NCBI GenBank assembly: GCA_964036045.1
Contig: OZ038385.1
Span: 23,466,353-23,530,352 of the forward strand
Source: Eutreptiella sp. 'Long Island Sound 2002'
Taxonomy: Eukaryota > Euglenozoa > Euglenophyceae > Eutreptiales > Eutreptiaceae
Reading direction: 5' to 3'
DNA: 64,000 bases
Below, in pieces: positions 1-64,000 of this stretch (the first letter of the stretch is position 1; every line of letters starts with the position of its first letter). A program made the position numbers and the translations under genes. The notes beneath the pieces were generated by a model. That model was not told the origin of the DNA and did not search any database. It saw nothing but the letters and a program-made list of their open reading frames with translations.

Positions 1-520
1 GAACAAGGCGCGGAAGCTCACGGAGGGGCTGGCAGATGCAGCGACGTGCGGCAAACCGAGAAATGCCGGCAAAGACTGGGCAAACCGACATGGCAGCCGA
101 AACCGTTTTTGCCAGGAATGCTTCCTTTGCGTTGGGTTTGGCCGAGTATCGGCGGCGTTCATGTTGAGGTATATGTACATACTTGGGTACCTGGATCTTT
201 GTGAGGGTCTGTTTGAGGGGATGTGGGCGATGAGGTCCCCTGCTTTTCGGCAAGCTCAGTGCCAAAACCTGGCTGATCGTGCAGGCACGTGCAGGCCGCC
301 AAATCCGATCACCTTCGCGACGGGATTGTGGTGCATAGCCCCATCTGCTAATCCCTGGACCTTAAGCCCTCAGTCTCCTAGCAGAGAGCGACCGCTTCTG
401 TTGTGAGAGGCTTGCACTGGACCCCAGAACACTTCATGTCCGTTGGAAACATAAAAGCAAAAAATTCCAGCGCACTTTGCGGAGCGCACATTGCACATCA
501 CTGTCTTTCTTCATCCCCTT
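1..520. other. No gene recognised
   Basis: Short open frames only, none with a recognisable domain or splice-site context. I see no repeat shared with the rest of the window. Confidence 0.5.
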
Positions 521-800
521 TCCCACCACGGGGGGGGCGACCCCTCGGTTCTGGACGCCAACTACCCCCCCAAGTAACTTTTGGCCGGAGGCCCCTTGGG
601 GGGGGAGGCATTGGAGGGGGGGGTTCAGGGAGGGCCAATGGAGGGGGGTCTAGGAGGGGCTTGGGGGGGGGGGGGGGGGGCTCCGGGAGGGTCGGTTGGG
701 GGGGGTGGGGGCAAGTGGGGCAATTCGGGGTGGTGGTGGGGGGGGGGGTCCAGGTGGGGCGATTTGGGGTGTTGGGGGGGGGGGGGGGGGCACAGGCTCC
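521..800 (+). repeat. G-run tract with G-quadruplex potential
   Basis: About 280 bases in which runs of 3 to 18 G recur every few bases on the plus strand. Proline- or glycine-rich frames in all readings are a by-product of this composition. A block just before it (taacttttggccggaggccc, near 570) recurs near 3,465, also followed by a G run. Confidence 0.85.
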
Positions 801-845
801 CCTTACCTCCCCTTGCCCTCCCTCTAACCATACCATCACCATAAA

Positions 846-858
846 CCTAACCCTAACC
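846..858. repeat. Telomere-like motif CCTAACCCTAACC
   Basis: A short interstitial stretch of C-rich telomere-like repeats. A G-rich counterpart, CTAGGG/TTAGGG in four imperfect copies, lies at 1004-1027, and a weaker one at 2161-2195. All three lie beside the inverted-repeat element that starts at 1030. Confidence 0.45.
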
Positions 859-1029
859 TTTGCAGCCAGCTAGTTTGGCCATGCCTGCCATGTTGATTGG
901 GCTGAACAAAATCCGCCAAATTTCATTTATGGCTGCTTTTGCCACATCATTGCTCTCCATTTTGGACCCCAACACTCACTGTGACCCTAGCCTAAGGTGA
1001 GAGCTAGGGCTAGGGTTAGGGCTAGGGTC

Positions 1030-2143
1030 ACCGAGCTGGTGGAACCAGTCTTGGTTTTATAACCCTTTTTAGTGTCTAGGGTGGACCTACCAGGTTTAGC
1101 AGCAAGCAACAGCAGCAAGCAGCAAGCAACAGCACGCGCGAAATGGGTAAAAATCAGAACTCCGTCGTGGTGCTTTGGATTTCAGTGAAATTTTGGTGGA
1201 TGATACCTATGGGTGTGAAGTACAATCACACAAAGTTTGAGCCAGAAACTCAACGGTGGCGGCCGGGAACGGGATTCGCAAGTGGCGGACCTCAGTTTCA
1301 AAAACTGCAGTTTAGGGCCAAAAACAGCCATTTTTGGGCCAAAAAAGCCCTGGAACACATTCAAAACGGCCAAACGAAGGGAAACGGTGGGTACACTGCA
1401 CCTGCGGCTTGACTTCCCCGTGTCAACGAGCTCTTTGCGGCCCTCTAACTCCATGATATGTCCCGGAAACGGCCCAAAAAGGCCCCTGGAAGCTCCAAAT
1501 GCCGACAGCCACAAACCAAGAATAGGCCATATCTTTGGCTACATGGCTCAAAATGCGATTCCGAGGGCACCTACTCCACCCGCAACCCCCCACTTTTTGT
1601 GGTTTCCACCCCTCAGAATTGCCCAAACGGACACCTAGACCCCAATACCTAGGCCCACTCGGCTGCAGCAAGCTGCAAGCTCAAGCCCAAACAGGTGGGT
1701 GCCCAAATGGGTCAACAGGGTCCAATAGGGGCAAAAAGATGACTTTTCTCAAAAATGATCCTAGACCATGTGCGACGCTAAAACAAGTGTTTTTGGACCG
1801 TTTTGAGCTTGTGGTGGCCCATTTTGGTCCTCCGAGAATCCCAAAATGCCTTGAAAATGGGCTGTTTTGGGACCAAAAATGGGTCAAAAATGGGTCAAAA
1901 ACGCATTTTTCCAAACCTCATCCTAGACCATTTGGGGTGCACAAACGGGTGAAATGAGCCCATTTTGAGCCCATTTTGGGGCATTTTGGCCCCTCAGAAG
2001 TCCAAAAAGCCTTGAAAGTGGGCCTCATGGTGATGGGGTTCACTTGCAAGCTGATTTCACTTTGTCAAGAGCTATCAATGTGTGAATCATTCTTGATGTC
2101 CTTCACCAATCATAGCTGATGTTCCCTCCCCCACCAGCTCGGT
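1030..2143. mobile_element. TIR-bounded element, copy 1 (non-autonomous DNA element?)
   Basis: The unit opens with ACCGAGCTGGTGG (1030-1042) and closes with its exact reverse complement CCACCAGCTCGGT (2131-2143). It holds no ORF with a recognisable domain; the frames of up to 133 codons are not convincing. Internal parts are rich in CCAAAA/TTTTGG phrases. A CAG/CAAG-rich tract lies at about 1097-1135. The same sequence is present again 1.19 kb downstream. Two copies sharing 13-bp perfect terminal inverted repeats suggest a MITE-like element; a plain tandem duplication of a segment with palindromic ends is the alternative. No clear target-site duplication is visible. Confidence 0.5.
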
Positions 2144-2217
2144 CCCAATATTCAGTCTTGATTAGGGTTAGATGTAGGTGTAGGGTTTGGGGTGGGCGTT
2201 AGAGTCAAGGTTGGGTC

Positions 2218-3326
2218 ACCGAGCTGGTGGAACCAGTCTTGGTTTTATAACCCTTTTTAGTGTCTAGGGTGGACCTACCAGGTTTAGCAGCAGCAGCAGC
2301 AAGCAGCAGCAAGCAGCAAGCAGCAGCACGCGCGAAATGGGTAAAAATCAGAACTCCGTTGTGGTGCTTTGGATTTCAGTGAAATTTTGGTGGATGATAC
2401 CTATGGGTGTGAAGTACAATCACACAAAGTTTGAGCAAGAAACTCAACGGTGGTGGCAGGGAACGTGATTCGCAAGTGGCGGACCTCAGTTTCAAAAATT
2501 GCAGCTTAGGGCCAAAAACAGCCATTTTTGGGCCAAAAAAGCCCGGGAACACATTCAAAACGGCCAAACGAAGGGAAACGGTGGGTACACTTCACGTGCG
2601 GCTTGACTTCCCCGTGTCAACGAGCTCTTTGCGGCCCTCTAACTCCATGATATGTCCCGGAAACGGCCCAAAAAGGCCCCTGGAAGCTTCAAATGCCTAC
2701 AGCCACAAACCAAGAATAGGCCATATCTTTGGCTACATGGCTCAAAATGCGATTCCGAGGGCACCTACTCCACCCGCAACCCCCCACTTTTTGTGGTTTC
2801 CACCCCTCAGAATTGCCCAAACGGACGCCTAGACCCCCATACGTAGCCCCAGTAGGCTGCGGCAAGCTGCAAGCTCAAGCCCAAACAGGTGGGTGCCCAA
2901 ATGGGTCAACAAGGTCCAATAGGGGCAAAAAGATGACTTTTCTCAAAAATGATCCTAGACCATGTGCGACGCTAAAACAAGTGTTTTTGGACCGTTTTGA
3001 GCTTGTGGTGGCCCATTTTGGTCCTCCGAGAATCCCAAAATGCCTTGAAAATGGGTTGTTTTGGGACCAAAAATGGGTCAAAAATGCATTTTTCCAAACC
3101 TCATCCTAGACCATTTGGGGTGCACAAACGGGTGAAATGAGCCCATTTTGAGCCCATTTTGGGGCATTTTGGCCCCTCAGAAGTCCAAAAAGCCTTGAAA
3201 GTGGGCCTTGTGGTGATGGGGTTCACTTGCAAGCTGATTCCACTTTGTCAAGAACCATCAATGTGTGAATCATTCTTGATGTCCCTCACCAGTCATAGCT
3301 GATGTTCCCTCCCCCACCAGCTCGGT
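2218..3326. mobile_element. TIR-bounded element, copy 2
   Basis: Direct repeat of 1030-2143 at an offset close to 1,194 bp, with the same 13-bp terminal inverted repeats (2218-2230 and 3314-3326). It differs by scattered substitutions, a longer CAG-rich tract at about 2285-2330, and a small deletion near 3,080 that removes one copy of a short repeated phrase. The sequence outside the right end (cccaatattcagtcttgatt) is also shared with copy 1. The duplicated block is therefore larger than the TIR-bounded part. Confidence 0.5.
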
Positions 3327-4076
3327 CCCAATATTCAGTCTTGATTTAAGGATAGTGTTGGGGTGCAAAGTGGACAAAATTTTCCTTAGGGCACCTTTGG
3401 TGTTCATGGAGCGTCGGGCGCCTTTGGCGCCCATGGACGCCTGAGGGTGACACCTTTGGCAACTAACTGTTGGCCGGAGGCCCCTAGGGGGGGGGGGGGG
3501 GTAGTTGCGGAGTCGCCCCCCCGGGTTTCCCACTCATGAGGTGGCCATGATGATGCAGCACCATGCGATCGTGATCCACGGACACAATGGGCAATGGCCA
3601 GTTGTTATGTGATCCACCAACACAATGCACCATCAAGACCACCGACGGCACGGCCACCATTATCAACCATGACCAAACCTGATCATTTGTGATAATGGGC
3701 CAATTGTCAAGGTTGTGGCGTGTGCTGCAAGACTAAGTGCACCCAGGTGAATTCATCCAGTTGAAGTGCAACATCACCGTGGGAGTGGGTCCGATTCCAG
3801 GAATCGTACTCAACGGGTGCAATGGTGTATCTCAGCAACACGCGACCATATTTGGTTAAGGAGGAGACGGACGACTTCACGACTTTACGGTGGCGACGTT
3901 TAAAATAATTGACTCTGAGGGTGCATACACGAGATGCACGCAGAGACGGGTCCGACGACTCTAAATGGGACAACAATTTACAGGGCGGGATGAACACGGG
4001 TGCCGACTGGTGCGCGTGGGCACCTTCCAGCCCCTTGAAGCCGCATCACTTGACAAGCGCAGGTAGATAGGCATAC
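3327..4076. other. No gene recognised; G run and short palindromes
   Basis: Contains a palindromic block (ggcgcctttggcgcc near 3418), a G run at 3487-3500 and a phrase shared with about 570-600. The minus-strand frames are short and unsupported. Confidence 0.4.
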
Positions 4077-4282
4077 CTCAAGACCCTCAAAGGCAGCACG
4101 TCCGGGTGCTGTCACCCTGTACCAGCTACACTTGCGGTAAGCGCAGTACACGATCCCAAAGACGGCGGCCACACCCAGTGCTATCAGGGCAATCCATCCG
4201 GCCCCAAGGCCGCCAGGAGCTGGGGGCGGTGAGGACACTAGCAGCGGCGGGGAGGGAGCTGGCGACGATGGAACGTTGGGCC
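4077..4282 (-). CDS. Candidate exon: Ser/Pro stalk and transmembrane anchor
   Basis: Read on the minus strand, an acceptor (cccctcgcag, AG at 4284-4283) is followed by a Ser/Pro-rich stretch (SSPAPSPPLLVSSPPPAPGG). A hydrophobic segment of about 20 residues comes next (GWIALIALGV and on), then a basic and aromatic tail beginning RKCSWYR. The frame leaves the exon at a good donor, GAG|GTATGC (4077/4076). This is the layout of the C-terminal part of a type I membrane protein: extracellular stalk, one membrane pass, short cytoplasmic tail. The acceptor is in phase 1, like the exons of the macrosatellite on the same strand. No gene family is recognised and the neighbouring exons are unknown. The exon start is a choice between two nearby AGs. 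Confidence 0.4.
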
Positions 4283-6301
4283 CTGCGAGGGGTGCGAGGC
4301 GGCATATATGCACCTTGCGAGGGGTGCGCATCTGCTGAATGGAGTTGGCAGGGGTTGGGTCAGGGATCAAATGATGCAGTTGCAACACCAATTCCAGGAA
4401 TGGAGGCCACACAGGCTTCCATTCCTTCACGGGGTAGTCGGCACGAAGTCGCCCCCTCGAACCCCCTCCCCCGCCGTACCACCTCATGTATCTGTCCCCC
4501 GTACATGTGGAGGCCACCCCCGGTGTCCGAGTTCCGTCTCGGCTGGATCGAGTTCCGCCTCGATCCAGGGGACGCCACCGGGGTTTTCCCCGTGCCGGGC
4601 CGAGCTCCCCCTGTCCCAGTCCCCCAGTCCCCCCGGCGCTGCGGCGACGCCTCCGTATGTTAAATCCGCCCCCCCCCCCCCTCGCGCCCCCCAGAAAAGT
4701 TCGCCTCACTTGCAAAACCCAACGGACTCCGGCGCGGAGTCCGCATACCTCCTCTGCCCCGTAGCCCTGGCCCCCCGCCCCCAGCCCCGCCCTGTCCCCC
4801 CCGTACCTCCCCCCCGCCCTTCCACATCTCCCCCGCATGGGCGACTTTGTGCCGTATATGGGGGGGATAATCAGGGCAGGCTTCCTATTAGGAGACCTTT
4901 AATTTTGTGGGCTACACACTGGGGGTACGTTTTCTGCCAATGCCCACTGGCAACGGGCTGACAGGGACATTCTGGCGGGTTGTTTGTCAGGGATATTCCG
5001 ACCTAACCGTCAGTGCCAGGGGCGGTTTGCATTTCACTGACAGAGATGCCCTGGTGGTTGAGATTTCAGCGATGTGGCTGTCAATTCCTGATGTTCAGTC
5101 ACGACGTGAGGTGTCAGGCTGACTTGCATGGAGTTTCCGGGGTGGGCCATCGCAGTGTGCAAGGGCCAGCCGGAACACATGCCCGTCCACCTGGTGATTC
5201 ATGGGGCTTGGCGGGCAGCGCTGTTATAAGACACACTCTTCGTGCAGCCGCGGACTGCGGACAGAACAGCACGGGCGGCGGCTTCATTTCGTTGGAGCAG
5301 CACAACGCTAGCGGTTGTCGTACGGGGGTCCCTAAAGCGGGGGGAGACATGGTTGCGTACCAACTGGATGCGCCCCCCACAGACTGGGGTCTGCAGACGG
5401 TCTATGCGCCGTACCTATGCCACCGGCGCACGTCGGTGTGGCGTGACAGGATCGCATATAGCCAATGCCCAATTGGGAATGGGGAGCCTGAGCAGAGGGT
5501 CGTCTCGTTGTGAGCCCTTCTTCAGACGCCCCTGAGGGCTCAGGTGTAAGAGGGGGCTCATTTGACAGACTGACGGGGTCCCAGGGGGTAGACCGTCACA
5601 GCCCCCCCCCCCCCCCCCCCACCTGTGTGACATTCCGTTCGGTTGTTGCTCCTTTACGGGGCCCTGGACAGTCACCCGTTCTTCCCTTCGCATGTTGCGT
5701 CGGGTTGCTGATTTCTGTCGGCCGCTGCGGCCGGTGCTCTTGCTGGTGTCGTTTCCGCGTTCGCGGAGCCCAGTGGTTGGTGTGTTGGGGCTGTGCTGAA
5801 TGTGGCATGGTGTGCCGTTTGCGCGTCAGTGGCGCCCAATAATTGGCGTATTGAGGATGTGCTGGTTGTTGCCGGGGTCGTTTGACTGTTTTTGCTGTCC
5901 ACGCACCTCTGTCCATAGGCCGTCCATAGCCTGCCTCGCTGTGTTTCTGTGTGCGTGAGGCCCAGGTGCCCTGTTCCTCCACGTGCTGTCCCGGCAGTCC
6001 ACCATATGTCCTTTTCCCCTTCACAGCTGGTCTGCCCCTGATGGGCTCCCGGTCCCATTGCGCAAACAGCCCATCTGGGCTGCGGGAGACACCCCCCACC
6101 TGATGCCGGTTGAGCACGGGTTGCCCTGGCACCCGTTAGCGACGGGGCTGGCTGGCCAAGCCATCCCCTTTATTGTCGCTGCCTCCCATGCGCACACTCT
6201 GCCATCCGCTCCATCTTGGTTCCCTGTTGCCGCTGTTCTGGCTGCCTCTCCTGCCTTGCTGTTCCCCTCCTCCTTGGCTGCTGTGTTTGCCCTTGTCCCT
6301 C
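4283..6301. other. No gene recognised; GC-rich with C runs
   Basis: C runs at about 4,669-4,681 and 5,602-5,620 create proline-rich shadow frames. A plus-strand frame around 5,013-5,513 (166 codons) lacks any motif I know. A phrase at 4,930-4,950 (tgccaatgcccactggcaac) is echoed at 5,460-5,480. Confidence 0.4.
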
Positions 6302-6304
6302 TTA
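6302..6304. repeat. Target-site duplication TTA, left
   Basis: The trinucleotide TTA directly outside the left inverted terminus is repeated at 8448-8450 outside the right one. Three-base TWA duplications are typical of PIF/Harbinger transposons. Confidence 0.6.
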
Positions 6305-6383
6305 GAGGGAGATATACGCACCGCGCGCACCGCGTGGTGCACCGCGCGCGCACCGCGCGCGCACCGCGCGCGCACCGCGCTTA
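6305..6383. repeat. Left terminal repeat and GCGCACC array
   Basis: After the 12-base terminus, about five units of GCGCGCACC follow, ending in gcgcttatatttc. The array is almost pure alternating purine-pyrimidine and palindromic in part, so it could form Z-DNA or cruciforms. The right end (8392-8447) carries a shorter version. Confidence 0.7.
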
Positions 6384-6420
6384 TATTTCTACCAACCCTT
6401 TCCTGCATTTTTCACATTTT

Positions 6421-6560
6421 TTCAGGGTGGCAAGGACGCGGTGGCCTAAGGGGTAAGCACACAACAACGGAGGCCTCCACTCCATCCTCCTCACCAATGG
6501 TGGTTGTGGCCGCCCACACCCCCTGCCAGGGGAGGGCCGTAGGAAGAGGAAGAAGAGGAT
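6421..6560 (+). repeat. A-box dispersed repeat (SINE-like), copy in transposon
   Basis: Begins gggtggcaaggacgcggtgg and continues through a phrase (acaacaacggaggcctccac) that recurs at 15.3 kb and in every macrosatellite unit. TGGCCTAAGGGG at 6442-6453 matches the RNA polymerase III A-box consensus TRGYNNARNNGG at every position. I cannot find a good B box at the usual spacing, and the sequence downstream does not fold as a tRNA. A tRNA-derived SINE head is the best guess. Confidence 0.4.
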
Positions 6561-6624
6561 GTAGAACTCTCCGGTACGGCCGCTCGACCGAAGAGCCTAG
6601 TGCCCCACAGGGTGCCCAAGCCTG

Positions 6625-6750
6625 TGGGGCCGTTTCGAACGTTTCGCGTTTCGCTGTGCTCAATGCACTCGTTTCGCGTTTCGGAGTGTTACTTCTTGGG
6701 GTGCCCAAGCCCAGGAAGTAACCGTATCGGTGCGTTTCGCGTTTCAATGA
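6625..6750 (+). repeat. GTTTCG repeats
   Basis: Three to four copies of cgtttcgcgtttcg separated by 25-60 bases, one spacer containing ggggtgcccaagccc. The same motif and spacer phrase form the 63-bp tandem repeat at 15,485-15,650. Both follow an A-box repeat. Confidence 0.6.
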
Positions 6751-6762
6751 TCACGGTGTCAC

Positions 6763-8028
6763 CTACGAGGAAGCCTCCTCTTCCTCCTCATCAGCAGACG
6801 TAAGTGACGAGCCTGAGGATGATGAATCCGAATCCGAGTCCGAATTGGAATCGGAATCTGAACCACGACGTCTGGTGGCCTTTGGCTGCCCGAAAATGCC
6901 ATTTGGGAAGTGGTCCCAAGGGCCGTACGGCTCATAGCGCACATTGCGCACGTTGAGAAATTGCTGAATGTGCACAACGGCTCGCACCATCAAATGCAAT
7001 TTCTGCAAGCGATCTGGAAGGGTACACCCATGCTTCGTGTACATGTTCCTGCAGACACCCCAACCGTGGATTTCTGTCAGCACGTGTTCCGACCGTGCGC
7101 GCAACAAACTGTGGCCGTCATTTGCCTTTGCTTTCCAGGGAGGCATGTCCAGTTTTTTGGGCTTGGGATATGGGGTGATTGAGCCCTTTCGGCCACCAAA
7201 TCCGCCATCCAATAGATGGCCTTCACCAGGCTGTATCCTGTGGAGAGGAGGTCCCAACTCCTTCATGATCCGCGCGTCACCGCGCACCCCACAAGAGATG
7301 CCGCCAAACCAGCGGAAGTTGCCCAAGAAGTCGTTCATCAAAAGGATTTTCAGCACGTCCTCCTCGTATTTCGGTTGAAAGAGGACGTCGCTGAGCTGTC
7401 CTCCATGCGAGTCCAACGGATATGTGTCACCGATGGTGGTGACAAGGTACGGATGGAGTGGGCTGTGGTTGATGCGAATCGGTTGCCTCGCTTCGACGGC
7501 GAACACCAGGACGTCGTTGGTCTTTGCGGAAGTCCCCAGCTGCCGAACGCCACCGTCCACGCAATATCTCGGCCAACTTGCACACCCAATCTTTCCAATT
7601 GTCAGTCCCCACTTCCACTGATGGCAATAAGCTCCAAACTCTGACGAAATGATCGGCAGTCTCACTGAAGTATGGATGGACCTTGGTAGCTTCCGGAGCC
7701 TCTGGCGATACCCCTAAGACAAAAAAAAAACAGGGTACAGACACCCCAACACCCCAACACAGCCCACCGTACAGTAACTTGCCCTGCCCTACCCTGCCCT
7801 GCCCTCAACAGCCACAGGGGTCACCACCAGAGAAAAAGAACAGTGACTGGAAGCAAAGCACAGCGCACAGCGCGGCACAATGTACAATCAAATACCTTTG
7901 GTCCGAAGGATCTCCTCCCACTGTTTGGCCATATATGCCAGTGCTTCAGCCTCCTGGTCGGCCGTCATGGTGAGCTTGATGAGACGGAGGCGTTCCCGCC
8001 GGGCTTTTTGATTCACGCGGGCTGCCAT
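6763..8028 (-). CDS. DDE-type transposase (PIF/Harbinger family), spliced, one frameshift
   Basis: Exon 1 runs from ATG at 8028 to 7896: 44 codons plus one base, basic then acidic, ending WEEILRTK. A 182-bp intron with a GTATTT donor (7895) and a run of ten T before TAG (AG at 7715-7714) leads to exon 2 (7713-6763), where the frame continues without a break. Near 7,560, after VCKLAEIL, the open frame moves by one base and then stays open to TAG at 6763-6765. The second frame shows the order expected of the DDE_Tnp_4 superfamily: a block around IGDTYPLD, then FGGISCGVRGDARIMKEL, then DGGF...ITPY, then RARSEHVLTEIHGWG with the likely catalytic glutamate. The C-terminus is a Ser/Asp then Glu tract. 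In family terms the protein cuts and joins the ends of its own transposon in the nucleus. The frameshift is either decay or a consensus error. Family assignment rests on motif order only. Confidence 0.7.
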
Positions 8029-8447
8029 GACAAAAACCAAATGAGAAAAACACTTTCAGGTCTGCACAACGGGAAGAACAAGAGGAGGAACCAGATGGAA
8101 AATAAACAAGAACAAGGTGACTAACAGTGGACGCACAGACTCGCTACGAAAAACGCGCGTACTTCAGCGGAAAACATTTTGTGCCTCTGATTTTTCATTT
8201 GTTCTCTATAGAGGGAGGGGCGAGGCACCCGTGGCAATTGTCCGCCATCGCGACAGCCATCGCAACCTGGCTTGGCGCCCTATCCCGCAGCCACGGCACA
8301 CGGGCTCACCACAAGGGAGGGGCAAATAGTGGTGAGGTGCAGAAAACAACACAAGGGGAAAGAAAAGGTTGTACGCGCACGTGGAAAATCAATGCACCGC
8401 GCGCGCACCGCGTGGTGCACCGCGCGCACCGCGCTTATATCTCCCTC

Positions 8448-8450
8448 TTA
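8448..8450. repeat. Target-site duplication TTA, right
   Basis: Partner of 6302-6304; it follows directly on the right inverted terminus TATATCTCCCTC. Confidence 0.6.
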
Positions 8451-9489
8451 GTGTGGCTCCCGCGTTCTGTGTCTGTGTTGCTCCTCCCCCTGTCTGTTGG
8501 CGCTCTTGGGTGCCCCTGTCGCGCACCCCCTCCTGTCCCACCCGCCTGCCCCCCCGTACGAGGATCTCACATCTCCGTACGACGTGGACTGTTCCGTGCG
8601 CGGTTGGCTGGTCACGGCCCTGTTGCCACCCCCGTGGCAGGCACTTCCCGGCGCGTGGCATGCAGCTCCCGCCCTTGTGGAGTACGTGGGCACCTTGTAG
8701 AGGGAGGGGGGGGGGTGTTTGCTGATGGCTTGCTCGGCGTGCGCCGCATTTGGTGGTTGCTGCAGTGCTCGCACCTCATGGTTCCCTTGTGTATTGCTGT
8801 GTGTCCTGTCGGGGCTCGTCTCACTGCCGTGTGTGGGGCGGCTCTGTGCCCAGTTGCTTTGCTGCTTGCGTTCCTCCCAATTTCGGGCTCTTTCCTTTTC
8901 TGCCGGCACGCTCATTGCTACTGGTGTGCGGCGCCGGGGGGGGGGGGGGGGGAGCATGTCGCTCCCTGCATCCCCTTGTGGCTGTCGGGTTGTCCCACTT
9001 GCAGTTGGGGGGCACCGGACACTTTTGCACATGTCTCCAAATCTACAAATTGACTTGTCACTGGTGTTTGTTGGGGTTGTTATGGGACGAATGTGGTGCA
9101 TTGTTGCTCTTTTGCTTTTTGGGCTGTTGAGGGGCTCCCCGTTTGAGGACTTCACTCCGGGCTGTCCACGCCTCGGAGCTAGGGACTCGTGTGAGTCCAC
9201 CCCCTGGTTGGTCGTGTGCAGTGACCACCAATGGTTTGGACGATGTGTCTCATAAGCGTGCCCAAGACCCCTGCACTTCGCCCTGGTGACAGAACTTAGC
9301 TACTCTCGGGCAGTACATGTTTTAGGTCGCTGCCCAATGGACAACCACGTAGCCGGCTGCCAACACCCGCAGGGGCGACCCCCTTACTTAGGTTTGGGTT
9401 GCCTTTTCCTCCCGGTGTGGTCGCGATGCTGATGGCTCCCGGGAGTGCATCAGGGAAGCATCCCTTCTATATTGTGTGTAAGTGTGGCC
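8451..9489. other. No gene recognised
   Basis: GT-rich sequence on the plus strand with a G run at 8937-8953. The frames here are long but lack any motif and appear to be a composition effect. Confidence 0.4.
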
Positions 9490-10860
9490 TTGGTTGTTGC
9501 GTGTGTGGTGGGCGCCGTGTTGGCGTTGGGGCGTGGGGTCGTGGGCCCTTGGTGCTGCTCCACGTGCGTGCCTTGTTTGTGGGCGGCGGTGGTTGTGTGT
9601 GGGTGAAGTGCCTGCGTGGTGGGTCTGGCCCCCACCTTGGGTGTTGGGTGTTGGGCTGGTGTTGGTGCTCGCGGCGGGTGGTGTGGCTGTCCACTACTGT
9701 TGTTACGGTACACTACTTTGCTTTGCTCTGATGTATAGTGTGCTGCGTTGTGTCGTGTGCTGGTGCGTTTCATTGTGTGCCTCTGCCGGCTTTGGTCTGC
9801 TGCGCTGCGTTGTGTGCTACGCTGCCTCCGCGTTGTGCGCTACGCTGCCTCCGTGAGGCGTGGCGGCCGTGGCTACCCGGGCAGGGGCGCTCTCCCCGTT
9901 GGGGCCGAGTTCGGGTAACCTCCGAAGCGCTTGGATAGGGCCGCCCACCCATTGGTGGGGCCGAGTCCGAGCCCCCGGGGCCTGCCTCTGAGGCTTGCGC
10001 GCGTGCCTTGTTTGCGGGCGGCCCGTGTGGTCGGTCTGGCTCCCACCCTGGGCGTTGGGTGCTGGGCTGGTGCTGGTACTTGTGGCAGGTGGTGTGCCTG
10101 TCCACCGCTATTGTTGTGGTACATTGCTTTGCTTTGTTCTGCTATATTGTGTGCTGCGTGCTTTCGTGTGCTGGTGCGTTTCATTGTGTGCCTCTGCCGG
10201 CTTTGGTCTGCTGCGCTGCGTTGTGTGCTACGCTGCCTCCGCGTTGTGCGCTACGCTGCCTCCGTGAGGCGTGGCGGCCGTGGCTACCCGGGCAGGGGCG
10301 CTCTCCCCGTTGGGGCCGAGTTCGGGTAACCTCCGAAGCGCTTGGATAGGGCCGCCCACCCATTGGCGGGGCCGAGTCCGAGCCCCCGGGGCCTGCCTCT
10401 GAGGCTTGCGCGCGTGCCTTGTTTGCGGGCGGCGGTGGCTGTGCGTGGGTGAAGTGCCCGTGTGGTCGGTCTGGCTCCCACCCTGGGCGTTGGGTGCTGG
10501 GCTGGTGCTGGTACTTGTGGCAGGTGGTGTGCCTGTCCACCGCTATTGTTGTGGTACATTGCTTTGCTTTGCTCTGCTATATTGTGTGCTGCGTGCTTTC
10601 GTGTGCTGGCAAGTTTCGATGTGTGCCTCTGCCGGCTTTGGCGTGCCGCGCTGCGTTGTGCGCTGTGCTGCCTCCATGACGCGTGGTGGCTGCGGCTACC
10701 CGGGCAGGGCCACTCTTCCCGTCGGGGCCGAGTCTGCCTAACCCTAACCTCCAAAGTGCTTGGATAGGGCGCCCACCCATTGGCGGGGCCGAATCCGAGC
10801 CCCCGGGGCCTACCTATGAGGTTTGTGCGCTGATCTTCATTGTGCACCTCTGTCAGCTCT
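9490..10860 (+). repeat. 411-bp tandem repeat, about 3.3 units
   Basis: The phrase ggggccgagt recurs near 9,901, 10,312 and 10,724, giving a period of 411-412 bp. Earlier sequence from about 9,490 matches the middle of the unit. Adjacent units share almost all bases, with some block differences: the segment gcggtggctgtgcgtgggtgaagtg is present in units 1 and 3 but missing from unit 2. Leu/Val/Cys-rich frames that look like membrane proteins recur with the repeat on both strands and are not supported as genes. Confidence 0.8.
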
Positions 10861-11721
10861 GTGTGCTTGGGCGTTGTGCTGCCCTGTTCTTTCTAATGTG
10901 CGTTGCGCTGCACTGTGCTGCATTCTGTCGGATCTGCATGCCTGGGCGTTGTGCTGAACCCCTCAACGCCTCTGGGAGGCTGCCGCGATTAACTGCGCTA
11001 GGCGATCAGTGGGCAGCAATCTGCCCGGTTGTGAGACCAGGATGTTCTCTCCTAGTATCCACCCCGCTACTCCTTCGGATCGCTCACACGACGTAGCCCC
11101 AGAACGACGCAACCACAACACCACAAGTACTTGGTCTGGCACAGGGGAATTCAAGTGCTCAGGGCACTGCCAAGGGCAACCTGAGCCCCACCCAAGACCC
11201 CCTGACATGCCGTCGGCGTGGCAAGCTCACATACCCGACCGCGCAATTTTTTTTTTGTTGTTGCCATCGCATCGAATCATGGAGCAGCGGCTGACTGCCC
11301 AGGCAGCCGTAGCCGTGGCACCCCTTCAAGCCCCACACACCCCTGAAGCGATCCCATGGGAGGCATGCACCCCTCAGCACCAGCCATCAATAGTCTGGAG
11401 GGTACCCTCCACAGACATGGAACAAAGTGCCTAAACTCGATGTACTACGTGCAACTGGTCCATGGTTCTTCGTCTTACAGCTCACCCGCCACAACCAACC
11501 TTTCTCTCTCTGTGACCTGGGACGAAGGCAATTCCGACACGGCACTGACCCTGAGAGGCAGAAGCAGAGCCGACCGACTACCCTTGAAACCCTTCAAACA
11601 TGGCTCTCGGTGATACTGAGCGGTGTGACTTCCTTGAGCACCCTCTCCTACCATTCCCATCCGGTTTAGAACAGTTCCAATCAGACGGATTCTTCCAGCC
11701 GCTTGGAAATTGTGGGCCTCT
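10861..11721. other. No gene recognised
   Basis: Mixed sequence with a short T run at 11,249-11,258. No domain or splice-supported frame seen. Confidence 0.4.
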
Positions 11722-11727
11722 GCCTGC

Positions 11728-11872
11728 ATCTGTCTCTGCCTGTACCTCTGCCTGTACCTCTGCCAGTACCTCTGCCTGTACCTCTGCTTGTGCCTGTGCC
11801 GCTGCCCTTGCCTGGGGCTGTGCTCCGCCTGTACCTTAGACTGTGCCTGTACCTCTGCCTCCGCCTGTGCCT
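11728..11872 (+). repeat. 12-bp minisatellite (CTGTACCTCTGC)n
   Basis: About ten imperfect copies of a 12-base unit built from CTGTACCTCTGC, with TGTGCC variants. Read on the minus strand it repeats GCAGAG|GTACAG, a near-perfect donor site each time. It would also encode an Arg/Gln/Tyr-rich tract if translated. Confidence 0.75.
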
Positions 11873-11935
11873 CAGCGCCCGCCTGTTCGGGTTGCGCGTG
11901 TGCCTCTGCCAGAGGAACGTGGTGTGGGGGCATAC

Positions 11936-12124
11936 GAGCAAAAGCCACAAATGCAGACGTCCTTGGCGAAGAGATAAGGTAACAATTGGGACGGGGTGCC
12001 GCACACGGGCCGATGCTGCCTCCTTCTGCAGTCACCAGCACCCCTTGGCTGGACCCCGTCGGGACGCGGTAAAACAAGTAAGACCCTTCCTTCGAAGCTT
12101 CGAACTCGAAGATCACGTCAGATT
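11936..12124 (-). CDS. Candidate phase-1 exon, 63 codons
   Basis: On the minus strand an acceptor (cctcatcacag) precedes an open stretch starting SDVIFEFEASKEGSYLFYRV and ending before GCTC|GTATGC. Both borders fall after the first base of a codon, so the exon is symmetric (189 bp). Two cysteines and a hydrophilic, beta-type pattern would suit a secreted domain, but no family is recognised. It shares strand and intron phase with the macrosatellite exons and the membrane-anchor exon at 4.1 kb. Confidence 0.3.
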
Positions 12125-12149
12125 CTGTGATGAGGATCAGGGGAAGAAA

Positions 12150-12300
12150 AATGCCATGCCCCCCCCAACACACGCACACGGAGCAAATGCGTATCCAGAC
12201 ACCAGCCACACACCCCAGGACTGTCCCGAATGGAAAAAGAAACTGCAAGACTCCAATACGCTTGAGTGTCAACAGATGGAACAGCCACGCGGTTGGCCAT
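12150..12300 (-). CDS. Weak exon candidate with strong acceptor
   Basis: On the minus strand a pyrimidine-rich acceptor (ctgccccacccatcccccacag) is followed by a short frame MANRVAVPSVDTQAYWSLAV that stays open for about 34 codons to a GTGTCT or GTGTGT donor. Phase at the donor is uncertain and does not fit the exon at 11.9-12.1 kb. Confidence 0.2.
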
Positions 12301-13080
12301 CTGTGGGGGATGGGTGGGGCAGAAAGAGATTTCGGCGTTGGGCAGAGGCCTACATCTTTTCAATGGCGGTTTGGAAGATTGTTGGTACCTTTTGTGCGCC
12401 CATCCGGCGCCGGCCGCCGACGCCGGTGTTCGTGCCGCTGTCCATACAGGCACTGCGGCCAACCCAGCCTGCTGTCGGTGACCGGCCTATTGGCGGCGGT
12501 TGACCATCGTATACCGTCCGTTAACCACCAACTGTCGTTGGTCAACTGCATCCCTGCGACTCAAAATTTGAGACTGTCCACCGTGAGAAACCAAAACATG
12601 TCATTCGTGGAGGACAGCGCACAAACACGCAGGCGCTGGGAAATGGATTTCTCTTAAGGCCGACTAGAAGATGGGGCAGGTGCACTGATCATGTCGCCAT
12701 GCACAGAATATAAAACAAGAACAACACCCAGAACGATTAGCACACCAATGCGCCAACACAGACATACAGAGCCGTCACTTTTTTCTTTAAAGCACCTCTA
12801 TTGTTTGCTCAAACACCAATCATATTTGGACACCGGTTCGGCTGTCATTCTGCCCCGTACTACCACGCGCATGTGTATAAGCAGAACCCTTTTTAGGACT
12901 TGGAGGGACTGCTAGCAAATCAAGTTAGTGAATGAATTTGATTAGGTCTGCAGCTCTTTGTTGATAACATTATGTGCCTGCTGTGCTGACAGGCATTCGA
13001 GGCAGGGGGTACCCTCAGTGCATGAGGCAGTGCGAGACAAGGGGTGGGACACGGGCACAGTCAAACAGAGACACGGGCGC
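12301..13080. other. No gene recognised; GTTGACC/GGTTAACC phrases
   Basis: Around 12,495-12,550 are short inverted phrases (ggttgacc, gttaacc, ttggtcaact) of the kind also seen at 14.7-14.8, 18.5-18.6 and 23.4-23.6 kb. No supported gene. Confidence 0.4.
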
Positions 13081-13330
13081 TCGCGCGCGCACACACACAC
13101 ACACAAACACTATGCACTCACACATGCACACAAGCACACCCACACACAACTGGCGTTGGGCAGCGTGACAAACACGCACAGGTCCAAATCAGTCAAGCCC
13201 ATATCTTATTAGGTGAGCATGACCACCAGGTATCTTTCTGTAGGAACAAGGCGCACAGTGGATTGCCAACTACTGGACTAGGGCACGCGTGCGTGCACAC
13301 ACACGCACCCCCCCCCCCCCAACACACACA
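13081..13330 (+). repeat. CA-rich microsatellite and C run
   Basis: (CA)n blocks at about 13,087-13,150 and 13,295-13,330, with a C run at 13,309-13,320. Confidence 0.8.
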
Positions 13331-14363
13331 GCTAATACAAACACCATAGCCTCACCATTGGCATCATCAACAGCCCCATCACAAATTTCATTGCTTGGCG
13401 TGCCCTCACCATGGGTATCACCAGTAGCCCCATCGCCAGTCGCATCCCTTATATGCGGCCCCATCACCTAATAGCATCACGATCAGCCCAGAGCACAAGC
13501 GCATGCAGCTGCAATGCAGGTTGATGCACCATGGGTATAAAAGGCAAAAGTTGAGTCGTCTGGGGCCACAATGTCCTTTTCTAGCAAAAAGGGATTATGA
13601 AGCCGCAGCTCAGCGCCTTTCTTTTCACGAGGCCGGGGCAGCCGAGGCACAGTTGTCGCCATGGGGCAGAATGGGCTTGACATTAGCATGTTAAGAACAA
13701 GAAAGCTATTGTCTGATTGTATTTACCTTATGTTACGGAACGGAAGGAAGAAAAAAACAATGTCCACCAGTAAGTCCCTTAAGCCGCTTTGACATCGAAA
13801 ATAGAAACTTAGAAACAAACAAGAATAAACAAACAATTTGGAGTCCTGTTTGTTGTCGATTTGCGGAGCTGCAGACCCAGACATTTGCAAGAGATGGATG
13901 ATAGCCGAACATCGAAAATTGCACGTTGCATTTTGGTTTTCCCAATGGGTTCCGGAACATTGGTTGCAGTAACCTGACCAGTCTTGCCTTGTGTACTGCT
14001 GCACACAAAACACAAATGAAACCCGGGCCCAGAGCATCGTAAAAACAATGATATTCGTCGCCAAGCGAGCGCGTCGATGGCCCGGCGTGTCTGCACGAGA
14101 GCAGGTTGATGAGGAAATAGTGTGCCCAGAACAATGGGTCCGAGGGTGGGGCAAATCCAAACAGCTGCGTTCGGGGTTTCAGCGTCTCGAGCGCATGCGT
14201 AAAAACACCATCAACTTCACTCCATTCAAAATCGGGGAAGGCAAATACAGTTAAAACACACAGACTTGGGGCGCGTACAGATTGGCTGTGTGGCCCAAGA
14301 AGGGGCAGGGACGGGTTGCGCTTGGCGACGTAATAGATAGAGTCGTGGATTTCCGGCGCACAC
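13331..14363. other. No firm gene; one possible Cys-rich minus-strand exon
   Basis: On the minus strand near 14,008 a good acceptor (catttgtgttttgtgtgcag) precedes open frames in more than one reading. One of them is Cys-rich (YCNQCSGTHWENQNATC), but neither frame nor donor can be settled. Confidence 0.25.
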
Positions 14364-14639
14364 CTGAGACCCGATGCCCTTGATTGTCAAACCGTGTCAG
14401 AGACAACACCGAGACTGCCTCAAGATCAGGTGCAGGAGTGGTCAATGCAGTGCCCAGCACAGACTGCACACGATCGGGGTCCATAACGATGGCTGCCGCT
14501 GCGGCCACGCCGTTCCCAAGCGACTTGACGTTGAAACTGCCGCCGTGAGCCTCGAGGGCGGGCAACGGTCTGCCCTTTGCGGAGTAGAGCCCAAAGATAG
14601 TGCCATCGTGTTCCACTGCCACCGTCCTATCGGTTGCCA
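14364..14639 (-). CDS. Candidate phase-1 exon, 92 codons
   Basis: Acceptor cctgtgctgtgttgcag is followed on the minus strand by an open frame beginning VATDRTVAVEHDGTIFGLYS and containing an Ala-rich, then mixed segment. It ends at the donor TCAG|GTGTGC. Both borders are in phase 1 and the length is 276 bp. No domain is recognised. Splice sites at both ends and a plausible amino-acid mix make it a reasonable exon; its partner exons are unknown. Confidence 0.35.
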
Positions 14640-15284
14640 CTGCAACACAGCACAGGAGGTTTTGTGTGTTCAAGAGAGACAACTGATGGCATCGCTTGGA
14701 CATTAGCCGCCACCCGTTCACCACCAATAACCGTCCATTGGACATCAGAGGCAGTCCCTTTCCCGCCAACCGCCACCCGCCGCCATCCGTTGACCATTAA
14801 AAGACGCTGGTGAACGGGTAACGGCGCTGGTCTTGACCGGCTCTCCGGTTCATGAACCACGAAACACAACGGGTAGAGCACAGAGGAAGCCAGCAATGTA
14901 ACGACGGGTGCATACACACGTACACCGGAGGGTCAAGAGTAAAAAATATGCGTGGACCGTTGTGACCCAGTGGATCACTTCCAAGGTGGCTTTCATGTGA
15001 CCCCACACGAACAGCTCTTGGGCAGGGGGGGGCGTTTCTGCGAAATGTGAAGTCATGGGGTGTTGCCTAAAATTGGCCACTTCGAAAAAAAGGGGGGGGT
15101 TTACCCCTTTTGCGCGCAACTGAAATTTTCCAAAATGCGCCGCGGGGGGTTACCTTGGATGTGCACAAGTGTGTATTTGTCCATTTTTTGGGCATGCAGA
15201 AGGAAATTTGGGGGTGTCTTGCTTCAAAAGTGACGGATCTTTGCATGCTTACCTGATGCTGTTGTTTCACATATCACTTGTGGC
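14640..15284. other. No gene recognised
   Basis: Contains CCGTTGACC/CCACCCG phrases at 14,705-14,830 and a G run at 15,093-15,099. Short minus-strand frames only. Confidence 0.4.
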
Positions 15285-15380
15285 AGGGACGCGGTGGCCT
15301 AAGGGGTTAGCATACAACAACGGAGGCCTCCACTCTACCTCCTCACCAATGCAATGGTGGTTGTCGCCGACCACACCCCC
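15285..15380 (+). repeat. A-box dispersed repeat (SINE-like), second copy
   Basis: Shares gacgcggtggcctaagggg and acaacaacggaggcctccac with the copy at 6.4 kb. The A-box match TGGCCTAAGGGG is at 15,295-15,306. It lies outside any transposon I can define, so this repeat is independent of the PIF/Harbinger element. Confidence 0.45.
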
Positions 15381-15484
15381 TGTCGGGGGGGGGGGGGGGA
15401 TGGACGATTTCTCTTTGGCGCGGCCCAACACCGAAGAGGGTGCCTCACAGGGTGCCCAATCCTACAAGACGTACATTTCGTCAC

Positions 15485-15650
15485 GTTTCACGTTTCGCAT
15501 CACCGCTTCATGGGGTGCCCAGTCTCACAATACGGTCGTTTTGAATCGTTTCGCGTTTCGGATCACTGCTTCATGGGGTGCCCGATCCCACAATGCGGTC
15601 GTTTCAAGTCGTTTCGTGTTTCATGGGGTGCCCAATCCCGGAACTTCGGT
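15485..15650 (+). repeat. 63-bp tandem repeat, 2.6 units
   Basis: Units start at 15,485, 15,548 and 15,611. Each opens with gtttc(g/a)cgtttcg and contains catggggtgccc followed by cccacaatgcggtcg. Related sequence follows the A-box repeats at 6.6 kb and near 43.68 kb. Confidence 0.75.
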
Positions 15651-15894
15651 TGTGCCAACAACAAGTACATCGTCTGTCACGCTATGGTTGTGTGTTGTTG
15701 TGTGTCTTGCGGCAATGCGCGGAACCGCATGCACTTTGCACCCCCAAAAAAAAACACTCCCTAGCGGATAGACCCATCTACCACTTTCACTTCAATATCC
15801 ATTTCCTCAAGGCACCGCTTGCACTGCGTTGGTCCCAAGCCCCCCGCCATAGCGTAACGTCTTATGCACTTGCTTGTGCACCTCATGTAATCGT

Positions 15895-17671
15895 CTACTT
15901 CCGCTGCCTTTTGGAGTCGCTACTCGACTTCCGTTCTGGTGCTTGTCGCTTCTGTGCCACTGAAGCTGCCACGGGTGTCTTCCCACTTTTCGCTTGCTTG
16001 CCTTGCCCGCGGGGTTGCTTGACGGTGTTTTTGTACACTTTCTTGTGTCCTATCGCGACGACCACTTTGGCACTGCTGTCTGAACTGCTGCTTTCGGAAC
16101 TAGACTCCGATGATGTACAGGCCGTCCCACCAAAACTAGAATTGGTTGTTGACGAACTATCCGTGTTGGATCCGTTTGACTCATCAAACATGCGGGTCTT
16201 GTACGGTGGAGATGAGGTCTAGCAGGTTGGCTTGCAGGGAGGGACGGAGGTTGGTGGGGGATGCGTACCAAACCGTCTTTACGGCCGATGCCAGGGAGCG
16301 GCCGTTCTTGACGGACCGCAGGGTGGTCATGGCGCTCTCTGGAATGGACATGTCGGTGCAAAGGACGCGGATGCAGGTCGTTGTGTGCCATATTTGTCCC
16401 CTCTGTCATCACCCGTGGTTGTGGCTTGTCCCGTGCCTTCCTCCGCTTCCTTGTCCACATGAATGGTAATCCGCCGCACCTTTTCTCCTTTCTCCGCCTT
16501 TGCCTTTGTGTTCCGAGCACGCCGGGCAATCTGCATCTCCACAATCCAATCACTTACTTCAATTGTTTCGGGGTCCAAGCCGGGATGCACGAGCCGCAGG
16601 TGGCACTTGATATTCAATGTGAACGGGGATGCGGGGCACATCGGAACCGGACACTTCCTTGGGACATTGCGCTTCTTCTCCAATGCCTTCTTGTACTTGA
16701 AGCTATACTGGTAAGGGCAGCTGGTACACACCTTTGTCCCATTCAACGTGGTTTCGCAGGTCCCGGAGGAACGACCGCAAAAGCCACATGGCTCCGCTTG
16801 TCCACGGTGGTGTGCATCCGCCACGGCGTCACCTTCAGCAATGTGTTTTGCCACGTGGTCCAACATTATGCGCAAGGGCACTGCCGCATCACAAAAGAGG
16901 CATCATCGTACATCATCTGCAATTCGCAAGCCTTACCTCCATCGTATGGCTCTGCAACGATCACGGGGCAGTACTCGATGTCTTGGGCCGCGGCATCGAT
17001 GAATGTATTCAAGATGTTTGGGTCTACTTCCCATCTTCCCTCATCGGTGATGTCCAAGTCCACAAAGGTGGTGCTCGCTGCGTCCACGTCAATGGTTGGA
17101 CCAAACTTGCCACTCCATTGCAGTGCCACTTCCGCCTTTCGGCGGGAAAACAACAAGAATTCTCCACTAAGCTTCGCACCTTGGGTGTGCTTCAAGCCCA
17201 TTCTTGTGCCTTCCAAAGTACACTTCAGCAAGCTGAAGACCCCTGCTGACGTGCACGTACCCTGTGATGGCGAATTGTCCGTTACCAACGTCGCAAACGG
17301 CGTTCCGGGTGCAACCTCATCTGCGGGTGGGGGTGCAACACGTGGTCCCGGACATCGTCCTTCACCTCTCACCCTTCGCAACCGCTCCGTAGAATCAGGC
17401 TCCAAATTGCTGTTGAAAACCTTGTTGATGTACGGGGCCATGTGGACGGAGGACTTGTCATTTAGTTTGACACATGCCACCAACCGGTCCGGCCCATCTG
17501 CAATTCGCAAGAATGACTCCCAAACATGACCTTCGGGGACTTCGGAGCTTGGGTTGCCTCGCACTGCTGTTTCCGGTACTTCTTCCACCACCACAGAGAC
17601 ATCTTTCTCCTCATCAACTTCCTTTTGTAGAGACCGGCCCTTTGGTTTCCTTTGGCTCCTTCCGAAAATAA
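15895..17671 (-). pseudogene. Zinc-finger protein gene, frameshifted, with C-terminal ORF1-family segment
   Basis: Three overlapping minus-strand frames make one protein if read across single-base shifts. The first part (17,594-16,866, possibly from an acceptor at 17,672) is unrecognised. Near 16,875 the frame moves, with MRQ continuing as PLRIMLDHVAKHI. The next segment has Cys pairs (PCGFCGRSSGTC, CTSC) and then a C2H2-like finger, CPVPMC-x11-H-x4-H. This resembles zinc-finger regions found beside transposases and in mobile-element proteins of several eukaryotes. A further shift near 16,390 leads into PESAMTTLRSVKNGRSLASA and LLDLISTVQDP, clearly related to the ORF1 protein at 48.5 kb. After another shift near 16,195 the C-terminus is Ser-rich, then Lys/Arg-rich, ending at TAG 15,897-15,895. 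A DNA-binding nuclear protein or mobile-element product is likely. It is either decayed or carries consensus errors. Confidence 0.5.
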
Positions 17672-18830
17672 CTGATCGAATATACCAATGCTACCTTGCG
17701 TTCCAATGCTGGGGGTGTATAGCCAGAATCTTTTCCGCTTCATTGATACATTGCCGCTACATAGTGGTAGTGTGAGGTGGACTAAGCAAACCCTTCCCCC
17801 CAAAAAGGGGGGGGGGTTTCGGTTATGTGAAAACCCTACTTTTGCCTAAACATTTGGCCAACGAAAAGGGGGGGGGGTTATGTAAAACCACCATGTTGTC
17901 GTTCTCCGCAAAAACGCCCCCCCCCCCTGCTCTTGGGGCAGACGAAAAGTGCAGACACTGCCCTCCCCCCTCCGGGGGGTAGAGTGGGGCACAACCGGGG
18001 GTGCAGTATGACCTCCTGTTGTTGTGGCCAGGAATTGGGCGCACGAGGGGTGGAGTTCCTTTGACCTCGTATGCGGCTGAGGGCATCTCCGCTGTGTTGT
18101 GTGGGCGTTGGGGGGGGGGGGGGGGGTTGAACGGGAGATGCTGAACCCGAAGAATTGCTGGCGGTGGTGCCGGTGTGGGGGATGCTGGAGAAGCACGCTC
18201 AGCACACACGATAGAAACAGAACTCATCAGCGGCACATGTGTGACCTACCTATATGTATTTTTGTGTGGGAAAATGCAATACGTGAGCAGCAGGGCTTTT
18301 GGTTCCAACCCTGTGGAAGCCCCCCCCCCCCTCCCCAGCCATTTTCCACAATCAACAGAGCACAGTGTCACACACCGGCCAATGCTTTCGAACAAGGGTT
18401 TTGTTCGGATGACCCACCGTGTGTGTTGCTTCTGCCCGAGACACAAATAACAGCACAAAGCAGCAGGCCCATAACAAATGCCCGTTTATCATACAATACT
18501 CTGATACAACTGCCGAACAACCGTCCACTGGCCATCAGGTGACCCTCTACTGTCGGAGGTCGGCGGCCAATCGTCGGCGGCGGTTCCCAACCTTCCCAAT
18601 TCCCTTGAGACGACCCCCGTGATAGACTTGGACTGCCTGTTTCCGGTACATTACGGTTATGAAACGCCGAGTATCGCCCTTACATGGCACACCAAACCGA
18701 AGATGTAAGCCAATGGGCCCTCCTGCCCCTCGCACAGCCCTGAGGACAAATACCGGACCTTCTTGGTGTTAAACACCGATGAGCACCGAATGGAGCACCA
18801 TCACAGCACCGGAGCAGTGGCAGAGCAAAC
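17672..18830. other. No gene recognised; G and C runs
   Basis: G/C runs at about 17,808-17,816, 17,868-17,876, 17,918-17,927, 18,111-18,126 and 18,320-18,331. GTCGG/CCGAC phrases occur at 18,550-18,590. Confidence 0.4.
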
Positions 18831-18914
18831 CTTGTGTGGGAGCCTGCCCGTAGGTGATACCGAAGTGGGCCAACGTCTGCACAAATACGTCCACATTTGC
18901 AATCTTCTCCACAA
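18831..18914 (-). CDS. Candidate phase-1 exon, 28 codons
   Basis: On the minus strand the acceptor ccgccgtgtttgtcgttcag precedes VVEKIANVDVFVQTLAHFGI and so on, up to a weak donor ACAAG|GTTTGC. Both borders are phase 1. If the donor is not used, the frame stays open about 24 codons more to a stop. Unrecognised. Confidence 0.25.
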
Positions 18915-20134
18915 CTGAACGACAAACACGGCGGCAGGACCATCTCCCAAAGGCCCCGGGCCATGCACCAACAGATGTGAGTGGGCCGTGTCCCTGAAAA
19001 CAGGGCTTCTGTTTGTGGAAACCCAACTTTTTCGACGAAAAGGGGGAGATTGCAAGGCACCGACCCTGTGACTCGCCCCCGAGCGGCGCCCAGAAACCCC
19101 TCAACGGGCCATTTAGGGGGCACTAGCACAGTGGTAGGCAAGAGTGTTCGTCCATTGCGGGCATTCTGCGTCAATCTCGATCCAGCTCCCGTTCACCTTT
19201 GGTCCATTGCCAAACCAATTGCGGGTCCCGGGGACCTATCTCAAAGTACCCCCGATCAGGGGCCCTTTAAAGGGCCCTGGACTTAGCTACTGTCAGAAAA
19301 ACTGTAATTTTTGGCCGACCACAAAGAGCCCCTGGGTGGCTACCAAACGTACTCATTGGGGCAGCACATGACCGGATGAAAGAGGGCCGTCCCAAGGCCC
19401 TTCTCCGCCGACTTTGCAAGTAATACAAGTGTCTTATCACACACATGGCGCAGAAATGGCCCTGGGCTGGGCACGTGGCAGAAGCTGATTTTCATGCGAG
19501 CGCATCGTGACATTTTCATCCAGACCGGCAATCGATGTGGGTTGCATTGGCAGTGAAAATGACCGTACAGCAAAAAGTGCCCGGAAAAAGGTTTGCGCGG
19601 GCTGGGGGTCGTCTGAGTGCCTTTTGGAGGACCCTCCCCCTTCTGGGCTCAGGTGACGGGAGCCGAAAACAGGCCATAAATGGGGTTCCGGAGGGGTATC
19701 CTGGGTACCCCAACAAAGATGGCTCAAAATGATCTCGGCAATGCACTGATCATTTGGAGCAGATTTTCACGGGGGGAAATTGTCTGAAAGGTCTTCTGCT
19801 GGGCTGCTTCGTCGCCTGATTTCTGAGCCATCACCAGTCATTAGACTGCCCTTTTATGAAGGCTCTGCCATCTGAGCCCCTTCCCTAGACCCCCCGGTCC
19901 TTCAGGGTGCTCAGACGACGGGCCCCCCAGGTAAACCTTTTTTTGAGATCCCCAAAGGGCGGCTGTTCTACATCAGCACTATTGTGGTGGACAACATTGC
20001 CACCACCATTGTACCAGATGGAAATGAAGCAGTAGCAGTGTGGTAACCGTCCAATGTCCACCGTTGAGTTGAGGGAGTAAGAAGAAAGGAAAAACCAGGT
20101 TTCAGCCCAATCATCATCATCATGAACTGTGGTG
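18915..20134. other. No gene recognised
   Basis: Contains a palindromic block ggggccctttaaagggccc near 19,260. Frames on both strands are short and unsupported. Confidence 0.4.
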
Positions 20135-20330
20135 AATGTGGTGTGCCGTGACATTTGCATGCCACTGTGGTAGGCGGATGCAACGAACGAAATGTCCAAT
20201 GACGCCTGCACAAAATCAACCTCCAACTACAAGGCAACCACCATCAGACATGTGCTACAGCCCCCAACCAAAAAAAGGAGCATTCAACTCCATGGTGCCA
20301 AAAAGTGCAGCAACCGCGTCCTCACGTTTG
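20135..20330 (+). repeat. Diverged outlier of the macrosatellite
   Basis: Shares tgtggtaggcggatgcaac, aatcaacctccaactacaagg and caactccatggtgcca, in this order, with every macrosatellite unit, but with many substitutions and indels. It stands 1.1 kb left of the array in the same orientation. An inverted counterpart lies at 44,385-44,515. Confidence 0.7.
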
Positions 20331-20579
20331 AGCGTACCGCTTTGACGCTTTTTGATGTGACATTCGTCCTCATAATGGCGACGTTTGCCACAGACACCAC
20401 AAACGATAATGCACTGGAAATAGTCCTAGTGCTACACTGTCTTACCGTTCTTAGTTTGTTGTTGCTATCTTAGTTGCAGCAAACAAGCAACTCGCCTGTC
20501 ACGGTCAAGTGCATGGCAAGCCCTGCCCTTCTCATTAACAGGATGACAATAGAAGAGGGGGGAAGGTGGGGGCAAGTCA

Positions 20580-20829
20580 TCACCATTTGGAGGAACCTCT
20601 GTGCATGGTTGTCACAGTACCTCCCTTTTTAGTATTCCCACGTTGAGAGGAGGTGTTCTGAGACCTGTGATCATTCTTGTCTCCATGAGAGGTTCTCCCT
20701 AGGTATTTACGAAAATGTTTCTGCATATGCGAATCGTTCTCGCATTCCAACGCCAGCTCGATGAGCAACTCCACTAGGTCCTCATAGTCATGTGTCCCGG
20801 ATTCCCTTTCAGGGTTAGACTTGCAATCT
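20580..20829 (-). pseudogene. Gag fragment of a retroelement
   Basis: The minus-strand frame reads DYEDLVELLIELALECENDS, matching in order and spacing the segment YEDLSVLLLELVLEMESDQH of the Gag-like ORF at 63.6 kb. A polar, Lys/Arg/Ser-rich tail follows up to TGA at 20,582-20,580, where the other copy has its linker before the zinc knuckle. Only this C-terminal part of the Gag core is present; an upstream TAA closes the frame. A remnant of the same element family is the simplest reading. Confidence 0.5.
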
Positions 20830-20837
20830 TAGCACGT

Positions 20838-21158
20838 TTATAGGGGGAATTTTATGCACCAACCACAGTGCTTGTTACGCCTTTTGAGGCTTGGTTCCAC
20901 CGAAAGGCTCGGACTTTTGAGGTCCAACTCCTTAAAGAAAACCCTTGGACTTTTGAGGTCCGCTTTATCCATGGTAAACTCCAGAATTTTGAGGTCCTTG
21001 CTCTCCAAAAGCTGCCCATAGTTTTCATCTAACTCAATCAAGTGTTTTTCTTGAAAAACTTCCTCTTCTTGTTTCGGTCCTACAGGCACAAGGTCACACA
21101 GGCACGGCACTGGACCGTGTAGGTAGAACTTGCGTCCACTTCCATGAGTTGATGCCAA
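20838..21158 (-). CDS. Unrecognised ORF beside the Gag fragment
   Basis: A 106-codon frame without an ATG, directly upstream of the Gag fragment on the same strand. It contains three spaced copies of a phrase encoding DLK(S/I) (ggacttttgaggtcc on the plus strand at about 20,908, 20,950 and 20,984) and ends HCGWCIKFPL. It may be another piece of the same retroelement. Function unknown. Confidence 0.3.
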   Translation of the reverse strand: MASTHGSGRKFYLHGPVPCLCDLVPVGPKQEEEVFQEKHLIELDENYGQLLESKDLKILEFTMDKADLKSPRVFFKELDLKSPSLSVEPSLKRRNKHCGWCIKFPL

Positions 21159-21581
21159 ACTTACTTTTTAAAGGAAGAGAATCACTTCAAGTGAGTAATA
21201 GGTTCACTGTTCGTGAATGTTGACGCACAAGTAGTTTAAAGCAACAGCAATCACCTTGGGAACACAAAATACTTCCTTGGCGTAGGCATCAGCAACCAAT
21301 TGACAGAAAATCTTTATTTGATGTTTTAAATGATTCTCATGTAGCTTCAACAGTCTGTTGTAAATCGTGACTTTTGGTGTTGCCTATTACGTTGTTGGAT
21401 TTGGCGCCTTGGGGTAGGTGGAGTCAGAGCATGTTAAAGAGTTAATTTGTTGGGCATCCTGAGGTGCCTTGAACAAGCTGTGGCTTGGGGAAATGGGGCA
21501 AAAGCTGTCCATCACTACCAACACTCAGCATACAAACAGCAACAGTGCGGTACCCTAAATGACCCTGGCATGCGGTCATAC

Positions 21582-21647
21582 CAGGCAACAGTGCCGCGGC
21601 ACTTGACGGCGATGGTGATGCTAATGGGGCTGCTGATGCTGACGCAC
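21582..21647 (-). CDS. Exon B1 (linker, 66 bp)
   Basis: Last exon B in the transcription direction. Acceptor and GTATG donor are intact, phase 1-1. Confidence 0.4.
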
Positions 21648-24600
21648 CTGTACATGGCACAAAATGAACACATCTGGCGAAATACAGCAACAGATGATCA
21701 CGGCACTGATGCAATGACAAAGCGGCGCAATGAAAGGTTGCCCTGTGAGGTAAACATGCGCACCACACATAGCACCGTGCACACCGCCCACCTGTTCTTC
21801 ATTGCTACTTTACGCATTTTAGGGCAGATTTTTAGGGTGGCAGGTACACAGTGGTCTAAATGGGGTAAGCATACAACAACGGAGGCCTCCACTCTACCTC
21901 CTACGCAATGTCATGGTGGTTGTAGCCGCCCACACCACCTGCCAGGGGAGGGCTATTGAGGGCACGGCAAAGAGAGTGCCACAGCCCAAGCCTGTGAGGC
22001 AGTCGTTTCGTCATGCTTTATGGTTCAGATCCAGTGTCCCCACATGATATGACCCCTTATGCCCCCATTTGGCAGCAAATCCAGTGCCCCCACGTGACAA
22101 CACCCCTGATGCCCCCACATGGCGGCAAATGCAGTGCCCCCACATTACTCTGTCTTGCCCGATCCGGCGCCTCCCAAGGTGAAAATGCATAAGATGGCCC
22201 CTTGGAGTCAACCACCACCCTAGTTTGGGGTCTCCCTGCTGGATTGCCCATTTCCCCTCCCCTTGTCCGAATTGTGAGGGGAAATTATAGCTCTTCTGGC
22301 CTGACTACCAGCTAATCTACAGCTGCTTGGTCAGGCTGGACGGCTAAATCTCCGTGCCGCGTCAGGGGCTCCCCCAACAACCCCTGATGCCCCCAGTTGG
22401 CAGCAAATCCAGTGCCCACACATCATAACACCTGATGTTGGCTTGCTCACCGCTACCATGCCAACACCATTTGAAGCATTGCTCTAAATCCCACAGGGCG
22501 CTACCCTGAACGCGTTCGTTCGCTTCGTTTTGTGTTTTGAGAATCTCATGCCACAGGTCCAAAGATAACGGGCAGAAAATGCACATTTTCGATCCCCCCT
22601 GCCCTCCTACAAGCTGTACTTATGCTTGTGCGAGAGTGGTACTTTCGACCCGCTAAACCGGAGAAAAGGGCACCCATGAAAAACCCAAGCACCCCGTTGA
22701 ACGCCTGCACATTTCCTTCTAGAATTGCGTACCTGTGAGCCCATGGGCCGTGTTGTGCAGGATGAGTGCATCAACGAAGCTCGTGCCCTTGTGCAAGTCG
22801 TTGTGCACTCCACGGGCTTGATGCAGGCTAAAACTACTTGTTTGAGCATCCCAAGTGGTTTAGGAACAACTTTGGAAAAAAATCTTTTTTTCGCCCCGTG
22901 GGTGATGCTAGACCCACCGCTGGCCCCGACCATGTGGGGGCCGGGCTGCCCTCTAGCTCCACCAAGTGACCACTGGTACGCGGGTGTAGGCGTCTCATTG
23001 GGCCATTTTGAGGGTTGGAACCACCTTCTCTTCAGTAATCCATTTCTTTTACAGTGCCAAATAGGCGGACACATAAACTTGCTGTAATATTGGCTGAGTC
23101 CCTTCAATTCATGGCCACACAGAGTCCTTTGTGCTTTGTGCTTGGTGGACTTTGTGTCCCACCATAAAGGTTGTCATGGCAATCGTACACATTGCAATAG
23201 AGGCAATATCCACAAGTTGCAAAAAAAATTGGACTCGCCATTCAGTTAAAAAAATTTACTCCCAATACGAATATTTTTGGGTGTTCCGATTTTTACATGC
23301 CCTCACAGCCAAGAAAAATTACTCACACCAACGATTTTTTTGTATGAGTTACATTTTTCACGTTCCTTAAGGATACCCACACCCCTCTTTTTTTTTTCCT
23401 GACAAGAAACATGCACGCCCCAGGCTGGTGGCTCACGTCAACTGCTGGCAATTATTGGCCACTCGTCAACTGCTGGCAGTTATTGGCCACTCGCTGTGAG
23501 TCAACTGCCAACCGCTGGCGGTTACTGTCCAGTTTGTCGGTTAACCACCAACAGCACATGGCTGTTGACTGCCAGCCGCCACCGGTTGACTAGCCTACTG
23601 CTGTCAGTGGACAGCCCTTTGACGCTGGACGTCCAGATTTCTTCTGTTTTTTTTTTCCAACCAAGGAAAGTCCTGGGTCCAACATGACCGTGTGGCATGG
23701 ATAAAGGTGGTTGGAGAGGCATGCTTCAGCTACTTCCTGCTTGTTTGCTGCAGGTGTACCCCCCTGGCATGGACACACCTGGTTTCGAAGTGGAGAATAA
23801 GACGAAACCCGGTGAGACCAAGGCGATTGAGGAAGGCGAGACCACACACAAGCCCGAGGCCTGTGCTGCGGCCACTTTCAAGGCCATTTGCAAAAATGCA
23901 TATCACATCACATGTGGCGATTTCAACCTTGGCATGTTGGCCCGCGTGGCTGCAGGGATGTCGCCGCGGAGCAGCACCCTGGTTGACATGTTCTTGTGTC
24001 CTCTTCTGGTGTGTGCCTTCTCAGTGGGCCTGCCAAGTTGCATAGTCCAGTTGCTGAAGTCGTGAATTGGAATGTCGGAAGTTCAACGGAGACTGTGTTG
24101 TCATCGCGTGCAGGGCACGTACGCTCTCCTGGTGCATGTGCGGACCTACTTGCAGCACTCCAAGAAGTCCCGGGTTGGAGGCGCAACATGCCAGGGGCAT
24201 GCGGGTCTCGGGTTTACACTGTTCTCAGTGTTGGGCGGGGGGGTGGCATTAGATGCCCTCAGCAAACGTTGTGGCAATTTCTCTGATCCAGCGCTTGCCT
24301 GCCGCACAAACGTCTTGGACGGCATTGTATTGATCCCCTGCTGCCGCCCTCCCTGCGCGGGAAAACACGCCAAACGAGACCCTGTGACTTCGCTGTCATA
24401 GGACATGAAGCCTGATCGGGAGGCCCCAAGTCCAAATCCAAAGTGAGTCATGACGCTGAGCCGTCCTAAGCCGTTTCATTGCTGAACCCACGAGCCAGAA
24501 GGGACTAATAATGGTTCCGGTGGATTTCCCCCGGGTGCTATACCTCGACCTCTACCGTGGCGGGACAGCAGTTTTCCACCCGCCCAACGTCCATGAGGGT

Positions 24601-27600
24601 GGGCTGACTGCACAAGAACTTGGGCTGAGCACTCCAGCTGGCTGTTTTCCCTCAAACACAGGTGTAGCCAACGAAGGTTCGCCTCATCAAGACAGGCAGA
24701 GGGACCTTCCTTGGCACACCAGATATCTGGCCCACTCGGGGCCCCTGGTGTACTGCTGTGCGTCACAACCAACACTGTGCATATAAACAGCAATGGCCCG
24801 GTGCCTCAAACGACACAGGCATGCAGGCATACCAGGCAATGGTGTAGCGTGGCTTGATGGCGATGATGACGCCAATGGGACGGATGATGGTGATGCCGAT
24901 GTAGCATTGCATGGGGAGCAGGCCCAAAACAGATCAGGGTGCTGTGAGCTTTGTTGGGCATCTGGGCAAGCTCCCTCAGCAACATAACACCAGCCACCAG
25001 ACCCGCGACAGTCATTGTCCCATTCACCACAAGTGCCCCCATATCCGCCTCCAATGGATGCACCATTGCATTGGCATTGATGTGGGGCTGCGCTGGGGCT
25101 CCCTACAGCAGATAATGTGTGTGGACAATGGTCAGAGCAGCGCTTGGGTCGGGCCTTTTGCCGTCCAAAGACATCCATTCAGCCCCTTTCAGATTCAGCC
25201 CCACGCAGTGAACTGTTCGCCCTTGATTGAGGGAACACAACATGGGGTGTCGCGCTGTGCCAGCGCCCACAAAGTGCCAAACACACACCGTGGGGCAGGA
25301 ATGTGTGCCACTATGGTAGGCGGATGCAACAAACGAAATGTCCATGATGCAAAAAATAAACCTCCAACTACAAGGCAACCACCATACACAAGTCTGCTAC
25401 AAATGGTGATGCTAATGGGGCTGCTGATGCTGACGCACCTGTTTATGGCACAAAATGAACACATCTGGCGAAATACAGCAACAGATGATCACAGCACTGA
25501 CGCAACGACAGATCACGGCACTGATGCAATGACAAAGCGGCGCAATGAAAGGTTGCCCTGCGAGGTAAACATGCGCACCACACATAGCACCGTGCACACT
25601 GCACATCTGTTCGTCATTGCTACTTTACGCATTTTTTGGAAGATTTTTAGGGTGGCAGGTACACGGTGGTCTAAATGGGGTAAGCATACAACAACGGAGG
25701 CCTCCACTCTACCTCCTACACAATGTCATGGTGGTTGTAGCCGCCCACACCACCTGCCAGGGGAGGGCTATTGAGGGCACGGCAAAGAGAGTGCCACAGC
25801 CCAAGCCTGTGAGGCAGTCGTTTCGTCATGCTTTATGGTTCAGATCCAGTGTCCCCACATGATATTACCCCTTATGCCCCCATATGGCGGCAAATCCAGT
25901 GCCCCCACATTACAACACCCTCGATGCTCCCATTTGGCAGCAAATCTAGTGCCCCCATGTGACAACGGGGGAGTATCTGCGCCGCGCGCTACTTGTGTGG
26001 CGTGATTACCCGGAGTGGGTTGGCTTTTACCCCATCACAAAATGCCCCCCTAAGGAGAGCAAACCCTTGGGTACAAGACCTCGGTAAACATCCCTCTGTC
26101 TTGCCCGATCCGGCGCCTCCCAAGGTGAAAATGCATAAGATGGCCCCTTGGAGTCAACCACCACTCTAGTTTGGGGTCTCCCTGCTGGATTGCCCATTTC
26201 CCCTCCCCTTGTCCGAATAGTGAGGGGAAATTATAGCTCTTCTGGCCTGACTACCAGCTAATCTACAGCTGCTTGGTCAGGCTGGACGGCTAAATCTCCG
26301 TGCCGCGTCAGGTGCTCCCCCAACACCCCTGATGCCCCCAGTTGGCAGCAAATCCAGTGCCCACACATCACAACACCGGAAGTTCGCTTGCTCACCGCCA
26401 CCATGCCAACACCATGTTTGAAGTATTACTCTAAATCCCACAGGGCGCTACTCTGAACGCGTTCGTTCGCTTCGTTTTGTGTTTTGAGAATCTCATGCCA
26501 CAGGTCCAAAGATAACGGGCAGAAAATGCACATTTTCGATCCCCCCTGCCCTCCTACAAGCTGTACTTATGCTTGTGCGAGAGTGGTACTTTCGACCCGC
26601 TAAACCGGAGAAAAGGGCACCCATGAAAAATCCAAGTACCCCGTTGAACGCCTGCACATTTCCTTCTAGAATTGCGTACCTGTGAGCCCATGGGCCGTGT
26701 TGTGCAGGATGAGTGCATCAGCGAAGCTCGTGCCCTTGTGCAAGTCGTTGTGCAACTGACTCCACAACGACACAGGATGTGTGCCTGGTGTACTGCTGTG
26801 CGTCACAACCAACACTGTGCATATAAACAGCAATGGCCCGGTGCCTCAAATGACACAGGCATGCAGTCATACCAGGCAATGGTGTAGCGTGGCTTGATGG
26901 CGATGATGACGCCAATGGGACGGATGATGGTGATGCCGATGCCAATGTAGCATTACATGGGGAACAGGCCCAAAACAGATCAGGGTGCTGTGAGCTTTGT
27001 TGGGCATCTGGGCAAGCTCCCTCAGCAACATAACACCAGCCACCAGACCCGCGACAGTCATTGTCCCATTCACCACAAGTGCCCCCATATCCGCCTCCAA
27101 TGGATGCACCATTGCATTGGCATTGATGTGGGGCTGCGCTGGGGCTCCCTACAGCAGATAATGTGTGTGGACAATGGTCAGAGCAGAGGGCGAACAGTTC
27201 ACTGAGCGGGGCTGAATCTGAAAGGGGCTGAATGGATGTCTTTGGACGGCAAAAGGCCCGACCCAAGCGTGATTAAGGCAACACAACATGCGGTAACGCG
27301 CTGTGCCAGCGCCCACAAAGTGCCAAACACACACTGTGGTGCATGTATGTGTGCCACTATGGTAGGCGGATGCAACAGACAAACTGTTCAAAAATGTTGC
27401 AAAAAATCAACCTCCAACTACAAGGCAACCACCATACACACGTGTGCTACAACACCTCGACCATCAACTCCATGGTGCCAAACGGTGCAGTAGCAGCGCC
27501 TCGTGTGCCTTGAGCAAGCTGCGGCTTGGGGAAATGGGGCAAAAGCTGTCCATCACTACCAACACTCGACGTACAAACAGCAACAGTGCGGTACCCTAAA

Positions 27601-30600
27601 TGATCCTGGCATGCGGTCATACCAGGCAACAGTGCCGCGGCACTTGACGGCAATGGTGATGCTAATGGGGCTGCTGATGCTGACGCACCTGTACATGGCA
27701 CAAAATGAACACATCTGGCGAAATACAGCAACAGATGATCACGGCACTGATGCAATGACAAAGCGGCGCAATGAAAGGTTGCCCTGCGAGGTAAACATGC
27801 GCACCACACATAGCACCGTGCACACTGCACACCTGTTCGTCATTGCTACTTTACGCATTTTTTGGAAGATTTTTAGGGTGGCAGGTACACGGTGGTCTAA
27901 ATGGGGTAAGCATACAACAACGGAGGCCTCCACTCTACCTCCTACACAATGTCATGGTGGTTGTAGCCGCCCACACCACCTGCCAGGGGAGGGCTATTGA
28001 GGGCACGGCAAAGAGAGTGCCACAGCCCAAGCCTGTGAGGCAGTCGTTTCGTCATGCTTTATGCTTCATGCTTTCAGATCCAGTGTCCCCACATGACATG
28101 ACCCCTTATGCCCCCATTTGGCAGCAAATCCAGTGCCCCCACGTGGCAACACCCCTGATGCCCCCATATGGCGGCAAATCCAGTGCCCCCACATTACAAC
28201 ACCCTCGATGCTCCCATTTGGCAGCAAATCTAGTGCCCCCATGTGACAACGGGGGAGTATCTGCGCCGCGCGCTACTTGTGTGGCGTGATTACCCGGAAT
28301 GGGTTGGTTTTTACCCCATCACAAAATGCCCCCTAAGGAGAGCAAACCCTTGGGTACAAGACCTCGGTAAACATCCCTCTGTCTTGCTGGATCCGGCGCC
28401 TCCCAAGGTGAAAATGCATAAGATGGCCCCTTGGAGTCAACCACCACCCTAGTTTGGGGTCTCCCTGCTGGATTGTCCATTTTCCCTCCCCTTGTCCGAA
28501 TAGTGAGGGGAAATTATAGCTCTTCTGGCCTGACTACCAGCTAATCTACAGCTGCTTGGTCAGGCTGGACGGCTAAATCTCCGTGCCGCGTCAGGTGCTC
28601 CCCCAACACCCCTGATGCCCCCAGTTGGCAGCAAATCCAGTGCCCACACATGACAACACCGGAAGTTCGCTTGCTCACCGCTACCATGCCAACACCATGT
28701 TTGAAGCATTGCTCTAAATCCCACAGGGCGCTACCCTGAACGCGTTCGTTCGCTTCGTTTTGTGTTTTGAGAATCTCATGCCACAGGTCCAAAGATAACG
28801 GGCAGAAAATGCACATTTTCGATCCCCCCTGCCCTCCTACAAGCTGTACTTATGCTTGTGCGAGAGTGGTACTTTCGACCCGCTAAACCGGAGAAAAGGG
28901 CACCCATGAAAAATCCAAGTACCCCGTTGAACGCCTGCACATTTCCTTCTAGAATTGCGTGCCTGTGAGCCCATGGGCCGTGTTGTGCAGGATGAGTGCA
29001 TCAGCGAAGCTCGTGCCCTTGTGCAAGTCGTTGTGCAACTGACTCCACAACGACACAGGATGTGTGCCTGGTGTACTGCTGTGCGTCACAACCAACACTG
29101 TGCATATAAACAGCAATGGCCCGGTGCCTCAAATGACACAGGCATGCAGTCATACCAGGCAATGGTGTAGCGTGGCTTGATGGCGATGATGACGCCAATG
29201 GGACGGATGATGGTGATGCCGATGCCAATGTAGCATTGCATGGGGAACAGGCCCAAAACAGATCAGGGTGCTGTGAGCTTTGTTGGGCATCTGGGCAAGC
29301 TCCCTCAGCAACATAACACCAGCCACCAGACCCGCGACAGTCATTGTCCCATTCACCACAAGTGCCCCCATATCCGCCTCCAATGGATGCACCATTGCAT
29401 TGGCATTGATGTGGGCCTGCGCTGGGGCTCCCTACAGCAGATAATGTGTGTGGACAATGGTCAGAGCAGAGGGCGAACAGTTCACTGAGTGGGGCTGAAT
29501 CTGAAAGGGGCTGAATGGATGTCTTTGGACGGCAAAAGGCCCGACCCAAGCGTGATTAAGGCAACACAACATGGGGTAACGCGCTGTGCCAGCGCCCACA
29601 AAGTGCCAAACACACACTGTGGTGCATGTATGTGTGCCACTATGGTAGGCGGATGCAACAGACGAAATGTCCAATGATGCAAAAAATCAACCTCCAACTA
29701 CAAGGCAACCACCATACACACGTGTGCTACAACACCTCGACCATCAACTCCATGGTGCCAAACGGTGCAGTAGCAGCGCCTCGTGTGCCTTGAGCAAGCT
29801 GCGGCTTGGGAAAATGGGGCAAAAGCTGTCCATCACTACCAACACTCGACGTACAAACAGCAACAGTGCGGTACCCTAAATGACCCTGGCATGCGGTCAT
29901 ACCAGGCAACAGTGCCGCGGCACTTGACGGCAATGGTGATGCTAATGGGGCTGCTGATGCTGACGCACCTGTACATGGCACAAAATGAACACATCTGGCG
30001 AAATACAGCAACAGATGATCACGGCACTGATGCAATGACAAAGCGGCGCAATGAAAGGTTGCCCTGCGAGGTAAACATGCGCACCACACATAACACCGTG
30101 CACACCGCCCACCTGTTCGTCATTGCTACTTTACGCATTTTTTGGAAGATTTTTAGGGTGGCAGGTACACGGTGGTCTAAATGGGGTAAGCATACAACAA
30201 CGAAGGCCTCCACTCTACCTCCTAAGCAATGTCATGGTGGTTGTAGCCGCCCACACCACCTGCCAGGGGGGGGCTATTGAGGGCACGGCAAAGAGAGTGC
30301 CACAGCCCAAGCCTGTGAGGCAGTCGTTTCGTTATGCTTTATGCTTCATGCTTTCAGATCCAGTGTTCCCACATGATATGACCCCTTATGCCCCCATTTG
30401 GCAGCAAATCCAGTGCCCCCACGTGACAACACCCCTGATGCCCCCATATGGCGGCAAATCCAGTGCCCCCACATTACAACACCCTCGATGCTCCCATTTG
30501 GCAGCAAATCTAGTGCCCCCCATGTGACAACGGGGGAGTATCTGCGCCGCGCGCTACTTGTGTGGCGTGATTACCCGGAGTGGGTTGGCTTTTACCCCAT

Positions 30601-33600
30601 CACAAAATGCCCCCTAAGGAGAGCAAACCCTTGGGTACAAGACCTCGGTAAACATCCCTCTGTCTTGCCCGATCCGGCGCCTCCCAAGGTGAAAATGCAT
30701 AAGATGGCCCCTTGGAGTCAACCACCACCCTAGTTTGGGGTCTCCCTGCTGGATTGCCCATTTTCCCTCCCCTTGTCTGAATAGTGAGGGGAAATTATAG
30801 CTCTTCTGGCCTGACTACCAGCTAATCTACAGCTGCTTGGTCAGGCTGGACGGCTAAATCTCCGTGCCGCGTCAGGTGCTCCCCCAACACCCCTGATGCC
30901 CCCAGTTGGCAGCAAATCCAGTGCCCACACATCACAACACCGGAAGTTCGCTTGCTCACCGCTACCATGCCAACACCATGTTTGAAGCATTGCTCTAAAT
31001 CCCACAGGGCGCTACCCTGAACGCGTTCGTTCGCTTCGTTTTGTGTTTTGAGAATCTCATGCCACAGGTCCAAAGATAACGGGCAGAAAATGCACATTTT
31101 CGATCCCCCCTGCCCTCCTACAAGCTGTACTTATGCTTGTGCGAGAGTGGTACTTTCGACCCGCTAAACCGGAGAAAAGACACCCATGAAAAATCCAAGT
31201 ACCCCGTTGAACGCCTGCACATTTCCTTCTAGAATTGCGTGCCTGTGAGCCCATGGGCCGTGTTGTGCAGGATGAGTGCATCAGCGAAGCTCGTGCCCTT
31301 GTGCAAGTCGTTGTGCAACTGACTCCACAACGACACAGGATGTGTGCCCGGTGTACTGCTGTGCGTCACAACCAACACTGTGCATATAAACAGCAATGGC
31401 CCGGTGCCTCAAATGACACAGGCATGCAGTCATACCAGGCAATGGTGTAGCGTGGCTTGATGGCGATGATGACGCCAATGGGACGGATGATGGTGATGCC
31501 GATGCCAATGTAGCATTGCATGGGGAACAGGCCCAAAACAGATCAGGGTGCTGTGAGCTTTGTTGGGCATCTGGGCAAGCTCCCTCAGCAACATAACACC
31601 AGCCACCAGACCCGCGACAGTCATTGTCCCATTCACCACAAGTGCCCCCATATCCGCCTCCAATGGATGCACCATTGCATTGGCATTGATGTGGGGCTGC
31701 GCTGGGGCTCCCTACAGCAGATAATGTGTGTGGACAATGGTCAGAGCAGAGGGCGAACAGTTCACTGAGCGGGGCTGAATCTGAAAGGGGCTGAATGGAT
31801 GTCTTTGGACGGCAAAAGGCCCGATCCAAGCGTGATTAAGGCAACACAACATGGGGTAACGCGCTGTGCCAGCGCCCACAAAGTGCCAAACACACACTGT
31901 GGTGCATGTATGTGTGCCACTATGGTAGGCGGATGCAACAGACGAAATGTCCAATGATGCAAAAAATCAACCTCCAACTACAAGGCAACCACCATACACA
32001 CGTGTGCTACAACACCTCGACCATCAACTCCATGGTGCCAAACGGTGCAGTAGCAGCGCCTCGTGTGCCTTGAGCAAGCTGCGGCTTGGGAAAATGGGGC
32101 AAAAGCTGTCCATCACTACCAACACTCGACGTACAAACAGCAACAGTGCGGTACCCTAAATGACCCTGGCATGCGGTCATACCAGGCAACAGTGCCGCGG
32201 CACTTGACGGCGATGGTGATGCTAATGGGGCTGCTGATGCTGACGCACCTGTACATGGCACAAAATGAACACATCTGGCGAAATACAGCAACAGATGATC
32301 ACGGCACTGATGCAATGACAAAGCGGCGCAATGAAAGGTTGCCCTGTGAGGTAAACATGCGCACCACACATAACACCGTGCACACCGCCCACCTGTTCGT
32401 CATTGCTACTTTACGCATTTTTTGGAAGATTTTTAGGGTGGCAGGTACACGGTGGTCTAAATGGGGTAAGCATACAACAACGAAGGCCTCCACTCTACCT
32501 CCTAAGCAATGTCATGGTGGTTGTAGCCGCCCACACCACCTGCCAGGGGAGGGCTATTGAGGGCACGGCAAAGAGAGTGCCACAGCCCAAGCCTGTGAGG
32601 CAGTCGTTTCGTCATGCTTTATGCTTCATGCTTTCAGATCCAGAGTCCCCACATGACATGACCCCTTATGCCCCCATTTGGCAGCAAATCCAGTGCCCCC
32701 ACGTGACAACACCCCTGATGCCCCCATATGGCGGCAAATCCAGTGCCCCCACATTACAACACCCTCGATGCTCCCATTTGGCAGCAAATCTAGTGCCCCC
32801 CATGTGACAACGGGGGAGTATCTGCGCCGCGCGCTACTTGTGTGGCGTGATTACCCGGAGTGGGTTGGCTTTTACCCCATCACAAAATGCCCCCTAAGGA
32901 GAGCAAACCCTTGGGTACAAGACCTCGGTAAACATCCCTCTGTCTTGCCCGATCCGGCGCCTCCCAAGGTGAAAATGCATAAGATGGCCCCTTGGAGTCA
33001 ACCACCACTCTAGTTTGGGGTCTCCCTGCTGGATTGTCCATTTTCCCTCCCCTTGTCCGAATAGTGAGGGGAAATTATAGCTCTTCTGGCCTGACTACCA
33101 GCTAATCTACAGCTGCTTGGTCAGGCTGGACGGCTAAATCTCCGTGCCGCGTCAGGTGCTCCCCCAACACCCCTGATGCCCCCAGTTGGCAGCAAATCCA
33201 GTGCCCACACATCACAACACCGGAAGTTCGCTTGCTCACCGCTACCATGCCAACACCATGTTTGAAGTATTACTCTAAATCCCACAGGGCGCTACCCTGA
33301 ACGCGTTCGTTCGCTTCGTTTTGTGTTTTGAGAACCTCATGCCACAGGTCCAAAGATAACGGGCAGAAAATGCACATTTTCGATCCCCCCTGCCCTCCTA
33401 CAAGCTGTACTTATGCTTGTGCGAGAGTGGTACTTTCGACCCGGAGAAAAGGGCACCCATGAAAAATCCAAGTACCCCGTTGAACGCCTGCACATTTCCT
33501 TCTAGAATTGCGTACCTGTGAGCCCATGGGCCGTGTTGTGCAGGATGAGTGCATCAGCGAAGCTCGTGCCCTTGTGCAAATCGTTGTGCAACTGACTCCA

Positions 33601-36600
33601 CAAAGACACAGGATGTGTGCCTGGTGTACTGCTGTGCGTCACAACCAACACTGTGCATATAAACAGCAATGGCCCGGTGCCTCAAATGACACAGGCATGC
33701 AGGCATACCAGGCAATGGTGTAGCGTGGCTTGATGGCGATGATGACGCCAATGGGACGGATGATGGTGATGCCGATGTAGCATTACATGGGGAACAGGCC
33801 CAAAACAGATCAGGGTGCTGTGAGCTTTGTTGGGCATCTGGGCAAGCTCCCTCAGCAACATAACACCAGCCACCAGACCCGCGACAGTCATTGTCCCATT
33901 CACCACAAGTGCCCCCATATCCGCCTCCAATGGATGCACCATTGCACTGGCATTGATGTGGGGCTGCGCTGGGGCTCCCTACAGCAGATAATGTGTGTGG
34001 ACAATGGTCAGAGCAGAGGGCGAACAGTTCACTGAGTGGGGCTGAATCTGAAAGGGGCTGAATGGATGTCTTTGGACGGCAAAAGGCCCGACCCAAGCGT
34101 GATTCAGGCAACACAACCTGGGGTGTTGCGCTGTGTATGTGTGCCACTATGGTAGGCGGATGCAACAGACGAAATGTCCAATGATGCAAAAAATCAACCT
34201 CCAACTACAAGGCAACCACCATACACATGTGTGCTACAACACCTCGACCATCAACTCCATGGTGCCAAACGGTGCAGTAGCAGCGCCTCGTGTGCCTTGA
34301 GCAAGCTGCGGCTTGGGAAAATGGGGCAAAAGCTGTCCATCACTACCAACACTCGACGTACAAACAGCAACAGTGCGGTACCCTAAATGACCCTGGCATG
34401 CGGTCATACCAGGCAACAGTGCCGCGGCACTTGACGGCGATGGTGATGCTAATGGGGCTGCTGATGCTGACGCACCTGTACATGGCACAAAATGAACACA
34501 TCTGGCGAAATACAGCAACAGATGATCACGGCACTGATGCAATGACAAAGCGGCGCAATGAAAGGTTGCCCTGCGAGGTAAACATGCGCACCACACATAG
34601 CACCGTGCACACTGCACACCTGTTCGTCATTGCTACTTTACGCATTTTTTGGAAGATTTTTAGGGTGGCAGGTACACGGTGGTCTAAATGGGGTAAGCAT
34701 ACAACAACGGAGGCCTCCACTCTACCTCCTAAGCAATGTCATGGTGGTTGTAGCCGCCCACACCACCTGCCAGGGGGGGGCTATTGAGGGCACGGCAAAG
34801 AGAGTGCCACAGCCCAAGCCTGCGAGGCAGTCGTTTCGTCATGTTTTATGCTTCATGCTTTCAGATCCAGTGTCCCCACATGACATGACCCCTTATGCCC
34901 CCATTTGGCAGCAAATCCAGTGCCCCCACGTGACAACACCCCTGATGCCCCCATATGGCGGCAAATCCAGTGCCCCCACATTACAACACCCTCGATGCTC
35001 CCATTTGGCAGCAAATCTAGTGCCCCCCATGTGACAACGGGGGAGTATCTGCGCCGCGCGCTACTTTTGTGGCGTGATTACCCGGAGTGGGTTGGCTTTT
35101 ACCCCATCACAAAATGCCCCCCTAGAGCAAACCCTTGGGTACAAGACCTCGGTAAACATCCCTCTGTCTTGCCCGATCCGGCGCCTCCCAAGGTGAAAAT
35201 GCATAAGATGGCCCCTTGGAGTCAACCACCACCCTAGTTTGGGGTCTCCCTGCTGGATTGTCCATTTTCCCTCCCCTTGTCCGAATAGTGAGGGGAAATT
35301 ATAGCTCTTCTGGCCTGACTACCAGCTAATCTACAGCTGCTTGGTCAGGCTGGACGGCTAAATCTCCGTGCCGCGTCAGGTGCTCCCCCAACACCCCTGA
35401 TGCCCCCAGTTGGCAGCAAATCCAGTGCCCACACATCACAACACCGGAAGTTCGCTTGCTCACCGCTACCATGCCAACACCATGTTTGAAGTATTACTCT
35501 AAATCCCACAGGGCGCTACCCTGAACGCGTTCGTTCGCTTCGTTTTGTGTTTTGAGAACCTCATGCCACAGGTCCAAAGATAACGGGCAGAAAATGCACA
35601 TTTTCGATCCCCCCTGCCCTCCTACAAGCTGTACTTATGCTTGTGCGAGAGTGGTACTTTCGACCCGCTAAACCAGAGGAATCTGAACGCCTGCACATTT
35701 CCTTCTAGGATTGCGTACCTGTGAGCCCATGGGCCGTGTTGTGCAGGATGAGTGCATCAGCGAAGCTCGTGCCCTTGTGCAAGTCGTTGTGCAACTGACT
35801 CCACAACGACACAGGATGTGTGCCTGGTGTACTGCTGTGCGTCACAACCAACACTGTGCATATAAACAGCAATGGCCCGGTGCCTCAAATGACACAGGCA
35901 TGCAGTCATACCAGGCAATGGTGTAGCGTGGCTTGATGGCGATGATGATGCCAATGGGACGGATGATGGTGATGCCGATGCCAATGTAGCATTGCATGGG
36001 GAACAGGCCCAAAACAGATCAGGGTGCTGTGAGCTTTGTTGGGCATCTGGGCAAGCTCCCTCAGCAACATAACACCAGCCACCAGACCCGCGACAGTCAT
36101 TGTCCCATTCACCACAAGTGCCCCCATATCCGCCTCCAATGGATGCACCATTGCATTGGCATTGATGTGGGCCTGCGCTGGGGCTCCCTACAGCAGATAA
36201 TGTGTGTGGACAATGGTCAGAGCAGAGGGCGAACAGTTCACTGAGTGGGGCTGAATCTGAAAGGGGCTGAATGGATGTCTTTGGACGGCAAAAGGCCCGA
36301 TCCAAGCGTGATTAAGGCAACACAACATGGGGTAACGCGCTGTGCCAGCGCCCACAAAGTGCCAAACACACACTGTGGTGCATGTATGTGTGCCACTATG
36401 GTAGGCGGATGCAACAAACGGAATGTCCAATGATGCAAAAAATCAACCTCCAACTACAAGGCAACCACCATACACATGTGTGCTACAACACCTCGACCAT
36501 CAACTCCATGGTGCCAAACGGTGCAGTAGCAGCGCCTCGTGTGCCTTGAGCAAGCTGCGGCTTGGGAAAATGGGGCAAAAGCTGTCCATCACTACCAACA

Positions 36601-39600
36601 CTCAACGTACAAACAGCAACAGTGCGGTACCCTAAATGACCCTGGCATGCGGTCATACCAGGCAACAGTGCCGCGGCACTTGACGGCGATGGTGATGCTA
36701 ATGGGGCTGCTGATGCTGACGCACCTGTACATGGCACAAAATGAACACATCTGGCGAAATACAGCAACAGATGGTCACGGCACTGATGCAATGACAAAGC
36801 GGCGCAATGAAAGGTTGCCCTGCGAGGTAAACATGCGCACCACACATAACACCGTGCACACCGCCCACCTGTTCGTCATTGCTATTTTACGCATTTTTTG
36901 GAAGATTTTTAGGGTGGCAGGTACACGGTGGTCTAAATGGGGTAAGCATACAACAACGGAGGCCTCCACTCTACCTCCTACACAATGTCATGGTGGTTGT
37001 AGCCGCCCACACCACCTGCCAGGGGGGGGCTATTGAGGGAACGGCAAAGAGAGTGCCACCGCCCAAGCCTGTGAGGCAGTCGTTTCGTCATGCTTTATGC
37101 TTCAGATCCAGAGTCCCCACATGACATGACCCCTTATGCCCCCATTTGGCAGCAAATCCAGTGCCCCCACGTGACAACACCCCTGATGCCCCCATATGGC
37201 GGCAAATCCAGTGCCCCCACATTACAACACCCTCGATGCTCCCATTTGGCAGCAAATCTAGTGCCCCCATGTGACAACGGGGGAGTATCTGCGCCGCGCG
37301 CTACTTGTGTGGCGTGATTACCCGGAGTGGGTTGGCTTTTACCCCATCACAAAATGCCCCCCTAGAGCAAACCCTTGGGTACAAGACCTCGGTAAACATC
37401 CCTCTGTCTTGCTGGATCCAGCGCCTCCCAAGGTGAAAATGCATAAGATGGCCCCTTGGAGTCAACCACCACCCTAGTTTGGGGTCTCCCTGCTGGATTG
37501 CCCATTTCCCCTCCCCTTGTCCGAATAGTGAGGGGAAATTATAGCTCTTCTGGCCTGACTACCAGCTAATCTACAGCTGCTTGGTCAGGCTGGACGGCTA
37601 AATCTCCGTGCCGCGTCAGGTGCTCCCCCAACACCCCTGATGCCCCCAGTTGGCAGCAAATCCAGTGCCCACACATGACAACACCGGAAGTTCGCTTGCT
37701 CACCGCTACCATGCCAACACCATGTTTGAAGTATTGCTCTAAATCCCACAGGGCGCTACCCTGAACGCGTTCGTTCGCTTCGTTTTGTGTTTTGAGAATC
37801 TCATGCCACAGGTCCAAAGATAACGGGCAGAAAATGCACATTTTCGATCCCCCCTGCCCTCCTACAAGCTGTACTTATGCTTGTGCGAGAGTGGTACTTT
37901 CGACCCGCTAAACCGGAGAAAAGGGCACCCATGAAAAATCCAAGTACCCCGTTGAACGCCTGCACATTTCCTTCTAGAATTGCGTGCCTGTGAGCCCATG
38001 GGCCGTGTTGTGCAGGATGAGTGCATCAGCGAAGCTCGTGCCCTTGTGCAAGTCGTTGTGCAACTGACTCCACAACGACACAGGATGTGTGCCTGGTGTA
38101 CTGCTGTGCGTCACAACCAACACTGTGCATATAAACAGCAATGGCCCGGTGCCTCAAACGACACAGGTATGCAGGCATACCAGGCAATGGTGTAGCGTGG
38201 CTTGATGGCGATGATGATGCCAATGGGACGGATGATGGTGATGGTGATGCCAATGTAGCATTGCATGGGGAACAGGCCCAAAACAGATCAGGGTGCTGTG
38301 AGCTTTGTTGGGCATCTGGGCAAGCTCCCTCAGCAACATAACACCAGCCACCAGACCCGCGACAGTCATTGTCCCATTCACCACAAGTGCCCCCATATCC
38401 GCCTCCAATGGATGCACCATTGCATTGGCATTGATGTGGGCCTGCGCTGGGGCTCCCTACAGCAGATAATGTGTGTGGACAATGGTCAGAGCAGAGGGCG
38501 AACAGTTCACTGAGTGGGGCTGAATCTGAAAGGGGCTGAATGGATGTCTTTGGACGGCAAAAGGCCCGATCCAAGCGTGATTAAGGCAACACAACATGGG
38601 GTAACGCGCTGTGCCAGCGCCCACAAAGTGCCAAACACACACTGTGGTGCATGTATGTGTGCCACTATGGTAGGCGGATGCAACAAACGGAATGTCCAAT
38701 GATGCAAAAAATCAACCTCCAACTACAAGGCAACCACCATACACATGTGTGCTACAACACCTCGACCATCAACTCCATGGTGCCAAACGGTGCAGTAGCA
38801 GCGCCTCGTGTGCCTTGAGCAAGCTGCGGCTTGGGAAAATGGGGCAAAAGCTGTCCATCACTACCAACACTCAACGTACAAACAGCAACAGTGCGGTACC
38901 CTAAATGACCCTGGCATGCGGTCATACCAGGCAACAGTGCCGCGGCACTTGACGGCGATGGTGATGCTAATGGGGCTGCTGATGCTGACGCACCTGTACA
39001 TGGCACAAAATGAACACATCTGGCGAAATACAGCAACAGATGGTCACGGCACTGATGCAATGACAAAGCGGCGCAATGAAAGGTTGCCCTGCGAGGTAAA
39101 CATGCGCACCACACATAACACCGTGCACACCGCCCACCTGTTCGTCATTGCTATTTTACGCATTTTTTGGAAGATTTTTAGGGTGGCAGGTACACGGTGG
39201 TCTAAATGGGGTAAGCATACAACAACGGAGGCCTCCACTCTACCTCCTACACAATGTCATGGTGGTTGTAGCCGCCCACACCACCTGCCAGGGGGGGGCT
39301 ATTGAGGGAACGGCAAAGAGAGTGCCACCGCCCAAGCCTGTGAGGCAGTCGTTTCGTCATGCTTTATGCTTCAGATCCAGAGTCCCCACATGACATGACC
39401 CCTTATGCCCCCATTTGGCAGCAAATCCAGTGCCCCCACGTGACAACACCCCTGATGCCCCCATATGGCGGCAAATCCAGTGCCCCCACATTACAACACC
39501 CTCGATGCTCCCATTTGGCAGCAAATCTAGTGCCCCCATGTGACAACGGGGGAGTATCTGCGCCGCGCGCTACTTGTGTGGCGTGATTACCCGGAGTGGG

Positions 39601-42600
39601 TTGGCTTTTACCCCATCACAAAATGCCCCCCTAGAGCAAACCCTTGGGTACAAGACCTCGGTAAACATCCCTCTGTCTTGCTGGATCCAGCGCCTCCCAA
39701 GGTGAAAATGCATAAGATGGCCCCTTGGAGTCAACCACCACCCTAGTTTGGGGTCTCCCTGCTGGATTGCCCATTTCCCCTCCCCTTGTCCGAATAGTGA
39801 GGGGAAATTATAGCTCTTCTGGCCTGACTACCAGCTAATCTACAGCTGCTTGGTCAGGCTGGACGGCTAAATCTCCGTGCCGCGTCAGGTGCTCCCCCAA
39901 CACCCCTGATGCCCCCAGTTGGCAGCAAATCCAGTGCCCACACATGACAACACCGGAAGTTCGCTTGCTCACCGCTACCATGCCAACACCATGTTTGAAG
40001 TATTGCTCTAAATCCCACAGGGCGCTACCCTGAACGCGTTCGTTCGCTTCGTTTTGTGTTTTGAGAATCTCATGCCACAGGTCCAAAGATAACGGGCAGA
40101 AAATGCACATTTTCGATCCCCCCTGCCCTCCTACAAGCTGTACTTATGCTTGTGCGAGAGTGGTACTTTCGACCCGCTAAACCGGAGAAAAGGGCACCCA
40201 TGAAAAATCCAAGTACCCCGTTGAACGCCTGCACATTTCCTTCTAGAATTGCGTGCCTGTGAGCCCATGGGCCGTGTTGTGCAGGATGAGTGCATCAGCG
40301 AAGCTCGTGCCCTTGTGCAAGTCGTTGTGCAACTGACTCCACAACGACACAGGATGTGTGCCTGGTGTACTGCTGTGCGTCACAACCAACACTGTGCATA
40401 TAAACAGCAATGGCCCGGTGCCTCAAACGACACAGGTATGCAGGCATACCAGGCAATGGTGTAGCGTGGCTTGATGGCGATGATGATGCCAATGGGACGG
40501 ATGATGGTGATGGTGATGCCAATGTAGCATTGCATGGGGAACAGGCCCAAAACAGATCAGGGTGCTGTGAGCTTTGTTGGGCATCTGGGCAAGCTCCCTC
40601 AGCAACATAACACCAGCCACCAGACCCGCGACAGTCATTGTCCCATTCACCACAAGTGCCCCCATATCCGCCTCCAATGGATGCACCATTGCATTGGCAT
40701 TGATGTGGGCCTGCGCTGGGGCTCCCTACAGCAGATAATGTGTGTGGACAATGGTCAGAGCAGAGGGCGAACAGTTCACTGAGTGGGGCTGAATCTGAAA
40801 GGGGCTGAATGGATGTCTTTGGACGGCAAAAGGCCCGACCCAAGCGTGATTAAGGCAACACAACATGGGGTGTCGCGCTGTGCCAGCGCCCACAAAGTGC
40901 CAAACACACACTGTGGTGCATGTATGTGTGCCACTATGGTAGGCGGATGCAACAAACGAAATGTCCAATGATGCAAAAAATCAACCTCCAACTACAAGGC
41001 AACCACCATACACACGTGTGCTACAACACCTCGACCATCAACTCCATGGTGCCAAACGGTGCAGTAGCAGCGCCTTGTGTGCCTTGAGCAAGCTGCGGCT
41101 TGGGAAAATGGGGCAAAAGCTGTCCATCACTACCAACACTCGACGTACAAACAGCAACAGTGCGGTACCCTAAATGACCCTGGCATGCGGTCATACCAGG
41201 CAACAGTGCCGCGGCACTTGACGGCGATGGTGATGCTAATGGGGCTGCTGATGCTGACGCACCTGTACATGGCACAAAATGAACACATCTGGCGAAATAC
41301 AGCAACAGATGATCACGGCACTGATGCAATGACAAAGCGGCGCAATGAAAGGTTGCCCTGCGAGGTAAACATGCGCACCACACATAGCACCGTGCACACT
41401 GCCCACCTGTTCGTCATTGCTACTTTACGCATTTTTTGGAAGATTTTTAGGGTGGCAGGTACACGGTGGTCTAAATGGGGTAAGCATACAACAACGGAGG
41501 CCTCCACTCTACCTCCTACACAATGTCATGGTGGTTGTAGCCGCCCACACCACCTGCCAGGGGAGGGATATTGAGGGAACGGCAAAGAGAGTGCCACCGC
41601 CCAAGCCTGTGAGGCAGTCGTTTCGTCATGCTTTATGCTTCATGCTTTCAGATCCAGTGTCCCCACATGACATGACCCCTTATGCCCCCATTTGGCAGCA
41701 AATCCGGTGCCCCCATGTGACAACACCCCTTATGCCCCCATATGGCGGCAAATTCAGTGCCTCCACATTACAACACCCTCGATGCTCCCATTTGGCAGCA
41801 AATCTAGTGCCCCCATGTGACAACGGGGGAGTATCTGCGCCGCGGGCTACTTTTGTGGCGTGATTACCCGGAATGGGTTGGCTTTTACCCCATCACAAAA
41901 TGCCCCCTAAGGAGAGCAAACCCTTGGGTACAAGACCTCGGTAAACATCCCTCTGTCTTGCTGGATCCGGCGCCTCCCAAGGTGAAAATGCATAAGATGG
42001 CCCCTTGGAGTCAACCACCACCCTAGTTTGGGGTCTCCCTGCTGGATTGCCCATTTTCCCTCCCCTTGTCCGAATAGTGAGGGGAAATTATAGCTCTTCT
42101 GGCCTGACTACCAGCTAATCTACAGCTGCTTGGTCAGGCTGGACGGCTAAATCTCCATGCCGCGTCAGGTGCTCCCCCAACACCCCTGATGCCCCCAGTT
42201 GGCAGCAAATCCAGTGCCCACACATCACAACACCGGAAGTTCGCTTGCTCACCATGTTTGAAGCATTGCTCTAAATCCCAAAGGGTGCTACCCTGAACGC
42301 GTTCGTTCGCTTCGTTTTGTGTTTTGAGAATCTCATGCCACAGGTCCAAAGATAACGGGCAGAAAATGCACATTTTCGATCCCCCCTGCCCTCCTACAAG
42401 CTGTACTTATGCTTGTGCGAGAGTGGTACTTTCGACCCGCTAAACCGGAGAAAAGGGCACCCATGAAAAATCCAAGTACCCCGTTGAACGCCTGCACATT
42501 TCCTTCTAGGATTGCGTACCTGTGAGCCCATGGTCCGTGTTGTGCAGGATGAGTGCATCAGCGAAGCTCGTGTCCTTGTGCAAGTCGTTGTGCAACTGAC

Positions 42601-43342
42601 TCCACAACGACACAGGATGTGTCCCCGGTGTACTGCTGTGCGTCACAACCAACACTGTGCATATAAACAGCAATGGCCCGGTGCCTCAAATGACACAGGT
42701 ATGCAGGCATACCAGGGACTGGTGTAGCGTGGCTTGATGGCGATGACGATGCAAATGGGACGGATGATGGTGATGCCGATGCCAATGTAGCATTGCATGG
42801 GGAACAGGCCCAAAACAGATCAGGGTGCTGTGAGCTTTGTTGGGCATCTGGGCAAGCTCCCTCAGCAACATAACACCAGCCACCAGACCCGCGACAGTCA
42901 TTGTCCCATTCACCACAAGTGCCCCCATATCCGCCTCCAATGGATGCACCATTGCATTGGCATTGATGTGGGCCTGCGCTGGGGCTCCCTACAGCAGATA
43001 ATGTGTATGGACAATGGTCAGAGCAGGGCGAACAGTTCACTGAGCGGGGCTGAATCTGAAAGGGGCTGAATGCACGTCTTGTCCCGACCCAAGCGTGATT
43101 AAGGCAACACAACATGGGGTGTCGCGCTGTGCCAGCGTCCACAAAGTGCCAAACACACACTGTGGTGCATGTATGTGTGCCACTATGGTAGGCGGATGCA
43201 ACAAACGAAATGTCCAACGATGCTTGTACAAGGTCAACAGTGCGGTACCCTAAATGACCCTGACATGCAGTCATACCAGTAAACAGCGCCGCAGCATTTG
43301 ATGTTGATGGTGATGCTATTGGGGCTGCTGATGCTGACGCAC
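21582..43342 (-). CDS. Predicted multi-exon gene: repeated Cys-rich extracellular domain
   Basis: In transcription order (minus strand) exons alternate B10-A9-B9-A8 and so on to B1. Exon A starts after a conserved acceptor (attatctgctgtag) and stops before GCCTG|GTATG. It encodes CQCNG, GGYGGTCGEWDNDC, GGWCYV, ACPDA and FWACSPC (eight cysteines), then a linker rich in Ser, Pro and Ala ending PLPG. Exon B starts after gtgccatgtacag and gives only a linker (GASASAAPLASPSPSS and on, ending LLPG). All nine A copies and nine of ten B copies keep both splice sites. All borders are phase 1, so any order of A and B exons splices in frame. The Cys core is invariant among copies; protein changes fall mainly in the linkers. 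Small secreted or surface domains with a CxCNG...WCYV pattern are common in algal and protist proteins. Even cysteine number and Ser/Pro linkers suggest an extracellular, perhaps glycosylated, filament or wall protein. First and last exons are not identified. Alternatives: separate tandem genes, or a satellite descended from a coding exon. Confidence 0.5.
22015..22150 (+). repeat. 50-bp subrepeats, shortened set in the first unit
   Basis: Units built on tgatgcccccatatggcggcaaatccagtgcccccacattacaac. Full units carry three in tandem plus an outlier about 380 bp further on (for example 28,090-28,250 and 28,612-28,655). In this unit about 240 bp are missing from the last subrepeat to the phrase ctctgtcttgcccgatccgg. 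Confidence 0.75.
23420..23620 (+). repeat. Diverged about 30-bp minisatellite
   Basis: Copies of gtcaactgctggcaattattggccactc, first clear (23,438 and 23,466), then degraded and partly inverted (gttgactgcc, ggttgactag). Similar GTTGACC phrases occur at 12.5, 14.7 and 18.5 kb. Confidence 0.6.
23754..24065 (+). CDS. Candidate exon with GDFN motif (endonuclease/phosphatase-like?)
   Basis: A strong acceptor (cttcctgcttgtttgctgcag) precedes VYPPGMDTPGFEVENKTKPG, a Glu/Lys-rich stretch, then AICKNAYHITCGDFNLGMLA, and an open frame to TGA at 24,063-24,065. GDFN is the hallmark motif of the endonuclease/exonuclease/phosphatase fold, also used by non-LTR retroelements. Here it follows a hydrophobic strand as expected, but no other motif of the fold can be placed. 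The rest of the gene is not found. Confidence 0.3.
   Translation: MYPPGMDTPGFEVENKTKPGETKAIEEGETTHKPEACAAATFKAICKNAYHITCGDFNLGMLARVAAGMSPRSSTLVDMFLCPLLVCAFSVGLPSCIVQLLKS
24114..24401 (+). CDS. Candidate exon following the GDFN exon
   Basis: The acceptor tgttgtcatcgcgtgcag is followed by GTYALLVHVRTYLQHSKKSR and a Gly- and Cys-containing stretch, open to TAG at 24,399-24,401. It lies 50 bp after the GDFN candidate on the same strand, but the two cannot be joined without knowing a donor. Confidence 0.25.
   Translation, partial: GTYALLVHVRTYLQHSKKSRVGGATCQGHAGLGFTLFSVLGGGVALDALSKRCGNFSDPALACRTNVLDGIVLIPCCRPPCAGKHAKRDPVTSLS
24833..25102 (-). CDS. Exon A1 (Cys-rich domain, 270 bp)
   Basis: Two codons shorter than most copies in the linker (CNATSASPSS in place of CNATLASASPSS). 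Cys core and splice sites intact. Confidence 0.5.
25403..25438 (-). pseudogene. Exon B2, truncated
   Basis: The acceptor side remains, but about 250 bp of the unit, including the 3' half of the exon and its donor, are deleted. The sequence joins directly to ctacaag...tctgctaca. Confidence 0.5.
26873..27148 (-). CDS. Exon A2 (276 bp)
   Basis: Standard form with GSPSAAP at the start and LASASPSSVPLASSS in the linker. Both splice sites intact. One synonymous change (TGT for TGC) lies in the last cysteine codon of the domain. Confidence 0.5.
27623..27688 (-). CDS. Exon B3 (66 bp)
   Basis: One replacement in the linker (SPLPSS for SPSPSS). Splice sites intact. Confidence 0.4.
29156..29431 (-). 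CDS. Exon A3 (276 bp)
   Basis: GSPSAGP variant at the start; otherwise standard. Taken as the reference copy for exon borders: AG at 29,433-29,432, donor GT at 29,155-29,154. Confidence 0.5.
29903..29968 (-). CDS. Exon B4 (66 bp)
   Basis: Reference copy of exon B: acceptor AG at 29,970-29,969, donor GT at 29,902-29,901. The donor and about 70 bp of the following intron match those of exon A, so B arose from the 3' part of an A exon. Confidence 0.4.
30155..30340 (+). repeat. A-box repeat, macrosatellite form
   Basis: Typical of the copies in all units: gggtggcaggtacacggtgg, then an A-box match (TGGTCTAAATGG), acaacaacg.aggcctccac and cccaagcctgtgaggcagtcg. Other copies have the A-box near 21,852, 25,668, 27,892, 32,452, 34,679, 36,928, 39,197 and 41,466. 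It is absent from the final partial unit, where about 90 bp are deleted at 43,550. Confidence 0.6.
31436..31711 (-). CDS. Exon A4 (276 bp)
   Basis: Standard form, GSPSAAP start. Splice sites intact. Confidence 0.5.
32183..32248 (-). CDS. Exon B5 (66 bp)
   Basis: Standard linker; splice sites intact. Confidence 0.4.
33709..33978 (-). CDS. Exon A5 (270 bp)
   Basis: Same two-codon linker deletion as A1, plus a synonymous CAG for CAA in CQCNG. The surrounding unit has lost blocks on both sides (for example 34,120-34,135), but the exon frame is kept. Confidence 0.5.
34410..34475 (-). CDS. Exon B6 (66 bp)
   Basis: Standard linker; splice sites intact. Confidence 0.4.
35912..36187 (-). CDS. Exon A6 (276 bp)
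   Basis: GSPSAGP variant with one synonymous change in the Ser-rich linker (GCA for GCG). Splice sites intact. Confidence 0.5.
36659..36724 (-). CDS. Exon B7 (66 bp)
   Basis: Standard linker; splice sites intact. Confidence 0.4.
38181..38456 (-). CDS. Exon A7 (276 bp)
   Basis: LASPSPSS linker variant and GSPSAGP start. No difference from A8 was noticed. Confidence 0.5.
38928..38993 (-). CDS. Exon B8 (66 bp)
   Basis: Appears the same as B7, 2,269 bp away. Confidence 0.4.
40450..40725 (-). CDS. Exon A8 (276 bp)
   Basis: Same LASPSPSS variant as A7; it belongs to the recent 2,269-bp duplication. Confidence 0.5.
41197..41262 (-). CDS. Exon B9 (66 bp)
   Basis: Standard linker; splice sites intact. 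Confidence 0.4.
42713..42988 (-). CDS. Exon A9 (276 bp), most 5' A exon
   Basis: The most diverged A copy: VPFASSS and TPVPG in the linker. Cys core unchanged and the donor still GTATG. Its flanks differ more from other units than the exon does. Confidence 0.5.
43277..43342 (-). CDS. Exon B10 (66 bp), most 5' B exon
   Basis: Diverged linker (PIASPSTSNAAALFTG) with exact length and both splice sites kept, although the unit around it is heavily rearranged. Confidence 0.4.
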
Positions 43343-43690
43343 CTGTACATGGCACAAAATGAACACATCTCACGAAACGCCGCAACAGATGTTCACGGCA
43401 CTGACGCAATGACAGATCACGGCACTGATGCAATGACAAAGCGGCGCAACGAAAGGTTGCCCTGCTAGGTAAACATGCGCACCACACATAGCACCGTGCA
43501 CACTGCACACCTGTCCTTCATTGCTACTTTACGCATTTTTTTGGAAGATTTTCTACCTCCTAAGCAATGTCATGGTGGTTGTAGCTGCCCCCACCACCTG
43601 CCAGGGGAGTGCTATTGAGGGAGGGGCAAAGAGGGTGCCACAGCCCAAGCCTGTGAGGCAGTATTTCGTCATGCTTCGCGCTTCAGATCA

Positions 43691-45330
43691 TCATTTTACG
43701 GGGTGCCCATTCCCAGAACGTGTGCGTTCTCTTTGTTTTGTGTTCTGAGAATCACATTCCACAACACCATGGGTGCAGGTTGGGCCACACAAACCGCTAT
43801 CCATCTGCTTCACAGTGATGTTGTGTAGATTTGAGCACTATAGACAAAGCAAATGGCGCTGTGTACGATGATCGTCATTGTCAGTTGTTCTGGCAATGCT
43901 TGTGTTGTGCTTGTTTGGTAACATGACATATGTACTCTGCCAACGCAGAGGTTTCGGAACATTGGGCGTCAGATTTTGCGGGGGTCGGACAGAAGCTTCA
44001 CTGAGGTGAACAGATTGGAGACAAAGCACGCTTTATTTGGCTGTTTCTTTGGGGGGCTTTTTTTGAGTACGCCAAAAGCATGAAGTCTTGGGACACCCTA
44101 AGCGTGCGTCAATTTGATCATGTCACGGCACCCCTGATTTTGTCAAATTGTTGTGTATATGGTGCCAAGAACACCTCCTGGGGGGGGGGGGGCTTGGGAT
44201 ACTGTGCTTTGGCTAAAATCAACGAAAAGTCCAAGAATTTGCATTGGAGATTTTGGAATCACTCTCCAGTAATTGTTCCAAAACGGCCTTTAGCCGACAA
44301 CACAAGATCTGCTGCAAGATTTCTGAAAGCCTTAAAGCATGGGTCACCTCGATTTTACTGCCGAAGTTTTTGGTGGAGGTGTTGTGACACGTGTTTGATG
44401 GTGGTTGACTTGTAGTTGAAGGATGACTTTGTGCGGGCGTCACTGGACAGTTCGTTTGTTGCATCCGCCTACCATAGTGGCACACACACGTGCAGACCAC
44501 ACCTGTGGGCTCATAGGTCCACAGTTCTCGATGAAAATGTGCAGACATTCTGCGGCTTATCTGGGTTTTTTGTGGATGCATCTTTTTTCTGGTTTTGCAC
44601 GTTGTAAACACTAGTCTCGCATTAGCACAGCTTGTGGGAGGGCAGGGGGATCGAAAGTGTGCATTTTCTGTCTGTTATCTTAGATCAGACACATGGCGCA
44701 AATGTTTGACACGTCCGTCAACCAGTACAACACTTCATTAATCATAGAGGCCCAACCGCCAAACAGCTTAGAAATCTGACAGACTGGGAACAAAAAACCA
44801 AAATGTATTGATTGCCCACTTGTTGATTTTGTACCGTGCCCCGGTACAGTACCGAGTCTGTGACTTGGTGGGTGGTGAGGCCCCTAGTGTGGTACACCAC
44901 AACATGGCGAGGCACGACACGGGCACGCCATGCCATATCACTACCACATACCGCAAGCATGGTGGGGGCATGAACACACACGTGCACAGAAAAAGCATTG
45001 TTATATGGAAATAAAAAAAAGCCATGGTCACTGCTGAAAGAATTTGGCTAGGGCCAAGTGACCATTTGTGCTTTTGTGTCCATGATTGAACTCTCCATTT
45101 GTGCCCACCACTAGGCGCCTGGGTCTGAACTGTTGGCCATTATTCTCTTCGCAATATCTTCGCAATATCGGCAACAAAATATGCATTCCATCGTGTGGCG
45201 TGATGTGGTGTTGTGTGGACGGGGGGTGGGGGGGTTTGATGCTCACTGACAACGCGCTTTGTGGTGTAGTGTAGTGGATAAATGGGAAGGGTGGGAAGGG
45301 TGGGGGGAGGGGTTTGACCTTAGTGGCCTT
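43691..45330. other. Right flank of the array; inverted macrosatellite fragment
   Basis: At 44,385-44,515 the reverse complement matches the unit segment tgtgtgccactatggtaggcggatgcaac...ctacaag.caaccaccat. A G run is at 44,180-44,191. No gene is supported. Upstream exons of the array gene would be expected here, but none could be picked. Confidence 0.5.
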
Positions 45331-45339
45331 CCCCTTTTG

Positions 45340-45425
45340 TTAGGAGCGTTCTAGTCAAGTGTTCTAGTAGCGTTCCAGTGGCACTAGAACACTCCTAGAA
45401 CGTTGCTAAACCGACTAGAACCCTC
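45340..45425. other. CTAGAAC/GTTCTAG inverted repeats
   Basis: Several GTTCTAG and CTAGAAC copies face each other; the best hairpin is gtgttctag...ctagaacac around 45,359-45,391. It stands just before a G run and the ACCAC microsatellite. Confidence 0.5.
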
Positions 45426-45510
45426 TTGGAACGAAGGGGGTAGAGGCGCTGGGGGGGGGGGGGGGGGGCTGGCACTTGGTTCCCACTCCACCCACCCTTC
45501 CCAACTATAC

Positions 45511-45694
45511 ATTGCACCACACCACACCACACCACACCACACCATACCACACCACACCACACCACACCACACCACACCACATCACACCACACCACACCAC
45601 ACCACACCACACCACACCACACCACACCACACCACACCACACCACACCACACCACACCACACCACACCACACCACACCACCCCACACCACACCC
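45511..45694 (+). repeat. (ACCAC)n microsatellite
   Basis: About 180 bp of near-perfect 5-base repeats. Thr/His/Pro and Val/Trp/Cys frames across it are artefacts. Confidence 0.95.
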
Positions 45695-47640
45695 TGAGTA
45701 CTCCGTAGCTCTACTCATGAGTTGGGTGCCGGGTGCGAAGCCCCCAACGACAGGGCCCAGGCACCACCCTAGAGAGTGGTGTACTAACAGGGTCGGGTGT
45801 ACGCGCGCTCCAGCACTAAGCACCACCCCCAAGGGAGCCCGCGGCCCCCTGGTACCGGCCGCCAGGACTCCGCGAAAGGATCAGCGATCCCTACAGAGGA
45901 CGGCTGGTACAGCCTCCCCCTCCTCTCCCCCTCAGCGCCCCTGCCCCACCCACAGGGCCCTCTGTGAAGCCGTGGCATGCGCATGCCCCGCGCTGCGTGC
46001 TTCCGCCCTTCTGCCCCACCCCCAGCCGCCGCCCCCGCGCGCGCCCCAGTGCCCACCCCCCCTCCCGTCCCCACATGCACCCCTGCGCCACAGGCGGCGA
46101 GGCCAACGGCGCGGAGGCCCCCTAACGGTGGGGCTTCGCCGGCACCGCCGCGGCCACGTGTGTGCAAGGGAGGCAGGAGCAAAGGGCACCAAGGGGGGGC
46201 CACACAGAGGTGAAGAGAGGGGTAAAGGCAGGGTGGGGAAGGGCTCATGAGACGGAGGGGTCGCCCCCCCCCCCCTCCGCCCGCGCATAATAGCGCTCTT
46301 GCCGCTGCCCCAATGCCTTCCCCCCTGTGCACCCCCTCTCCCTGTACCCCTGCTCCGCAGGAGAGTTGCCACCAGGGGCCGCGAGAAGAATCTGCCTCCC
46401 TGGGCCCGATCCGGTTGCGGCAAGGAGGCCCCCCGCAGTGGGGCTTCGCCAGCGGCCAGGTCTGTTAAGAGGGATACAAGGCAAGGGGCCGAGGGGAAGC
46501 GGGTCACGGGGAGAGTGCGGGGACCCGTAGGGCAAGAGGGAGTGGTGGGACGGCCCGGTAGGGACCCCCCCCCCCTCCCCTTGAACAACTGACCTCCCCT
46601 CCCCCGCGGCGGGGGATGGTGCCAAAGCCTACTGCTACGGCTCCACTGCGCCGAGGCCATATTACCCACCCCGCGCTGCCACAACCCCCCCCCCTTGCCC
46701 ACAGGAGGGGTCGGCGGGCGGAGATGCCCTCTGGGCCCCATCCCGTCCGAGGTGACCAAGGCGCGGCGGGCTCACCGAGGAGCTTTGCTCCCCAAAGCGC
46801 TCCAGGGGCAGGGAAGTGCTCTGCACGCCCCGGAGCCTCCCTCCCATCCGGACAGCCACAGGAACGGCTGCAGCAGCAACACCTGGAGTAGCCCTCTGGG
46901 CCCTCAGGAGGCTCAGCACGCCAGCAGTCCAAGGTGCGCCCCGTGTACCCCTCTGGGGCACAATTGGAGGCGGAGGGAGCCGCTGGTCACCCGACCCAGC
47001 AACTGCACCATCAGCCGAGAGTAGGGCACCCATGCCCCGCCGTTGGGGCCCGGAGCACCGGGCACACACAACCCCCCACACGCACTGCACGCGCGAGTAC
47101 ACATACCCAGGGCCAGCTCTCGGTGGTAGAGAGAGTTGGCCAGGCACCGTCACGCACTAGAACCAGCCCCGAGTACTAGCTGCAGCCAGCCAGACGGGAC
47201 CATGCACAGCAGCGACACCCAGCAGAGCGGCGGCGCCGGACACCGACACCAGCCACCACGCGCATGCAGACCTGCAGACCACCACGCACAGGCAGACCAG
47301 CAACCACTGGGCAACAGCGCGCCCACGTCGGGAACCGAACGACGCCAACAGCAGTTCACACGCAGCACGGGACGGAGACGAACCAACCGACGCCGCCGCA
47401 TCACCTATGCCTCCTCCTCTCCTGCCCTACCCAATCCTTACCCTTGCCCGCGCATGCACAGCAACCACCCACCTGTGTTGTACCCCGCCGGTAGCACCGA
47501 AACAGTAAGCCCCGCCCCTAAGGCTCAGCGACGGCGAACCACACGACAGCCCCTAAGGCCCCGCACGACAGCCGCGACGTCCCGCTAACCCCTGTGCCCT
47601 ACCCCAACTACGTCACCCAGGCCCCTTATGCCCTCTACGC
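45695..47640. other. GC-rich flank of ORF1/ORF2 unit 1
   Basis: Very GC-rich with C runs (about 46,266-46,275, 46,567-46,575 and 47,640-47,653). Frames exist in all readings with Pro/Ala/Arg bias and no motif. It may hold the promoter or 5' untranslated region of the unit. Confidence 0.4.
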
Positions 47641-47677
47641 CCCCCCCCCCCCCACGTCTTTCTTCATGCTCTCACAG
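47641..47677 (+). promoter_or_regulatory. Splice acceptor just before ORF1 of unit 1
   Basis: A C run, then cacgtctttcttcatgctctcacag, ends two bases before the ATG at 47,680. A strong 3' splice site with almost no leader behind it suits spliced-leader trans-splicing, as used by dinoflagellates, or a 5' leader intron. Confidence 0.4.
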
Positions 47678-47679
47678 AA

Positions 47680-49468
47680 ATGCCTCCCAATTCCCATCCC
47701 TTCGCAGCGAAGTCCCCAGCCCAGCGAGCCCACGACATACGGCCCGCAAATGCATGGCCAGCCACAGCGGTCGGCTGGGATGCCACAGCGGGTCGCCTGC
47801 GGCTCACCGTCAACCACATGGCTGCCAACACGCCCGTGGAAGGGTTCCCGGCGGGCGACCTCATGCTGGGGCCTTGTGCCTATGCTGGGCCGTCGCCACT
47901 GAGACCTTGCCGAGCATGGACACGGCTACGCTCATCCCGCGCAACGGGAACCATCACTGGGCGTCCTACAGGGCCGCCATGACTGACCTGGTCACGCACG
48001 TCGAGTCGTCGCCGCCCGAACGAGTACAAGCCCTTCAGCAGGAGGCAGCGACGCACGTAGCCCCCTTTGGGGACTTTCTACGCTCGGCCTCGGCAGACGC
48101 CTTTCTACAGATTTTGGCGGGTGATGACGATCCCAAGCGCCCGATTCATCGTGTGCCCCTAATCCATTGGCTCCTTTACTGGCACGCCCGCCATCACAAC
48201 CGGGTGCTGCGCTGCCAGATCACCCCCAACGACGCCGATCAAGTACTGCCAGCCCCGTGCACCCTCGGCGCCCAACAGTGGAACGCCCAGCTCGCCAAGC
48301 ACCGTGCAGCCCTCACTCATACTGGCATCCTCCCCCGCATCTCCTTCCGCCGCGAAGAACTGTCCCACCCCAGCTCAGCCTCTGCCGAACCCCTCTGGAA
48401 GAAGATGCTGCTCCACAAAGACACCGCCCACCCTAGCAACTTTACCGTTGACATTGAGCGCTTGGCCAGCGTCCCGGACTCGCGTGCTGAGCATATCGCT
48501 CAGTCAGCGCGCGTGCTCGGCGGTGACATGGCCTTGCCCGAAAGCGCCACTGCTGCCCTTAGAGCCGTCAAGTCTGCCCGTGCCTTGGTATCAGCAGTGA
48601 AGACCATGTGGCTGGCGTCCCCGACCACCTCGATGCAATGCAGGCTACTCTCCTCGACCTGATCAATACTGTCGGGGAGCAGCATGGTTCCTCTGGCCTG
48701 GAAGACCAACGACTGGCCCCTCTCCGCGCCCTGGACCCCCTCATAGACGCTGCTGCGGCCCGCCCAAGTCTGTCCTGGTCCACACTGTCGGCGTCCCTAC
48801 TTGCCACCCGCCCCTCCGTAATCCCCAACGACACCATCGCGCTGTATTTGGCAGCCCACGACCCCATCTCCTATCGCGTCGCCACCTCAGCAGCAATCCA
48901 GTCCATTACCCGCCCCCAATGTGTGGAGCGCTTAGTGGAAGAGACCCGAGCGTCCCTCGCCCCCACATCCAACTCAGCTGCAGCGTACGCCTAGTTTGAA
49001 TGCCGCACCACATGTGCTACCCCTGCCCTTGGCCTCTATCCCCCCGCTGCACCCCTAACTGCCCATACGCCACCCCAACCGCTGAGAGCCCCCCCCGCCC
49101 AGCCTCAACCTACCGGCCTACTACCACCCTCCCCTGCCCAGCCTCAGCACGTCGTCCACATCCGGGGGGTTCGGCAAGCGCCGGATGTCAACCAAGTCAC
49201 AGCCACCCTCACCCATCACCTCGGCACCCCGGTCACCGTCCCAGCAGCAGCCCTCAAGGAAAGCACCCTGTACGTGGCCCTACCCGCCCCGGTGTACCGG
49301 ACTCTCTTCGCTGGTACCACCTCCCGCATCTACATCGACCCCACCCACATGTACAGGCTCACCATAGATTCTTGCACCTCCACGGGTGAACCGTTTCACT
49401 TGCCTAAATCCCTAGTTAACTCCCCCCCCCGCCAAGGCCCAGAAAATCAACAAAAAGGAGAAGAGTAA
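47680..49468 (+). pseudogene. ORF1 of unit 1, unrecognised family, broken
   Basis: The start ATG gives MPPNSHPFAAKSPAQRAHDI, matching the start of ORF1 at 55.1 kb in spacing. Near 47,870 the frame shifts and continues through HWASYRAAM, VPLIHWLLYW and PESATAALRAVKSARALVSA. Near 48,607 it shifts again into DAMQATLLDLINTV. TAG at 48,992-48,994 interrupts the frame, which then resumes into a C-terminal domain (VVHIRGVRQAPDVNQVTATL onward) and a Lys-rich end at TAA 49,466-49,468. About 590 codons in all. Alignable patterns with ORF1 of unit 2 along the whole length show that this was one protein. No known domain is recognised; a gag-like or nucleic-acid-binding role is only a guess. Confidence 0.55.
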
Positions 49469-49647
49469 GCCAAAGGCCGAGCGCACTGTACACCTTCCTG
49501 GACCCCCGTCGGGCGCGCCCCCGCCAGTGACAGTTACGGAAAGTGCTTCGGCGTCCTCTGGCCTGCCCCACCCCCCGACACGTGAATACTCTGCCGTCCC
49601 CCGCAGTCATCACCAACCACACGCCTCCCACAGAGGCACCCCGTACC

Positions 49648-50527
49648 ATGGCTCCCACTACCGGTGACTCGCCGTCCCTGGTACCTTCCCCCTCGGGCCC
49701 TGCCCTCCACACCCCTGCTGCAAATAGCCCTTGCGCTGGCCCGCCGTTACCCCAGATTTGGAGACCTCCGCGAACTGTCGCGGCAAGCCACCGGCCTCCT
49801 CCACCGCCTGTGCATAGACCCCCCTGATGAGTCCACCCTGCTTGCCTTCCAGTCCGCCAGCCGCCGTCCAGCCCCAGCCGACCTTAGATGGACCCTAGCC
49901 ATGTGCTGGACTTGTGGTACCCTGGCCACGGGCTTACCCCTCCACTGGACCTGCCCGGTATGCCGCACCTCGTCCAGGGTCCAGTTCGCCGCTCCCCTGG
50001 CAACCCCCCCCCCCCCCACAGTGCCCCCCCTTCATCGCAGAGGCCACCGCCCTGCTGCCCTCCGATGCCCGGGGAGCCCTCAGCTCCCTCCCCAGCTCCG
50101 CACAATACGATATCCTCCCTGATTGGACAGTGTGGCTCACCTCTGCGGGGGCCGAATTCTCCACCAGCCACGTGACAGCACCAGGTTTCATCGTCAGCAC
50201 CCCATACACCTCAAAGGGCACGTCGTCTGGTTCTATGACGATGTCCCGCCGCCTGTCCGCACACTCAGTGGGACTGCCGTGTCCTATGATGTCGCCACAC
50301 ATGCCCCGGGACATCGTTTGTGGCTCCAGATGCGACCCCCAGCCAGCCAAATCACCATGTGGGCCTGGTACTGCCTGGCATGCGGCCGCCCTCGCCTCCC
50401 CGAAGCCTGGGTCTCCCCACCCACAGCCCCCATAAGCCTGCCCAATGCATTCTGCCTAAGCCCTCGCCTCCCTCACCTCACCTCCGAGCTGGCCTCACGC
50501 TCTATCCTCCACATCCCCAGCTTCTAG
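49648..50527 (+). pseudogene. ORF2 of unit 1: zinc-ribbon-like Cys pairs, frameshifted
   Basis: Begins 180 bp after ORF1. After a shift near 49,700 the frame has LLHRLCIDPPDESTLLAFQS, then MCWTCGTLATGLPLHWTCPVC, two CxxC pairs as in a zinc ribbon. A C run at about 49,987-50,000 changes the frame. FIAEATALLPSDARGALSSL follows, then another shift near 50,205 into LKGHVVWFYDDVPPP and WAWYCLACGRPRLPEAW, with a third CxxC, ending at TAG 50,525-50,527. ORF2 of unit 2 has a similar Cys motif at the same place after its ORF1. Metal binding is inferred; function unknown. Confidence 0.45.
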
Positions 50528-51870
50528 GGCTGACATCCCTCAAGAGACTATGCCCCACCATGCCTTGATGTCTTTAGTGCAGCAAAAAGTGGACGTCCAT
50601 TGACCCCATTGCATCCGTGCATTATTTATACAGCAACAACCCCTGCAAATTGTAACAGGCGAGGCAAGTGGAGCTTGATGATGGTATGTTTAGTGATGCA
50701 AAAGGTGCGGTGCTCCTATTGTAGGAAGCGACCATTTTTGCACGCAGGTCTGCACCAATGAAATAAATTTCAAACAAGTTTTGTCGCTTACTATTTCTTT
50801 TGAATTGGCAAAACCATACCTATTTGATGAGAACTAGCTTCTGCAATGTAAAATCTTTTCATGATTTTTTGAAGGCACCGGACTTATGTGGTTTGAATCA
50901 TATTTCCGGACCTCAATGATGTGATTAAAGCATGAACCTCATGTGATTGTTTGACTTAAGTGCATACAAGACCAGAATCCATGTATTCTTGTGATTCCGC
51001 CACTCGCCACGAAATGCTTTGAGCCATTTCTACCATGGCTTTGCCTAGCTTTGGGAGCCCAAGAGATAGGGGTCTTCCAAAGCCTGCTCGGGGGTGGAGA
51101 CTGAGCGAAGCAAAGCAGAGCACAAGATACATAGTTGGGTGTTCTGCTACGGGGATTAGTGCTCTGCTGCCGAGCTTACTAAATTGACCAAAGGTAGAAC
51201 AATGATTTACACCAGATTCAGCCTATTTATCCCATGTGGTTGAGGATGGACTACTTGAGTACAGATGTTGAAGGAAAAGGGGAAAAGAATAGTACTAGCC
51301 TTGTTGACCCGAGAATGGATAACACAATGCTCCAATGAAAGAAATCATCCGAAAAGAGAGTTTTCATCGTCCTTTATCATCATTAGCATGATTCACAACT
51401 ATAAAGAATCTAATATAGCAAGAGGCAACGGGGCCTACATAAATGCTTGCAATGTCGTGTATATGGAATATTGGGGTCCTACGCCCACCGTAGAATGGGG
51501 AGCCCAAGGAAAAAAAGAAATATATTGCCCGTAGGCCGAGCCCAAAAACCCAAAGCTTCTAGCACTCGGTCTGCAAACAAATAAATTAGTCCGCCAGAAA
51601 AAAGTAGCATTTTTGAATGATGGAATGAGTGTTGAAATCTTTAAACGGATGTACACGGCGCTGCTATCCGCACACACATTGCACCAATGTTGAACCATCT
51701 TCTTTGTGTTTGCTTTACTACAAGGATCCTCGCACACCACGGCAAAACGCGTGCAAAAATTAGATCCATGGAACGCATGGAATCCGATTTCTTCACGTAT
51801 GGGACCACTTCTTGCACACATGTAGCATCAATCTCACCTAGTGCGAATACCTCCACCCACTTGACCAAAT
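50528..51870. other. AT-richer spacer between units 1 and 3
   Basis: Composition changes sharply from the GC-rich genes on both sides. Frames are short; I see nothing recognisable. Confidence 0.5.
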
Positions 51871-51894
51871 TTGCTCCGTGAAAAAACGACTATG

Positions 51895-53461
51895 ATTTAC
51901 GGCATGGGTACAGCACCAACGTATGAGTATCACGGCACCACGAACATCGATCAAGCACAACACCATTCCACTGCTGAAGGCCTGCTCCCTTCGACGACGG
52001 CGGTGCAGCCGCTCCGCCTCTACCAGGGTGAGTCCTGGGACACGATCTGGGAATGGAGCATCGCCCAAATCACGCCGGGGCGGCACCCGGCTGAATGAAA
52101 GGAGCCCTCCCAGTAGGGGGCCCTACGGTGCGTGGCCTTGGTGGGCTGCACGGTCAACGAGGCCAAACTCGCGGCTGCGGCCGCCCTCACGGCACATGAC
52201 GGCGTCCAGCGGGTCACGGTGCTAGCGCACGTCTAGGGGGGCGGCAAGGCAGCCCCCACGGTGGCGACCCTGCTGCAGGCTCTCCGCCGCTCGAAAACCA
52301 GTCTTGCGATGCCGGGCACGTCACTGCAGGGCGTGGTTCGAACCGGGCGCCAACCCTGGGAGACGGCCGCCCCGGAGGTGGTGGACCCCGCTCTGCCGGG
52401 GCGTGTGCTGCGGCTCGTTTGGGAGCGTCTCCCGGAGGATGACGAGCGGGAGGCAGCCGAGCTCCTGGACATAGACCCCGCGCCGCTAGAACCCCTGCCG
52501 TCCACAATCCGGGTCGTCTGCGTCCTTGACCCGGCTAACCTGGCGGATGCCGACATGTGCCGCCTCCACGTGGGTGCCTTCTGCAAGGACCACGCCTGGC
52601 GGCATCTCAGCCCGCTCATGGGGGCGGCCCTGCCCCACCCCCCACCCATGCAGGCGGCGGTCCGGGGATCAGGGGTCGAGGTCTCAGCGGATTTCCCGTC
52701 GGCGGTGGTGCCGTTGGTGATGCATGCTAGCGGCAAGGCCCGGGGTGTCCATTTCCGACGGTGGATAGACACAAGTGCAGCCGTCCAGCATCCCGCGTTC
52801 GTGCTGTAGTACAAGCAGCCACCCAAGCGCCGCGGGCCCTCCCCGGAGGTTTGGAAGACCCGACCAGGAGCTCCGATCGATGTTTGCGGGACTAGTGGAC
52901 GGGGCTGCCCCCGCGCAATGTGGGAGTCCGTGTTTGGGGGACCAAGCCGGCGGATCCCAAGGTGGTAGAGCTCACCGCCGGCCTGCTGAGCGCACCGGGC
53001 CCACCGCAGACAACCTCTCTACGGGTCCGGGGCTACCTGGCGCAACTTGGTCTGGCGGTGGACGAGTATGCGCAGCTCGGCGCTACGCCCAGGAGGCTTT
53101 TGGGTCGCAGGTGACCATCCGCATCCACCGCTGCACCCAGCTGGCCCACAGCACCCTCGACTGGCCGGTCTTTGACCTCGAGCTGGAGGGGGTGCCTGAG
53201 GACTGGCAGGGTGCTCGGCTGGGCGCGCCCGACACCCGCCTCCCTGACCGCCTCTAGGAGCGGACCACCCGCAGCTCCCGCCAGGGGCGCTACCAACCTG
53301 TGGGCCCCAGGGCCCAAATGACGCGCCCGGAGGGGTCAAGGGAGGGCCAGCAGCAGCCAGCGGCGGCCCGGGAGACCCCGGACCACACGGGGGACCTGGC
53401 CATGGCCAACGCGGAGTCGGCTGTGGTTGACGTGGACGAGGAGGACGACGACATTCTTTAA
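51895..53461 (+). pseudogene. ORF1 of unit 3, diverged and broken
   Basis: One frame runs from about 51,895 to 52,960 through TGA at 52,096 and TAG at about 52,114, 52,234 and 52,807. It carries NEAKLAAAAALTAHDGVQRV, RVLRLVWERLPEDDEREAAE and GVEVSADFPSAVVPLVMHAS. Frameshifts near 52,910 and 53,105 lead into VRVWGTKPADPKVVELTAGL and SQVTIRIHRC, laid out like the C-terminal domain of ORF1 in units 1 and 2. After TAG at 53,255-53,257 the frame goes on to a natural-looking acidic end, VDVDEEDDDIL, at TAA 53,459-53,461. The relation to units 1 and 2 is clear only for the C-terminal layout and the following ORF2 position, so it may be a distant relative. Confidence 0.4.
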
Positions 53462-53517
53462 TGTTCTTAGCCCCCCTCCTCCTGGCCCCCTGCCTACATG
53501 TGGTGGCGTGCCCGCGA

Positions 53518-53771
53518 TGGCTGACGAGGGCCAAGGTGGTGGACTGAAGGAGGGCAGCAACACGACCACACCCCCTGGCAACCTACTGGTCACGCCCGCT
53601 GCTGGGAACGGTGGTTATGGTAGCGGCTCCCACGAGCGAGCAATCACGGGGCGCAAGGCCGACCCCTTTAAACCGGGCGCCTTCTGGGGATCGCACATTG
53701 TCAACGTGGACAGCCCATCAATGCCAGTCCTGCCGGCACGTTCCGATTTTATAGCACACAATGTGCGCTAG
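53518..53771 (+). CDS. Small ORF after ORF1 of unit 3
   Basis: 84 codons from ATG: Gly/Thr-rich start, then GRKADPFKPGAFWGSHIVNV and a C-terminus ending FIAHNVR. It stands 57 bp after the end of ORF1, where units 1 and 2 have ORF2, but shows no Cys pairs. Unrecognised. Confidence 0.35.
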
Positions 53772-54084
53772 GACGAAATGGAATGGTCAACGGTGGTGGG
53801 AATGGAGGGGGAGGTGAGTGTCCTCAAAGAGCGAACCCCCCACCCTACTGATAACCTTTATTTGAGTGAGCGGTGATCCAGTCTTGTCAAGCCAAGGAGC
53901 AGAAGGGGATGCAAGCTCCAAGAACACACCGGGATCCACGCAGTGGTCCAGTCTTGTCCGGGCACAATGCGGGGAAGCCAGCAAGCTCAGGAGAGACGGA
54001 AAAGAATGAGCAGTGGTCCAATCTTGACAGGCCACGGAGGGTGACTGTGACTGAAGGGTAAGCCGTAATGGGTTTCACTATGCA
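53772..54084 (+). repeat. GAGCAGTGGTCCAGTCTTG motif repeats
   Basis: The phrase g(a/c)gc(a/g)gtgg(t/g)cca(g/a)tcttg recurs at about 53,868, 53,938 and 54,006 (spacing close to 70 bp), then at 54,148 and 57,420. A weaker form is at 57,508. The copies lie around unit 2 on both sides. Confidence 0.6.
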
Positions 54085-54089
54085 TCACA

Positions 54090-54208
54090 GCAGGCCCTGC
54101 ATTTGACTACATGTGATTAGCATGCATAGGCGAGAAGGAGGGGAAAGCGCAGTGGGCCATTCTTGGCAGGGCAGCCACTGAGAGCAACCCCCCCCCCCCC
54201 CCACACCG
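54090..54208 (+). repeat. Direct repeat flanking unit 2, left copy
   Basis: About 115 bp from gccctgcatttgactacat to a C run (54,190-54,203), repeated almost exactly at 57,366-57,480. The two copies enclose ORF1 and ORF2 of unit 2. Confidence 0.8.
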
Positions 54209-55085
54209 AGCACCCCCTCCAGTCTAACGGGGGTCTCAGCCTCAGCGTGGCGTGCCGGTGAACCGATAGAGTGGGTTACCGGCCCAACTCTGAGGGCTAA
54301 TGGAGGCAATGTTAGACCCACTGGGCAGCAAATGGCCCACAGGCAGCCACACCGCACCGGGAGGAGCACCGTCGACGGTGGACAGGGCTTCTACCCCCCC
54401 CCCCCCCCGCACAAACCCCCCCAAAAAAACGCGATAGGAACGTGAGTGCGAAAAGGCCTGCCGGCAGGGGCGTGCAGTCCCAGGGCGACAACCGGTTGAC
54501 ACATACCACACAGGCTCATGTGTGGTTTCCTGCACAGGGGGGGGGGGGGGCGCTGCGCAGCGCACCTATGGCCTATGGCGGGAGATCAGTGGGACCCGCC
54601 CACACTCCTGCATAGGTAACGCCCGCCCACAGGCACACGACGACGTCGGGCATGAGCAGCCAGCCCCCCGCGAGGCCGACCCTAGGGTACGCCTGCCAGC
54701 GGGGCCCGAAGCGCACCAGCACAGCAACGTGCCTCGGGGGGGACAAGCAGACGCTGGATCGAGGGGTGTAACCTCTGGCACCGGAGCCGCGATGGTGCAG
54801 CGTTGCGGCTACGGACCAATCTGGGGCAGGCGTCAGCGTGGCCTCGGAGGGGATAGCGGGAATAGAGCGTGGAAGCACGGCACGAACCCCCCCCCCCCCA
54901 GCACCACTTGCCGCCCGCCTGCGCACCCTGTTGCCCTCCTGCACCCCCTGCAGCCCTCCAGCACCTCCTATTGCAGAGAATTACATTGCAGTCACCGTAA
55001 AGGTGGCTACGGTTAACTGTCCCCCTCCCTTGCAGCCCCCTCCACTAATCCCCCGATCCACAGGCAGCGCCCCGACTTGATCACG
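54209..55085. other. GC-rich 5' flank of unit 2
   Basis: C/G runs at 54,394-54,409, 54,537-54,551 and 54,888-54,899. No convincing ORF. Confidence 0.4.
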
Positions 55086-55102
55086 ATCTCCCTGCTTTGC
55101 AG
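55086..55102 (+). promoter_or_regulatory. Splice acceptor before ORF1 of unit 2
   Basis: ctccctgctttgcag ends eight bases before the ATG at 55,111. Same arrangement as in unit 1. Confidence 0.4.
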
Positions 55103-55110
55103 CAGACACC

Positions 55111-56873
55111 ATGCCCGAGGCCTCGTTCACCTCCCTCTCACCCGCGGAACAACGTGCCAGGCTGCGCCCCGCTGAGGCGTTCCCTGTTATGAACGTCGTC
55201 TACTCCGAGAAAGACCGGGTGTTGCTGCTCACAGCGCAGCACTTCAAGACCTCCACCGTCGTGCAGGGTATTCCAAAGGTGACAACCCACTCCAGGCCAG
55301 CGTGGTGCTCTCGTGGGCCGTCTTGATGGGCCAGATCCTCCGAGGTGAGCTGGATGCCCTTCGAGACCACTGGCGCAAGTACCACTGGGCAACTTTCCGT
55401 GACCTGTTCGACAATTTTCTGGACCAGGTCGCTGCCCTCCCTCACGCGCGCCGCAACAACCTCATCCACGCCGCCCAGCAGCACTGCGTGGATTGGGACG
55501 ACACCTTCTTGGCCAAGCTACAGTTTGATGAGTTCGTGGAGGTCCTGGCCGGGGCACGCAAGGCCCAGCCCGTTCTGCTGCGCATCCCACTGCTGCACTG
55601 GCTGACTGTGTGGGCTGCAGACCGTGACGGGAGTGCAGTGGCCTGCCCCAAGATCCAGAGCCACGACCCGCCAGGCAAAGAAGTGGGCAAGATCCGGGCC
55701 CCAAGCCCCCTCGGCAAAGCTGAGTGGGAGCTGGAGCTCCAGCGGCGGGTTGACGACAAGTCCCTGCTAACGCTAGACGCCATAGTGGCGCTGCGGGCCA
55801 AGGAGGCACCGGGCAGTGAGGCGGCTCCGACGTGGCTGTCCATGCTGGACGCGCCGCTAGATGTAGATGACGAGGGGCTCGAGCAACAGTTGGAGTCGCT
55901 TGCCAACCTCACCGACACCGCTGCTGCGCACGCCGCACGCTCGCTGCATGCGCTCGCCCGCCCCCATGCCGTGCCCGCGCGCCCGCTCCAGGCCCTGCAA
56001 TCTGCGGTGTTTGGTGCCACACTGGCGGCGGCAGCCCAGTCGGCGTGGGCTGCATGCCCCACGTTCAACCGTCCCGCCATGCGCCAGGAGCTCACCAAAT
56101 TCCTCGAGACAGTGGCGAGTCGTTTTGGGTCCAACCTGCGAGCCCCGGATGCCAACCACCAGACACTGCAGGATGTCCAACAGCTACTGGTTCAGGCAGA
56201 GCGGGATGGAGTCACAAACTGGCGAGCGGTGGCCATCAATTTCTTCAAAGACGGTGACCTCCCTGTGGCCTTCACCAACTGCTTCGCGCCCGTCCGAGAC
56301 CTCCGCGGTCTACGCCAGGCCTTAGGGGACGGAGTGGAGCACCACCTGGTGTCGCCGGGCGAACGGAGGCAGGCGCTGGTGGTCCTCAAGCGGTCCCTGG
56401 CGTCGAGACTCAGCCAGCGCGACCGCGCAACAGCCGACTGGTTCTTGGCCGGAGCCCTGCAGCCGACTGACCACCTGCCCGCTTTCCCTCAGTGTCAAGT
56501 CGCCCATACCACGTCAGCCGCTGGGATGGCCGCATCGGCCACAGTGGGGTTCCAGCCCGTGAGCCCCAACTCTGCCACACGGGCAGTGCGCATCTCGCAC
56601 CTGGGCCGCGTCAACGCGACTGAGTTGTCATCCGTCATGTCCCATGCGCTCGGCGTGCCCATCTTCATCACAGCCGCGGACCACAGCCGAGGATTTGGGT
56701 TCGCAGCGGTGCCGGAGGCCAAGTGTGCGGAAATCTTCCTAGGCGAGTTCGTGGCTCAACGCGAGTATGTGGTGGCGCCCGGGAAGAGTGTCACACTGGC
56801 ATGGCGGTCAGCGACCACCAACGAGCCCTTCGCCTTGGCCACCCTGCGGGCGTTGACCACACCGCCATCATGA
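55111..56873 (+). CDS. ORF1 of unit 2, unrecognised family, best-preserved copy
   Basis: ATG at 55,111 opens MPEASFTSLSPAEQRARLRP. After a one-base shift near 55,275 the frame stays open for 520 codons to TGA at 56,871-56,873, giving a protein of about 585 residues. Landmarks: HWRKYHWATFRDLFDNFLDQ, RIPLLHWLTVWA, an Ala-rich helical middle, QELTKFLETVASRFG, WRAVAINFFKDGDLPVAFTN, and a C-terminal alpha/beta-like part (AVRISHLGRVNATELSS, GFGFAAVPEAKCAEIF). All have counterparts in unit 1, including RxPLxHWL and the C-terminal part. The composition is Ala/Leu-rich with few lysines and no signal peptide or membrane segment, so a soluble, mainly helical protein is likely. No database family comes to mind. 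Candidates are a host gene family or the first ORF of an undescribed retroelement. Confidence 0.6.
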
Positions 56874-56979
56874 CGACGACCTGACACCCCCGAGAAGTCC
56901 TGCAACAAGCGACGCCTTCGCCAGCCGGCGTCGAAGGCGAGCAAAAATAGCGCGCGGGCAGCAGGTGGCCACCCCGAGC

Positions 56980-57389
56980 GCCGCGGCACCGGTGTCGGGC
57001 GCTCCCTCCACTCAGCCCTCACCCTTACCACCGCCACCCCAACTCCCAGTGCTGGAGGCTTGGGCCCCGCCAGACCGACTCGTGGTGGAGACGTCCCGCG
57101 GCATGCCGTGGGACACCTCGCGCCGGCGATGACTTGCGCTCCTTCAGCGCCTGCCCCCTCAACTGGCCCCCCTGCACTCGGTCGTTCAAGCCGTGTGCAC
57201 CCTCCAAGCACGCACACAGTGGACCCAAATGCCAGAGGTCTATGCCCAGCTTGGCGCCCTCACGGCCGAGCCGGTCAGGCAGCGGCAGACGACAGCCCCC
57301 TCAGCGTGCCACGTGTGCACCCACTGTGGCACGCTCCACGCCCTCAACCCCCCGCCCTCCCGTTGCTGCCCTGCATTTGACTACATATG
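56980..57389 (+). pseudogene. ORF2 of unit 2: Cys-pair ORF, broken
   Basis: The frame LEAWAPPDRLVVETSRGMPW meets TGA at 57,130-57,132 (CGA to TGA would explain it). It goes on as LLQRLPPQLAPLHSVVQAVC, then CHVCTHCGTLHALNPPPSRCC, matching CWTCGTLATG...CPVC of unit 1. It ends at TGA 57,387-57,389 inside the flanking direct repeat. Confidence 0.45.
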
Positions 57390-57480
57390 ATCAGCATGCA
57401 TAGGTGAGAAGGAGGGGAAAGCGCAGTGGGCCATTCTTGGCAGGGCAGCCACTGAGAGCGACCCCCCCCCCCCCCCGCGC
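57366..57480 (+). repeat. Direct repeat flanking unit 2, right copy
   Basis: Partner of 54,090-54,208, 3.27 kb away, again ending in a C run (57,462-57,475). It overlaps the end of ORF2. Confidence 0.8.
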
Positions 57481-58690
57481 CCCCTGAAAAGCAGGCCTTT
57501 GCATGGTGAGCAGTTGTCCCGTCTTGGCACACCATGGGATGGTTTCGGGTTGCCCCGAAGCAGCGCCGCCAAGGCGCCAAACAACAGACCTGCACTGAAC
57601 TGGTCACACCACCGGTGCTAAACCGAGGCCACAAAGCCGCGCAAACCGACCCGCATGCATACACGCACAGCCGCAGAATGCACGCCACGGTGCTTCATAT
57701 ACCAAATACCCCTTGTTTACTGCCCACACGGTGCTACGGTTGGCACTCAATTGGCCCCATGTTGGCTCAGGCAATACAACACACAACACACAGTTCAATA
57801 GGAGGATGGCCCACCTGCCATGTAAAACCCTGCTCTCTGCCCAACACTCTATCCCGTAGGCCCAAAATGTAGTTCCAGGCCCCAGCCCCAGCGGTCCCCC
57901 GCAATATGCTGCAGCTATGGCCAACCGGCCAGCAGCAAAACTACATCCACCCCGCGGGTTGGGAGCGCAAGGAGCCTAACGGGAGACAAACCTATATGGC
58001 CCACAACACTATGAGCAGCCACTACAAACCTCCAGTAATCAAACCTACCCCGAGAGCCTCGAGGCAGCGAGCATACCCACTACACTACGAAGACAAGATG
58101 CCGGTATACTAGGTGAACCACCCCATCCCAAACCGGACAAAGACAGGTGCATTAACGCTCAACTAATCCCCGTTATGGCTTTACCCCTGGGACTGCTCCA
58201 TGCACTGACGTGTCAGTCGCCGCTCAATGGACATGCTCATGCGTACCTAGGATGGAATGAGAGCCTGCCAACAGGGCAGAAGTTTCGTTGGGTCGCCTAT
58301 CATGAAGAAAATGAAAGATGAGATCTTGAAGGCACAGGGAACCCCCATGATACCATGGCTTAATGTGCTTCACGACTAAGCACCCACTTGTGATGGTGAA
58401 TTCTTTTTGAGATTGTTCACGCCGTTGTTTGTTTCCATTGAACTTCATTGTTGCGGTGTGCAGAGCAAGGCAACGCACGCATGCAAAGGAGTCCAACAAG
58501 AGAGGAGGGACTTGTGAAGAAATACAGAAAGCTACCCTAGGATGAGCTGACTGATGGGGTTCTGTCATTGATTGCTTGATTGGTTTTAGTTGCTTGCGTT
58601 TGAAGCAAATATTGCAAAGACAGCGACAAATCAACTGACCGCTTCAACTTTTAGTGGTCCTTCCAAAAAAAAAAAGCGAAATCCAACAAT
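57481..58690. other. No gene recognised
   Basis: Mixed composition, frames short on both strands. Confidence 0.4.
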
Positions 58691-58719
58691 ACATGTTTGT
58701 TTGTGAAGTTAGCGGGAAA

Positions 58720-58950
58720 GCGGGGAAGGATCAAAATGGCTACACAACCCCTATCTTCTCAGGGGTCCCGAAGAAGAATCCCAAAGAAGTATCAAAGCAG
58801 CTACATAAAATCCTGCCTTCTAAAGGGCCTCCGTATTGGGGAAGGACGAAAGTGGCTATGTCACCATTGCCATCTTGGGGGTCTTCATGGCGGGGAAGGA
58901 TCAAAATGGCTACATCACCACTGTTGCTTGGGGGTTCCCATAGTCAGGCA
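58720..58950 (+). repeat. GGAAGGATCAAAATGGCTACA repeats
   Basis: Three spaced variants (about 58,725, 58,843 and 58,898) of ggggaagga.(c/g)aaa(a/g)tggcta(c/t).tcacc, followed each time by a ttggggg/tctt phrase. Their reverse complement resembles the core of the 109-bp repeat that follows. Confidence 0.5.
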
Positions 58951-59109
58951 ACATGAACAAGAGAGAAAAAGTGGTGCCCATTCTCCATGCAAGAACGGTG
59001 CCGATCAATTGAGTCCTTTTCCCAACGCCCCCCCCCCCCCTTTAGAGCTTTTTTGTTTTTGCTCTTTGACCCCCCCCCAATATGAATACCCAACTTGCCT
59101 GGAGGCAAC

Positions 59110-59375
59110 GTAGCCACTTCCGATTTTGTCCCTGCCATGAGCCATGAGCCTTGGTGCTCCCCGAGAGGGTAGGGGTGTGTGGCCATTTTGGATGCATTTT
59201 GGCCCCCCAAGGGGTACGTTAGCCGCTTGTGATTTTGTCTCCGCCATGAGCCATGATCCTTGGTGCTCCCTGAGAGGGTAGGCATGTGTAGCCATTTTGG
59301 ATGCATTTTGGTCCCCGAAGGGGTATGGTAGCCGCTTGTGATTTTATCTCCGCCATGAGCGTTACGGCTCCCGCT
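59110..59375 (+). repeat. 109-bp tandem repeat, 2.4 units
   Basis: Units start at about 59,110, 59,219 and 59,328 with (g)tagcc.ctt.tgattttgtc, and each full unit contains cattttggatgcattttgg. The second has GTAGCCATTTTGG at 59,288-59,300. Confidence 0.75.
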
Positions 59376-61360
59376 TGGTGAAGAAACACATTGTCGCGTG
59401 GAGCTGGTTCTTGTGAGGCCAAGGCATACGGGCAACCGTTGAGCATTGGTACTTGCACTAGGCAATCAATCATAGTGAGGGAGAGTGCAACGAGAACTGA
59501 GAGGGCAAGAGTATCACCGTGCACAAGAATGCAAATGATGGCCTTTGAGACCGCAACACCACCTCGATTGCTACCAAATGTGGTGTGACAATGACGATTG
59601 TGAGTGGGACTTCAAAGACTTTCTATGGCGCGCCAAATACAGAGAGGAGGACCTTTTCACCATAGTTTGGAGTCCCTTTGACATCCACGAAGTGTACACA
59701 AAAAAGTGCTTTTCAACACCATTAACGGCCATTTCAGCCAACCAAACAGCAACGCATGAACACACACTTGCGGTTGTGTGTGCGCGCACGCACGCACACG
59801 CAATCCCTTCCCTTTTTGCAATGCGTTCCTTGTCCGTATGTGGCACTCATAGCCTCAAGTCAATTCGCCGAAGACCGTGAAGGTTGAGTTGCGGGCTGCA
59901 ATCATTGGGTATGTTGACTTTGAGCCGCGGCAAGGTAACGTGGCTGCGACGAGGAACATGGACGAAGTGCACCACATGGTCATCGTTGCAAGATAACGAG
60001 ATTCCACGAGCCACATACAAGCGGTTGGAAGATCAAGGAGCATTTGTGCTTGTGGGGAATAATGTGTGTCTATTCACATGCGACCGTGCAACTTGCTTGC
60101 TGTAGCACATGGCGACCCTGGGGTGGAGGATGGACTCCGGTGAGCATGAGTGCATCAACTCCGTTCAATGGAAGTAAACCCACTAGTCAAAACCGTGTTT
60201 TTCAACACCACCACCAACCGCGGGGACATGAAACACACACATTAGCCAACATACGCATCTAGAAAAATGGATGCACAACACACATACACACTCAAATAGC
60301 AATACCACGGTTGTGTCGCAACCTTCCTAACGTCATTGGGAGGATGCCCAATCAACGTGTATCCGTGCAAGCCGCAAGAAGGGGTAGAAGAACACCAAAC
60401 AGTCAGCTCCGTTGCACAAACGGCGCTGATCCATGCCAAGGTGTCTATAACGGTCTTCGACCTCTACGCTACAATGAGGGCCGAGCGAGGGGTCGTAGAT
60501 TAGATCCTTGAGCGGCGTGTGTTTGTAGACCCGGATTGTGCCGCATGTTGTGGGCCCATTATGTACCCTTGTGACACATTTGTGCCGGCACATGCAGCCA
60601 CGTTCTAGGAGCTGTTCCCTAGGTGGCCTGCCCCACACACCATCTGCTGTTGTTGCTGTACCAGTGGTGTCATGAGACCCCTTTGGTGCAGATGCAATTG
60701 ACATTTGGTCCCGTGAATTCCGCGTCACTCGACAAGATCGTCAACCAGTCACAACAAGTGTCGCACTGCTTACACAACATAGTCATATCTGGAGGGCGGG
60801 CAAGATCGTGGAGGAAGATGAGTACGAGCAATCCAACACACAGGAAAGAGTCTATGGTCATCGCAATTCCATCAAGGCTAGAAGTTGGCGTTGCTTGATT
60901 GAGGGGCAGCTAAACCTTTTGGTGCAAAATAGGCCAAGGTATCTATTCAACTTCCCTTCACCCCACCAACCCCGCCCATGGGAATGGGATATGGCACACT
61001 CTTGGGGAGTAAGCTCGGAGGAGTGATAGCCGGTGATGTGGGTGATGAGGTGTGAATAGAGCATCTTCGCGGAGTCAAGGTGTCATTTTGCGATGGTAAC
61101 CTGCAGAAGTTGGATGATTTTGTTCTCGGAGGACGTGGCCGACAAAGGTATTGGAGACACATTCCAGGTCCAAAACCTACCCTACACTATGCGGCCTACA
61201 ACCGACAACTGGCATAACCTCTTTTGCGCAAGCGGAGGTTTGTCTGTACGTGGGCATCATCAAAAAAACCATCATTATGTACCCGTATCCGCATATCGAC
61301 CGCGGCTCTAACCGTCTTCTGGAAGCAGGTTGTCAAATATCAAATATCTATGTCCTGCTG
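59376..61360. other. No firm gene; degraded coding-like stretches
   Basis: Plus-strand pieces such as WDFKDFLWRAKYREEDLFTI (about 59,600) and DQGAFVLVGNNVCLFTC (about 60,035) look protein-like, but they are separated by stops and shifts and match nothing I know. The part just upstream of 61,360 may belong to the reverse transcriptase remnant. Confidence 0.3.
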
Positions 61361-61370
61361 AAATTATCAG

Positions 61371-62104
61371 CATGAATGAGATGCTCCCCTTGGTCCGCCG
61401 CTGCGCCCAACAGGTAACACAACCGCGGAAAAACCAACAATGGATATGGCCTGAGTTCGATCTGGTTGAAATGTTCCCGAACATAGATACCAGCTGTCAT
61501 TCAAGCACTTAAGTAGCTACATGCCCAGCTGGAGGCAAAACGCTCCCAGAAAATTCCAATCTGTTTCTTCGTGGGTAAGGGAAGCTATAGGCAGGCAGAT
61601 AATTGTGACAGGGGACACACCACCAATTTTCATGTGCTCACGTTTGATGACATGCTCTCTTACATCCAATTTGACCTGATGTTCGATACAATGCGTAAGG
61701 TGATGAGCTGTGTGCTCACACAGCAAACAGGTGTCCCCATCGGGGGCTCTTGGTGTGCACAACTAGCATCACTTGTTCTTATACATCGTGAGTTTACGTG
61801 TTCCGCAGTTGCGAAGGTAAAACTCAAGAGTTTCTAGTGGGTCCGGCACTGCGATAATTTCATTTCCTGTGTCCTTGTGAGGATGCGTAAGAACCAGTCC
61901 GTTTTGCGGAGGATAATGAAGCGCTTCGCGTTCAGTATACTGAAAGGTTTAAAGGTCCAATGCTTCATAGAGGGAGGATTGGTGCACCGCGCGCGCACAA
62001 AGCATCTGGCTGACACACGGGATTCCACGGTTTTTTTGCCTTTGCACACAAGCCATGTGGCCCATAGCCGTAACTCAGCCCTCATCGTTGGATCATGCAC
62101 TTGA
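61371..62104 (+). pseudogene. Reverse transcriptase remnant
   Basis: Plus-strand frames carry, in the right order, three landmarks of reverse transcriptase: WPEFDLVEMFPNID (motif A aspartate), TQQTGVPIGGSWCAQLASLV (the GxPxG turn before the palm helix) and WVRHCDNFISCV (a YxDD-box relative with DN). Distances between them fit the palm subdomain. The reading is broken by a shift near 61,490, TAG at about 61,512 and another shift near 61,835. DN instead of DD and the G-PIGG form do not suggest LTR elements; a Penelope-like or other non-LTR group is possible, but I cannot decide. Neither an endonuclease nor ends of an element were found. Confidence 0.5.
61968..61997 (+). repeat. Fragment like the PIF/Harbinger end
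   Basis: gagggagga then ggtgcaccgcgcgcgcac matches the outer bases and array of the transposon terminus at 6,305-6,350. It lies inside the reverse transcriptase remnant without breaking its frame. Confidence 0.35.
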
Positions 62105-63100
62105 GCCAAAAAACATGGCCTCACGTACATGCATGCAGCGATTCGTTAAAATGGTAGTTAGTCCACCAACCCACTACAACCTCTCATTTTGGTCCCTTTT
62201 TGGACACTTCTTTTTTTTTACATCTTTCCTTTGACGCCTTTTGATATTTTTTGACGTGCGCGCTAAATGTGGCTGGAGCTTCTGGATGCCTTGTGCAAGG
62301 TAGGTTCACCCCAATGGTGCATTACAAGACCACTTGGTACGAATCTGCTTGGCAGTCTGGCATGGGGGCAGGGTGTATTTTTTTGTTCCCAGCTGTGTTC
62401 ATGGGAGCAGCCTGGCACGCCTGGCGGCATGGTGGTGCCACCCCCCGCCTTATCCACTTCACTTGTGGCCTCCTGCCACTGTTTCGCGAGTCAGGTCTCA
62501 GGTCCTCCGTCGCCGTTTGCCGCTTGCCTTACTGCTGCTCGGGTGGTCCTAGGGGGCGGCCGGGCCCGGTCCTTGTATGCGACCCCTCCCCCGCCACGAA
62601 CCCCCTGGGTTTTGAGAGATAGTGGGTTTTGGGGGCATGGCACCAACGGCGCTCAATTTTTTTTGTGCATGCTTCCCTTTCATCAAACCATTCAGCGGAC
62701 GGGGCTGTACAAATGTTGTTTGTTGCGCTCTTCCCCGGCTCCAGTGCAGTCCCCGACGAGAAAGCCCTGTTATCACATACATACCTCCACACGCCAGAAC
62801 CCCAAATAAACATCCCCTCGGGGGGTATGCATGTGGGAACCCCCCGGCCGAACTGCCAATACCCCCGCACACACACGCACACACACACGACACACACACC
62901 CTCCGTCCAACCCCCCCCTCGCAGGTTTTGACAGATAGCTAGGGGGGGTAGGTCACATCAAGACCGGTTGTAGTTGTGATTCCTTGGGCCGGGCTTTATC
63001 TTTCGACCTGTGACCACCCTTTCGGTGGGGCTGGTGTAGTTCGTTCCGATGGCACCCATCCTCGCTCCTCAATTTCAGAATCGCTAAGGCACCTTGCGAA
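62105..63100. other. No gene recognised
   Basis: T run at 62,211-62,219, C-rich and (CA)n blocks at 62,860-62,925, and frames without motifs. Confidence 0.4.
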
Positions 63101-63125
63101 CCAGGGGGGGGGGGGGGGGCAGATA

Positions 63126-64000
63126 ATGCATGGCCTCGGCTTATTCGGAAACCACACAACGCATCAGAATCAATCGGTAGTACTCAGTGCAATTTCTAAT
63201 TGCGCATTGCATGACAGATCCGGATTGGACGTGGTGGAAACAGTGTGTATGTATAACCTAGTGAAGCACATCGTGACGAAGTCCGCCACGTTCGCCGATG
63301 TGTTAGTTGTCCTTGAGAGGCAGTACCCCTCCTATGAGACCGACCTATCCATCGGGACCGAGATCCAGAACCTGGCTATGTTGCCCAACAACCCTAAAGC
63401 TGCGCGCATCTCTGAACTACTGGCCGACTTGGACCACTGGGTGGGGCGACTAGCGCCCGGATCCTACGGCAGCGACAAACTGCTTTTCTGGCTTGTGGCT
63501 AAGATCCCTCCAGACGTTTGGGATGAGTGTCGGGCAACGGCGGAACGCAAGGCCAGAACCCTCACCTATGAGGATTTGTCGGTGCTTCTATTGGAGCTGG
63601 TATTAGAAATGGAGAGTGACCAGCACCTCAATGCTTATTGCCCTGGGGGCAGCAACTCTGGCAACCATGGCCGTGGCTATCAAGGAACTTGACCCTCTGG
63701 ACAAGGGCGAACCCCTAAGAATGCTCGCTACATGAGCAATGTCTAGGACCTGTTCTGGTGCGACTCCCAAGACGAGAAGGGCGGCCTAGCTCATGCCCCT
63801 GACTATGACATGCATGATTGCTTCGTGGTGCAGGGCAAGAAACAGAAGACGAACACCGGAGGCAAGGCCAAGATGCCTGGCCACTACAGGTGTACGATTA
63901 CCTGTGCCTTCTGTAGTCGCCGCAAGCACAAAGAGCACGACTGCTATCACAAGCTGCGCCTGTCTGCCAAGCTGAAGAGTGAGAACTCCCAGAATTGGGG
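63126..64000 (+). pseudogene. Retroelement Gag-like ORF with CCHC zinc knuckle, two internal stops, runs off the window
   Basis: The frame is open from before 63,000; the first ATG is at 63,126, just after a G run. The core (VLERQYPSYETDLSIGTEIQ, PKAARISELLADLDHWVGRL, YGSDKLLFWLVAKIPPDVWD, TYEDLSVLLLELVLE) is of a Gag type I associate with Copia-like elements in dinoflagellate genomes. A Gly-rich linker follows. TGA (63,690-63,692) and TAG (63,744-63,746) interrupt, but the same frame goes on with DLFWCD, DCFVVQGKK and CAFCSRRKHKEHDC, an exact CX2CX4HX4C zinc knuckle that in Gag proteins binds the element RNA. The rest of the polyprotein (protease, integrase, reverse transcriptase) would lie beyond 64,000. 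Either two nonsense mutations or stop read-through explains the gap. Confidence 0.65.

Follow-up and report, generated by a model that had tools for sequence, protein, structure and literature searches.

The analysed stretch, called the window throughout, comprises 64,000 nucleotides of the genome of Eutreptiella sp. 'Long Island Sound 2002' (contig OZ038385.1). It contains a tandem array of near-identical units on the minus strand, in which complete exons recur and a single unit lacks a complete exon B. Exon A encodes an eight-cysteine domain followed by a tail rich in Ser, Ala and Pro, exon B encodes a short linker of similar composition, and each unit retains after exon A a relic of a further exon, X. 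In minus-strand order, the features are as follows (window positions).

21582..43342, minus strand: whole array, with nine A exons, nine intact B exons, one broken B and nine X relics
43277..43342, minus strand: exon B1, 66 nt, phase 1-1, the most diverged B
42713..42988, minus strand: exon A1, 276 nt, phase 1-1
42506..42590, minus strand: X relic, 3' end of exon X
41197..41262, minus strand: exon B2
40450..40725, minus strand: exon A2
40243..40327, minus strand: X relic
38928..38993, minus strand: exon B3
38181..38456, minus strand: exon A3
37974..38058, minus strand: X relic
36659..36724, minus strand: exon B4
35912..36187, minus strand: exon A4
35705..35789, minus strand: X relic
34410..34475, minus strand: exon B5
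33709..33978, minus strand: exon A5, 270 nt, two codons shorter
33502..33586, minus strand: X relic
32183..32248, minus strand: exon B6
31436..31711, minus strand: exon A6
31229..31313, minus strand: X relic
29903..29968, minus strand: exon B7, Ser to Leu variant
29156..29431, minus strand: exon A7
28949..29033, minus strand: X relic
27623..27688, minus strand: exon B8, Ser to Leu variant
26873..27148, minus strand: exon A8
26666..26750, minus strand: X relic
25403..25438, minus strand: relic of exon B9, first 36 nt left, donor lost
25141..25223, minus strand: inverted unit piece of 83 nt, between B9 and A9
24833..25102, minus strand: exon A9, 270 nt
22807..24743, no strand assigned: other DNA of ~1.9 kb, inserted after exon A9 and separating the last A from the last B
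22719..22803, minus strand: X relic past the ~1.9-kb insert
21582..21647, minus strand: exon B10, the final exon of the array

This anatomy recovers that described in an earlier sequence-only reading, which took the array for a macrosatellite readable as one giant gene. Exon A measures 270, 276, 276, 276, 270, 276, 276, 276 and 276 nt in ascending window order, exon B is 66 nt in nine copies, and all 18 exons are preceded by AG and followed by GTATG, in phase 1-1. Units U1-U8 are 2263, 2269, 2269, 2209, 2267, 2280, 2283 and 2046 nt long, and U2 and U3 match at every one of their 2269 nt, the outcome expected of recent turnover. Length differences are mostly not multiples of three, as had been claimed (seven of nine intron gaps in U1-U7), and the sole exon gap is 6 nt. 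The tenth B, broken at 25438, had been overlooked, as had the ~200-nt deletion and 83-nt inversion in its unit and the ~1.9-kb insert, 216 nt of which recur at 80% identity ~65 kb upstream. Past exon B10, unit sequence stops near 21460, as read by eye.

When the nine A and nine B exons are spliced in silico, they encode 1,021 residues with no stop, the other two frames containing 9 and 38 stops; the repeats are near-identical and non-independent, so that this result is worth about one observation rather than nine. Both a symmetric single phase and a frame open across units are thus present at the locus. Any number of B-A pairs would join in frame because both exons start and end in phase 1, and B9 would be skipped with the frame kept because exon B is symmetric. 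The 17 predicted introns of the spliced model have GTATG...AG ends, which places them in the GT/GC-AG class of conventional introns, a class averaging ~512 bp in Euglena (PMC11170887). The array donors differ at position 3 from the Euglena consensus GTGTG (PMC11170887). No spliced-leader sequence was found in the window at up to three mismatches; a shorter core matched four times, twice inside a local tandem repeat.

Searching the 2.28-Gb genome of the same organism with the exon A protein identified paralogues in ORFs on C1, C5, C7, C13 and C17. The eight cysteines line up when six paralogue domains are compared with two array copies, and the array domains share the family context (GWC, W-x-C-x-x-C). 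Since the same eight cysteines recur in these ORFs, exon A can be regarded as a genuine domain of extracellular type, in agreement with the earlier suggestion. The C1 paralogue has two domains with SP-rich linkers and, by eye, a signal-like start and a TM-like stretch, and so looks like a type-I membrane protein; the C13 and C17 paralogues are apparent membrane proteins. On C7 the domain accompanies a subtilase (Pfam S8 and PA), and on C5 it shares the ORF with WD40 and then X. In all five cases the domain lies inside a long uninterrupted ORF, it appears split on C4, and a domain-sized symmetric exon was seen at the array locus on C8 only. The same genome contains many paraflagellar-rod matches, which point to a euglenozoan; together with the lack of a spliced-leader match in the window, they led to the rejection of a dinoflagellate origin.

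None of nine family members matched a Pfam profile (kringle, FN2 or other extracellular) at E 5, and the domain had no match in a PDB sequence search. Two AlphaFold models were too weak for structural assignment (pLDDT 47.6 and 60.1), and the latter gave no Foldseek match. The possibility that the domain belongs to bacteria, archaea or viruses was considered and set aside, no relative being confirmed in IMG/VR, GTDB contigs or phages; the window repeats and one window ORF likewise found no kin in IMG/VR. Among the titles listed from open-licence full text, none concerned the array or the eight-cysteine domain.

The Cys core is the same protein in all nine copies, as previously stated, and its DNA differs silently at codons 10, 61 and 64. 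Against these three silent changes there is no replacement among ~134 replacement sites, for which the U1-U7 intron rate gives P 0.003. Over the nine A exons, 8 of 11 substituted sites are third positions (P 0.009). When A3 is compared with the two upstream copies, 7 of 10 changes are silent in one case (P 0.003), 16 of 31 in the other (P 0.0009). The expected inequality of rates among codon positions is therefore borne out as a lean of array-copy changes towards silent, third-position sites. As read from these substitutions, the array was coding under constraint until recently. Taken as a whole, exon A varies to much the same degree as the introns: 10 of its 276 sites differ, against 80 of 1927 in the introns, and pairwise divergence is 0.0135 against 0.0169. 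Exon B carries no selection signal, its sole variant in U1-U7 being a replacement. A 161-nt invariant run, considered as proof of selection, is not significant (P 0.096). The 40 nt ahead of exon A agree with the inverted copy at 35 of 39 positions, the 110 nt at only 67 of 91. The A tail matches exon B at 47 of 61 positions in the exon part, little better than the 57 of 78 beyond the donor.

A DNA search of the genome found at least 14 matches: the nine array copies, two copies on C8 ~60 kb upstream of the array, and three fragments of ~110 bp. The fragments, on C2, C3 and C10, are not exon copies; all three contain the same portion of exon A, embedded in a different repeat family. With one local array of eight to nine units, and elsewhere at least two broken copies and three fragments, the word macrosatellite is too strong; the large arrays or many loci of satellite DNA are not seen in these counts, which are lower bounds. 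Both upstream copies are broken by a stop or frameshift, so the expectation that exon A copies stay free of such lesions fails outside the array. One of them lies behind an intact exon X; the exon order at this locus (L009) is X-B-A, in the same phase, with a short X-B intron of ~109 nt. Each X relic in the array comprises 85 nt of the 3' end of X and is 84-86% identical to the L009 exon. A full-length X-like frame of 62 codons (35902-35717) contains one TGA, and this frame is interrupted by a stop in all nine units.

Within ~150 kb, similarity to the paralogues located no first, transmembrane or terminal exon; the best E values were 0.067 (three paralogue tails) and 0.57 (C1 start). A CxxC-plus-membrane segment was absent from the minus strand on the 3' side, and no last exon with a transmembrane segment, of the kind present in the C1, C13 and C17 paralogues, was found at limits of 1.9 and 1.6 (the C17 tail scores 1.83); the scan at 1.6 gave two overlapping matches on the 5' side, at 95 kb. 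The only candidate gene exons located by similarity outside the array in this span are those of the upstream X-B-A locus with its broken A. An EGF/GH43-like gene was rejected as part of the array gene because it seems, by eye, to have its own signal-peptide start.

Together, these observations lead us to favour, with moderate confidence, an exon-pair tandem duplication inside a euglenid gene whose product would be secreted or placed at the cell surface. The giant-gene proposal is partly supported, by the domain, by the silent lean and by the X-B-A order of the upstream locus; it is weakened by gene ends that similarity did not locate within ~150 kb, atypical codon usage and broken outside copies. 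The would-be product is a chain of near-identical Cys-rich domains resembling those of other proteins of the genome, which are probably surface or secreted proteins. It would be assembled by splicing, secreted, functional today and variable in length.

A possible, if less probable, alternative is a dead gene cluster, whose exons were genuine and under selection until recently, whose ends have been lost, and which is now a non-coding repeat too young to have decayed. The broken outside A copies, the broken B9, the decay of X in nine units and the failure of similarity to locate a first or last exon in ~150 kb all fit this account. So does codon usage: the array exons differ from six other ORFs of the genome, and exons A and B score -0.33 and -0.31 against a mean of -0.13 for open windows, both lower than the two remaining reading frames of exon A (-0.22, -0.02) and lower than exon X (+0.19). 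The lack of frameshifts in the array was rejected as proof of coding; with 1.24 expected, zero is compatible with neutrality (P(0) 0.29) and is weak evidence. Against a dead cluster, the changes in the array still avoid Cys-core replacements, and the borders of 18 of 18 exons are intact.

It is improbable that the units are instead individual short genes, each terminating in the frame that runs on past exon A. Indeed, the frame remains open beyond the donor in all nine units (ORFs of 163-319 residues), but the third-position excess is absent there (5, 2 and 1 changes at positions 1, 2 and 3), seven of nine ORFs (six of 184 residues, one of 216) contain no Met of their own ahead of the domain, and the run-on overlaps decayed X, read mostly in another frame. 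More improbable still, A and X could once have formed one exon, GTATG marking not an exon end but a linker-X junction later made intron. The X-like frame does begin 9 nt beyond the supposed donor, and the linker of the C5 protein leads straight into X; yet X lies in a different frame from A and contains a stop, and must therefore be spliced out unless the protein ends there, while the upstream X resembles an exon of its own ahead of B. We give almost no credence to a non-coding satellite with open frames and splice-like borders by chance, despite an unrelated 168-residue frame on the opposite strand that is open in most units with 9 of 16 variants at third positions, because the silent excess against two diverged copies argues otherwise and paralogues that place these eight cysteines within different architectures refute it for the domain.

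If the array did arise by duplication of an exon pair within a gene, its ancestor may have been arranged X-B-A, as the locus 60 kb upstream still is. Domain X would have decayed in the amplified unit, its relic now lying within the A-to-B intron. Unequal recombination or conversion would homogenise the units and alter their number, each turnover step adding or removing ~114 residues, and the loss of one B, which occurred once (B9), would be tolerated.

Symmetric phase-1 exons, such as those of EGF, kringle and FN2 domains, are the classic extracellular modules of animals. Like these, exon A is symmetric 1-1 and Cys-rich, and its domain occurs in several architectures; unlike these, it matched nothing in Pfam or PDB and was seen as a domain-sized symmetric exon at C8 only. 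With the eight-cysteine family of its own genome the array shares the cysteines, GWC and W-x-C-x-x-C, in a family with SP-rich linkers (C1) and membrane- or secreted-like settings, whereas family ORFs carry one or two domains and the array would carry nine, on separate exons. The exons of human LPA share one phase, and its kringle IV type 2 (KIV-2) region resembles the array in consisting of tandem near-identical units, each with an exon pair; the array would be a coding array of this kind. The KIV-2 unit is ~5.5 kb and contains exons of 160 and 182 bp together with two introns; in the reference, first exons are 98-100% and second exons 100% alike, and 1 to >40 copies yield a size-variable protein (PMC4378929). 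In contrast, the array unit is 2.27 kb, domain and organism are unrelated, exon B is a linker and exon A a whole domain. Length alleles of KIV-2 are known, whereas the array is known here from one assembly.

More tentatively, and with less confidence than in the duplication itself, we suggest that a surface protein with an exon array was born when X decayed to intron. What remained would be a two-exon cassette, symmetric in phase 1, that recombination could freely add or remove; animal-type variation of domain number by exon arrays would then be independent in Euglenozoa, with the eight-cysteine and X domains both lacking a Pfam match here. These represent two euglenid domain families without a Pfam model match in this work. 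If dead, the array would illustrate for how long tandem repeats can retain undamaged exons and resemble a gene. If expressed, it would be a natural case, far from animals, of a protein whose domain number depends on satellite-like turnover of paired exons, and would show a decayed domain ending up as an intron.

Read on the minus strand, the array (21582..43342) contains nine A exons of 270 or 276 nt and nine intact B exons of 66 nt, each flanked by AG upstream and GTATG downstream, and the positions, lengths and borders proposed for them in the sequence-only reading were recovered from the sequence. Spliced in silico in order, the exons join into one frame of 1,021 residues with 0 stops, in agreement with the proposed in-frame giant gene; the other two frames of the joined exons contain 9 and 38 stops. 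Introns span 288-474 nt from B to A and 1436-1467 nt from A to B, apart from two cases: 1770 nt separate A8 from A9 because the intervening B exon is broken, and 3185 nt separate A9 from B10 because an insert of ~1.9 kb of other DNA lies between them. The broken B retains 36 of its 66 nt, and its unit has also lost 200 nt and has 83 nt inverted; the earlier count of nine B exons holds for the intact copies and omits this tenth one. Units U1-U7 are 97.8-100% identical in pairwise comparison (U2 and U3 match letter for letter), and unit U8 is 94-95% identical to the others.

Other features of the window, some of which also lie within the array units, are as follows.

1025-2163 and 2213-3346: direct repeat of ~1.14 kb, 96% identical
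6418-6537, 15280-15393 and each array unit: dispersed element of ~116 bp, 83-87% alike, SINE-like in size (one copy in each unit's A-to-B intron, two more outside the array)
9608-10675: tandem repeat, 411-bp unit, 2.5 copies
20160-20274, 44365-44494 and array units: second dispersed element of ~100-130 bp, once inverted
20700-20800, minus strand, and 62952-63692, plus strand: sequences with a by-eye likeness to copia-type retroelement gag
45515-45693: CACCA pentamer array, ~36 copies
47589-48662 and 55176-56873, plus strand: two long ORFs, apparently related to each other by eye, with no Pfam match

The eight-cysteine domain encoded by exon A is, on sequence comparison, a real one. A six-frame search of the source genome assembly (2.28 Gb, 2205 contigs) with exon A returned 25 matches at E <= 1: nine fall in the array itself, and three cover parts of two additional copies on the same contig. 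The paralogue on contig C1 is an ORF of 330 residues with two domains on SP-rich linkers, with a putative signal peptide and membrane segment by eye, and those on C17 and C13 (428 and 399 residues) have one domain each and, by eye, a putative membrane segment. The C7 ORF is long and contains a subtilase domain (Pfam, 1.7e-31) and a PA domain (9.3e-14), the C5 ORF has WD40 repeats, and on C4 the domain, read by eye, is apparently split between two places ~1.3 kb apart (E 0.0044 and 0.11); weak matches on C2, C3, C10 and C26 and a third on C4 were left out of this count. The open frame on C7 (locus L037, C7:84123868-84127044) runs to 1979 residues, of which 1059 were analysed, and its eight-cysteine domain lies inside the stretch covered by the subtilase profile. 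Nine sequences were aligned: the full set of eight cysteines is kept by six paralogue domains and by two copies from the array, and six are present in a copy from L009, a locus ~60 kb upstream of the array, trimmed ahead of its own stop. None of nine domain members matched Pfam at E 5, a PDB sequence search with the domain gave no match, and no relative was confirmed in the viral, prokaryotic and phage collections scanned. The source assembly also yields 39 matches to paraflagellar rod protein (PF05149, best E 1.2e-105), against none in 14 control genomes, in keeping with a source among the Euglenozoa, which paraflagellar rods mark.

Exon A overall changes hardly more slowly than the introns (variable sites in U1-U7, 10/276 versus 80/1927), and it is in the pattern of the changes that the two differ. 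Across all nine copies, 8 of the 11 substituted exon-A sites are third positions (P 0.009; 7/10 in U1-U7 alone). Nine codons carry a single change, six silent and three replacement, and a tenth carries two changes that alter the residue. Compared with the two upstream copies, silent changes make up 7/10 and 16/31 of the differences, where 24% is expected, assuming, as all these substitution tests do, that all substitutions share one rate and that changes are independent. The Cys core, reported earlier not to vary, is indeed invariant in protein, with three silent and no replacement changes across copies in a core that was chosen by its cysteines. When the unit is taken in every 276-nt window and frame, 0.5% of those with eight or more variants reach a third-position share of 0.7. 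In the frame running on past the donor, variants at positions 1, 2 and 3 number 5, 2 and 1; in an unrelated open frame on the opposite strand they number 1, 6 and 9, which cautions against over-reading such small counts. Codon usage points the opposite way to the silent excess: with a table from six ORFs of the same genome, exon A scores −0.33 per codon and exon B −0.31, whereas the other frames of exon A score higher (−0.22 and −0.02), and exon X, described below, scores +0.19. For exon B itself, no sign of selection is seen.

The L009 locus also bears on the origin of the unit. Directly ahead of its minus-strand A copy lies a further exon, X, and then a B exon whose donor is GC, giving the order X-B-A.

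L009:5223-5411, minus strand: phase-1 exon X of 62 codons, flanked by AG and GT

Exon X has no Pfam match; it recurs in the C5 protein at 65% identity, with further relatives on C15, C11 and C14 (two on C14). A stretch of 85 nt from the 3′ end of X follows exon A in every array unit (nine places, 84-86% identity), and the relic is certain for this part only, the 5′ half being alike mainly at its first codons. The eight undisturbed units have an X-like 62-codon frame without indels and with one TGA; in the ninth, the ~1.9-kb insert cuts the frame, leaving only its start with the TGA, adjoining exon A. Read in eight units, the relic's donor is GT in four and GC in four. These relics and frames make X-B-A the most likely ancestor of the amplified unit, with X having decayed within the present intron. 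Exon B, together with the first 78 nt of the intron that follows it, can be aligned gap-free to the exon A tail and A intron (47/61 identities in the exon, 57/78 in the intron part), and by this alignment B is a linker exon sharing descent with the A tail.

We lean towards a living gene. That the gene died recently is less likely, yet several observations favour it. The expectation that exon A would be intact across copies of the satellite stands within the array, where all copies are open, but both full copies beyond it are broken: at L009, the minus-strand copy has a core cysteine replaced by TGA and is cut off soon after, and the plus-strand copy lacks 28 nt, carries a stop codon in its linker and has an altered donor. 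Intactness within the array is itself weak proof, because the copies are young. Apart from these full copies, three loci on C2, C3 and C10 (L010, L011 and L012), which belong to another repeat family with shared flanks, contain 110 bp of exon A (nt 129-238) at ~80% identity. Furthermore, similarity to the paralogues yielded no first, membrane or last exon in ~150 kb, a search that exons without known relatives would escape; outside the Cys domain, the only hits of the five paralogues (two partial) at E 0.01 were exon X, low-complexity proline-rich sequence and, at L017, a GC-rich ORF. The 3′-side neighbour, on the same strand ~29 kb beyond the array, seems to carry its own start.

L017:4295-5677, minus strand: ORF of 461 residues, several hydrophobic stretches, codon usage similar to that of other ORFs in the genome, no Pfam match
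L019:1778-2425, minus strand: the neighbour, an exon with a signal-like start and EGF-like and GH43-like parts (GH43 below the Pfam cut-off)

If the gene is living, its product would consist of eight-cysteine domains joined in a chain by Ser/Ala/Pro-rich linkers; the in-silico spliced sequence contains nine N-glycosylation sequons, and by analogy with the paralogues the protein would probably be secreted or at the cell surface. The array logic matches that of the human LPA KIV-2 repeat (PMC4378929). The two symmetric phase-1 exons would act as one cassette, and recombination between near-identical units would add or remove cassettes with the frame kept at each change; the identity of U2 and U3 fits a recent step of such turnover, though it may also be an assembly error.
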